This document shows, in pieces, positions 1 to 44,463 of a stretch of 44,463 nucleotides of DNA. A program made the translations under genes and the position numbers. The DNA comes from a bacterium. GTDB lineage: Bacteria > BMS3Abin14. The stretch covers positions 1 to 44,463 of the forward strand of contig JARGFZ010000022.1 in the NCBI GenBank assembly GCA_029210965.1. The letters are read 5' to 3'. The notes under the pieces were generated by a model. The model had not been told where the DNA came from. It did no database searches and saw only the letters and a list, made by a program, of their open reading frames with translations. How positions within the stretch are numbered: the first letter of the stretch is position 1; every line of letters starts with the position of its first letter.

Positions 1-113
1 TTGCGAAGATACTCTCCAACACCGGACTTCAGTATCTTCCTGCGGTATTTGGTCGATATGACTATGTGGTAACCCGTGTAGTAGACTGCATGCGCTTGTT
101 TGCGATACTCCAT
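1..113 (-). CDS. tnpA: IS200/IS605-type transposase TnpA, N-terminal part (runs off window)
   Basis: Translating the minus strand from the ATG at 113 gives 37 residues beginning MEYRKQAHAVYYTGYHIV and continuing with STKYRRKIL. This matches the start of Y1 HUH transposases of IS200/IS605 elements or the related RAYT proteins, where an HxV(I/V)xxTKYRRK block opens the catalytic domain. The catalytic HUH pair and tyrosine lie beyond the window edge, so activity cannot be judged. A 5-bp hairpin with a TTAC loop lies 40 bases upstream of the start, as expected for the left end of such an element. The gene points away from the neighbouring glcD. Confidence 0.75.
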   Translation of the reverse strand, partial: MEYRKQAHAVYYTGYHIVISTKYRRKILKSGVGEYLR

Positions 114-149
114 CCACGTATTCTAACCGAAGACAGCGGGTACTTTCAT

Positions 150-168
150 CTACGGGCTTACGCCCGCA
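150..168 (-). repeat. Left-end hairpin of IS200/IS605-like element
   Basis: CGGGC (153-157) pairs with GCCCG (162-166) around a TTAC loop, just upstream of the tnpA start. Subterminal imperfect hairpins of this kind are the DNA structures recognised by Y1 transposases. On the minus strand a GTAG tetranucleotide follows the stem, as in REP/RAYT systems. The outer boundary of the element cannot be fixed from one end. Confidence 0.5.
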
Positions 169-227
169 GAATTACGAATGAATATTAAATTTTTACGAGG
201 TTTATTATTACAGACACAGGACCTTCA

Positions 228-1646
228 ATGGACAGCAGTGTAAAAAACCAGATTCGCACTATCGTAGGTAAGGAACACTGTTCCGACAGGAAAGAGGACC
301 TTTTCCTCTACTCCTACGATGCCATGAACAGACGGTATCTACCCGACATGGTGGCCCACCCCTCTTCTGCGCAGGAGATCTCGCGCCTGATCAACCTTGC
401 TAATGAGAAGCTCTTCGCCATCGTTCCCAGGGGGGCTGGAACCGGCCTTACAGGAGGATCCCTGGCCGTGGACGGCGGTCTTGTTATTACGACCAGCAGG
501 ATGAACAGGATCCTGGAGATCGACCCGGAAAATCAGACAGCCTGGGTCGAGGCAGGGGTGTTTAACGGAGATCTTCAGTCAGCGGCCGCCGCGCACGGTC
601 TCTTTTTTCCGCCGGATCCTGCGAGCATGGACTTTTCCACCCTCGGGGGGAATGCGGCCGAAAACGCCGGCGGGGCCCGAGCGGTCAAGTACGGTGTAAC
701 CAGGGATTATGTCATGGCTCTGGAGGTGGTTATGCCCACCGGCGAGATCGTCCACACCGGTTCCGCCGCCATCAAGAGCGTGACTGGCTATGATCTTACC
801 AGGCTTATCGTGGGATCCGAGGGGACGTTGGGTGTCATCACACGACTCTGTCTGAAGCTGATCCCCATTCCGGAAGCAGTGGGGACGATGCTGGCAGCCT
901 TCCCCGAAATAAACACGGCAGCCAAGGCTGTGGCCATGATCATGTCCAGCCGGGTCACTCCGTCCACACTGGAGTTTATGGACCGAACCGCGGTAGAGTG
1001 CGTTAAGGAGTATCTCCAGGACGATATCCCCCCAGATGTGGCGGCCCTCCTCCTCATAGAGGTGGATGGCAGCCCCTCTGTTGTGGAGGCGGATTCCAAG
1101 GTTCTTGAAAAAAAGTGTCTTGAGGCTGGAGCGCGGTATGTGCAGTCCGCCCGGGAATCTGAGGAAAGGGAAGCGCTCTGGACAGCAAGACGGTCTCTGT
1201 CACCTGCCATCATGAAGATCCGGCCCCTGAAGATAAACGAGGATGTGGCTGTTCCCCGCATGAAGATTCCCGACCTCATAACCGGGATCGAGGAACTTGC
1301 CCGAAAGCACCGCCTTACGATCGTTAATTTCGGGCATGCCGGTGATGGCAACGTCCACGTTAACTTTCTCCTGGACCCTGAGGACAAGGAGGAAGTGTCT
1401 CGTGCGGATCACTGCGTCAAGGAACTTTTTCAACTCGTTATAGCCCTGGGAGGAACCCTTTCCGGAGAACACGGGATAGGGATAGCCAAGGCACCCTATC
1501 TTGATATCGAACTGGAATCCTCCGCCACGGATGTCATGAAGAAGATCAAGCATGCTCTCGACCCCAACAACATTCTGAACCCCCACAAGACTTTTGATTA
1601 CGACAAGACAAGCCTTGAAAGGGAACTCTCCCCTCACAATGGATAA
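228..1646 (+). CDS. glcD: FAD-binding oxidase, glycolate oxidase subunit GlcD-like (or D-lactate dehydrogenase)
   Basis: This is a 472-residue flavoprotein of the PCMH/VAO family, likely oxidising glycolate or another 2-hydroxyacid to the 2-oxoacid. The N-terminal FAD-binding domain (about residues 36-215) has PRGAGTGLTGG at 67-77 and a GSEGTLGVIT segment. The C-terminal cap domain has GHAGDGNVH from about residue 369 and GEHGIG from about residue 413, both typical of GlcD. Length fits the family. The downstream gene overlaps its stop by 8 bases and encodes an Fe-S partner, so the two probably form a membrane-peripheral GlcDF-like pair passing electrons to a quinone or Fe-S carrier. No GlcE is present. 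Glycolate and D-lactate cannot be separated from sequence alone; the nearby oxalate oxidoreductase favours C2 acids. Confidence 0.85.
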   Translation: MDSSVKNQIRTIVGKEHCSDRKEDLFLYSYDAMNRRYLPDMVAHPSSAQEISRLINLANEKLFAIVPRGAGTGLTGGSLAVDGGLVITTSRMNRILEIDPENQTAWVEAGVFNGDLQSAAAAHGLFFPPDPASMDFSTLGGNAAENAGGARAVKYGVTRDYVMALEVVMPTGEIVHTGSAAIKSVTGYDLTRLIVGSEGTLGVITRLCLKLIPIPEAVGTMLAAFPEINTAAKAVAMIMSSRVTPSTLEFMDRTAVECVKEYLQDDIPPDVAALLLIEVDGSPSVVEADSKVLEKKCLEAGARYVQSARESEEREALWTARRSLSPAIMKIRPLKINEDVAVPRMKIPDLITGIEELARKHRLTIVNFGHAGDGNVHVNFLLDPEDKEEVSRADHCVKELFQLVIALGGTLSGEHGIGIAKAPYLDIELESSATDVMKKIKHALDPNNILNPHKTFDYDKTSLERELSPHNG

Positions 1647-3066
1647 AGATCAGACCAGACAACTCAAGAGACAGTGCGTCAAGTGCGGGAAGTGCCAGAC
1701 GGTGTGCCCCCTTTTTTCAGTTCGGCCGATTGAGGCTTCCGCCGCCAGGGGAAAAATGGCCCTGGCTGAAGCTGTCACCCAGGGACACCTTGATGAATCC
1801 GATACCTACCGTAACTACCTGGAAACCTGCCTCCTGTGCGGCGCCTGCGAGGAAATTTGTCCCAACAAGGTCCAGACTCTGTCCGCCATGCTCGGTGCAA
1901 GGGAAAGGCTGGTTGCCAACGGGAGAAGCAAGTCAGGGAAAAAACTGATCCTTGAAAATGTTGTAGGTCGTCCTCGCCTGCTTGACCTTGCAATGAGACT
2001 TGGCAGGAACTTCCTGGGCCTTGCTTTTAGAAGGATCCCCGCCGAGAGTGGGATCAGGCGAAGGTTCCCGCTTCCCCTTATCACCCGTGACCGGACTCTT
2101 CCCAGCCTGGCCGACAACTTTTTCACAGACCGGTACAAGGGACAGGTGAACTCCGGATCAGGGCCAAAGGTGGGGATCTTCCCTGGCTGCATGACCAACT
2201 ATTTCTATCCCGGGACAGCCGAGGGAATAATAGGGCTTCTAAAAAAACTGGGAGCCTCTGTATACGTTCCTGAAGGTCAGGTCTGTTGCGGTATGCCGGC
2301 GCTGACGGGCGGGGCCAGGGAGGTTGTCAGGAAACTTGCATGTCAGAACCTGGAGGCCTTCGAGAAATACGAACTGGATGCTATTGTCACCGGCTGCGCC
2401 TCTTGTGGGGGCAATCTCAAGGAAAACTACGGTGGACTTCTCCGGGAAGCTGGTGTCGAAGATCAGCGCATCGAGGAGTTTACCTCCAAAGTGTTTGACA
2501 TTAACGAGTACCTGTTTCGCCACAGAGCACCTGATCCCCGGGAAGGTACGGTCCAGAAGGAAGAGGGAGGCAAGGAAGAGCTGATCGTAACCTACCACCA
2601 CCCATGCCATCTCCATAGAGTACAGGGAGTGAAAGCTGAGCCCATTGCTCTGATCCAGTCGACTCCAGGTGTCAGGTATGTCCCCATGGCAGATGATCAA
2701 CGGTGCTGCGGAATGGGCGGGTCCTTCAGCCTGGAGCATTATGATATGGCAAAGGAGGTGAACGACCAGAAGGTGGCCAGGATCATCGAGACTGGAGCTG
2801 ATGCCGTAGTGACCTCTTGCCCTGCCTGTATTATGCATATACGCGATGGTTTAAGCCGGAACCAAAGAGGGGACATCGAGGTCCTTCACCTTACGGAACT
2901 GCTTCAGCGGTATGACTGTGAAAAGCAGGAGGCAGGAAAGGCTTTGGACTCGGGGACACGGGGGCTGAAGACCGGAACATATGACGCAGAACACAGAACG
3001 CAGAATATAATCAGAGGCTTAAAGCCGGCAGATAAGAGAGACTATCTACTCCTTTTTGAAATTTGA
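1639..3066 (+). CDS. glcF: Fe-S oxidoreductase with two CCG domains, GlcF-like
   Basis: The start at 1639 overlaps the glcD stop in ATGGATAA, giving 475 residues. Two [4Fe-4S] ferredoxin motifs (CVKCGKCQTVCP from residue 13, CLLCGACEEICP from about residue 64) are followed by two cysteine-rich CCG domains with CCGM at about 216 and 356. This is the architecture of GlcF, LutA-type and HdrD-type electron-transfer subunits. It most likely takes electrons from the flavin of GlcD. The last roughly 45 residues (after ELLQRYD) look unlike the family: that DNA is made of short repeated words (ACGCAGAACACAGAACGCAG at 2984), so the natural stop has probably been lost and the frame extended into repeat DNA. 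Confidence 0.83.
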   Translation: MDKDQTRQLKRQCVKCGKCQTVCPLFSVRPIEASAARGKMALAEAVTQGHLDESDTYRNYLETCLLCGACEEICPNKVQTLSAMLGARERLVANGRSKSGKKLILENVVGRPRLLDLAMRLGRNFLGLAFRRIPAESGIRRRFPLPLITRDRTLPSLADNFFTDRYKGQVNSGSGPKVGIFPGCMTNYFYPGTAEGIIGLLKKLGASVYVPEGQVCCGMPALTGGAREVVRKLACQNLEAFEKYELDAIVTGCASCGGNLKENYGGLLREAGVEDQRIEEFTSKVFDINEYLFRHRAPDPREGTVQKEEGGKEELIVTYHHPCHLHRVQGVKAEPIALIQSTPGVRYVPMADDQRCCGMGGSFSLEHYDMAKEVNDQKVARIIETGADAVVTSCPACIMHIRDGLSRNQRGDIEVLHLTELLQRYDCEKQEAGKALDSGTRGLKTGTYDAEHRTQNIIRGLKPADKRDYLLLFEI

Positions 3067-3480
3067 AATTGAACCTTCTGGATCAAGGATTGAGTATGGG
3101 ATCTGAGATGTAAGATTTGAGATCGATAACCGTTCACCTTTTACTGAAAACGCTTTTAAATTAAATTTACAACCTGGAAGATTGATGACTTCGCAAAAAG
3201 TCATCAATGCGCCCCGCGCGGGGCGCCCAAATCAATGACTCCGGATATCAGTCATTGAATTGTCATACCAATCTGCAAAACCTGCAAATCCTGTTTATTT
3301 TCACCCCTGGAAGCCTTTTGAAAATGAGAACCCTTTCCTTTTGGGAGTTTAAATATTTTACCGGGTTGCCATGCACCTACCAGTAAGGTACACTTACACT
3401 GCTAGCCTGAAAAACGTTGCCAATCAAGCGGAAACAGCATATCTGCGAACCAGCCAGAGATGAAACGATGGGGGGGTCCA
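3067..3480. other. Intergenic gap with short-word repeats and a hairpin-repeat copy
   Basis: No gene is visible. Bases 3080-3125 consist of degenerate repeats of GGATCAAGGATT and GATCTGAGAT-like words. A copy of the MITE-like hairpin element lies at 3182-3260. The rest shows no recognisable signal. Confidence 0.6.
3182..3260. repeat. MITE-like hairpin element, copy 1 (left part)
   Basis: The first 59 bases match 25993-26051 with two differences. They hold three consecutive hairpins: TGATGACTT/AAGTCATCA, the self-complementary GCGCCCCGCGCGGGGCGC, and TCAATGACT/AGTCATTGA around a variable loop. The right terminal part seen in copy 2 is missing here. Confidence 0.7.
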
Positions 3481-3497
3481 CGTTTCCATATTTAGCG

Positions 3498-3539
3498 TTG
3501 ACAGTCGGGGCATACTTAAAGTATGTTTTGGTCTGACCA
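3498..3539 (+). promoter_or_regulatory. Promoter with overlapping FadR/GntR-type operator 1
   Basis: TTGACA at 3498-3503 is followed after 18 bases by TATGTT (3522-3527). The spacer contains a perfect palindrome CATACTT-A-AAGTATG (3511-3525). Immediately after the -10 lies TGGTCTGACCA (3529-3539), the TGGTnnnACCA palindrome bound by FadR/GntR (FCD-type) regulators. Occupancy there would block transcription start. A regulator of exactly this family is encoded about 2.5 kb downstream (6026-6790). The assignment of sites to that protein is inferred. Confidence 0.6.
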
Positions 3540-3552
3540 CCATACCATATGC

Positions 3553-3585
3553 TGATCAGACCTGCGGAGAATCTGGTCTGACCAG
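3553..3585 (+). promoter_or_regulatory. FadR/GntR-type operator 2 and a half site
   Basis: CTGGTCTGACCAG at 3573-3585 repeats the core of operator 1 exactly, with centres 45 bases apart. TGATCAGACC (3553-3562) between them carries an inverted half. The array ends 33 bases before the ATPase start. Two or three co-oriented sites suggest cooperative binding or looping. Confidence 0.55.
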
Positions 3586-3618
3586 CGGCCCATTGGACAA
3601 CCCGAAAGATGTCGAAAG

Positions 3619-6000
3619 ATGTCTAACCAGACAAGCGGGAATGAACCCATGAGCAAGGACGGTAGAGTTGATTCATACGGGATTCATGATTCTCGTGCAT
3701 CTATGAAAAAGGGATCAAAAGGACCGAAAAAGGTCAAAAAAACCTCAGCAAGTAATGCCGTGTTTACACCCAAAGACGAGCTTGATAGTCAAATTCGCGA
3801 AGAAAAAATACGGGAAGAAAAAAGACCTGAAGAAACTCCACAGAGGGTAAGACCTGGAAAAGAGTTCTCCCTTCGGGTGACCAAGGCCTTTATAGATGAT
3901 GAAGGTAAGGGACTTGCCCGGATCGACACAGGGCTCCTCCAGCAGCTCGGCGCCATGCCGGGAGAAGTTCTGCAGATCACCGGCCGCCGTTCCACGGTAG
4001 CTCGCGCCGCTCAACTCACCGCTAATTACACCGGCCAGGAACTCATTCAGATAGACGGGATCACCCGTGATAACGCCCAGGTCTCCATCGACGAATGGGT
4101 TACTGTCTCAAAGGTGCCTTTCAAGGGAGCCGATACGCTTCTCCTTGCTCCCGTAGAAGCCGGCGCTGCCATTCCCAAGGATGAGGAGCTTGCCCATATT
4201 CGCCACCTCCTCTCCGGTCTTCATGTGGTTGTGGGGGACAGAGTCCAGATCGTTTTCTTCGGAACCAGACCCCAGTTTTTTATCGTTGAGGGGATGAGCC
4301 CCAGGGGCTGTGTGCGGGTAAACGCAAACACCACCCTCTCCTTTAGAACTTCCGATTTCTCTCAGGAGAAATCGTCACGCACATCCTATGAGGACATAGG
4401 AGGCCTGGACGTAGAGCTGAGCCACGTCCGGGAAATGATAGAACTTCCGTTGAAGTTTCCTGAACTGTTCGGGGATCTGGGGATCGACCCACCCAAAGGG
4501 GTCTTGCTTTCGGGACCGCCAGGAACGGGAAAAACCCTCCTGGCGCGTACTATTTCCAGCGAGGTCAGGGCCCATTTCATCCATGTCAACGGCCCCGAGG
4601 TTATCCACAAATTCTACGGGGAGAGCGAAGCCAAGCTCAGACAGATTTTCGAGGAGGCCCGTAAGAACGCACCGAGCATCATCTTTCTGGATGAGATAGA
4701 CGCCCTTGCTCCCAAAAGGGCGCAGGTCATAGGAGATGTGGAAAAGCGCGTTGTGGCCCAGCTCCTTGCTCTCATGGATGGTGTGAAGTCCAGGGGCGAG
4801 GTCGTCATTATCGGCGCTACGAACATGCCTGAACTTCTCGACCCGGCGCTTAGGCGACCGGGTCGTTTTGATCGTGAGATAACCATCGGCTCTCCCAGCA
4901 GGGAAGGCCGCAAGCAGATCCTGAAGATACACTCCAGGACCATGCCTCTAGCCGAGGATGTGGACCTGGACCAACTGGCCGAGATATGCAACGGGTACGT
5001 GGGTGCGGACATAGCGGCCTTGTGCAAAGAGGCGGGCATGGCGACGCTGCGCCGGATCATGCCCGCCATCAAGTTCCAGCTGGACGAGAAGCCTATACTG
5101 AAGGAAGGGGCCGTGATCAAGGTTACCGCCGCCGATTTCGTCGAGGCTTACAAGACCGTGCAGCCCACCTCAACCAGGGAGTTCCATATAGAGAGGGCAA
5201 ACTTCGCCTTTGACGACGTGGGGGGCCTGGATGAGATCAAGAAAAACCTCCTTTCCATTGCCCAGTTCCCGAAACGCGATCTGCCAATCTTCGCCAACAC
5301 CCGACTGAGCCCCCCCAAAGGAGTCCTTCTTTCCGGGCCTTCCGGGACTGGTAAGACACTGATGGCCAGGGCCCTGTCGGGCCAGACCGGTATGACTCTC
5401 ATTGTTGTGGACCCTCCGACCCTCCTTTCCAAATGGGTAGGTGAAACTGAAAAGGGACTCAAGGAGGTCTTCAAACGAGCCAAACAGGCCTCACCATGTA
5501 TCCTGCTCATTGACGAAATTGAGGCCATCGCCCCGGCACGTACCGCTGAAGACGCAGGCGAGGTTTCCCAGCGCATCGTGAGCCAACTCTTCAGGGAACT
5601 GGATGAACTGCATGGATCACTGGGTGTCCTGGTAGTGGCAGCGACCAACCGAATTGATCTCATGGAACCTGCTCTTCTCAGAGCGGGACGTTTTGACTAC
5701 ATCATTGACTTCCCCAGGCCTTCAAGGGAAGAGAGGGTGCAGATTCTGGATATTTATCTCAAAGACATGCCCCTCGACCCCAAGGTTGACCTCGGACACC
5801 TCGCAGATCTGGGCGAAGGATGGTCTGGTGCAGACATCGAGGCCATGTGTAAAAAGGCGGTCATGTTTGCTCTGGACGAATGCCTCACCAGCAGTGAAAA
5901 GCCGGATCTTAATAAGTGCGTCATTGGCCCCGCTCATTTTGAGCAGGCTGCCGTGCAAAGCCATGTTTCAAACGATAGCCCCCCCGCAGTCCGGCACTAA
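3619..6000 (+). CDS. CDC48/p97/VAT-type double AAA+ ATPase
   Basis: The 793-residue protein has the CDC48 layout: an N-terminal double-psi-barrel domain (about 80-240, starting EFSLRVTKAFIDDEGKGLARI) and two AAA+ modules. Walker A is GPPGTGKT near residue 299 and GPSGTGKT near 573; Walker B is IIFLDEID near 354 and ILLIDEIE near 628. Both modules have the Arg-finger region (RRPGRFDREI, LRAGRFDYII). Such hexamers unfold or extract proteins for degradation or disassembly in the cytoplasm. A lysine/glutamate-rich extension of about 75 residues precedes the N domain; an internal Met at residue 11 is a possible alternative start, as the SD before 3619 is weak. The family is typical of archaea and eukaryotes and patchy in bacteria. 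It ends 25 bases before the GntR gene and may share its operator-controlled promoter. Confidence 0.9.
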   Translation: MSNQTSGNEPMSKDGRVDSYGIHDSRASMKKGSKGPKKVKKTSASNAVFTPKDELDSQIREEKIREEKRPEETPQRVRPGKEFSLRVTKAFIDDEGKGLARIDTGLLQQLGAMPGEVLQITGRRSTVARAAQLTANYTGQELIQIDGITRDNAQVSIDEWVTVSKVPFKGADTLLLAPVEAGAAIPKDEELAHIRHLLSGLHVVVGDRVQIVFFGTRPQFFIVEGMSPRGCVRVNANTTLSFRTSDFSQEKSSRTSYEDIGGLDVELSHVREMIELPLKFPELFGDLGIDPPKGVLLSGPPGTGKTLLARTISSEVRAHFIHVNGPEVIHKFYGESEAKLRQIFEEARKNAPSIIFLDEIDALAPKRAQVIGDVEKRVVAQLLALMDGVKSRGEVVIIGATNMPELLDPALRRPGRFDREITIGSPSREGRKQILKIHSRTMPLAEDVDLDQLAEICNGYVGADIAALCKEAGMATLRRIMPAIKFQLDEKPILKEGAVIKVTAADFVEAYKTVQPTSTREFHIERANFAFDDVGGLDEIKKNLLSIAQFPKRDLPIFANTRLSPPKGVLLSGPSGTGKTLMARALSGQTGMTLIVVDPPTLLSKWVGETEKGLKEVFKRAKQASPCILLIDEIEAIAPARTAEDAGEVSQRIVSQLFRELDELHGSLGVLVVAATNRIDLMEPALLRAGRFDYIIDFPRPSREERVQILDIYLKDMPLDPKVDLGHLADLGEGWSGADIEAMCKKAVMFALDECLTSSEKPDLNKCVIGPAHFEQAAVQSHVSNDSPPAVRH

Positions 6001-6025
6001 CATTTAGTTGTGGTTCCGGGAGGGG

Positions 6026-6790
6026 ATGAAAAAGGAATACAGATTGTTCAAGCCGGTTAAGAAGACCAGGGTCTACGAAGAGATCGTGATCAAGGTCAAA
6101 CAGATGATCGAGAAAGGCCGGCTCAACTCTGGAGATCAGCTTCCTTCGGAACGGGAGTTGGCGGAAGCATTCAACGTCAGCAGATCTTCGGTTCGGGAAG
6201 CACTCCGTTCACTGGAAACGCAGGGGTATCTGGAAAGCCGGCAGGGAGATGGAACATACATAGCCCGCCAGTCTTTGGAATCCCTGGTCAACCCGTTGGC
6301 CACGGTTATCTTCACCGAAAAAGACGGCCAGATGGAACTTTTCGAGATGCGCCGGCTCATTGAGCCACAGCTGGCCTTCCTTGCAGCCGAACGAGCTACA
6401 CCCGAGGAGATCATCATGCTCGGGAAGGCACTGCAGCTTCAGGAAGAAGCTTATGCAAAAGGGGAAAGTACGACAGAAGTTGACAAGGCCTTTCACTACA
6501 TCCTTGCCAAAGCAGCCAAAAACAAAGTCCTTTTGCGCATCATCGACAATATCATGGATCTTCTGTCCGAGAGCAGGGATAAGTACCTCCAGGTGGAGGG
6601 AAGATCCGAGAGGTCTCTTGCTCGTCACAGGGAGGTTTTAGACGCTATCAGGTCCGGGGACAAGGAACTCGCTACCAGGGTCATGCACGAACACCTGGAG
6701 GATATTGAGGATAGACTGTTCTCGGATAAAATAGGAGACAAAACTCAGAATACGACAGGAAAGGGGGGTAGAAAAAGAACGGTCCTTTAA
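6026..6790 (+). CDS. FadR-subfamily GntR transcriptional regulator (FCD domain)
   Basis: This is a 254-residue regulator. A winged helix-turn-helix (about 12-75) contains the GntR signature SGDQLPSERELAEAFNVSRSSVREALRSLE, and the C-terminal FCD ligand domain (about 95-230) binds small organic acids in this subfamily. The ATG at 6026 follows GGGAGGGG with a short spacing; an upstream TTG at 6008 is the alternative. The gene sits between the AAA ATPase and the oxalate oxidoreductase genes (47-base gap to the latter). It is the likely ligand-responsive repressor of this operon, acting at the TGGTCTGACCA sites at 3529 and 3574. The ligand could be oxalate, glycolate, glyoxylate or a related acid; that is inference. 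Confidence 0.88.
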   Translation: MKKEYRLFKPVKKTRVYEEIVIKVKQMIEKGRLNSGDQLPSERELAEAFNVSRSSVREALRSLETQGYLESRQGDGTYIARQSLESLVNPLATVIFTEKDGQMELFEMRRLIEPQLAFLAAERATPEEIIMLGKALQLQEEAYAKGESTTEVDKAFHYILAKAAKNKVLLRIIDNIMDLLSESRDKYLQVEGRSERSLARHREVLDAIRSGDKELATRVMHEHLEDIEDRLFSDKIGDKTQNTTGKGGRKRTVL

Positions 6791-6837
6791 AGAAGCTTTA
6801 CCAGGTTTCTACACATGAACAAAGGAGGAAATACGTT

Positions 6838-7446
6838 ATGTCACAAAAGGTGTATGAAGTCACAATTTGGGCACGTGGTGTGTTCCAGGACATGGAAGGA
6901 CGACACGCGACCCTGCTGATGGCAAACGCTGCTGACCTTGGCGGCAAGTTTGTTCAGGCATGGGATGATTATGCAGACCTTCCGGACCGTGTTGGCGTAC
7001 CGCTTCGCAAGTACGTTCGCCTTGCCGACGAAGAGATCGAGATGCGCTTCGTCTACGTGAACATCAACCCCTCGCTGGTTGTCCTCATGGACGATACCAT
7101 CGTCAAGGGTATGAACATCCTCAGGGGCATGCCCCAGGGTGGTTCCCTCGTGGTTAACACCAAGAGGACACCTGATGAGATCCTGGCCTTTATCCCCAAC
7201 AAGGAGCTTCTGGCCAACGTCGTGTGCGTGGATGCCAGCGGCCTTGCTGCTGATACCGCCATCGATTTCATGGGGTCCGAGGGTGGTGTGGAAGTTGCCG
7301 CCGTAGGCGCCGGCATTTCGGCACCCCTGGTTGGCGCAGCCGCCAAGGTCTGCGACAGGTTCATCATTGAGAACGTTGTGAAAGTCGCTTCCAACAAGAG
7401 TGCTGCGCAGGCCGGTTTTGATGCCGCACAGGTAAAAGCCCTGTAG
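6838..7446 (+). CDS. Oxalate oxidoreductase-type 2-oxoacid:ferredoxin oxidoreductase, gamma subunit
   Basis: This 202-residue protein belongs to the gamma (PorG/POR) family. The usual GRGGQG-type opening is replaced by ARGVFQDMEGRHA (residues about 13-25), so it is clearly off the pyruvate-enzyme branch. The SD AAGGAGG lies just before the ATG. It heads a tight gamma-delta-alpha-beta run (15-base gap to delta). In the well-studied Moorella oxalate oxidoreductase, as I recall, gamma and delta form one chain of about 315 residues; here 202 and 110 residues are separate. Identification as oxalate-specific comes mainly from the alpha subunit. Confidence 0.8.
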   Translation: MSQKVYEVTIWARGVFQDMEGRHATLLMANAADLGGKFVQAWDDYADLPDRVGVPLRKYVRLADEEIEMRFVYVNINPSLVVLMDDTIVKGMNILRGMPQGGSLVVNTKRTPDEILAFIPNKELLANVVCVDASGLAADTAIDFMGSEGGVEVAAVGAGISAPLVGAAAKVCDRFIIENVVKVASNKSAAQAGFDAAQVKAL

Positions 7447-7461
7447 TTGAAAGGAGAATAA

Positions 7462-7795
7462 TATGTCCAGATTTATTATCCCGAAGCACCTTGAGGTCCC
7501 CCTGGGAGCCTGTCTGCCTGCACCGGTCAAGGAGCAGCCTGGCATGATCACCGGCAACTGGCGGACCGAGCGGCCTGTTATTGATCACGAGGCCTGCACG
7601 ACTTGTCTGAACTGCTTCATCTATTGCCCGGATGCCTGCTGGCATTTGGATGACAAGACCGAGCAGATGGTGTGGAACGCCGATTACTGCAAGGGCTGCA
7701 TGATTTGTGTCAACGAGTGCCCTGCGAACTGTCTCTCGACGGTAAACGAGCTGGAGTTCCCCGACGGCGTTGTTCGTCTGGAGAAACCCTTCTAA
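7462..7795 (+). CDS. 2-oxoacid:ferredoxin oxidoreductase, delta (2x[4Fe-4S]) subunit
   Basis: This 110-residue ferredoxin-like subunit (ATG at 7463) has two complete [4Fe-4S] motifs, CTTCLNCFIYCPDAC (from about residue 45) and CKGCMICVNECPANC (from about residue 76). It would carry electrons from the catalytic alpha/beta core to external ferredoxin. The first 40 residues (PLGACLPAPVKEQPGMITGNWRTERP region) are the usual delta-subunit arm wrapping the complex. The gene follows gamma by 16 bases with an AAGGAG site and precedes alpha by 15 bases with GAGGAGG. Confidence 0.87.
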
Positions 7796-7810
7796 GAGGA
7801 GGTTTACAAG

Positions 7811-9016
7811 ATGGCAAAAGAAGTATTTTACAGCGGTTGCGCTGCTGCGGCATACGGTGCCAAAGACGCAAGAGTCGAAGTGATCAGCTCGTACCCCATC
7901 CGCCCTTACACGGGCATCATGATGGAGCTGTCGAAGCTGGTTGCCAACGGTGAACTCGATGCAGAGTTCGTCCTGGGCGAAGGTGAGCATGCCCAGGTTT
8001 CCATCGCTTATGGAGCCTCCGCGGCTGGCGCCAGGGCCTACACCGGTAGTTCGGGTGTCGGCGTTGTTTACGCCATGGAGTGCTACTCTCCCGCCGCCGG
8101 CGGGCGCCTGCCCTGTCAGATGGCCATTGCCGACCGAGCCCTTGACCCTCCAGGTGACTTCGGGTCCGAGCACACGGACGTCATGAGTGCCAGGGACCAG
8201 GGTTGGATCATGGGTTGGGCCGAGTCCCCCCAGGAAGTCTATGACAACACGATCATGTACTACAGGATCGGCGAGGACCACAGGGTTCAGCTGCCCCAGT
8301 TCTGCTGCCAGGATGGTTACTTTGTTTCCCACATCCCCGGCAAAATGCAGATGGAAGACCAGAAGGCTGTTGATGCTTTCCTTCCGGCCTACAACCCGCC
8401 CCACCCCTTGAACCCCCAGAAGCCCATTAACCACGGTCCCCAGATTTTTCCGGACCAGGGTTCTGCCATTAACGTTCAGCGCGCCGTGGCCTTCGACGAT
8501 GTCGAAGCAGTCATCTCCGAAGTTGTGACAGACTACAACAAGGCTTTCGGCCGAGAGTACAGCCCCTTCGTGGACGAGTATATGATGGACGATGCTGATA
8601 TCTGCTTCTTCCTTCAGGGCGGCCACGCCCGGACCGCCCGTTATGCCGTGAACCACCTGCGCAAACAGGGCGTCAAGGTCGGTGTTTCCAGGCTTCGCTT
8701 CATGAGGCCTTTCCCCACGGCGGCTGTTGCGGCATCCCTGTCCAAGGTCAAGGCTGTCGGGGTCATCGAGACGAACACCTCTTACGGCGGAGTCACCCGC
8801 GGCGGCAACATCGCCCCCGAGGCCAGGGCTGCGTGCTATCCCCTGGACAAGAGGCCGGTCATCACCTCCTTCATGGCTGGTCTGGGCGGCGAGATCGTTA
8901 CGCTCAACGAGTTCTACTCCATGGCCAAGGTTCTGTCCGATGCAGTCAAGAGCGGGAAAGCCAACGCTTCCTACTGGATGAACTTTGAGAAGGAAGTTCT
9001 GGATACCCACAAGTAG
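7811..9016 (+). CDS. Oxalate oxidoreductase alpha subunit
   Basis: The 401-residue alpha subunit helps form the thiamine-diphosphate active site. Pyruvate enzymes have YPITP at the substrate-carboxylate loop; here residues 28-34 read YPIRPYT, placing Arg at 31. The second substrate loop reads ADRALDPPGDFGSEHTD with Arg109, Asp112, Asp116 and Phe117. Arg31, Arg109, the Asp112/Asp116 switch loop and Phe117 are, from memory of the Moorella thermoacetica crystal-structure work, the features that fit the enzyme to dianionic oxalate, and the numbering coincides without gaps. The expected reaction is oxalate to 2 CO2 plus two low-potential electrons and no CoA. A glutamate-rich GEGEHAQVS segment and GGxARTA region fit the OFOR fold. 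Confidence 0.85.
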   Translation: MAKEVFYSGCAAAAYGAKDARVEVISSYPIRPYTGIMMELSKLVANGELDAEFVLGEGEHAQVSIAYGASAAGARAYTGSSGVGVVYAMECYSPAAGGRLPCQMAIADRALDPPGDFGSEHTDVMSARDQGWIMGWAESPQEVYDNTIMYYRIGEDHRVQLPQFCCQDGYFVSHIPGKMQMEDQKAVDAFLPAYNPPHPLNPQKPINHGPQIFPDQGSAINVQRAVAFDDVEAVISEVVTDYNKAFGREYSPFVDEYMMDDADICFFLQGGHARTARYAVNHLRKQGVKVGVSRLRFMRPFPTAAVAASLSKVKAVGVIETNTSYGGVTRGGNIAPEARAACYPLDKRPVITSFMAGLGGEIVTLNEFYSMAKVLSDAVKSGKANASYWMNFEKEVLDTHK

Positions 9017-9030
9017 GGAGAGGCTTTCTT

Positions 9031-10061
<1,031 letters not shown>

Positions 10062-10128
10062 TACGGGAGTTGTGTTGAGTGAGAAGATCGTTTTCTAGTA
10101 AAATGTCAGTATTGGATGTTCCCAAGGT

Positions 10129-10166
10129 TCCGGCAGTCCTCATGGGTGATCCCAGGGGGCTGCCGG
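10129..10166 (+). promoter_or_regulatory. Hairpin between oxalate oxidoreductase and TTT genes
   Basis: CCGGCAG (10130-10136) pairs with CTGCCGG (10160-10166), continued by CC/GG inside with one mismatch. It could be a partial terminator or an mRNA-processing site separating the enzyme genes from the transporter genes. No T-run follows directly. Confidence 0.4.
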
Positions 10167-10302
10167 CGCCGTGGGACTTTCATGCAAACTCTTACAGATT
10201 TTTCGAAAGGGGGTGTGCCGACAAAGAGCATAAATGTTAAGCGATGACTTAGGGGGGTTAATGTGGTGTCTAGGTTTTTCCTTTCAAGGAGGTGTGAAGA
10301 CC

Positions 10303-11277
10303 ATGCAAATGCTAAGAACACGCTTATTTATTCTGTTGTTGGTTCCGATCGCTTGTATCTTTCTCTTTGGACAGGTAGCAGAAGCTGCCTGGCCGACCAG
10401 ACCGGTTGAGTTCACCATATCCGCCGGTGCCGGTGGTGGCGCCGACAAGTATGCCCGGTTCCTCATCGGTCTCAACGTCAAGGGTAAGTATATCAGCGAG
10501 CCGATCATTCCCGTTAACAAGCCCGGCGGTGCCGGAGCGGTTGCCATGCAGGCAGTCCTCGGCCAGAAGGGCAACGGGTACCAGATGCTCATTACCTTGA
10601 ACAGCTTTATCACCACACCGCTGTTCCAGAAACTGCCCTTCACTTTCCGCGACTTTACACCCATCGCCTTGCTTGCTGTCGATAACTTCCCGCTTTGGGT
10701 CCCGGTTGACAGCCCCTTCAAAAACGTCGCGGACTTCATAGCCGAAGCCAAGAAGAGAAGCCTGCAGGTTGGTGGTACCGGTTCAAAGCAGGAAGACGAG
10801 ATCGTCTTCAGAGCTCTCGAGTCTAAACTGGGCCTCAAGCCCTTCAAGTATGTACCTTTCAAGGGTGGCGGAGATGTTGCCAAGGCCCTCGTGGGCAAGC
10901 ACATCGAGGCTTCCGTGAACCAGGTCAGTGAAGCTGGAGGGTTCTTCCCGGAGTTCGTCCGACCGCTTTGCGTGTTCCAGGACGAACGCCTAGATATCCC
11001 TGGATACGAGAATGTCCCCACAGGGAAAGAGTCCGGCATCGATTTCAGTTACGAGATGATGCGCGCCATCTTCGCGCCTCCCGGCATTTCCAAGGAGGCC
11101 CAGGATGGGCTGGTCGGCTTGTTTGAGAAGATCTCCAATGACCCAGCGTGGGTGGAATTTGCATCGAAAACTGGTCTCAAGAGGCAATTCATCACCGGCG
11201 ACGCTTTAATGGCGTTCGCCGAGAATTACGAGAAAGTGCACATTGAGATCATGAAAGCCCAGGGTTGGCTCAAATAG
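10303..11277 (+). CDS. TctC-type periplasmic carboxylate-binding protein (TTT system)
   Basis: The chosen ATG at 10303 follows CAAGGAGG and gives a 324-residue precursor with a clear signal peptide (MQMLRTR, then a leucine/isoleucine-rich core, cleavage near VAEAA-WPTRP, about residue 28). The mature start WPTRPVEFTISAGAGGGADKYARF is the hallmark of Bug/TctC receptors, which close around a carboxylate group. It would deliver substrate to TctA/TctB encoded next. Given the upstream oxalate oxidoreductase, a short dicarboxylate or 2-oxoacid is likely, but receptors of this family cannot be assigned a ligand from sequence. An in-frame upstream extension to 10234 lacks a ribosome site. Confidence 0.88.
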   Translation: MQMLRTRLFILLLVPIACIFLFGQVAEAAWPTRPVEFTISAGAGGGADKYARFLIGLNVKGKYISEPIIPVNKPGGAGAVAMQAVLGQKGNGYQMLITLNSFITTPLFQKLPFTFRDFTPIALLAVDNFPLWVPVDSPFKNVADFIAEAKKRSLQVGGTGSKQEDEIVFRALESKLGLKPFKYVPFKGGGDVAKALVGKHIEASVNQVSEAGGFFPEFVRPLCVFQDERLDIPGYENVPTGKESGIDFSYEMMRAIFAPPGISKEAQDGLVGLFEKISNDPAWVEFASKTGLKRQFITGDALMAFAENYEKVHIEIMKAQGWLK

Positions 11278-11317
11278 GTCATAACTGTAATTAAGGGAAA
11301 GTTTAACGTTTGAACAG

Positions 11318-11360
11318 AGGGGGTGCAGGGTAAGTGCACGGCACCTTGCACCCCCTTTTC
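11318..11360 (+). terminator. Stem-loop with T-run after the tctC gene
   Basis: GGGGGTGCAGGG (11319-11330) pairs with CCTTGCACCCCC (11344-11355) with one G-T pair, followed by TTTTCC. As an attenuating terminator or 3'-end stabiliser it would raise receptor mRNA over the downstream membrane subunits, a common arrangement in binding-protein-dependent transport operons. Confidence 0.65.
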
Positions 11361-11381
11361 CTGATCCCTTAGGAGGACCAA

Positions 11382-11861
11382 TTGAGAAAAGGTGAATTGA
11401 TCACTGCGGCTTTGTTTGTACTTTTATCTGTGATTGTCATAATGGAGTGTTTCAGGCTGGGATTCGGCTGGGAACCGCAGCAGGGACCCCAGGCGGGTAT
11501 GGTGCCCTTCTATCTGGCGCTGTTGATGGGTGGATGTTCTGTCTATGTTTTTTATCTGGGGTGGAAGAAGGAAAAAGTCGAAGGTGACAACTTCTTCATC
11601 AACAAACAGGGGATGATGGAGGCTGTCAAGATAGCCTTTACAGCTCTTATTTTCAGCATTCTTGTCGTTTACACCGGTGTGTACATTGCCATGCTGATTT
11701 ACGCGCCCCTCTTCGTAAGATGGCTTGGAAAGCACAAATGGTCCACTGTTATTCTTTTTACAGCATGCATCGTTCTTGCGATCTACTTCGGTATGGAAGT
11801 GGGCCTCAAAATCCCTCTGCCAAGAAGCCCTCTGTATATGCAGGGCAAGTTCTTTATCTAA
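11382..11861 (+). CDS. TctB-type small membrane subunit of TTT transporter
   Basis: This 159-residue hydrophobic protein starts with TTG at 11382, 6 bases after AGGAGG. Four membrane spans are visible (about residues 5-25, 42-60, 83-103, 118-138), with the loop GWEPQQGPQAGMVPFYLA between the first two; GPxxxPxxxG-like loops are typical of TctB/DUF1468. It partners with the large TctA permease, encoded 216 bases downstream. Sequence conservation in this family is low; the call rests on topology and position. Confidence 0.78.
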   Translation: MRKGELITAALFVLLSVIVIMECFRLGFGWEPQQGPQAGMVPFYLALLMGGCSVYVFYLGWKKEKVEGDNFFINKQGMMEAVKIAFTALIFSILVVYTGVYIAMLIYAPLFVRWLGKHKWSTVILFTACIVLAIYFGMEVGLKIPLPRSPLYMQGKFFI

Positions 11862-12077
11862 ATGGTCATGAGGGGGGATTTCCCGGAAGCCGTGTTCCGA
11901 AATCACAGCGGTATAGCTACCGTACCAGGCCGATCCGGAACGGATCTCGGCCGAAAGATGAGCTTTACGGACAGCCATCGGGAGATTCGACAGGCTAAAT
12001 TATGGCTCGCAGAACATGCAGACGAGCTTGGATAAAACATGGATATTTATAACGACATCACAGATCGGGAGGTCTAG

Positions 12078-13598
12078 ATGGAAACATTAGGTCACCTTAT
12101 GGTGGGGTTCGGGGTCGCTTTTCAGCCCCTGTCCCTTCTAATGATGGTCCTTGGCCTACTTTTGGGTCTTGCGGTGGGTGTTCTGCCCGGGCTGGGTGGT
12201 ACCGCCGGAGTGGCCCTTCTGCTGCCGCTGACCGTCCTCGTACCGCCGGAGGTCGCGATCATCTTCCTTGCGGCGATTTACTGGGGCGCTCTATATGGGG
12301 GTGTGATCACCTCAATCTTATTCGCGATCCCTGGAGAACCGTGGTCGGTTGCACTCATTTTCGACGGTTACCCCATGGCGAAACAGGGTAAGGCGGGCCT
12401 TGCCCTGTCTGCCGCGTTTCTTGCCTCTTTTGTGGGGATCTTCGTTGCTGCCATATTTTTCGTCGCGGCGGCTATGCCCCTGGCCCTTTTCGCCCTGAAG
12501 TTCGGTCCCCCGGAGATGTTCGCCATCATGCTGCTGGCTTTCAGTACCTTTGTGGGACTTGGCACAGGCCATCCTGCAAAGACCCTGATAAGCACCGCTT
12601 TCGGACTCCTTCTCACCGCGGTGGGACTGGATCTCGTTACAGGTCAGCCCCGGTTCACCTACGGTTCCATCGCCTGGCTCAGCGGCTATCACTTCGTTCC
12701 TGTTACCATCGGACTTTTCGGTATCGGTGAGATCATGATCGACGGGGAGGACCGCTTCAACTCTGAAATAAAAGAGGTCATTCACGCCAAGGTGGGAATA
12801 CAGGACATGAAGGACGGAGTTGCTGCCATATGGGCCTTCTTTCCCCAGACGATCTTGGCCGCTGTCCTGGGCTTTTTCGTGGGCGTCCTTCCGGGTACGG
12901 GAGCGACTCCTGCTTCCTTTTTGGGCTACGGTCTTGCCAAGCAATACTCCAAAAACCCTGAAAGGTACGGACACGGGGCCATTGAGGGCATCATTGCACC
13001 CCAGGCGGCGGCAAACTCCGCCGGTACAGGTTCCCTTCTCCCCATGGTCTCCCTGGGTATTCCCGGGTCGCCCACCGCGGCGGTGCTGCTGGCTGGTCTG
13101 TATATGTGGGGACTGTGGCCGGGACCCAGGCTTTTCATGGAGCAGCCGGTTTTCGTGTGGGGCATGATCGCCAGCCTGTTCCTGTCAGGCGCAGTCTGCC
13201 TGGTCATCTGTATGCTGGGAGTTCCGTGGCTTGCGGCCATCATGAGGGTTCCGTGGGGACTGCTCACGCCCACCATCGTTATTGCCTGCTTCATCGGCAG
13301 CTTTGTCATGCGTAATATCATGTTCGATGTATGGTGTACCCTCGTCTTCGGTGTCGTCGGGTACATTATGAAAAAGCTGAAGTATCCCCTTGCGCCCCTG
13401 GCTGTGGCTCTGGTGCTCGGTGACATGACTGAACGGTTCCTTCGCCAGTCCCTCATTATGGGAGACGGGCAGTGGAGCGTTTTCTTCACCCGCCCCATAT
13501 CCATGTGGTTCATGATTATTGCCATGTTCCTCTTCGCCTTCCCCGCGATCCAGGCCATCAAGGCCAAGGTCAAGGCAGGTAAGGCTTCTGCTGCGTAA
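12078..13598 (+). CDS. TctA-type large permease of TTT transporter
   Basis: This 506-residue polytopic membrane protein of the TctA family should have about 12 spans. The N-terminal signature GLLLGLAVGVLPGLGGTAGVALLLPLT and the internal repeat GFFVGVLPGTGATPASFLGYGLAKQYSK (about residue 265) are the duplicated conserved loops of this family, probably substrate- or cation-binding. It imports a carboxylate with H+ or Na+ using the TctC receptor. The preceding 216-base gap holds no gene. The gene ends the oxalate/carboxylate operon, before a hairpin at 13610. Confidence 0.9.
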   Translation: METLGHLMVGFGVAFQPLSLLMMVLGLLLGLAVGVLPGLGGTAGVALLLPLTVLVPPEVAIIFLAAIYWGALYGGVITSILFAIPGEPWSVALIFDGYPMAKQGKAGLALSAAFLASFVGIFVAAIFFVAAAMPLALFALKFGPPEMFAIMLLAFSTFVGLGTGHPAKTLISTAFGLLLTAVGLDLVTGQPRFTYGSIAWLSGYHFVPVTIGLFGIGEIMIDGEDRFNSEIKEVIHAKVGIQDMKDGVAAIWAFFPQTILAAVLGFFVGVLPGTGATPASFLGYGLAKQYSKNPERYGHGAIEGIIAPQAAANSAGTGSLLPMVSLGIPGSPTAAVLLAGLYMWGLWPGPRLFMEQPVFVWGMIASLFLSGAVCLVICMLGVPWLAAIMRVPWGLLTPTIVIACFIGSFVMRNIMFDVWCTLVFGVVGYIMKKLKYPLAPLAVALVLGDMTERFLRQSLIMGDGQWSVFFTRPISMWFMIIAMFLFAFPAIQAIKAKVKAGKASAA

Positions 13599-13608
13599 GA
13601 ATATTTTA

Positions 13609-13642
13609 ACCCTGGACGGCCCCTTATCGGGGTCGGCCAGGT
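13609..13642 (+). terminator. Hairpin after tctA
   Basis: CCTGGacGGCCCC pairs imperfectly with CGGGGtcGGCCAGG around TTAT, 11 bases after the tctA stop. No T-run follows, so it may act as a 3'-end stabiliser rather than an intrinsic terminator. Confidence 0.45.
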
Positions 13643-13768
13643 CATTGACTTGGGAGTATTTCGCGGGACTGAATAGCAAGAGTGTTTTATTTAAAATGCT
13701 TTAAATTGGATCAGATCTTAAAGAGAAGTAAGCGTGACACTACATTCAGGGATTACCATTGAGGAGAA

Positions 13769-13818
13769 GTGGGCCGGGTAAGGACTTACTTTAAACGTCC
13801 GGCCGCTACTCTTTTTTT
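13769..13818 (+). terminator. Terminator-like structure before the SDR gene
   Basis: GGCCGG (13772 region) and CCGGCC (about 13798-13804) enclose a small inner hairpin GTAAG/CTTAC and are followed by CTACTCTTTTTTT. It sits 15 bases before the SDR start, so it may be a leader attenuator rather than the end of the tct operon. Confidence 0.4.
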
Positions 13819-13832
13819 GAGGGGGGTAGGTC

Positions 13833-14783
13833 ATGAGCGCTGTCATGAGCGCTGCTAAGAGGATCCTGATAACGGGGGGTGCCGGCTCGTGCGGCTTTTA
13901 CCTCACCCGTTCGCTTTTAAAAAGAGGTTACGAAGTTACGGTGCTGGACAAGGATGTCCAACCACTGAAATCCCTGGGAAATGAGAATCTGACCCTTATT
14001 CAGGGTCACCTCGAGGACCGGGCCACGGCAAAAGATGCGGTCCAGGGAATGGATGCCGTCATTCACCTTGCGTGGTCTTTTTCTGCAGATCCACTGGAGG
14101 TACTCGAGCAGGATCTCAAAGGCCACATATATCTGTTAGAGGAGATGGCCGAACAAAAAACAGGGCACCTGATCTACACGAGCACTGCCGTTGTTTACGG
14201 TAAGCCCAGGTACTCGCCCATTGACGAAAATCATCCTCTCATTGTGGAGGAGGCAAGGAAGCCCCTTTACGGCATCACCAAGGCAGCAGCGGAAAAGCTC
14301 TGCCTGATGTACTGGAAGGAAAGAGGTCTCCCTGCCACGGTTATTCGGTTCTGGTGGGCTTTCGGAGATGACATAGGTGGAAGACATTTAAGGGAGATGA
14401 TACAGACCGCCGCCGGTGGGAAGCCGTTAGAGTTCCCGGGTGATTCAGGTGGCAGCTTCCTTTACCTTGAGGATTTTTGTCAGGGTGTTGAAAAGTGTCT
14501 TTTTGCTCCATCTGCTTACGGTCAAACGTTCAATCTCGCCACGGTTTACGTCACCTGGAACGAGGTGGCCGGAATCGTCAGGGAAGTAACAGGTTCAACT
14601 TCGGAGATCAGGTCTACCCCATCCAGTGAGTGGAAGGGAAGCCCCTTCCTGGCAGATCCGTGGGAGCTTGACGACACCTCGGCCAGGAAGCTGGTGGGCT
14701 ATGCGCCTACCGACCCCAAAGAGGCCAAGGCGCTCCTGAAAAAGGCTATTGCAGCTCGCTGGGAGAGCATGAAAAACATCTGA
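13833..14783 (+). CDS. NAD-dependent epimerase/dehydratase (extended SDR)
   Basis: This is a 316-residue extended short-chain dehydrogenase/reductase. The Rossmann nucleotide motif GGAGSCGFYLTRSL lies at about residues 14-27, an Asp that favours NAD follows (VLDKD, about 37), and the catalytic YGITKAAAEKL (Tyr-x3-Lys) is near residue 147. An IYTSTAVVYG strand precedes it. Substrates in this family are mostly nucleotide sugars, but others act on sterols or amino-acid derivatives; nothing here fixes the substrate. Two ATGs (13833 and 13845) are possible; the first has the better GAGGGGGG site. It stands alone between the tct operon and terC. Confidence 0.8.
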   Translation: MSAVMSAAKRILITGGAGSCGFYLTRSLLKRGYEVTVLDKDVQPLKSLGNENLTLIQGHLEDRATAKDAVQGMDAVIHLAWSFSADPLEVLEQDLKGHIYLLEEMAEQKTGHLIYTSTAVVYGKPRYSPIDENHPLIVEEARKPLYGITKAAAEKLCLMYWKERGLPATVIRFWWAFGDDIGGRHLREMIQTAAGGKPLEFPGDSGGSFLYLEDFCQGVEKCLFAPSAYGQTFNLATVYVTWNEVAGIVREVTGSTSEIRSTPSSEWKGSPFLADPWELDDTSARKLVGYAPTDPKEAKALLKKAIAARWESMKNI

Positions 14784-14935
14784 GCTCAGGATATCGAGAG
14801 TTAAGGCGCGAGTTAAGGCGAGAGTCGAGAAGAGACAAGTGATAACCGGTTTTAGCTTATATATAAAAGACCGGCACCCAATTCATCCCGTTTTATCCTC
14901 TTGGAGGGGAATCATCGGGACGTAGGAGGTTTTGA

Positions 14936-15748
14936 ATGTATATCGACTTAGGTGTGTTCGGGTGGTTTGCTACAGACGCGGCCTTTTTCGCCGGGCTGAT
15001 GCAGATCATGATCATCAACATCATCCTTTCGGGCGACAACGCTGTCGTCATCGCCCTGGCGGTTCGGGGTCTGGAGCACAAGGAGAGAAAATGGGGCATC
15101 ATCCTCGGTTCCGCGCTGGCTGTGGTCCTCAGGATCGTGCTTGTTGGTTTTGCGGTAGTTCTTCTCACGGTCCCGTTTTTAAAACTCGTCGGTGGCGCGC
15201 TCATCCTGTGGATCGCGGTGAAACTGTTCACCGAGGGGCACGGGGATGAGGACGTAGCAGAATCAGCAGGGATATGGCAGGCGGTGAGGGTGATCCTCAT
15301 CGCTGACCTGGTCATGAGCATTGACAACGTGCTGGCTATCGCAGGTGCCGCCAGCGGGAACATGTTCCTGATCATCATCGGTCTTGCCACGAGCATCCCC
15401 CTCATTGTCGGTACAAGCGCCCTGCTAACCATGCTCATGGATAAATATCCCATCATCATCACTCTCGGAGCGGCTATTCTTGGCAAGGTGGGTGGAGAGA
15501 TGATGATCACCGATCATTGGGTTGAAACGACATTCCACCCGTCCCACGCTGTTGATATCGGTGTGCAGATCTTTTTCACCATCGGAGTGGTTGTTGTCGG
15601 TAAGATGCTTCTCAAGTTGAAGATAGCCAAGGAGGAAAAACTGGCCGCTGAGGGTGGACCGGCTCCGATATGTGATGACGCCGAAAACAACAACTCGGAT
15701 CCTGAGATTGCCCAGGAGCAGGGCCCGGTAACTGAGGAGGAAAAATAA
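14936..15748 (+). CDS. TerC-family integral membrane protein
   Basis: This 270-residue protein has about seven membrane spans and the TerC/YjbE motifs NIILSGDNAVVIALA (about 24-38) and ADLVMSIDNVLAIAGA (about 121-136); acidic residues in these helices are proposed metal-binding positions. The family is linked to manganese or calcium efflux and to metalation of exported enzymes. The start follows GTAGGAGG. The hydrophilic C-terminal tail (EEKLAAEGG onward) is acidic. Its last base is the first base of the next gene's ATG, so the two are translationally coupled. Confidence 0.88.
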   Translation: MYIDLGVFGWFATDAAFFAGLMQIMIINIILSGDNAVVIALAVRGLEHKERKWGIILGSALAVVLRIVLVGFAVVLLTVPFLKLVGGALILWIAVKLFTEGHGDEDVAESAGIWQAVRVILIADLVMSIDNVLAIAGAASGNMFLIIIGLATSIPLIVGTSALLTMLMDKYPIIITLGAAILGKVGGEMMITDHWVETTFHPSHAVDIGVQIFFTIGVVVVGKMLLKLKIAKEEKLAAEGGPAPICDDAENNNSDPEIAQEQGPVTEEEK

Positions 15749-16554
15749 TGGCTATATTGACCATATGCAGGGAAAGCGGTGCTGGTGGAGAAGAGATAGG
15801 AAAGGCTGTTGCCGAGAAACTCGGGTATGAATATGTGGCAAGGGAAGTTATTTTCAAGGAGATAGGGGAGCACGGTGATAAGTGGGTGAAGTGGGGCAAG
15901 GAAATGGACGATCACAAACCCTCCATGTGGGAGAGGTTCGACCTATCCTTTGCAGGCTTCGTGGCGCTGAAAGAGAGCATCATGTACCAGCACGCCCTGA
16001 AGAACAACGTTGTCCTCATGGGGCGAGGCGGTAACTGGATGATGAGCGATTTTCCCCACGCTCTGAGGGTCCGCATCATGGCTCCGGTAGAAAAGCGCAT
16101 TGAAGTAATCGTCAATCGTGAAGGTATCGATACCGAAACGGCCAGGGAGATGATCGAGGAAGGGGACGCGGAAAGGGCTGCCTACCTTAAGGCGATCTAT
16201 CACAAGGACTGGACCAAGGCCAAATACTACGACATCATTTTTGACACCGCCAAGCTGAGTATGGACGAGGTTGTCAGGATGCTCGTTGATGAACTCGAAG
16301 CCAAGGACAAAAAATTTACCCCTGCTGTCGGCGAAAAACTGGCCCAGAAAGCACTGGCCTCCAAGGTCAAAGCCCGGATCATAACCGGCCTCAACAGCTT
16401 CATACCCACCCTCGAGGTCGTTCATGATGGTAAACAGATCGTTCTTAAGGGTACCATTCACAAGGCCGAGGAGAAGGTGACGATACTGAAAATAGCGAAG
16501 AAGACTGCGGCCCCGACACCGGTCAAAGATGAACTGCATTACCGCGGCGCCTAG
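15748..16554 (+). CDS. Cytidylate-kinase-like protein with C-terminal BON-like domain
   Basis: The first about 195 residues resemble the cytidylate-kinase-like family: a P-loop-like CRESGAGGEEIGKAVAEKLGYEYVAREVI start, a GRGGNWM strand and a VEKRIEVIVNREG lid region. True CMP kinase is shorter and better conserved, so the substrate is uncertain. Residues about 205-255 (KVKARIITGLNSFIPTLEV...IVLKGTIHKAEEKVT) look like a BON fold, a phospholipid- or carbohydrate-associated module. A kinase-like domain joined to BON and coupled to TerC suggests a role in envelope or metal stress, which is inference. Start ATG overlaps the terC stop (TAATG). Confidence 0.7.
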   Translation: MAILTICRESGAGGEEIGKAVAEKLGYEYVAREVIFKEIGEHGDKWVKWGKEMDDHKPSMWERFDLSFAGFVALKESIMYQHALKNNVVLMGRGGNWMMSDFPHALRVRIMAPVEKRIEVIVNREGIDTETAREMIEEGDAERAAYLKAIYHKDWTKAKYYDIIFDTAKLSMDEVVRMLVDELEAKDKKFTPAVGEKLAQKALASKVKARIITGLNSFIPTLEVVHDGKQIVLKGTIHKAEEKVTILKIAKKTAAPTPVKDELHYRGA

Positions 16555-16890
16555 TTAAAAAGACGCGGAACCAGGTTTGTTCGGATGAGGCAGGGCTTTA
16601 CGCTATACTTGAACCAGAGGTACAGGTGACCGTCATCAGCAGTGCAGTGCTTGGGGATGAACGGGGATTGGCATGGATCATCTGGATATTTGACAACAAC
16701 AGTACCCCTTAATTGATGGACTTGCAGAAAGACCGTCAAACAGTCCTGGCACCGGCGGGATTGGGGAAAGGGCCACCCCTGTGGTGCGGGACGAATTTAT
16801 TTCGCTCCCTCGATCATGCCCAGGGCGTGACCGCCTCGCAAAAGGACTAAAAGAAATTTTGGCGAGGTTATAAAAAATGGAGTTTAAAAA
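16555..16890. other. Leader region of thiC, no recognised element
   Basis: 336 bases without a convincing gene. I looked for a TPP riboswitch (CTGAGA box and the ACCTGAnCTGG box) and did not find either. A weak GGAG lies at 16877 before the thiC ATG. Confidence 0.5.
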
Positions 16891-18159
16891 ATGAGCACGC
16901 AAAGAATAGCGGCACTGGAAGGACGGATCACTGAAGAAATGCGTTATGTTGCGGCCGAGGAGGGCCTCAGCGTGGAGGAGGTGTGCGCCTCCCTGGCATG
17001 CGGGGAATCGGCCATTCCGGCGAACCCCATTCATAAATCCTTAAAACCCAAGGGCATAGGCAAACCGTTTTCCGTAAAGGTCAACGCCAATATCGGGACC
17101 AGTCTGGCCTGCAACGATCCTGAGCAGGAGCTCGCCAAGCTCGAGGCTGCTATCGACGCTGGTGCCGATGCGGTGATGGACCTTTCCACCGGTGAAGGGG
17201 CCGGTGAGCTGAGGAAAGAGATCGTAAAGCGGTCCACCATTCCTGTAGGCACCGTTCCCATGTACGACGCGGCGCTGCACGCCTACGAAAAAAAAGGGGA
17301 CCCTGCCCTTTTCGCACCGGAGGACCTTTTTGAGGCGATCACCCGTCACGCAGAGGATGGGATCGATTTTGTTACCGTGCACTGCGGTGTCACACGGTCC
17401 TGTGTGGAAAAGGTGCGCAGTTCAGGCAGGGTGACACGCATCGTCAGCCGCGGTGGCGCTCTTCTCGCGGCCTGGATGGAAAGGGAAGGTGAGGAGAACC
17501 CCCTTTACACCCGTTACGACGAGATGCTTGAGATCCTCAAGAAGCACGACGTGACTATCAGTCTGGGTGACGGGCTCCGGCCCGGATGTGGCGCGGACGC
17601 CACCGACCCTGCGCAGCTTCAGGAGCTTATTACACTGGGTGAGCTGACCCTGCGTGCATGGGAAGCCGGGGTGCAGGTAATGGTTGAAGGCCCAGGACAT
17701 GTCCCCCTCAACCAGATACAGGCAAACGTGGTGCTCCAGAAGCGATTATGCCACGGCGCTCCTTTCTATGTGTTGGGGCCGCTGGTGACCGACATCGGGG
17801 CAGGTTACGATCACATAACGGGTGCCATTGGTGGAGCCCTTGCTGGTATGGCGGGAGCCGACTTTCTGTGCTACGTTACGCCAGCAGAACACCTCTCTCT
17901 CCCGGACCTGGACGATGTTCGAAGGGGTGTCATGGCCAGCAGGATCGCGGGTCACGCAGTTGATATTTCCAGAGGCAACCAGGCTGCCATTGACAGAGAC
18001 CTGGAGATGTCCCGTTGCCGGGCAGCTCTGGACTGGAACGGGCAGATCGCTCACGCCCTGGATCCGAAAGAGGTCAAAAAGAGGTTGGGCGAAAAGCAGA
18101 ACATGGAAGATGTGTGCTCCATGTGTGGGAAGCTTTGCGCCATGAAAGTTTTCAGTTAA
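16891..18159 (+). CDS. thiC: Phosphomethylpyrimidine synthase ThiC (short anaerobe type)
   Basis: This 422-residue radical-SAM-like enzyme converts aminoimidazole ribotide to HMP-phosphate for thiamine. Conserved blocks include KVNANIGTS (about 65), DLSTGEG, VTVHCGVT (about 165), LGDGLRPGCGADATD, MVEGPGHVPLNQI and LGPLVTDIGAGYDHITGAIGGA. It lacks the N-terminal domain of E. coli ThiC. The C-terminal cluster motif reads C-x2-C-x3-C (CSMCGKLC), one residue shorter than the C-x2-C-x4-C usually quoted. The ThiC paralogue BzaF (hydroxybenzimidazole synthase for the B12 lower ligand) is the main alternative and cannot be excluded. The gene stands alone, without other thi genes or a TPP riboswitch in front. 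Confidence 0.85.
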   Translation: MSTQRIAALEGRITEEMRYVAAEEGLSVEEVCASLACGESAIPANPIHKSLKPKGIGKPFSVKVNANIGTSLACNDPEQELAKLEAAIDAGADAVMDLSTGEGAGELRKEIVKRSTIPVGTVPMYDAALHAYEKKGDPALFAPEDLFEAITRHAEDGIDFVTVHCGVTRSCVEKVRSSGRVTRIVSRGGALLAAWMEREGEENPLYTRYDEMLEILKKHDVTISLGDGLRPGCGADATDPAQLQELITLGELTLRAWEAGVQVMVEGPGHVPLNQIQANVVLQKRLCHGAPFYVLGPLVTDIGAGYDHITGAIGGALAGMAGADFLCYVTPAEHLSLPDLDDVRRGVMASRIAGHAVDISRGNQAAIDRDLEMSRCRAALDWNGQIAHALDPKEVKKRLGEKQNMEDVCSMCGKLCAMKVFS

Positions 18160-18275
18160 GGTCTTTAAGGCTGGCCTTAATAAGGGATGCGCTTACCAGA
18201 ACCGGGGTGCCTGTGGGCTCCCGCGGTACTTTTATATAAAAATAAAAATACATTAAAAGTATAGGGAGGTCGCAT

Positions 18276-20930
18276 ATGTCCAAAAAAAAGTATGTTTACT
18301 ATTTCGGTGACGGGAAAGCTGACGGCACCGGGCAAATGAAGGACTTGCTGGGTGGTAAAGGGGCGGGCCTTGCCAACATGGTAAACCTCAAATTCCCGGT
18401 CCCCTCCGGTTTCACAATCACTACGGAAGCTTGCAACACATATTTTGATGACAAAAGGAAGCACCCGGCCGGCATGTGGGACCAGGTTCTTGCCAACCTG
18501 AAGAAGGTGGAAAAGTCCATGGGTGCGAAACTGGGGGATGCCAAGAACCCCCTGCTGCTCTCGGTTCGTTCAGGGTCAAAGTTCTCCATGCCGGGAATGA
18601 TGGACACTGTTCTGAATCTCGGGCTTAACGATACGACCCTGAAGGCTCTTGCGCAAAAGACCGGCAACGAGCGCTTTGCTCTCGATACATACAGAAGGCT
18701 CATCACCATGTTTGGCAGTACTGTTATGGGTGTGGATCGGACGGTATTTGAGAAGGCTCTCGAGGCCATGAAGAAGAAAAAGGGCGTTGTGGAGGACACT
18801 GAACTTGATGTCGACGACCTGCGTGTCCTCGTGGACAAGTTTCTGGTTATCTACAAGAAGGAGACCGGAAAGGTTTTCCCCAAGGATCCCTTACAGCAGC
18901 TTAAACTTGCTATTAACGCAGTTTTTGACTCCTGGTTCGGCGACAGGGCCGTTACTTACCGGAACCTGAATCACATCGACCACGATCTCGGCACCGGCTG
19001 TAACGTCCAGGCTATGGTTTTCGGGAACATGGGCGATAATTCAGGCACAGGTGTGGGCTTTACCCGTGATCCTTCAACGGGGAAAAAGAAGTTCTTTGCC
19101 GAATACCTTATCAACGCCCAGGGCGAGGATGTTGTTGCAGGGATCAGGACACCTCTTCACATTAATGAGATGAAGAAGATGGTGCCCGCTGCCTACAAAG
19201 AGCTGGACCGGATCTATAACAAGCTTGAAAAACATTATAAAGACATGCAGGACATCGAGTTTACTGTCCAGGACGGCAAACTCTATATGCTTCAGACCAG
19301 GGTAGGAAAGCGTACGGCGGCCGCTTCTCTTAAAATTGCCATTGATATGGTTAAAGAAGGTGTCATCGACAAAAAGACGGCCGTTATGAGGATCGACCCG
19401 GAGCAGATCGAGCAGCTCATGCACCCGCGCATCGATCCCAAGTTCAAATACAACGCTATTGCCAAAGGGCTGCCTGCATCCCCTGGCGCTGCCGTTGGAA
19501 CAGTGGTCTTTTCCGCAGAGGATGCAGAGAAGGCTGCAGCCAAAGGCGAGAAGGTTGTTCTTGTGAGGCCGGAAACCTCTCCCGAGGATATCGGGGGTAT
19601 GGACGCGGCCCAGGGGATCCTTACGGCTCGGGGCGGTATGACCTCCCACGCCGCAGTGGTTGCCCGGGGTATGGGCAAGTGCTGCGTTGCCGGATGCACT
19701 GCGGTCAACATCGATGAAAAGAAAAAGAACTTCTGGGTAGGGTCCAAAACGGTAAGGGATGGCGATATTATCACCCTCAACGGTACCACCGGCGAGGTTA
19801 TCCTCGGTGCGGTTCCCCTGATCCAGGCCGAGATGAGCGGTGATTTCAACACCATCATGAAGTGGGCCGACGAGTTCAGGGAGATGGGTATCAGGGCCAA
19901 CGCCGATACGGTAGTTGATGCAAAGGCAGCCCTTAAGTTTGGCGCCGAAGGCATCGGCCTGGTGCGCACGGAACACATGTTCTTTGAGGGTGACAGGATC
20001 AAGGCTGTTCGCGAAATGATCCTTTCCGATGACGAGGCAGGCCGCAGGGCTGCCCTCAAAAAGATCCTGCCCATGCAGCGATCGGATTTTGTCGGTATTT
20101 TCAAGGTAATGAAAGGCAAGCCTGTGACCATTCGGCTGCTGGATCCGCCTCTGCACGAGTTCCTTCCCAAGACCGACGCAGAACTCCGTGAGATAGCCAG
20201 TGACCTTGGGGTCTCTTTCAAGAAGATCCATGCCAGGAACGATGCACTCCACGAGTTCAACCCCATGCTTGGACACAGAGGCTGCCGGCTTGCCATCACC
20301 TACCCTGAGATCTACGAAATGCAGGTGCAGGCCATTATAGAGGCCGCCTGCCAGGTGGCTAAAAAGGGCATCAAAGCGCTCCCTGAGATCATGATCCCCC
20401 TCATTGCTGACGTCAAAGAGTTTACAATCCTGAAAGAGATGACCGTTCGAATCGCGACGGCCATTGAGAAGAAGTACAAAACCAAGATCCAATACGACGT
20501 GGGAACCATGATCGAGATCGCCAGGGCAGCATTTCTGGCCCACGAGGTTGCTCCGGAAGCCGATTTCTATTCTTTCGGCACCAACGATCTCACCCAGACC
20601 CTTTTCGGACTGTCCCGTGACGACGCGGGCCGGTTCCTGCCTTACTACGTTGAGCAGGGCATCTTCGAGGTTGACCCCTTCATGTCCATCGACAAGAAGG
20701 GCGTGGGCGCGCTCATGAGGATGGCCATCGACAACAGCCGAAAGATTAAAAAGGGCATGAAAATGGGTATCTGCGGTGAACAGCTGGATCCGGATTCGGT
20801 TGAGTTCTGTGATGAGATCGGGCTTACCTATGTGAGCGGTTCACCCTTCAGGTTGCCTGTGGCACGGCTTGCGGCTGCCCAGGCCACTCTGAAAAAGAAG
20901 GGTAAAAAGGGCAGAACCAGTATGGCGTAA
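18276..20930 (+). CDS. ppdK: Pyruvate, phosphate dikinase
   Basis: The 884-residue PPDK reversibly makes PEP, AMP and PPi from pyruvate, ATP and Pi. The N-terminal ATP-grasp domain (1-350) starts LLGGKGAGLANM; the swivelling domain has the phospho-His motif GGMTSHAAVVARGMGK with His458; the C-terminal TIM barrel has LLDPPLHEFLP, MLGHRGCRL, SFGTNDLTQTLFG and the GICGEQ loop with the catalytic Cys region. Length is normal. A GGGAGG site precedes the ATG. With the GTP-PEPCK encoded 1 kb downstream it links C3 and C4 pools, consistent with growth on C2/C3 acids via gluconeogenesis or with PPi-based glycolysis. Confidence 0.97.
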   Translation: MSKKKYVYYFGDGKADGTGQMKDLLGGKGAGLANMVNLKFPVPSGFTITTEACNTYFDDKRKHPAGMWDQVLANLKKVEKSMGAKLGDAKNPLLLSVRSGSKFSMPGMMDTVLNLGLNDTTLKALAQKTGNERFALDTYRRLITMFGSTVMGVDRTVFEKALEAMKKKKGVVEDTELDVDDLRVLVDKFLVIYKKETGKVFPKDPLQQLKLAINAVFDSWFGDRAVTYRNLNHIDHDLGTGCNVQAMVFGNMGDNSGTGVGFTRDPSTGKKKFFAEYLINAQGEDVVAGIRTPLHINEMKKMVPAAYKELDRIYNKLEKHYKDMQDIEFTVQDGKLYMLQTRVGKRTAAASLKIAIDMVKEGVIDKKTAVMRIDPEQIEQLMHPRIDPKFKYNAIAKGLPASPGAAVGTVVFSAEDAEKAAAKGEKVVLVRPETSPEDIGGMDAAQGILTARGGMTSHAAVVARGMGKCCVAGCTAVNIDEKKKNFWVGSKTVRDGDIITLNGTTGEVILGAVPLIQAEMSGDFNTIMKWADEFREMGIRANADTVVDAKAALKFGAEGIGLVRTEHMFFEGDRIKAVREMILSDDEAGRRAALKKILPMQRSDFVGIFKVMKGKPVTIRLLDPPLHEFLPKTDAELREIASDLGVSFKKIHARNDALHEFNPMLGHRGCRLAITYPEIYEMQVQAIIEAACQVAKKGIKALPEIMIPLIADVKEFTILKEMTVRIATAIEKKYKTKIQYDVGTMIEIARAAFLAHEVAPEADFYSFGTNDLTQTLFGLSRDDAGRFLPYYVEQGIFEVDPFMSIDKKGVGALMRMAIDNSRKIKKGMKMGICGEQLDPDSVEFCDEIGLTYVSGSPFRLPVARLAAAQATLKKKGKKGRTSMA

Positions 20931-21057
20931 AGCCAGGTAGCCTTAAAAAAGCTGCTCCCTGATAGGCAGGGGGTGCTTATATGAAAAGCGAACAGGGATT
21001 TTAGTGAAAGTATTTTTAATCTTAGTTTAACCAGCCTGAAATTAAGGAGGTTGTCGT

Positions 21058-21543
21058 ATGTACAAGAACATCCTCATACCGACAGACGGTGTCAGAACAT
21101 GCGAAAGCGCTATTTTTCATGGTATAGAGCTTGCCAAGGCTATCGGCGCCAAGGTGACGGCTCTCCATTCGACACCGAAGCTTACTCCCCACGAGATCCT
21201 GGAAATCTACCATCCCCAATTTCTGGTGGGTGGAAGCGACGCAGAGAAGGCACAGCACGCCATGGATCACGTGGAAGAGCTCCACAAGGATGTAGCCGAT
21301 AAGTCCCTGGCCGCCATCGATAAGATCGCAGGAGAAATGGGTGTACCATGTGAAGTGGTCTACGTCACGGGCAAGGCGCCGGCAGAAGGTATTCTTGAGA
21401 CATCCAAAGCCAAGAGCTGTGATCTCATCTACCTGGCGACCCACGGCTCAATGGGGCTGACGGGGGCAATTTTCGGGACAGTGGCCACCAAGGTCCTTTC
21501 TCAGTCCAAGATACCTGTACTGATTCAGAGGTGCGAACACTAA
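21058..21543 (+). CDS. Universal stress protein (UspA family)
   Basis: This 161-residue single-domain Usp begins MYKNILIPTDGV. The C-terminal nucleotide loop THGSMGLTGAIFGTVATKVL matches the G-x2-G-x9-G(S/T) pattern of ATP-binding members. Residues about 57-95 form an insert longer than in short Usps. The start follows AAGGAGG. A strong terminator-like hairpin lies downstream at 21592. Confidence 0.9.
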   Translation: MYKNILIPTDGVRTCESAIFHGIELAKAIGAKVTALHSTPKLTPHEILEIYHPQFLVGGSDAEKAQHAMDHVEELHKDVADKSLAAIDKIAGEMGVPCEVVYVTGKAPAEGILETSKAKSCDLIYLATHGSMGLTGAIFGTVATKVLSQSKIPVLIQRCEH

Positions 21544-21591
21544 CAGCGTTTCGGCCTTCGTTTTCGAAATGTTGTCAAAGTTGAAGTTTGT

Positions 21592-21623
21592 CGAAATCCG
21601 GACCCGGGAAGGTCCGGATTTCG
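21592..21623 (+). terminator. Perfect 13-bp hairpin after the usp gene
   Basis: CGAAATCCGGACC (21592-21604) pairs perfectly with GGTCCGGATTTCG (21611-21623) around CGGGAA. Only a weak T-rich tract follows (CATTGTATTA), but position and strength suggest transcript end. Confidence 0.6.
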
Positions 21624-21689
21624 CATTGTATTACATGGATGGCACGGTGAAAATGTTTTGAGAAGTTAGGTCTGGTACTTTGAAATTTG

Positions 21690-21732
21690 ATACCAGAAAT
21701 CCAGTGTTAAGTTTTTGCTGGATTTCTGGTAT
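21690..21732. repeat. Perfect 15-bp inverted repeat upstream of pckG
   Basis: ATACCAGAAATCCAG (21690-21704) and CTGGATTTCTGGTAT (21718-21732) are exact reverse complements separated by 13 bases containing GTTTTT. It could be a second terminator, a regulator site or a small mobile hairpin. It lies 134 bases before pckG. Confidence 0.6.
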
Positions 21733-21866
21733 GTGGACAATAAAACGGTATTCTGATAGATAATACAAGCAGGAGGGGAGTTCCTAAGGGTATCCGGCAG
21801 CGCCTTGGGGGTTGCCTTTTTCTGTCTGAACGCGGAAATTATAACCATTAAACAGGAGAGCCGTAA

Positions 21867-23675
21867 ATGGCAGTAAAGTGTAAGCATAAAGGTTTGAATA
21901 GTTGGGTCGACGAGATCACGGATCTGTGCAACCCTGAGAAGGTCTACTGGTGTGATGGTTCCAGCGATGAGTACGATAGCCTCATGGCCCAAATGGTTGA
22001 GGCAGGTGCTGGTATTCCCCTGGAGAAAAGACCCGAAAGCTACCTTTTTCGCTCTGATCCAACAGACGTTGCCCGGGTTGAAACCAATACCTATGTGAGC
22101 ACCGTTTCCCAGGAGGATGTTGGCCCCACCAACAACTGGGTAGGACCCCAAGAGCTGAAAACCACCATGACCAGGCTTTATGTTGGATGCATGAAGGGTC
22201 GTACCATGTACGTTATTCCCTTTTCCATGGGGCCTATCGGGTCTCCTCTGGCCAAGACCGGGGTCCAGATAACCGATAGTCCCTATGCCACTGTCAACAT
22301 GCACATTATGACCAGGGTGGGTGACAGGGTGATCGAAGCCCTTGGTACAGACGGGGAGTTCATCCCCTGCCTGCATTCAGTGGGAGCGCCTCTTCAGCCC
22401 GGGGAGCAGGATGTCCCGTGGCCCTGCGCACCCATGGAACAAAAGTATATCAGCCATTTCCCGGAGGAGAATCTGATATGGTCCTACGGTTCGGGATATG
22501 GCGGTAATGCCCTGTTGGGTAAAAAGTGTTTGAGCCTCCGCATTGCGTCGGTTGTGGCAAGGAGAGAGGGATGGCTTGCGGAGCATATGCTGCTCCTTAG
22601 GCTGACAAATTCCGAAGGACGGGAGTATCATATCGCGGGTGCCTTCCCGTCGGCTTGCGGAAAGACAAACCTGGCCATGATCACGCCCACTATTCCCGGA
22701 TGGACGGCCGAAACCATCGGTGATGACATCTGCTGGATGAAGATCATGCCGGACGGCCGGCTCCATGCGATCAACCCTGAAATGGGGTTCTTCGGCGTGG
22801 CCCCTGGCACCTCGGCCGGCACCAACCCTGTGGCTATGGAAATGCTGGAAAAGAAGACCATTTTTACCAACTGCGCTCTTACCGATGATGGGGACGTGTG
22901 GTGGGAGGATATGGGAATACCAGCGCCGGACCACGCGATCGATTGGAAGGGCAGGGAATGGAACCCGGGTAGTGACGAACCTGCTGCCCATCCCAACGCA
23001 CGTTTTACATCTCCCATTAGCCAGTGCCCGACGGAGTTCAGCGGTTGGGACCACCCTGACGGTGTTCCCATTGATATAATCATATTCGGCGGGCGACGAG
23101 CCGAGATGATGCCGCTTGTGCACGAGTCCTTCGATTGGGATCATGGGGTCTTCATGGGAGCTTCGGCCTCATCCGAAACCACATCGGCCATCATTGACAA
23201 ACACGGTAAAATGGTTCCTCCCCAGGTACGCCGGGACCCCTTCGCCATGCTCCCCTTCTGCGGATATAACATGGGTGATTATTTTCAGCACTGGTTCGAG
23301 ATGGGAGACAAGTTGGGTGAAAACGCTCCGCGAATTTTCTACGTCAACTGGTTCAGAAAAGGTGAAAATGGGCAGTTCATCTGGCCCGGTTTTGGTGAGA
23401 ACAGCCGTGTTCTGAAATGGATGTGCGAGCGGGTAGACGACAAGGGCGGGGCCAGAAAAACCACCATCGGCATGATGCCTGAGGAAAAAGACCTGGACCT
23501 TGAAGGGATATCTATCCCGATGGGGGATCTGGAGACGTTATTAAACGTCAATAGTGAGGCCTGGAAGTCAGAGGTGAAGGACATCGAGAGATTTCTGCGG
23601 CAGTTCGGGGATCACTATACAGATCGTTTGAAAAAGCAGGTGGAAGCGTTGAAAGAGAGACTTAAAAAAGGGTGA
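21867..23675 (+). CDS. pckG: Phosphoenolpyruvate carboxykinase (GTP)
   Basis: This 602-residue GTP-dependent PEPCK interconverts oxaloacetate and PEP. The P-loop AGAFPSACGKTNLAMI with its reactive Cys, the Mn/PEP segment SGYGGNALLGKK, GDDICWMK, the NPEMGFFGVAPGTS loop and GRRAEMMPLVHESFDW all match the GTP family. Length is normal. ACAGGAGAGCC precedes the ATG. Together with PPDK it supports gluconeogenesis from C2/C4 acids. Confidence 0.97.
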   Translation: MAVKCKHKGLNSWVDEITDLCNPEKVYWCDGSSDEYDSLMAQMVEAGAGIPLEKRPESYLFRSDPTDVARVETNTYVSTVSQEDVGPTNNWVGPQELKTTMTRLYVGCMKGRTMYVIPFSMGPIGSPLAKTGVQITDSPYATVNMHIMTRVGDRVIEALGTDGEFIPCLHSVGAPLQPGEQDVPWPCAPMEQKYISHFPEENLIWSYGSGYGGNALLGKKCLSLRIASVVARREGWLAEHMLLLRLTNSEGREYHIAGAFPSACGKTNLAMITPTIPGWTAETIGDDICWMKIMPDGRLHAINPEMGFFGVAPGTSAGTNPVAMEMLEKKTIFTNCALTDDGDVWWEDMGIPAPDHAIDWKGREWNPGSDEPAAHPNARFTSPISQCPTEFSGWDHPDGVPIDIIIFGGRRAEMMPLVHESFDWDHGVFMGASASSETTSAIIDKHGKMVPPQVRRDPFAMLPFCGYNMGDYFQHWFEMGDKLGENAPRIFYVNWFRKGENGQFIWPGFGENSRVLKWMCERVDDKGGARKTTIGMMPEEKDLDLEGISIPMGDLETLLNVNSEAWKSEVKDIERFLRQFGDHYTDRLKKQVEALKERLKKG

Positions 23676-24024
23676 AACGTGAACGGTGAACTGTAAACAG
23701 TAAACTTCCCTGGGCCGTGCGTGATGTGCGGCCCTTTTCTTTTCTGATCTCACATCTCAAATCTCAGATCTCAAATTATCCAAAATCCAGGATCCAAGAT
23801 CCAAGAGTTCTTGTCATCAAGATTTTTTTGCCTAGATAATATCAAGACCCAACACTATTCCCAACTCTATTTCCAAGACTATGAAGAATAAAGTGTCTTT
23901 GTCAAAGGTTTACCTGCGTACCCTTCGGTAAATCACCTTTTGTCCTTTCCAGACACTAGACACCAGACACCAGACACTATATTTTTATCTCCTACGGTTT
24001 AGCAAATGAATAGGGGATAAAAAT
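23676..24024. repeat. Intergenic gap made of short-word degenerate repeats
   Basis: The gap has no gene but contains four unlike word families in a row: GTGAAcgGTGAAct then TAAACagTAAAC (23672-23705); CTCACATCTCAAATCTCAGAT (23749 onward); ATCCAGGATCCAAGATCCAAG (23785-23807); and AGACACTAGACACCAGACACC (23951-23978). Each repeats a 6-9 base word with variations. The ggt promoter must lie within or after this block. Confidence 0.6.
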
Positions 24025-25815
24025 ATGAAATCAAGCGATTCCAAAGACATTCTCAGCGCCCTGGCAGGGTCCGGGACCGACATGATCACCACACGCCCTG
24101 TCATCATGGGGACCCACGGGATGGTCACCAGCGGGCATTATCTGGCCAGTCGCATCGGGCTAAGCATCCTGGAGGACGGCGGAAACGCCGTGGACGCCGG
24201 GGTGGCCATGGGGTTTGCCCTGGCGGTCCTCGAGCCCTACATCTACGGTATCGGGGGGGAAGTACCCATCCTCATCTACCTGGCAAAGGAGAAAAAGGTT
24301 CTCGCCCTCAGCGGTCAGGGGTACGCCCCCGCTAACTCCAGCATAGATGTCTTCAGGAAAATGGGTATTGACGCCATTCCCGGGGACGGTATGTTGGCGG
24401 CCGCTGTGCCCGATGCCGTGTCCACCTGGATCACCGCCCTGTCGCGCTTCGGAACCATGGACCTGGCCCGGGTGCTGGAACCGGCGCACGATCTGGCCCA
24501 AAACGGCTTCCCCATGTACGAGACGCTGCGGGCTGCCATCGAGCGAAGTTCGGCGCAGTTCCTTAACGATTGGCCCACATCCGCCAGAGCGTTCCTGCCT
24601 GAGGACCGGTTAATGGAGGTGGGCGAGATCTGGGTCCAGCCTGATCTTGCCGGTATGTTTAAAATATTACTGGAGGCCGAGAGCACTGGCAAAAAAAGGG
24701 GACGGCAGGAGGGTCTTCAGGCAGCCCACGAGGTCTTCTACAAGGGCGAGATCGCGGAGAGGATCAGCGATTTTTCGCAAAATACCAGCTGGCCCGACTC
24801 CACCGGTAAACGAAACAGGGGGCTGCTCACAGGAGATGATCTTGCCGGTTATGCGACACGGGTAGAGGACCCCATAACAGTTAACTACAGAGGGATCGAC
24901 GTTTATAAATGCGGTCCCTGGACCCAGGGGCCGGTTTTCCTGCAGCAGCTGAGCATCCTGGAGGGGTACGACCTGCCTGGCATGGGACACAACTCCCCCG
25001 AATATATTCATCTTCTCATTGAAACGGCCAAACTTGCCTTCGCCGACAGGGAAAAGTACTATGGGGATCCCGATTTCGTTAAGGTTCCCCTCGATGTCCT
25101 GTTTTCAAAGGAGTACGCGTCCCAACGCCGAAGACTTATCGATCCGGAGCGCGCCTCGATGGAACTGCGGCCCGGAAACGCGCCTTCCCGTGTCCCGCTC
25201 AAAAGGGAGGGCGGCATGGACATCCACAAGGGCGACACGACCCATCTGGACGCGGTGGACAGGTGGGGAAACATGATCGCGGCTACGCCCAGCGGAGGGT
25301 GGTTCCGGAGTTCACCTGTCATCGAGGGGCTCGGGTTCCCTCTGGGCACGCGCATGCAGATGTTCACCCTGGACCCGGAACACGCCAACGCCCTCATGCC
25401 GGGCAAGAGACCCAGAACGACCCTGACCCCTTCACTGGCCCTGAAAGACGGGGAACCTTACATGGTATTCGGCACCCCGGGTGGGGACCAGCAGGACCAA
25501 TGGACCCTCCAGTTCTTTTTCAACTACGTGGAGTTCGAAATGAATTTGCAGGAAGCGGTTGACGCGCCGAACTTTCATACCAGCCACTTCCCGGCGTCCT
25601 TCCACCCACACAGCGCCGAGCCAGGCGCCATGGCCATTGAAAACCGGGTCTCGAAAGAGACCGTTGAATCTCTCAGGGAAAAAGGTCACGATGTCCATGT
25701 CGTCCACGCCTGGAGCCATGGGCGGGTTCTGGGCATCAGGTACGATGCCGCCACATCGGTCATGTACGGGGCCGCCTCACCGAGGCTCGAGACCGGGTAT
25801 GCGATGGGATGGTAG
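24025..25815 (+). CDS. Gamma-glutamyltransferase / Ntn-acylase family protein
   Basis: The 596-residue protein matches the self-cleaving Ntn-hydrolase family of gamma-glutamyltransferases. The proposed nucleophile is Thr405 in GDTTHLDAVDRWGN, where the chain would be cut into large and small subunits. Other family blocks are GGNAVDAGVAMGFAL (about 52-66), YGIGGE, a DDLAGY segment and the RPRTTLTPSLAL stretch. No signal peptide is visible, whereas classical GGTs are exported, so a cytoplasmic amidohydrolase acting on glutathione, gamma-glutamyl or acyl-amide substrates is likely. An AGGGGAT site precedes the ATG. The 3'-end codons for LETGYAMG recur at 42626-42645. Confidence 0.85.
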   Translation: MKSSDSKDILSALAGSGTDMITTRPVIMGTHGMVTSGHYLASRIGLSILEDGGNAVDAGVAMGFALAVLEPYIYGIGGEVPILIYLAKEKKVLALSGQGYAPANSSIDVFRKMGIDAIPGDGMLAAAVPDAVSTWITALSRFGTMDLARVLEPAHDLAQNGFPMYETLRAAIERSSAQFLNDWPTSARAFLPEDRLMEVGEIWVQPDLAGMFKILLEAESTGKKRGRQEGLQAAHEVFYKGEIAERISDFSQNTSWPDSTGKRNRGLLTGDDLAGYATRVEDPITVNYRGIDVYKCGPWTQGPVFLQQLSILEGYDLPGMGHNSPEYIHLLIETAKLAFADREKYYGDPDFVKVPLDVLFSKEYASQRRRLIDPERASMELRPGNAPSRVPLKREGGMDIHKGDTTHLDAVDRWGNMIAATPSGGWFRSSPVIEGLGFPLGTRMQMFTLDPEHANALMPGKRPRTTLTPSLALKDGEPYMVFGTPGGDQQDQWTLQFFFNYVEFEMNLQEAVDAPNFHTSHFPASFHPHSAEPGAMAIENRVSKETVESLREKGHDVHVVHAWSHGRVLGIRYDAATSVMYGAASPRLETGYAMGW

Positions 25816-25992
25816 AAAAATCCAGAGTGCAGGGTACAGAGGCCAGCGAAGGAAACCGTTCGACACGGCGACACTTAGAAAAGACAGACTCCTGGGGTCT
25901 AATAACGCCGGAACAGGGAGGAAGGATGGAGGAGTTCAATTTGCGTTTTGTTCATCATCCCTTCTTCTTCCTTCTTAATGTTCTATTTAAGG
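25816..25992. other. Gap after ggt, no gene seen
   Basis: The first half carries degenerate words (CCAGAGTGCAGGGTACAGAGGCC). Nothing else is recognisable before the hairpin element that starts at 25993. Confidence 0.4.
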
Positions 25993-26150
25993 TTGATGAC
26001 TTTGCAAAAAGTCATCAATGCGCCCCGCGCGGGGCGCCCAGATCAATGACTTGCACTGTAAGTCATTGATCTGGGAGGAAAGGGAAAACCACGCTTTTCC
26101 CTTTCCGTGGAGCGAAAAGTCCCGGATTGGACTTTTTGCGACCCTGTCAA
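25993..26150. repeat. MITE-like hairpin element, copy 2 (complete)
   Basis: The 158-bp element has imperfect terminal inverted repeats: left TTGATGACTTTGCAAAAAGTC, right GACTTTTTGCGACCCTGTCAA (shared TTGA and GCAAAAAGTC parts). Inside are the GC-rich palindrome GCGCCCCGCGCGGGGCGC, a TCAATGACTT/AAGTCATTGA hairpin, a GGGAAAAccacgcTTTTCCC hairpin and AAAAGTCC-CGGATT-GGACTTTT. AAGGTTGAT occurs at both edges (25989-25997 and 26149-26157), a possible target duplication. No coding capacity. Confidence 0.7.
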
Positions 26151-26156
26151 GGTTGA

Positions 26157-26948
26157 TCACACATTAGGTGTCATCCCGGAAAGCCTTCTGGCCAGATCAC
26201 ATAAAATCGCGGAATATTTCTCTTCAAATTCCACCAGGGAATGATCCAAGGTAGTAGAGGTAAAAGAAATCGCACCAATTGGTCGCCCGGTGTTTTGATT
26301 AAGAATGGGGGCCCCTATGGCAATCAGGCCCTTAATATATTCCTCGTTGTTTATGGCATACCCTCTTTCCCTGACCGAAACCAGATCAGCATACAAACCC
26401 TCCTTGTTGACAATTGTCTGGTCAGTTCGAATTTCAAAAGATTGGTGATTGATCAGTTCCTCAAGCTCATCTTCCGGAAGGTTTGCAAGCACTGACTTCC
26501 CTGTTGCCGTAAAGTACAAAAAATCGCTTATTACATCCTGATGATAGGTCAGGGTGGTTGTAGTTTCAATATTATATATTTGAACCATTAAACCTGACTG
26601 GAAAAGTGAGACATCGATGCTTACATGATATTTATTGTGTATTTCATCCACAAGCGGTTTAATAAGCCGATTAAAGTCAAATCCGCTGAGAATACGGTTA
26701 CCCAGAGCCACAGCCATGGGTCCTAACCGCAGCAATTTCGATTTATTGTCCTTATTCAAGTACCCCAATTTAATAAACGTGTTCACAAGTCTATACGTAG
26801 AAGTAAGATTGATCCCTGTTTTTGCAGCGGCTTCGGTCAGACTCCATGCTGAATTCCTGTCATCAAACAGGTTAAGAATCCGCAATCCTTTTTCCAGGGT
26901 CTTTGCATAATAGTCCATTGGTCGATTTGCCATGATGAAACCTTTCAT
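26157..26948 (-). CDS. IclR-family transcriptional regulator
   Basis: This 263-residue regulator (or 258 from the internal Met at 26933, MANRPMDYY) has an N-terminal winged HTH (about 10-75: KTLEKGLRILNLFDDRNSAWSLTEAAAKTGINLTSTYRLVNTF) and a C-terminal GAF-like effector domain ending with the conserved RRLSG. IclR proteins control catabolism of aromatic and small carboxylic compounds. It is divergent from the catabolic genes starting at 27247 and probably binds the palindrome at 27140-27162 over their promoter. The gene is visibly more A+T-rich than its neighbours, suggesting separate origin. Confidence 0.9.
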   Translation of the reverse strand: MKGFIMANRPMDYYAKTLEKGLRILNLFDDRNSAWSLTEAAAKTGINLTSTYRLVNTFIKLGYLNKDNKSKLLRLGPMAVALGNRILSGFDFNRLIKPLVDEIHNKYHVSIDVSLFQSGLMVQIYNIETTTTLTYHQDVISDFLYFTATGKSVLANLPEDELEELINHQSFEIRTDQTIVNKEGLYADLVSVRERGYAINNEEYIKGLIAIGAPILNQNTGRPIGAISFTSTTLDHSLVEFEEKYSAILCDLARRLSGMTPNV

Positions 26949-27108
26949 TTCGCTGGTTATTCAGGAAACTGGTCTTCCCACTATTCTCAACAATTGTTTG
27001 TTTTACTCACCGCATAAGGGCTGCAGACAGTCGCCCAAAATATATAAACGCCAGTAAATTGAGTTGTTTCAAGATGTATAACATCATTTTATTTCAGCGT
27101 TAATGTTA

Positions 27109-27137
27109 TTGACAACCTCAAAAATTATACTTAGACT
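27109..27137 (+). promoter_or_regulatory. Promoter of the catabolic island
   Basis: TTGACA (27109-27114), a 17-base spacer, then TAGACT (27132-27137, four of six consensus bases). It lies in the 298-base A+T-rich gap between iclR and the aminotransferase gene and reads toward the latter. Confidence 0.55.
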
Positions 27138-27139
27138 TT

Positions 27140-27162
27140 ATAACGTAAGGAGTTTACGTTAT
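27140..27162. promoter_or_regulatory. Putative IclR operator palindrome
   Basis: ATAACGTAA and TTACGTTAT are perfect 9-base inverted halves separated by GGAGT. The site starts 2 bases after the -10 element, so it covers the expected transcription start; binding there would repress. Assignment to the adjacent IclR protein is by position. Confidence 0.55.
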
Positions 27163-27246
27163 CCGTGATATATGATCGTTCTGGAAATAACGCAACATAA
27201 ATTCGAACCTTGGCGAGATTAAATAACCAGACAATGGACGGGAAAA

Positions 27247-28629
27247 ATGGCAAAAAACGCATTGCCAATAAATAACCTCGATATCATCAGAAACGATTAT
27301 CTGTTCTATCAGTCGCGAAAAAAAATGCCTTTCATCCAAAGGTCCGAAGGCATCTACATCTGGGATCAAACCGGCAAGAAGTATCTCGACGGCAGTTCGG
27401 GGGCGGTCAACTGCAATATCGGACATGGCAACAAACGTGTTGTCAACAGGCTCACCGAGCAGGCTCACAATGCTGTATTCGCCTATCGGACCCAGTTTGA
27501 AAATGAGCCGGCTCACCGGTACTCCGCCGAACTGATGAAGTCTCTGGCGCCCCATCTGCAGCGGGTCTTTTTTGTCTCCAGCGGCTCGGAAGCGGTAGAG
27601 TCGGCGATCAAGCTTTGTCGGCAGTATTTTTTTAATCATGGTCAGAAATCCAGATACCAGTTTATCAGCCTGAACCCTTCCTATCATGGCTCAACCCTTG
27701 GGGCGCTGGCGCTCACCTCTTACGCCCCGCTGGAAATCCCCTTCCGGCCGATGATCAAGTCCCATCCCAAGATACCGGCCCCCTATTGCTACCGCTGCCA
27801 ATTCAACAAAAAATCGCCCTGCAACCTTGAATGCGCCTGGGCTCTCGAAAAGGCTATCATCGAGCAGGGTCCGGAAAGTGTTGCCGGTTTTGTCGCCGAG
27901 CCGATCGGCGGTGCCAGCACGGGCGCGGTCGTCCCGCCCAAGGATTATTTCGGTGTGATCGAGCATATCTGCAGGAAATACGGTATTTTTCTCATCCTTG
28001 ACGAGGTGATGACCGGTTTCGGGCGCACAGGAAAAATGTTTGCCTACGAGTACTGGAATGTGGATGCCGATATCGTCGTCATGTCCAAAGGAATGACCGC
28101 CGGGTATTATCCTCTTGGGGCCATTGCGGCCCGCACCGAATACGTGGACGAAATGATGGACAAGGGCGGGTTTTTCCACGGCCATACGATGGCAGGTAAC
28201 CCCATGGGCTGTGCCGTCGGGCTGGAGGTGCTCAACGTGATCACCGAAAACCGCCTGAGCGAAAACGCGGCGCGGATGGGGAAAGTTCTAAAAAACGGGC
28301 TGGAGCGCCTGAGGAAACGGTTTGAGTTCATTGGCCAGGTGCGCGGCCAGGGGCTGCTGCTCGCCATGGAACTGGTGCAGGATCGCAAAACACGCGAACC
28401 GTTTCCGGCTGAACTGAATATGCACTTTCTCCTGACAGATGAAGCCTACGCTGAAGGACTGATCATCTACCCGCGTCGACCGATTAACGGTCTGGAGGGG
28501 GATCATGTGATGGTGTCGCCGCCGCTGATCTCCACCCGGAAGGAGATCAATGAACTGCTGGCGCTTCTGGAACGCGCTCTGGAACGCACCGAGGCCAGAC
28601 TGCCTGCGACCACCAAAATGCCATTATGA
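27247..28629 (+). CDS. Class III PLP aminotransferase (probable beta-amino-acid/omega type)
   Basis: This 460-residue fold-type I aminotransferase has SSGSEAVESAIKL (PLP phosphate loop), ILDEVMTGFGRTGKM and the PLP lysine in SKGMTAGYYPLGA. An insert carries four cysteines, C181-x2-C184-x7-C192-x3-C196 (CYRC...C...C), a pattern repeated in the second aminotransferase of this island. The stop overlaps the CoA-transferase start by 4 bases. An enzyme that makes a 3-oxoacid right before a 3-oxoacid CoA-transferase and thiolase should act on a 3-amino (beta-amino) acid; I propose 6-acetamido-3-aminohexanoate, but that is inference from context. Confidence 0.85.
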   Translation: MAKNALPINNLDIIRNDYLFYQSRKKMPFIQRSEGIYIWDQTGKKYLDGSSGAVNCNIGHGNKRVVNRLTEQAHNAVFAYRTQFENEPAHRYSAELMKSLAPHLQRVFFVSSGSEAVESAIKLCRQYFFNHGQKSRYQFISLNPSYHGSTLGALALTSYAPLEIPFRPMIKSHPKIPAPYCYRCQFNKKSPCNLECAWALEKAIIEQGPESVAGFVAEPIGGASTGAVVPPKDYFGVIEHICRKYGIFLILDEVMTGFGRTGKMFAYEYWNVDADIVVMSKGMTAGYYPLGAIAARTEYVDEMMDKGGFFHGHTMAGNPMGCAVGLEVLNVITENRLSENAARMGKVLKNGLERLRKRFEFIGQVRGQGLLLAMELVQDRKTREPFPAELNMHFLLTDEAYAEGLIIYPRRPINGLEGDHVMVSPPLISTRKEINELLALLERALERTEARLPATTKMPL

Positions 28630-29321
28630 TCGACAAGACCATATCCGGCGATAAAGCCTTAAGACAGGTTTTGGACGGTCAGACCATCATGGTCGGCGGT
28701 TTCGGCGGACCGGGTACGCCCTTTATCCTCATCGATCTCCTGCAACAGCAGGGGACAAAAAAACTCACGCTGATAAAAAATGATGCCAATGAGCCGGGAA
28801 TGGGCATTTCCAAGCTGTTGGAGGCGGACCAGGTGCAAACTCTGATCGCCTCCCACATCGGTCTTAATCCGACGGCGGTAGCCATGATGAACCGGAAGGA
28901 GATCGAGGTCCTGCTTTACCCGCAGGGGATCCTGGCGGAAAAGATCCGGGCCGGCGGGGCCGGCCTTCTTGGCTTTTTGACCGATATCGGAGTCGATACC
29001 ATTTTGCGCGAGAGCCGGCAGGTAGTGGATCTGGACGGGCGTGAGGCAATTTTAGAGAGGGCACTGCGCGCTGATGTGGCGCTGATCCACGCGGCGGTTG
29101 CCGACCCGGTCGGCAACCTGATCTTTTCCAAGAGCGCTCGAAACTTTAGTCCCCTGATGGCGACAGCGGCTGACACGGTCATCGTTGAAGCCGAAAAGGT
29201 CGTCGCCACCGGCATTCTCGATCCGGACCAGATCCATCTACCGGGCGCCTTTGTCGACCATATCGTGGAGCTTGATGAACTCACCCCGGAATATGGAGTA
29301 TTGCCCCAGCATGCCCTATAA
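28626..29321 (+). CDS. 3-oxoacid CoA-transferase, subunit A
   Basis: This 231-residue family I CoA-transferase alpha subunit (AtoD/ScoA-like) has the conserved opening DGQTIMVGGFGGPGTPFILIDLL and GNLIFSKSARNFSPLMATAA. The start ATG sits in ATGA overlapping the aminotransferase stop. With subunit B it would transfer CoA from a donor such as acetyl-CoA or succinyl-CoA to a 3-oxoacid, preparing it for the thiolase encoded two genes on. Confidence 0.9.
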   Translation: MIDKTISGDKALRQVLDGQTIMVGGFGGPGTPFILIDLLQQQGTKKLTLIKNDANEPGMGISKLLEADQVQTLIASHIGLNPTAVAMMNRKEIEVLLYPQGILAEKIRAGGAGLLGFLTDIGVDTILRESRQVVDLDGREAILERALRADVALIHAAVADPVGNLIFSKSARNFSPLMATAADTVIVEAEKVVATGILDPDQIHLPGAFVDHIVELDELTPEYGVLPQHAL

Positions 29322-29961
29322 AATGAAGATAGCCGCCCGCGCGGCCCGGGAGATCCAATCGGGACAGGTGATCAATCTCGGGATCGGCATCCCGACCATG
29401 ATCCTCGATTATCTGCCGGCAGGTATTGAGGTCTTCGTCCAGTCGGAAAACGGCATCCTCGGCATCGGGCCGCGCTGCAGCAGGGGAACCGAGGATCGCA
29501 ACCTGATCGATGCCGGTGCCAACTATGTAACCATCACCCCTGGCGCCTCCTTTTTCGACAGTGCCCTTTCCTTTGCCCTCATTCGCGGGGGGCGGGTGAA
29601 CATCACCTTTCTCGGCACCCTGCAGGTTTCAGCTAACGGCGATCTGGCTAACTGGATTATCCCTGGGGTGATGGCGCCCGGCATAGGCGGCGGGATGGAA
29701 CTGGCCCAGAAGGCGCAGCGAGTGATCGTTACCACATCCCACACCACCCGGGAGGGGGATCCCAAGATTCTTGCCCACTGCACCTTGCCGTTGACAGCGC
29801 GGGCCTGCGTCAAGACTATTATTACCGAACTGGCGGTGATCGACGTGACGCCCCATGGGCTGATGCTGCGGGAGATCGCGCACGAATCGAGTCTAAGGGA
29901 AGTACAGGACAAGACGGATACGCCGCTGCTTTTCCCCGCAGAGGAGATCCCCTGGTTTTAA
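29311..29961 (+). CDS. 3-oxoacid CoA-transferase, subunit B
   Basis: From the ATG at 29311 (11-base overlap with subunit A) the product is 216 residues; ATG 29323 is an alternative. The catalytic glutamate is in the SENGILGIGPR motif (about residue 50). INLGIGIPTMI and the GGGMELAQKAQRVIV segment fit AtoA/ScoB. The longer upstream frame to 29185 is only the shadow of subunit A. It forms the A2B2-type enzyme with the preceding product. Confidence 0.9.
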   Translation: MPYKMKIAARAAREIQSGQVINLGIGIPTMILDYLPAGIEVFVQSENGILGIGPRCSRGTEDRNLIDAGANYVTITPGASFFDSALSFALIRGGRVNITFLGTLQVSANGDLANWIIPGVMAPGIGGGMELAQKAQRVIVTTSHTTREGDPKILAHCTLPLTARACVKTIITELAVIDVTPHGLMLREIAHESSLREVQDKTDTPLLFPAEEIPWF

Positions 29962-29994
29962 ACATCGTCCAAGGAGCTAGAGCCCACCCATCAA

Positions 29995-31263
29995 ATGAAT
30001 GCCCAGGAGAATAAAATACTGACCACTGTCGATGCCCTGGCCGATGATATCATCGATTTTGCCGGGCGACTGGTACGACAGCCCAGCACGCTCAAGAACG
30101 AAGCGTCGGCTATGCTGGTCATGGAAAATGAGCTCAACCGCCTCGGTCTGGAGCCGGTTCGGGTGCCCATCGATCCAGTGGAACTGGCAGCGCATCCCGG
30201 ATTCGCCACGGTCCCCTGGGGCTACGAGGGACGCTTCAATCTGGTTGCTACGCGTCCGGCGGATGGCTCTGGTGGTCGAAGTGCTCTGCTGAACGGCCAT
30301 TTGGACGTTGTGAGTCCAGAGCCGGTGGAATTCTGGAACACAGACCCCTTCAACCCCGTGACCCGTGACGGCTGGCTGTATGGGCGTGGGGCCGGAGACA
30401 TGAAGGGCGGGGTGGCGGCCATGACCTACGCCCTCCACGCTGTGGAAAAAGCCGGCCTTGGCCTTCGCGCGCCGGTGACCCTGGAGGCTGTCATCGAGGA
30501 AGAGTGCTGCGGCAACGGGGCGCTGGCCTGTCTGGCCGCGGGTTACGACGCCGAGGCGGTCCTCATCCCCGAGCCGTTCGGGCCGACCCTGTATACCAGC
30601 CAGGTCGGAGTTCTATGGTTCAAAGTCCGAATGCGTGGTGTGTCCTGCCATGTTCAGGCCACAGCGGCGGGGATCAACGCCATAGAAAAAAGCTATCCCA
30701 TCATTGCCGCTCTGCGCCGACTGGAAGAGGTGATGAACGGTGAGGAACGCCCCGATGCCTATCGCGATATCAGCCACCCGCTCAACCTGAACATCGGTAT
30801 CTTCAAGGGAGGCGATTGGCCTTCCACTGTCCCGGCCGCCGCACAATTCCATGGCCGCCTCTCCTTTTTTCCAGGCACCCCTTACGAGGATGTCTGCTGC
30901 CGCATCCAGGCTGCGGTGGACGAGGCGGTGCAAGCCGATCCATGGCTGGCGGAAAATCAGCCTGAGGTGGAATTCTATGGTTTCCGGTCCGAAGGCCACA
31001 CGCTCAGTCGGGAACTGCCGGCTTTGGCGGCCCTGAACGGCTGCCATCACACCCTCACCGGCCGGGATGCGGAAACCTACATCTCCACCTGCACTACCGA
31101 CCTGCGGGCCTTCCACTTTTTCGGAAAAGGGCAGGGGACCTGCTATGGCCCGGTGGCGGAGAACGTCCATGGTGCCAACGAGAGGGTCAAAATCGACAGC
31201 ATCCTGCATGTGGCAAGAGCTTATGCGCTTTTTCTCGCCCGTTGGTGCCAACTGGCAGAGTGA
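29995..31263 (+). CDS. M20-family metallohydrolase (ArgE/DapE/acylase type)
   Basis: This 422-residue dizinc deacylase/peptidase has metal ligands in LNGHLDVV (about 100), GRGAGDMKGG (about 133-142), EEEC (about 165) and a C-terminal NVHGANE His. The inserted lid domain (about 205-320) is typical of M20 enzymes that act on N-acyl amino acids. No signal peptide, so it works in the cytoplasm. Between a CoA-transferase and a thiolase it most likely removes an N-acyl group from the substrate or an intermediate, for example 4-acetamidobutyrate to GABA. Substrate is inferred from neighbours only. Confidence 0.85.
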   Translation: MNAQENKILTTVDALADDIIDFAGRLVRQPSTLKNEASAMLVMENELNRLGLEPVRVPIDPVELAAHPGFATVPWGYEGRFNLVATRPADGSGGRSALLNGHLDVVSPEPVEFWNTDPFNPVTRDGWLYGRGAGDMKGGVAAMTYALHAVEKAGLGLRAPVTLEAVIEEECCGNGALACLAAGYDAEAVLIPEPFGPTLYTSQVGVLWFKVRMRGVSCHVQATAAGINAIEKSYPIIAALRRLEEVMNGEERPDAYRDISHPLNLNIGIFKGGDWPSTVPAAAQFHGRLSFFPGTPYEDVCCRIQAAVDEAVQADPWLAENQPEVEFYGFRSEGHTLSRELPALAALNGCHHTLTGRDAETYISTCTTDLRAFHFFGKGQGTCYGPVAENVHGANERVKIDSILHVARAYALFLARWCQLAE

Positions 31264-31294
31264 TCCTGAGCCGATGAACAAGGGAGAATCCTCA

Positions 31295-32497
31295 ATGCGG
31301 AACGTGGTGATCGCCGGTTATTTGCGGACAGCCTGCTCCAAAGTGAAATTCAGCGAACCGGGGAAGGATTGGTTCAGTACGCTGCGCGCCGATGACCTTC
31401 TGGCCGAGGTGATCCCGGCATTGCTGCAGCGAAGCGGGACCGAGGGCGCCGAGGTGGATGATCTTATCGTCGGTTCGGCGCTGGGGGTGAGTGAGCAGTG
31501 GACCTGCGGCGGCCGCACCGCCGTTTTCCTCGCCAACCTGCCGGCGCAGGTTCCGGCCAGGTTTATCGATCAGCAGTGCGGCTCTGGCATGGCGGCGATC
31601 CACACCGGTTTTCTGGAGATTGCCGCCGGCTATGCCGATGTGGTCCTGGCTGCCGGAATGGAACACATGGGGAGGGTGCCCATCGGTCCGACCCTGTTCG
31701 AGAAAGGCGCTCTTTCCGTCAACCCCCGCCTTTACCGGGAGGAACGGTTCCGGCACTGGGACATGGAAACGACTATGCACATGGGGTTCACCGCCGAAAA
31801 GCTCTGCGCCGTGAGCGGTTTCAGCCGCGAAGATCTCGATCTATGGGGTGCCCGCTCCCACCAACGGGCGGCAAAGGCGCAGCTGGAGGGTTTTTTTGAC
31901 GGCGAGATCCTTCCGGTCGAGGCCCGACAAGACCACGGAGAAGTCATGAGTGTCGCCCGCGACCAGGGCATTCGTGAGAACGTCAAGCCGGAAGATATGG
32001 CGAAACTGGCACCGGTATTTCGCCCCGATGGCCTCATCACGGCCGGCAACGCCTCGCCCCTGAACGCCGGGGCCGGTGCCCTCCTGCTGATGTCCGGAGC
32101 AACCGCCAAGAGTAAGGAACTTGAGCCCCTCGCAACCATCCGATCCATCGGCTTTGCCGGCGTCGACCCCACCCTGATGGGTACAGGCCCGGTTCCTGCG
32201 GCGCGAATGGCGCTGAAGAAGGCTGGCCTTGAACCCGCGGACATCGATTACTGGGAGATCAATGAAGCCTTCAGCATCGTCGTACTTAATGCGATCAGGG
32301 AGTTGGGAATTGACCCCGAAAGGGTCAACGTCAACGGCGGTGCCATCGCCATCGGGCATCCCCTTGGGGCCACCGGCATTCGGCTGGTGGGAACGCTGGC
32401 CCGCATCCTCAAGGCCAGCGGGGCCCGCTTCGGCTGCGCCGCAGCCTGCATCGGGGGCGGTCAGGGGATCGCGACCATCATTGAAAGAACGGGCTGA
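31295..32497 (+). CDS. Thiolase (acetyl-CoA C-acyltransferase)
   Basis: The ATG at 31295 follows AAGGGAG and gives a 400-residue thiolase. Catalytic features are all present: nucleophilic Cys in QQCGSGMAAIH (about residue 90), NEAFS, GGAIAIGHPLGATG with the base His (about 355), and the second Cys in CAAACIGGGQG (about 385). It is a degradative thiolase splitting a 3-oxoacyl-CoA to acetyl-CoA and a shorter acyl-CoA. It completes the aminotransferase, CoA-transferase, thiolase series encoded just upstream. Confidence 0.93.
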   Translation: MRNVVIAGYLRTACSKVKFSEPGKDWFSTLRADDLLAEVIPALLQRSGTEGAEVDDLIVGSALGVSEQWTCGGRTAVFLANLPAQVPARFIDQQCGSGMAAIHTGFLEIAAGYADVVLAAGMEHMGRVPIGPTLFEKGALSVNPRLYREERFRHWDMETTMHMGFTAEKLCAVSGFSREDLDLWGARSHQRAAKAQLEGFFDGEILPVEARQDHGEVMSVARDQGIRENVKPEDMAKLAPVFRPDGLITAGNASPLNAGAGALLLMSGATAKSKELEPLATIRSIGFAGVDPTLMGTGPVPAARMALKKAGLEPADIDYWEINEAFSIVVLNAIRELGIDPERVNVNGGAIAIGHPLGATGIRLVGTLARILKASGARFGCAAACIGGGQGIATIIERTG

Positions 32498-32611
32498 AAG
32501 ATCGCAGAAAACTCTTGTTATCGCGGCGCCCGCAGAGATCGTTGGGAAAACAGTGAATATATTACTTTTCCCCCGGAGTTCTTAGCGCTTTCCGCGGTAA
32601 CCCGTTATGTA

Positions 32612-32646
32612 AATGGTCTCCCCCCGAGTTCCGGGGGGGGACCCTA
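32612..32646 (+). promoter_or_regulatory. GC-rich hairpin before the ABC receptor gene
   Basis: GGTCTCCCCCCG (32615-32626) pairs with CGGGGGGGGACC (32632-32643) with one T-G pair. It lies 19 bases before the receptor start and may protect the 5' end of a processed receptor mRNA or attenuate read-through from the thiolase gene. Confidence 0.45.
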
Positions 32647-32662
32647 GACGAAGGAGGAACCC

Positions 32663-33430
32663 ATGTACAAAGTTCTAGTGTCCACCATGTTAGTTGCCGT
32701 GTTCTTAATGGTATCCAACCCCAGCGCCGCTGAAGAGCTAGACAAGGTCCGCAAGGCGGGCGAGATAAGCTTTTCCATGAGCGGCCAATACCCACCGTTC
32801 AATTTTGTCGATGAGAACAATAAATTGACCGGTTTCGATGTTGAAGTCTGCAGCGAGATCGCCAAACGCATCGGCGTAAAGCCCAAGCCTGTGACCACTG
32901 CCTGGGATGGAATTATCGCTGGTCTGCTGGCAGGCAAGTACAATTTGATCTGCGGCAGTATGGCTATCACCGAGGCACGTCTCGAGGCCATCGACTTTTC
33001 GGACCCCTATTACCGTTCCGGCGCCCAGCTCTTTGTGGCCAAAGACTCGAAGGTTACCTCGGCGGACCAGCTGAACGGTAAGAAAGTCGGCGTAACCCTC
33101 GGCACCACCTATGAGGAGTGGGTACGGAAGAACCTTGCCAGAGTGGATGTTCGCACCTATAAGGGCGTCCCCGACATGATCCTTGAAATGTCCAATGGCC
33201 GTCTTGATGGTTTCATCACCGACCGCATCGTTGGCGCCATGGCGATCGCCGAAAAAGGCGCGCAGCTTAAACTGGCCGGTCCCCTGCTGTACGAAGAGCG
33301 GATGGGGATCGCTCTGACCAAGGAAAATCCCAAGCTTCGGACGGCCATTAACGAGGCCATCGCAGCGATGCAGAAGGACGGCTCCTACCGTGACATCAGC
33401 CTGAAGTATCTGAAGATCGACGCACGCTGA
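32663..33430 (+). CDS. Polar amino-acid ABC transporter, periplasmic binding protein
   Basis: This 255-residue family 3 solute-binding protein has a signal peptide (residues 1 to about 24, ending NPSAAEE; no lipobox Cys). The mature part has GQYPPFNFVDENNKLTGFDVEV and DFSDPYYRSGAQLFV, the family's ligand-binding blocks. GAAGGAGG precedes the ATG. It would capture a charged or omega-amino compound for the permease and ATPase encoded next. A ligand such as acetyl-beta-lysine or GABA would suit the island, but sequence does not decide. Confidence 0.92.
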   Translation: MYKVLVSTMLVAVFLMVSNPSAAEELDKVRKAGEISFSMSGQYPPFNFVDENNKLTGFDVEVCSEIAKRIGVKPKPVTTAWDGIIAGLLAGKYNLICGSMAITEARLEAIDFSDPYYRSGAQLFVAKDSKVTSADQLNGKKVGVTLGTTYEEWVRKNLARVDVRTYKGVPDMILEMSNGRLDGFITDRIVGAMAIAEKGAQLKLAGPLLYEERMGIALTKENPKLRTAINEAIAAMQKDGSYRDISLKYLKIDAR

Positions 33431-33446
33431 TCATTCATTTTCGGAA

Positions 33447-33493
33447 GCTTATCCCTGCAGGGAAGAACCGGCTGTGCCCCTGCAGGGATAAGC
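33447..33493 (+). terminator. Perfect 16-bp stem-loop after the ABC receptor gene
   Basis: GCTTATCCCTGCAGGG (33447-33462) and CCCTGCAGGGATAAGC (33478-33493) pair perfectly. Located 17 bases after the receptor stop and before the permease, without a T-run, it should act as a 3' stabiliser or processing site giving excess receptor mRNA. Confidence 0.65.
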
Positions 33494-33518
33494 ACTGGCG
33501 AACCAACCAGCGAAAAGG

Positions 33519-33558
33519 TTGATGGGCTCGTAAAAAGCTTCGCACAGGCTTTTTAGGG
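33519..33558. repeat. MITE-like hairpin element, degenerate copy 4
   Basis: TTGATGGGCTCGTAAAAAG resembles the left terminus of the element family, and AAAAAGC/GCTTTTT (33532-33538 and 33548-33554) forms its hairpin. Internal and right parts are lost. Confidence 0.4.
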
Positions 33559-33620
33559 GATTTTAAATGTTGAGTTGAATGTAGGCCAAAGCAGGAAACA
33601 GTCACGGGAGAAATAAAACA

Positions 33621-34277
33621 ATGCTCGACTGGCAAGTTATTATCCACTATTTCCCCTTTCTTTTGAAAGGGGCGGTGCTTACGCTGGAGATCTCGGTGAT
33701 CTCCCTCGTTCTCGGGCTGGTTGTCGGCCTGGTGGCGGCCCTGTCCGTACTCTCCCATAACCGTCTGCTGCGGTGGCCAGCCCTCTTTTATGTCTGGATC
33801 ATTCGTTCGACGCCCCTTCTGGTGCAGCTGTTCATCATCTACTTCGGCCTGCCCCAGTTCGGGATCGATCTCAGTCCGTTCTGGTCAGGGGTGTTGGGGC
33901 TTGCCTTGAACACCGGCGCCTACAACGCAGAGACGATCCGCGGCGGCATCCTTGCAGTGGACAGGGGGCAACGTGAGGCATCGCGCTCTCTCGGCATGAG
34001 CGGTGCACTGACCATGCGCCGCATTATCTTGCCGCAGGCCATGCGCCTGATCATTCCGCCCCTGGGCAACAATTTCATCATCCTCATCAAGGACTCCTCG
34101 CTGGTTTCCACCATTACCCTGGTCGAACTGACCTTGACCGCTCAGCGCCTGATCGGGTCCACCTATAAACCGTTCGAGATGTATCTGATGGCCGCTGTGC
34201 TTTATGCGGTACTGACCTCCTGTGCCGCCCTGCTGTTGGGCTATGTCGAGCGCCGCACCACCTGGGGACACGCATGA
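33621..34277 (+). CDS. Polar amino-acid ABC transporter permease (HisMQ type)
   Basis: This 218-residue permease has about five membrane helices. The N-terminal [29 protein letters not shown] and the EAA loop [32 protein letters not shown] (about 115-145), which contacts the ATPase, are diagnostic. A single permease gene implies a homodimer. Its stop overlaps the ATPase ATG (ATGA). Confidence 0.94.
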
Positions 34278-35059
34278 GTGTCACGGAGAACATCCAAATG
34301 GCTATGGAACCGATGATCCGCCTGAAAGACCTGAGAAAAAGCTTCGGCAAGCTCGAGGTTCTCAAAGGGATCGATCTTGACGTGGCGCGCAGTGAGGTGC
34401 TGGTGCTGATTGGGCCGAGCGGGTCAGGCAAGAGCACCCTCCTTCGATGTGTGAATAACCTGGAAACCCCGACGGGGGGCGAGGTCACAGTGGACGGTGA
34501 ACGGGTCAACCGGACAGATCTGTCGCCGCGAGCCTTCCAGAAGCATCTCAACCGTGTCCGTACCCATATGGGCATGGTATTCCAGCATTTCAATCTCTTC
34601 CCCCACAAGACGGTGTTTGAGAACATCATCGAGGGGCCGACACAGGTGCTGCGCAGGAACCGTGAGGAGATCACGACCGAGGCGCTGGAATTGCTTGATA
34701 AAGTAGGGCTGGAGGAGAAACGGGACAACTATCCGGCGCAGCTTTCCGGCGGACAGAAGCAGCGAGTGGCCATTGCCCGTGCTCTTGCGATGAAGCCATC
34801 AGTGATGCTTTTCGACGAGGTGACGAGTGCGCTCGATCCCGAATTGGTGGGAGGGGTGCTGAGGGTCATGGAGGGGCTGGCCATCGAGGGCATGACCATG
34901 ATCGTGGTTACCCACGAAATGGGTTTTGCCGAGGGGGTTGCCGACCGTGTGGTGTTCATGGACGATGGTCTCATCATAGAGGAGGGAGTGCCGAAAGAGA
35001 TTTTCAGCAACCCTCGCGAGGAACGCACAAAACGGTTTCTCGCAGATGTGTTCAAGTAA
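34274..35059 (+). CDS. Polar amino-acid ABC transporter ATP-binding protein (GlnQ type)
   Basis: This 261-residue ABC ATPase has Walker [10 protein letters not shown] from residue 47, Q-loop [12 protein letters not shown], signature [15 protein letters not shown] from about 157, Walker [15 protein letters not shown] and switch THEMGFA. An alternative start at 34310 ([12 protein letters not shown]) would be closer to the usual 240-residue length. Energises import by the neighbouring receptor and permease. Confidence 0.95.
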
Positions 35060-35072
35060 GGAGAACGGAAGA

Positions 35073-36419
35073 ATGCTGAAAGGTGATGAGATGCCCCAAA
35101 AAGGGCAAGTCCAGGGTGCGATGACCAAGTCCCTTCTTGAGAAAAAGGAGCAATACGTTGCCAGAGGGATTTCCAATCTTGCGCCGATTTTTGTCCAGAA
35201 CGCCAAGGGGGCCGTTATCCAGGACCTTGACGGGAACACCTATATCGATTTTTACGGTGGGATCGGCGTGGTCAATGCCGGACACTGCCCGGAAGGGGTC
35301 GTCAACGCCATCAAGGAGCAGGCGGAAAACCTGTTGCACTCCTGCTTCATGGTGGGCATGTACGAACCCTACGTGAACCTCGCCGAAAAATTGGTGTATA
35401 TCACTCCCGGCGATCACCCTAAAAAGGCCATGCTGGTTAATAGCGGTGCCGAGGCGGTGGAAAATGCCGTGAAAATCGCCAGGGCCCATACTCATCGCCC
35501 CGGAATTATCGCCTTCGAGGCCGGCTTCCACGGCCGCACTCTGCTCACCATGACCCTGACAAGCAAGGTCAAGCCCTACAAACACGAGTTCGGCCCCTTC
35601 GCCCCCGAGGTCTACAAGGTTCCGTCTGCCTACTGCTACAGGTGTATCTACCGGTCCACCTATCCCGAGTGCGGCATGCATTGCCTGGAATATTTCGAGC
35701 GCTTTTTTGTCAGTGAAGCGGACCCTTCCAATATTGCCGCCATGATCATCGAGCCGGTGCAGGGTGAAGGTGGATTCATCGTACCACCCATGGAATTCCT
35801 CCCTGGGCTGAAGAGCATCTGCGAAAAGCACGGCATCGTTTTTATCGCCGACGAGGTCCAGACCGGTTTTGCCCGGACCGGGAAAATGTTCGCTGTGGAG
35901 CACTTTGGGGTGGTCCCAGATCTGATGACCCTGGCAAAGGGGATCGCCTCGGGTATGCCGCTCAGTGCCGTGGTCGGCAAGGCCGAGATAATGGATAGCC
36001 CTACTCCAGGGCGTATCGGCGGCACCTACGGCGGCAATCCGCTTTCCTGTGTTGCCGCGCTGGCCACTATTGACCTGATAGAGAAGGAGAACCTTCCCGT
36101 CCGGGCCGAGAAGATCGGTTCGGTGATCGTCGCCAGGATCAAGGCGCTGCAGCAGAAGTACCACCAGATCGGCGATATCCGGTCACTGGGGGCCATGGTG
36201 GGCATCGAACTGGTCAAGGATATCCAGACCAGGGCACCCCACAAGGAAGCGACCACGGCCATCATCCATGAGTGTTTCAACCGGGGGCTGCTCACCATGG
36301 GCGCGGGCATCTTCAGTAATGTGGTGCGGTTCCTGCCTCCGTTGGTGATCACCGACCAGCAACTCGATACCGCTATTGCAATCTTTGAGGAATCCCTGGC
36401 GGCGGTTCTGGGCAAGTAG
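35073..36419 (+). CDS. gabT: 4-aminobutyrate-type aminotransferase (class III)
   Basis: From the ATG at 35073 the enzyme has 448 residues. It follows GabT closely: RGISNLAPIFVQNAKGA...DGNTYIDFYGGIGVVNAGH, MLVNSGAEAVENAVKIARAHTHR, FHGRTLLTMTLTSKVKPYK, EPVQGEGGF, IADEVQTGFARTGKMFA and the PLP lysine in LAKGIASGMPLSAVVG. It should convert GABA (or a similar omega-amino acid) plus 2-oxoglutarate to the semialdehyde and glutamate. Like the first aminotransferase it has a four-Cys insert, C188-x2-C191-x8-C200-x3-C204. The glutamate dehydrogenase encoded next would recycle the amino acceptor. Confidence 0.88.
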   Translation: MLKGDEMPQKGQVQGAMTKSLLEKKEQYVARGISNLAPIFVQNAKGAVIQDLDGNTYIDFYGGIGVVNAGHCPEGVVNAIKEQAENLLHSCFMVGMYEPYVNLAEKLVYITPGDHPKKAMLVNSGAEAVENAVKIARAHTHRPGIIAFEAGFHGRTLLTMTLTSKVKPYKHEFGPFAPEVYKVPSAYCYRCIYRSTYPECGMHCLEYFERFFVSEADPSNIAAMIIEPVQGEGGFIVPPMEFLPGLKSICEKHGIVFIADEVQTGFARTGKMFAVEHFGVVPDLMTLAKGIASGMPLSAVVGKAEIMDSPTPGRIGGTYGGNPLSCVAALATIDLIEKENLPVRAEKIGSVIVARIKALQQKYHQIGDIRSLGAMVGIELVKDIQTRAPHKEATTAIIHECFNRGLLTMGAGIFSNVVRFLPPLVITDQQLDTAIAIFEESLAAVLGK

Positions 36420-36510
36420 TGGGACTCAGGAAGGGGGGCCCGGACGCGGAAGAGATGCCGGATTCCGTTTGCCCACGGCCGAATTTTTCTGTTTTTCAGG
36501 AGAAAAATAG

Positions 36511-39500
36511 ATGAGCGCCGTTTCTGAAGGCAGCCTGTTTGACCAGATCAAGGAGGCAGCCAGCCGCAACCATGGCCATGTGGAAGAGAACCTGGCCTGG
36601 CTCAAGGAACAGATGCACCACTACTTCTTCCTCACCAACATGGACGAGGTGGAGGCGGTCGCAGCCCTGGCTGCCGCCCTGCACAACCTGAGACATAACC
36701 GCAAACTGACTCTGGTAGACCGTGAAAAGCTTCTGATGCTGGCGCAGACAGGCGTGCCTGGGTCTGTGTACCAGGCGCTGAGAAGCCTGCCGGAAAGGGA
36801 GATCTCCTACGCCCAGATCACCACCTCCTATGCGCCCATTCCCGGGACATTTCATCCTCTGGAGGTGCTGCGGTTTGCCTTCGACCGCAAGGAGGATGAG
36901 GAGATCGCACGCTGCGGCCAGCCCCTGATTCCCCGGCCGACTAAAAACGCCATTGCCAGGACATTAAAACAGGACTACCCCGGCTTCGACCACGAGGATC
37001 TGGAAAAGCTTATAAGCATCCTCTGGCTCAATAATGAGCAATACGTCCGGATTCCCCCCGCCGAACGGGTGGCCCGGATCCTATGGCTTTACCAGCAGAC
37101 AACGCTGCACGGGGGGATATATCTGGATATTCAGGAGACAGAAGGGCCGGGCGGTGCGCCGGAATCACGCCTTCTTTTCGGGGTCGGCAATCCTCCGCAG
37201 GGAGGTTATTTGCTGCAGATCCTGGAGGTCTTTAATCGTCTGCGGCTCGGGGTCATGAGGGCCTACTGCCTGACCATCAGCACCGGCGTCCATCCTTATT
37301 TCCTGGCGGGTTTTTACGTAAACGCCCAGGGAGGCGAGAAGGTTGAAAAGGATTCCGCGCTGTTCCTGCGGTTGAAAGAAGAGCTTTACAACACGCAGAT
37401 TCTGCCTGCCTCATCTGAGGCATACCAGGAGTTGATCACCAACGGTGTTGCCACCGGCGCCGAGGCTTCCCTGATCCGGGCCTTCGTTGGTTTTTGCCAC
37501 ACCAATCTGGCGCATAACCACCCGGACAGCTTCGATCTTGAAGGGGTCACGCGGGCCTTTCACAACCACCCGGACATATCCCTGCAGCTGGTCAAACTGT
37601 TTCGTGTACGGTTCGATCCGACCATGGCTGACCGCGAGTCGCTCTACCTGCAGACCCTCGAAGAGACGACGCAGCTTATCGAAAAATTCAACACAGGGCG
37701 CCGGTTCCTGGACGAATTCCGGCGGACGGTCTTCCGCTGCGGCCTCTACTTTATCCGTCACACCCTGAAGACCAATTTTTTCGTACCGGAAAAGCATGCC
37801 CTGGCCTTTCGCCTTGATCCAGACTATCTGGCTGAGCTTGACGATGAGTTTACCTGCGACCTGCCGCCCGAGCGTCCCTACCGGATCACCTATTTTTCCG
37901 GCCGCTACGGTTCGGGCTACCATATAGGCTTTACCGATATCGCTCGCGGTGGCTGGCGCACGCTGATTACCCAAGGTCGCGACGACTATGTCACCTGTGC
38001 CAACACCCTCTTCAGAGAAAACTTTGTTCTGGCCTACACCCAGCACCTCAAGAATAAGGATATCTACGAGGGGGGTTCCAAGATGGTGACGGTACTCGAC
38101 GCCGGGGGGGAGAAGGATCAAAAAACGGTGACGCAGCGCCTTTACAAGCTCCAGTACGGTTTCATCAATGCCTTCCTTGATATTCTCATCACCGAGAATG
38201 GCAAGGCCAGGGATCCTCGGGTGGTCGATTATTACGGCCAGGACGAGCCGGTAGAACTGGGCCCTGACGAAAACATGCACGACGCGATGGTCGAACTGGT
38301 CGCCCGCCAGGCGGTCAAACGGGGCTACCTGCTTGGCGCCGGGATCATGTCGAGTAAAATAATCGGCATAAACCACAAGGAGTTCGGGGTGACCTCGACC
38401 GGGGTGATAAGGTTTGCTGAGGTCACCATGGAAGAGCTTGGCCTGAATATGCACACCGATCCATTTACCGTCAAATTCACCGGTGGCCCGAACGGGGATG
38501 TTGCCGGCAATGCCATGAAGCTGCTTTTTGAGCGCTGCCCGAAGGTGAAAATAACCCTCATCGTCGACGGCACCTGCGCCCTTTATGATCCGCGGGGGGT
38601 CCAGCATGAGGCCCTTGCCAGGATCATTCTCAGAGACGATCTCCAGGCCTTCGACCCGAAAGCTCTTCACCCGGGCGGCTTTATCCTCTATCGAAGTCAG
38701 CCGCGTAAGGAGGGGATGAAAAAGCTGTTTAAAAAGGTCGTTTGCAATGCCTCGGGACTTGAGGAGATGTGGGTATCCAACGACGAATTCTACCGCGAAT
38801 ACAGCACCCTCATCTTCACCGTCCCTGCCGACCTGTTCATCCCCGCCGGGGGGAGGCCCGAGACCATCGACTGTGGAAATTGCCACGGCTTTTTCGCCGA
38901 GGACGGCCGCCCCAATACCCGGGCCATCATCGAAGGGGCAAACTCCTTCATCACCCCCGAAGCCAGATTGGAACTGCAGAAGCGGGGGATCGTGATCATG
39001 CGCGACGCTTCGGCCAACAAATGCGGGGTCATCTCTTCCTCATACGAGATCATCGCCAATCTGATGCTGAGTGATGAGGAGTTTCTTGCCGACAAACAAC
39101 AATATGTCGAGGACGTCATCGACATTCTCAACCGGCGGGCCGAAGACGAGGCGAGGCTTATTTTCAAGCGGCACCGTCAGGCAGCAGGGAGCCTTTCCTA
39201 TACTGAAATTTCGGACGGTCTCAGTTCCGAGATTAACGTTCATTACGCCAGACTCTTCGATTTCCTGGAGCAGAATCCCCACCTGTGTGACCAGCCGCAG
39301 TATCGCCAGGCGCTTGTACAGCATCTACCGAACCTTCTTCAAAAAGTCGGGAAATACAGCAAGCGTGTTGCAACCTTACCGGAAAAAATTAAATACGCTA
39401 TTTTGGCCAGCGAAATTGCCTCATCCCTGGTTTACCGGGGCAGTGAGGAGGATGCCTACCGGGAGATGATCGAAGGGCATTTGAGCCGGATGAGTACTTC

Positions 39501-39519
39501 CGGGGCGCCTGGAGTTTAG
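36511..39519 (+). CDS. Large NAD-type glutamate dehydrogenase (about 1000 residues)
   Basis: This 1002-residue protein belongs to the large Glu/Leu/Phe/Val dehydrogenase class. An N-terminal regulatory-type region (1 to about 460) is followed by the catalytic core with GFTDIARGGWRTLI (about 475), YEGGSKMV with the conserved lysine (about 527), EFGVTSTGVIRFAE (about 623), the NAD fold and EGANSFITPEARLEL (about 810). It deaminates glutamate to 2-oxoglutarate and ammonia. TCAGGAGAAAAATAG precedes the ATG. In the island it removes nitrogen collected by the two aminotransferases. It is intact, unlike the three genes after it. Confidence 0.9.
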   Translation: MSAVSEGSLFDQIKEAASRNHGHVEENLAWLKEQMHHYFFLTNMDEVEAVAALAAALHNLRHNRKLTLVDREKLLMLAQTGVPGSVYQALRSLPEREISYAQITTSYAPIPGTFHPLEVLRFAFDRKEDEEIARCGQPLIPRPTKNAIARTLKQDYPGFDHEDLEKLISILWLNNEQYVRIPPAERVARILWLYQQTTLHGGIYLDIQETEGPGGAPESRLLFGVGNPPQGGYLLQILEVFNRLRLGVMRAYCLTISTGVHPYFLAGFYVNAQGGEKVEKDSALFLRLKEELYNTQILPASSEAYQELITNGVATGAEASLIRAFVGFCHTNLAHNHPDSFDLEGVTRAFHNHPDISLQLVKLFRVRFDPTMADRESLYLQTLEETTQLIEKFNTGRRFLDEFRRTVFRCGLYFIRHTLKTNFFVPEKHALAFRLDPDYLAELDDEFTCDLPPERPYRITYFSGRYGSGYHIGFTDIARGGWRTLITQGRDDYVTCANTLFRENFVLAYTQHLKNKDIYEGGSKMVTVLDAGGEKDQKTVTQRLYKLQYGFINAFLDILITENGKARDPRVVDYYGQDEPVELGPDENMHDAMVELVARQAVKRGYLLGAGIMSSKIIGINHKEFGVTSTGVIRFAEVTMEELGLNMHTDPFTVKFTGGPNGDVAGNAMKLLFERCPKVKITLIVDGTCALYDPRGVQHEALARIILRDDLQAFDPKALHPGGFILYRSQPRKEGMKKLFKKVVCNASGLEEMWVSNDEFYREYSTLIFTVPADLFIPAGGRPETIDCGNCHGFFAEDGRPNTRAIIEGANSFITPEARLELQKRGIVIMRDASANKCGVISSSYEIIANLMLSDEEFLADKQQYVEDVIDILNRRAEDEARLIFKRHRQAAGSLSYTEISDGLSSEINVHYARLFDFLEQNPHLCDQPQYRQALVQHLPNLLQKVGKYSKRVATLPEKIKYAILASEIASSLVYRGSEEDAYREMIEGHLSRMSTSGAPGV

Positions 39520-39521
39520 GG

Positions 39522-39746
39522 ATGGAGGTTACGGTCAAGCTTTTTGCTTCCCTGCGCATCGGTCGCTTTTAGCAAGTCTCTCTCGAATACCCCGCGGGAA
39601 CGGCAGCGCGTCAGGTCGTTGAAGAACTGCGGATCTCCGACCATCATCTGGGTCTCGTCATGATCAATGGAGGACACAGCCACGTCGATTGCCAGCTGCA
39701 CGACGGCGACACCCTTTGGTTAATGCCGGTGGTGGCCGGTGGTTAA
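39522..39746 (+). pseudogene. MoaD/ThiS-like sulfur carrier with in-frame TAG
   Basis: Reading from the ATG at 39522, two bases after the glutamate dehydrogenase stop, gives MEVTVKLFASLRIGRF, a TAG (39570-39572), then QVSLEYPAG...LGLVMINGGHSHVD...DGDTLWLMPVVAGG and TAA. The beta-grasp layout and C-terminal Gly-Gly are those of MoaD-type carriers that accept sulfur for molybdo/tungstopterin. All 74 sense codons are in one frame, so a single base change explains the break. It sits with an AOR and a ThiF-like E1, its expected partners, which are also damaged. Alternatives are sequencing error or stop readthrough. Confidence 0.75.
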
Positions 39747-39800
39747 GGCCGGTTCTTCGCCAGGATGTCCTGGAAACAATCAAATCAACGGTGGCAATCT

Positions 39801-39840
39801 CGTAAAAAGTCCCGGATTGGACTTTTTACGACCCTGTCAA
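39801..39840. repeat. MITE-like hairpin element, copy 3 (right end)
   Basis: CGTAAAAAGTCC (39801-39812) pairs perfectly with GGACTTTTTACG (39819-39830) around CGGATT, followed by ACCCTGTCAA. The same hairpin and tail occur at 26113-26150. It lies between the moaD-like and AOR genes, 36 bases before the AOR start. Confidence 0.7.
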
Positions 39841-39876
39841 ATGTGATTATTTTTCAAAAAAGGAGTCTGTTTCCCC

Positions 39877-41741
39877 ATGCTGATCCAAACCAGGAATCCA
39901 ACCATGGAGCCTTCAAAAATACTCTTTCAGCGCTGTACGGTTGACCTTGCAAGCGGTGAGATCAGGTTCGAAGATGTTCCCTGTCGGAACCTCGCAGAGG
40001 TGCTGGGCGGTTTCGGCCGCTCTTTCCAGATGCTTGCCAAGCGGAACATCCGGAAGGCCTACTGCGATGATAACCCTCTGATCGTCAATACCGGCCTGTT
40101 GACCGGCTCGAGCATCATGACCGGGATGAGGACCTATTTCTCTGCCTACAGCCCCCTCAAGGGGTCAAAAAAAGGACTGCCGGCCGCCATGTGATCCGCA
40201 GCCAGCGGGAAGTTTGGAGCGAAGCTCAAATGGACCGGCCTGGATGAGCTGGTTTTCGACAACCGTTCGCCCAAGCCGGTCTATGCGCTGATCAAAGATG
40301 GCGAGAGCGGGCCGGTGGTGGAGCTAAAGCCCGTCGATCACCTGCTCGGGCCCTCCACCCACGAGAAGATCATGACGCTTTACATGGAGTATCCCCGAGA
40401 CGCCCACTTTGCCGCCATCGGTCAGGCCGGCGAGAACTACCTGAACGTCAGCATGGGTGCTGTGGCGCTCTCCACTGTGAACCAGCTCAAGAGTGGAGAG
40501 GCCAAGTGCCGTTTTGCCGGCCGTGGCGGCATGGGCAGCCTCATGGGCTACAAGAACCTGATCGCCCTGGTCGCCCAGAGTACGGACAAACTTGACAAGA
40601 TCACACCTGGAATTAAGAATATCAACATCGAGATCGTCAAGGGTGGGGGCTCGGCCCGTTTCCAGCCAGTCAGCCAGGGCGGCAACGGGGGTACCTGGGC
40701 CTCCTACGAGGTACTGCAGGCTTTTTACGCTGTCCCCGAAAACAATTTCCGGCCCAAGGGGAACGATGAGGTCGAGCAGGTATTCCGGGAGAACGTCGAA
40801 AAAACGATCGACGTCAAGAGCGCCTCCTGTTTCCGGTGCGGCATCCGCTGCCACAACAACATCCACCGCCGCAAACATGACGGCTCAACGGGGGAGTTCG
40901 TGGCCAAATTTAGACTACGAGCCCGTCAACCTTCTTGGCACCAACCTTGGCATCCACGACGCTGGCCAGATCGCCGAAATGTTGAAACTGACCGACCACT
41001 ACGGCATAAACGCCATCTCCCTGGGCACCACTATCGCCTATGTGCTCGAATACAACGAACGGCATCCCGTGAGCCAGATATGCGGTGGGGTGACCTTCGG
41101 CCAATACGAAAAGATTTGTATACTGGTTGAGCAGACCGGTCGCGGCGAGCTTCCCGAGGTCGGGCGCGGCGTCAGGCGCCTTTCGGAGCAGACGGGGGAG
41201 CCCGGCTATGCCATGCAGGTCAAAGGGCTTGAGCTGCCGGCCTACCTTCCCGATCTCAACCCGGGCTACCCCTGGGCGATTGCCGGAGGCCGCATGTCGA
41301 TGGGCACCTACCTGCTGCTGGCCCGGGAGGGCAAAACCGATCTTAACTACTGGGTTGATGCCATAACCGGAAAAGGTTTGCTGATGACCGGTTATGACAT
41401 GATCGGCCTGTGCAAGTTCATCGGGGTGGGGATCGGCCATCGCCTCGTCGGCGAGGCCGTCAGGGAAGCCACCGGGCTTGAAATCAGCGGGGAGGAGATG
41501 GAAGCCGCGGTACGACGTGCTTTCCTGCTCGGGCTGGCGCTCGAGCGTAAGCAGGGCTACGACAAGGGGGAGTACACCCTGCCATCCCGGGTTTTTTGAA
41601 CGCCCCAACCCCAATGTCCAGCTTCCCAGGCTGGTTACCCGGGAGTTCTTTGCCCAGTTGTCGGAAAAGGTCTGGAGCGTCTTCGAACCGGAGATGCCGC
41701 AACTCCAGGCGCCTGTTGGAGAACCCCGCACAGACCCTTAG
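39877..41741 (+). pseudogene. aor: Aldehyde:ferredoxin oxidoreductase (tungsten AOR family), three lesions
   Basis: Joined reading frames give about 620 residues of an AOR-family enzyme, normal length, oxidising an aldehyde to the acid with ferredoxin. The start follows AAAGGAG. Lesion 1: TGA at 40192-40194 between LPAAM and SAASGKFGAKLKWTG. Lesion 2: one extra base near 40912 (AAATTTAGAC; expected Lys-Phe-Asp). Lesion 3: one extra base near 41591 (CGGGTTTTTTGAA; expected Arg-Phe-Phe-Glu), after which ERPNPNVQLPRLVTREFF continues to the stop at 41739. The cluster motif CFRCGIRC is present. In context it would oxidise succinic semialdehyde formed from GABA. Codon-level similarity remains high, so decay is recent, or these are assembly errors. 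Confidence 0.88.
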
Positions 41742-41762
41742 GTGGACAGGAATTTCCAGGCA

Positions 41763-41915
41763 ATGGCTACAGTAACGTCTTATATCAGGAAACGATCTTC
41801 TCAAGAGCTTCTTGACTGGCAGAGCCAGCTCGAGGTTATGAGTCGGTTTGCAATAAGCTGCGCCCAGGTTGAGGAAGAGTCCCTCGTTGCAGGAGTTCTT
41901 CCGTTGCGCTATTAG
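41763..41915 (+). pseudogene. Detached N-terminus of the ThiF-like gene (ends in TAG)
   Basis: A 50-codon frame from ATG 41763 ends VAGVLPLRY-TAG at 41913, and the same frame continues RNQGMISTRQQ into the ThiF-like gene. RY-x-RN-x3-(I/L)S is the conserved start of the E1 fold, so the TAG interrupts one gene rather than ending a small one. Residues 1-40 (SYIRKRSSQELLDWQSQLE...) are a helical leader. Confidence 0.65.
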
Positions 41916-41927
41916 CGCAACCAGGGG

Positions 41928-42581
41928 ATGATTTCAACCCGGCAGCAGCTTCAGCTTTTCCGCAGCAAGGCAGCCGTTGTGGGCTGCGGGGGGTTGGGGG
42001 GATACATCATCGAAGAACTGGCACGCCTGGGCGTGGGCCAGATCGTCGCTATTGATCCCGATGTTTTTGAAGAGCACAATCTCAATCGCCAGGTTCTTTC
42101 ATCCCTGAAGGCATTAGGTGAGTCAAAAGCGGAAAAAGCGGCAGAGAGGGTCGCTGAAGTCAATCCGGCAGTAACGGTGCTTCCGGTCAAAGCGGCATTT
42201 GGTAAGGAAAATGGTCGGGACCTGCTCGGTAATATTGATGTGGTCGCCGCCGCGGTGGACAGCATTCCGACTTGCCTAAAACTGGCCGAGATCTGTAGTG
42301 AACTGGAACTTCCCCTGGTTCATGGGGCAATTGCAGGCTGGTACGGGCATGTCTGCACCATCTTCCCGGGTGAAGTGACTCTCCAGAAAATCTACGGCAA
42401 TTGGGCGTCTGACAAAGGGGTAGAACAGGAGTTGGGCAGCCCTTCATTTACACCGGCAGTGGTTGCGAGTATGGAAACGGCGGAAATCTGCAAGATTCTA
42501 CTTGGCAAAGGAGATTTGCTGCGAGATCGAAAACTGGGAATCAACCTCTACGATATGGAGTTTGATGAGATCCTTTTGTGA
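41928..42581 (+). CDS. ThiF/MoeB/HesA-family E1-like adenylyltransferase (N-terminus cut by TAG)
   Basis: The open frame encodes 217 residues of an E1-like enzyme that adenylates the C-terminal Gly of a MoaD/ThiS-type carrier. It has the nucleotide motif VVGCGGLGGYI (about 18-28), IDPDVFEEHNLNRQ with the ATP-contacting Asn/Arg (about 47-60) and AAVDSIPTCLKL. Zinc CxxC pairs of MoeB are missing, as in many AOR-linked members. The true start is probably 41763, upstream of an in-frame TAG; re-initiation at ATG 41928 would drop the RYxRN arm that reaches the partner's active site. Its likely partner is the MoaD-like product of 39522-39746, for tungstopterin synthesis or AOR maturation. Confidence 0.8.
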   Translation: MISTRQQLQLFRSKAAVVGCGGLGGYIIEELARLGVGQIVAIDPDVFEEHNLNRQVLSSLKALGESKAEKAAERVAEVNPAVTVLPVKAAFGKENGRDLLGNIDVVAAAVDSIPTCLKLAEICSELELPLVHGAIAGWYGHVCTIFPGEVTLQKIYGNWASDKGVEQELGSPSFTPAVVASMETAEICKILLGKGDLLRDRKLGINLYDMEFDEILL

Positions 42582-42584
42582 TAT

Positions 42585-42651
42585 AAGCTCAGCAGTGTAC
42601 CAGGGAAACCTCGCCACACTCCTGGAGACGGGGTATGCGATGGGGTATTAA
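42585..42651 (+). pseudogene. C-terminal relic of a gamma-glutamyltransferase-like gene
   Basis: The frame reads SSAVYQGNLATLLETGYAMGY-stop, closely resembling the end of the 24025-25815 protein (VMYGAASPRLETGYAMGW-stop). About 18 of 20 bases match over the LETGYAMG codons, with two synonymous changes. The relic starts right at the ThiF-like stop. It may be the stump of a diverged paralogue or the far copy of a duplicated insertion site. Confidence 0.5.
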
Positions 42652-42787
42652 GACAGTCCAAAGACCAAAGTCCAAAGTGTAAAGGGGAGAAAGGTGAGAG
42701 CCGTCATTCCGGACGGAGCGGAGCTACGATCCGGAATCCAGACACGAAAATGCACTGTGGTCGTCTGAGCTGGCATTTTAGTGTTAA
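42652..42787. other. Repeat-rich gap before tRNA
   Basis: AGTCCAAAGACCAAAGTCCAAAG (42655-42677 region) is another short-word repeat. CATTCCGGACGGAGCGG...GATCCGGAATCC forms an imperfect inverted repeat around 42705-42740. No gene seen. Confidence 0.45.
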
Positions 42788-42841
42788 GGCCACCGTTAAA
42801 CACGGTGGCCGCTTGACAAAGCATCCCGGCGATGGTATCTA
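42788..42841 (+). promoter_or_regulatory. Hairpin and promoter of the initiator tRNA gene
   Basis: GGCCACCGT (42788-42796) pairs perfectly with ACGGTGGCC (42802-42810). TTGACA (42813-42818), 17 bases and TATCTA (42836-42841) then give a promoter ending 14 bases before the tRNA, the usual distance for a stable RNA gene. The hairpin may terminate upstream transcription. Confidence 0.6.
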
Positions 42842-42855
42842 AGCAAGTTCTTTGT

Positions 42856-42932
<77 letters not shown>

Positions 42933-42937
42933 AAAAA

Positions 42938-42970
42938 TCAAGGGTTCCCTCTGGGAGCCCTTTTCTTTTC
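42938..42970 (+). terminator. Intrinsic terminator of the tRNA gene
   Basis: AAGGGTTCCC and GGGAGCCCTT pair around TCT with one G-T pair, followed by TTCTTTTC. It lies 8 bases after the CCA end. Confidence 0.8.
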
Positions 42971-43177
42971 CCACCCTATTTTCCACCCCCAGAACAAATC
43001 TGATGGTTTGCTGAAGTCTGAGAGCGCCCGTAAAGGGTATTTAGTAGGCGTTTATAGGCCATTCACTGCTCCAGACTCTAAAGTTGTTGTGATTAACCTG
43101 TTTTCCCGAGATTCCTTGCCCGTCTTAAGGGTTTTCCTATATTATCAGGAGGGTTTTGAAGACTGTTGGGAGCCTGA
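42971..43177. other. Unassigned stretch downstream of the tRNA
   Basis: An open frame from TTG 43008 to 43280 exists but has no recognisable domain and overlaps the HsdR-like scrap. I do not call a gene. Sites just 3' of tRNA genes often hold integrated elements; no integrase or repeated tRNA end is visible here. Confidence 0.35.
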
Positions 43178-43345
43178 ATGTCTAGAAAGAGCCTTTCGGA
43201 GCAAGATAATCGCACAAAGTACATTACGCCGGTTCTGTTCGACCATCAGGATGCTACCGACGCACAGTATGAGGAGCTGATTGAGAACATAGAAAAGCAG
43301 TTGAAACAGCGGCGGAGTGTGCAGGCGATGTTTTGCATTAGGTGA
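43178..43345 (+). pseudogene. Remnant of type I restriction subunit HsdR-like gene
   Basis: This 55-codon frame begins MSRKSLSEQDNRTKYITPVLF, resembling the N-terminus of HsdR proteins (SLSExDxxxKxITPxL). It continues DATDAQYEELIENIEKQLKQRRSVQAM, a charged helix not expected at that position, then stops. It looks like a deletion product joining the first codons to another part. Similarity is short, so the call is tentative. Confidence 0.45.
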
Positions 43346-43369
43346 TATTAACTTAAACGGAGAGTTCTT

Positions 43370-44158
43370 ATGCAAATGACAAAACTAACCATTACAAACT
43401 ACCGAGCTCGCAGGGACGTGTCCATTCCGTTGTCGCATTTCGGGTGTTTGATTGGAGAAAACAACTCGGGGAAATCCTCCTTTCTACAGGCATTGTCGCT
43501 GTTCTTTTCAGGTTCAAAACTTTCCACTACCAACTACTTTGATGAGGCACAGCCAATACGTATTGAGATTGTCTTCGAAGATATTGGGAATGCCGATTTG
43601 GCAAGGCTTGTTGAAGAACACCGTACTAGAGTCCGTGGAATCATAAAGGCCGGTCGCCTTGTCCTGGTGCGTTCCTATGACACAAATGGCAAAAGTACCC
43701 TTCTCTACAGCACGCTTATTCCCACCGAAGAGCGGTTTGCCCCCGACAGCGTAGCTACCTTATTGAAAAACGGACGTGCCGGACAAGCATTCGTTAACAA
43801 GATAACAGCAGCCTTCCCTGAACTTGACGATATGGTCGATACAAATATGAATCAAGACGCCATGAGGCAGAAGATCCTGGAGCTTGCCGACTCCCTACCG
43901 GATGAGCAAAAGTCAACAGTTGACCTTCCTCTTCCGACCGGAATTGATAAGAGCATTATTCCGATGCTTCCAGACCCTATCTATATCCCGGCGGTCAAGG
44001 ATCTGGCGGATGACATCAAGACGACTGAAAGCACGCCGTTCGGAAAGATATTGGGAATCCTATTGCGAGCAATAGAAACCAAACTTCCATTTGAACCGCC
44101 CCGGTTTTTCCGGAGGCTCCGTTACGTGAGTCCGGCCATCATAGCCGGGACTTCCTGA
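43370..44158 (+). CDS. OLD-family/RecF-like AAA ATPase, truncated by an IS element
   Basis: The 262-codon frame starts MQMTKLTITNYRARRDVSIPL with Walker A GENNSGKSS (about residues 28-36), the layout of OLD-type overcoming-lysogenisation-defect nucleases, many of which are anti-phage defence proteins. Native sequence runs to about residue 240 (LLRAIETKLPF); from base 44092 onward the codons lie in an IS3-family end and add about 21 foreign residues. The second half of the ATPase and the Toprim nuclease domain are missing, so the product is probably inactive. The GGAG site before the ATG is intact. It probably formed part of a defence locus with the HsdR scrap upstream. Confidence 0.75.
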   Translation: MQMTKLTITNYRARRDVSIPLSHFGCLIGENNSGKSSFLQALSLFFSGSKLSTTNYFDEAQPIRIEIVFEDIGNADLARLVEEHRTRVRGIIKAGRLVLVRSYDTNGKSTLLYSTLIPTEERFAPDSVATLLKNGRAGQAFVNKITAAFPELDDMVDTNMNQDAMRQKILELADSLPDEQKSTVDLPLPTGIDKSIIPMLPDPIYIPAVKDLADDIKTTESTPFGKILGILLRAIETKLPFEPPRFFRRLRYVSPAIIAGTS

Positions 44159-44390
44159 CTCTGATAATACAACATTTCGTACTCAGCTGGTGGAATGTAA
44201 CCGATCGGCTCGAGCAACCGCCTATTATTGAACCAGTCCACCCATTCGAGAGTTGCGAACTCCACGGCCTCGAGGTTGCGCCACGGGCCGCGTCGGCGGA
44301 TCACTTCGGTTTTGTACAAACCGATCACCGTTTCGGCGAGAGCGTTATCGTACGAGTCGCCAATGCTGCCGACCGACGGTTCGATCCCGG
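44092..44390 (-). mobile_element. IS3-family insertion sequence, truncated 3' part
   Basis: The end TGAACCGCCCCGGTTTTTCC at 44092 followed by GGAGGCTC is a GC-rich terminus typical of IS3-family elements, and the transposase OrfB C-terminus runs inward on the minus strand. Similarity to the transposase stops at GIEPSVGS (about 44388); beyond it sequence is unrelated. The element is therefore deleted after insertion into the OLD ATPase gene. Confidence 0.7.
44122..44390 (-). pseudogene. IS3-family transposase OrfB, C-terminal fragment
   Basis: The minus strand encodes GIEPSVGSIGDSYDNALAET followed by VIGLYKTEVIRRRGPWRN and EWVDWFNNRRLLEPIGYIPPAEYE, the last part of the DDE integrase core with the catalytic Glu in the NALAET motif. 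The first two catalytic Asp residues are absent. An apparent extension upstream to 44409 (MTKGYSS) is not transposase-like. Confidence 0.8.
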
Positions 44391-44463
44391 ATGAATAACC
44401 CTTTGTCAATTGAGGAACATGAGCTTGTGAATAGGTTAACTTCCGTGATTGGTGACTGGTGAT

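Follow-up and report, generated by a model that had tools for sequence, protein, structure and literature searches.

Positions 39522 to 42581 of the window (the whole 44,463-nucleotide [nt] stretch of DNA analyzed) hold three consecutive interrupted genes and an inverted repeat:

39522..39746, forward strand: pseudogene of worX, a ThiS/MoaD-like sulfur carrier, with TAG at 39570-39572 and the C-terminal Gly-Gly retained
39800..39831, unstranded: perfect 13-bp inverted repeat (loop, 6 bases; fold z = -4.15), located between worX and worL
39877..41741, forward strand: pseudogene of worL, the aldehyde:ferredoxin oxidoreductase (AOR) large subunit, with TGA at 40192-40194, +1 base at about 40912, and +1 base in 41592-41597
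41763..42581, forward strand: pseudogene of a thiF/moeB-like E1 adenylyltransferase (PF00899), with TAG at 41913-41915

All three genes remain recognizable. The whole worX frame matches 7 intact relatives, and the piece following its stop scores 21.3 bits against the Pfam ThiS model, slightly below the cutoff of 22.5. The AOR has no single uninterrupted reading frame, being cut by the TGA and two changes of frame; its open pieces carry both AFOR domains above the Pfam cutoffs (PF02730 at 44.3 and 78.4 bits, PF01314 at 108.7 bits). The [4Fe-4S] ligand motif of the AOR/WOR family consists of CxxCxxxC plus a later cysteine, and both elements (CFRCGIRC and DMIGLC) are still encoded in these pieces. 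The ThiF frame scores 159.6 bits against the Pfam model PF00899 (cutoff, 28.1), and an ATG at 41928, after the TAG, leaves the PF00899 domain open. The only other gene in the genome that exceeds the PF00899 cutoff adjoins a thiG-like gene, so the damaged ThiF has no close spare. The inverted repeat was considered as a dispersed palindromic repeat, a candidate rejected when an exact pattern search found a single copy in the whole genome.

Elsewhere in the window, a tRNA-Met gene at 42856 lies beside an AAA_15-type ATPase frame (43370-44158), and a fragment of an IS3-family transposase (44122-44409) occupies the other strand from that frame, near the contig end. A 793-amino-acid protein with two AAA ATPase domains is encoded at 3619-6000 and, in our estimation, resembles CDC48/p97, here in a bacterium.

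The five lesions in the worX-worL-thiF module fall within 2.34 kb and comprise three changes to stop codons and two frameshifts of one base each. Both TAG codons are in frame, the first in the ThiS/MoaD-like gene and the last in the ThiF frame. Between them, the AOR contains the TGA, an extra base that follows TTT (at about 40912) where relatives read AKFDYEP, and one base too many in the GGGTTTTTTG stretch (41589-41598), whose T-run spans 41592-41597. The sequence-only reading had proposed a joint decay of the AOR, ThiS/MoaD-like, and ThiF genes with frames still family-like, listing five lesions that hit all three genes; each lesion was located again at its claimed position, and the proposal holds. 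Its statement that the glutamate dehydrogenase gene directly upstream is undamaged also proved correct (frame 36511-39519 is open), and the 29 upstream frames of the window, totaling 35,055 bases, contain no internal stops or frameshifts. If lesions were distributed uniformly over coding bases, all five would fall in the 3.06-kb module with a probability of about 3e-6 (calculated post hoc).

The ancestral state of these genes can be read from their relatives. Contigs of other genomes were scanned against the open central piece of the AOR, and the 148 pattern matches yielded nine loci that encode relatives (L022 to L030), which are 63 to 69% identical to it over the central part. All nine loci reside in MAGs named Desulfuromonadales, Desulfuromusa, Desulfuromonas, Geopsychrobacter, or Deltaproteobacteria, and in seven of them a MoaD-like gene lies upstream of the AOR. 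These orthologues encode the same cluster motifs as the window AOR but, unlike it, have intact frames. Compared with solved AORs, the intact orthologue L022 finds only remote homologues (best, 1aor at 7.8e-35), and the AOR has no close NCBIfam equivalog. ThiF orthologues are not adjacent to the AOR orthologue but occur elsewhere, with five found in four of the nine genomes. At two loci of relatives (L056 and L058), the ThiF orthologue adjoins a different AOR and apparent tungstate transporter genes rather than the AOR orthologue.

At each of the three stops, the relatives have sense codons. The position of the TGA is TGG (Trp) in all nine AOR loci; that of the first TAG is AAG or AAA in six MoaD loci and AGA in one (Lys/Arg in 7 of 7); and that of the second TAG is CAG or CAA in four ThiF loci and CTG in one (Gln/Leu in 5 of 5). 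Therefore, these genes were once functional and were interrupted by ordinary nonsense changes and insertions of one base. These residues also bear on programmed recoding, in which selenocysteine or pyrrolysine would be inserted at the stops and the changes of frame would be programmed. The genome does encode a tRNA-Sec (73.2 bits; gathering score, 47), but the TGA site is never Cys in the relatives, and no stable stem-loop follows it (fold z = +0.41), so selenocysteine was rejected. Pyrrolysine at the TAG codons was rejected from the residues present in the relatives and from the two frameshifts that recoding would require besides the stops. We attach almost no weight to recoding of any type.

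The module is probably a recently inactivated set of pseudogenes, the product of ordinary gene loss. In a Tajima relative-rate test with L007 as the outgroup, the AOR was not accelerated relative to seven of eight relatives, and the eighth, L029, is itself faster than the window AOR. Against L022, there were 54 window-specific and 53 L022-specific changes. This test did not show the faster evolution that a broken AOR would be expected to have, and the absence of a rate excess indicates that normal constraint on the gene lasted until recently. The loss is thus recent relative to the divergence of these sequences, as the sequence-only reading had it. In a FastTree phylogeny, the window AOR branches with the outgroup L007 and not among the relatives. 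A leave-one-out comparison found that the window departs at 21 of 207 columns that are otherwise invariant, versus 1 to 9 of 187 to 195 columns for each other row (n = 7, with the incomplete L030 omitted; the F-to-L difference at residue 336, counted among the 21, is an effect of the frame cut), but this count was given no weight because the window is the outermost lineage in that set.

The principal alternative is that the genes are intact in the living organism and that the contig contains local assembly or sequencing errors. The two frameshifts each consist of one added base at or next to a short homopolymer, the assembly is a draft of 157 contigs, and assembly is a known and common source of spurious pseudogenes, according to the available portion of PMC11017572. 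On the other hand, three of the lesions are substitutions to stop codons, and all five fall within a single functional module, with 35 kb of upstream coding sequence clean. The frame at 43370-44158, which is nearer the contig end, and the tRNA at 42856 also appear intact. Moreover, three stops correspond to roughly 84 to 107 random substitutions, or 3 to 4% per base (the Poisson limits span several-fold in each direction), and random error of this extent would bring dozens of amino acid changes, an acceleration that was not seen. The occurrence of three mutation types across three genes argues against one accident. We consider an artifact improbable and favor gene loss, in which the inactivation of one member would free the other two from selection and lead to the decay of all three.

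Immediately upstream of the module is a cluster of catabolic genes, all intact:

26157..26948, reverse strand: IclR-family regulator; orthologue at 60%, beside the aminotransferase in a Geopsychrobacter MAG
27247..28629, forward strand: class III aminotransferase; best model PRK06917; orthologues at 64 to 65% in two Desulfuromonadales MAGs
28626..29961, forward strand: 3-oxoacid CoA-transferase subunits A and B; orthologues at 58% and 62%
29995..31263, forward strand: M20 ArgE/DapE-family deacylase; Geopsychrobacter MAG orthologue at 62%
31298..32497, forward strand: thiolase; Geopsychrobacter MAG orthologue at 56%
32663..35059, forward strand: polar amino acid ABC transporter (binding protein, permease, and ATPase)
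35046..36419, forward strand: 4-aminobutyrate--2-oxoglutarate transaminase (GabT); TIGR00700 at 577.6 bits (cutoff, 506.65)
36511..39519, forward strand: large NAD-type glutamate dehydrogenase, 2 bases upstream of worX

The NCBIfam matches in this cluster include PRK06917, PRK06915, and PRK06918. Degradation of beta-lysine and N6-acetyl-beta-lysine employs an aminotransferase, a CoA-transferase, a thiolase, an M20 deacylase, and a GABA transaminase, leading to 4-aminobutyrate (GABA) and succinic semialdehyde, with precedents in a Pseudomonas route and in the kamA-yodPQRST operon of Bacillus. The full set of these enzyme types for N6-acetyl-beta-lysine degradation is present together in the cluster, but the cluster differs from these precedents in having no lysine 2,3-aminomutase and in ending with an AOR instead of an NAD(P) dehydrogenase. 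The genome's best match to lysine 2,3-aminomutase, on contig C1, scores higher as a glutamate 2,3-aminomutase. On that contig, the aminomutase gene at 9010-10374 of locus L075, whose top match is glutamate 2,3-aminomutase (587 bits; cutoff, 650), adjoins an M20 peptidase gene, and the pair possibly functions in beta-glutamate metabolism.

The upstream genes suggest a route from acetyl-beta-lysine through GABA to succinic semialdehyde, with the AOR as the putative final oxidation. GabT would convert 4-aminobutyrate to succinic semialdehyde, which the AOR would oxidize to succinate while reducing ferredoxin; the role of WorX and ThiF would be to serve the pterin cofactor of the AOR. We infer that the module was the last, aldehyde-oxidizing step of an amino acid catabolic cluster, its substrate being taken from the gene neighborhood only. 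The Geopsychrobacter MAG has a similar arrangement: at L023, genes for the CoA-transferase subunits A and B, M20 deacylase, thiolase, GabT, and a MoaD-like protein precede an intact AOR in that order, and a second contig contains the IclR, aminotransferase, and transporter binding-protein genes. GabT is likewise upstream of the MoaD-AOR pair at L022. Among the seven loci with at least 2 kb of upstream sequence (the window, L022, L023, L025, L026, L027, and L028), GabT is upstream in three: the window, L022, and L023. The other four, L025 to L028, have different upstream genes, which counts against a fixed link.

Two of these loci have additional genes of relevance. At L025, the moaD-AOR pair is preceded by frames that we take to be TupA/TupB/TupC-like (a tungstate transporter) and MoeA-like, which agree with a tungsten enzyme. 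Directly downstream of the AOR at L027 is a presumed aldehyde-dehydrogenase-like frame (7550-9151), whose position suggests that it may be a second aldehyde-oxidizing enzyme for the same pathway.

The sequence-only reading had also proposed a loss of tungsten dependence and advised a search for further AORs in the genome, which is 99.26% complete at 3.19 Mb in 157 contigs. That search recovered three more AOR-family genes (C3:5081-6193, C10:43746-44864, and C4:39562-40602), each full length, free of internal stops, and carrying CxxCxxxC, and two of the three presumably adjoin an iron-sulfur protein gene. Their products are about 22 to 28% identical to the intact orthologue L022, and, from their family membership, they probably bind tungsten. 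The AOR family as a whole is not given up by the cell, and the proposed loss of tungsten dependence is not upheld, given that three intact full-length members persist.

The companion proposal, that another semialdehyde dehydrogenase has taken over, survives in part. A PF00171 search of the genome returned only two genes, ProA and an acylating SauS-like dehydrogenase, and found no gabD-type succinic semialdehyde dehydrogenase; a PF00465 search gave one match over the cutoff (on C7) and two below it. With no gabD-type enzyme found, any replacement would have to be the SauS-like enzyme or another AOR, or else be absent. Succinic semialdehyde might be passed to succinyl-CoA by the acylating dehydrogenase (C15:66716), which is intact and stands as a candidate, or be handled by one of the three intact AORs. 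Such a functional replacement is somewhat doubtful in that the acylating enzyme falls below the SauS cutoff (470 versus 600 bits) and lies in an unrelated neighborhood, and the other AORs are as distant from L022 as their low identities imply.

The decay could instead extend to the entire catabolic cluster, with the AOR module as its first casualty. The class is represented by 12 genomes in the searched set, and is thus probably not that of the Desulfuromonadales relatives; none of its 11 other genomes has the AOR orthologue, and in seven genomes of the same genus or family the M20 deacylase has distant matches only, with no orthologue of >33% identity. These results indicate that the cluster is accessory, and it was possibly acquired; yet every other gene of the cluster is full length and intact, and we regard loss of the whole as rather unlikely. 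The loss of the module itself, as ordinary gene decay, remains our preferred reading.

The gene content of the module resembles that of known tungsten-containing oxidoreductases (WORs). As described in the accessible part of PMC13328260, class I WORs have just one subunit, a large one, in some cases with a ThiS-like WorX encoded nearby, and CsWOR87 of Cetobacterium somerae has worX and thiF adjacent. The window module is similar to CsWOR87 in having one large AOR subunit, adjacent ThiS-like worX and thiF genes, and no adjoining gene for an Fe-S or FAD subunit; it differs in that all three genes are broken and the sequence is distant. No WorS, WorN, or WorABC gene adjoins worL, whose neighbors encode glutamate dehydrogenase, the ThiS-like protein, ThiF, and a tRNA. 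Since its gene content fits that class as delineated in the same portion of PMC13328260, we file the module as a pseudogenized class I-type WOR. Our literature search on AOR pseudogenes returned nothing on point, that on acetyl-beta-lysine breakdown returned nothing clearly on point, and that for "3-keto-6-acetamidohexanoate" returned no match.

From the concerted decay, selection seems to treat worX, worL, and thiF as a single unit. The pseudogene set itself is routine, and its interest lies in the intact orthologues. We offer only tentatively the view that these act as tungsten-dependent succinic-semialdehyde:ferredoxin oxidoreductases in the last step of an anaerobic (acetyl-)beta-lysine-GABA-succinate pathway of the Desulfuromonadales and of this bacterium, with the window catching the module just after its loss. 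If true, this would be a physiological role for WORs beyond those assigned in the available text of PMC13328260. For an uncharacterized AOR subgroup, the neighborhood points to succinic semialdehyde as a substrate that can be tested.
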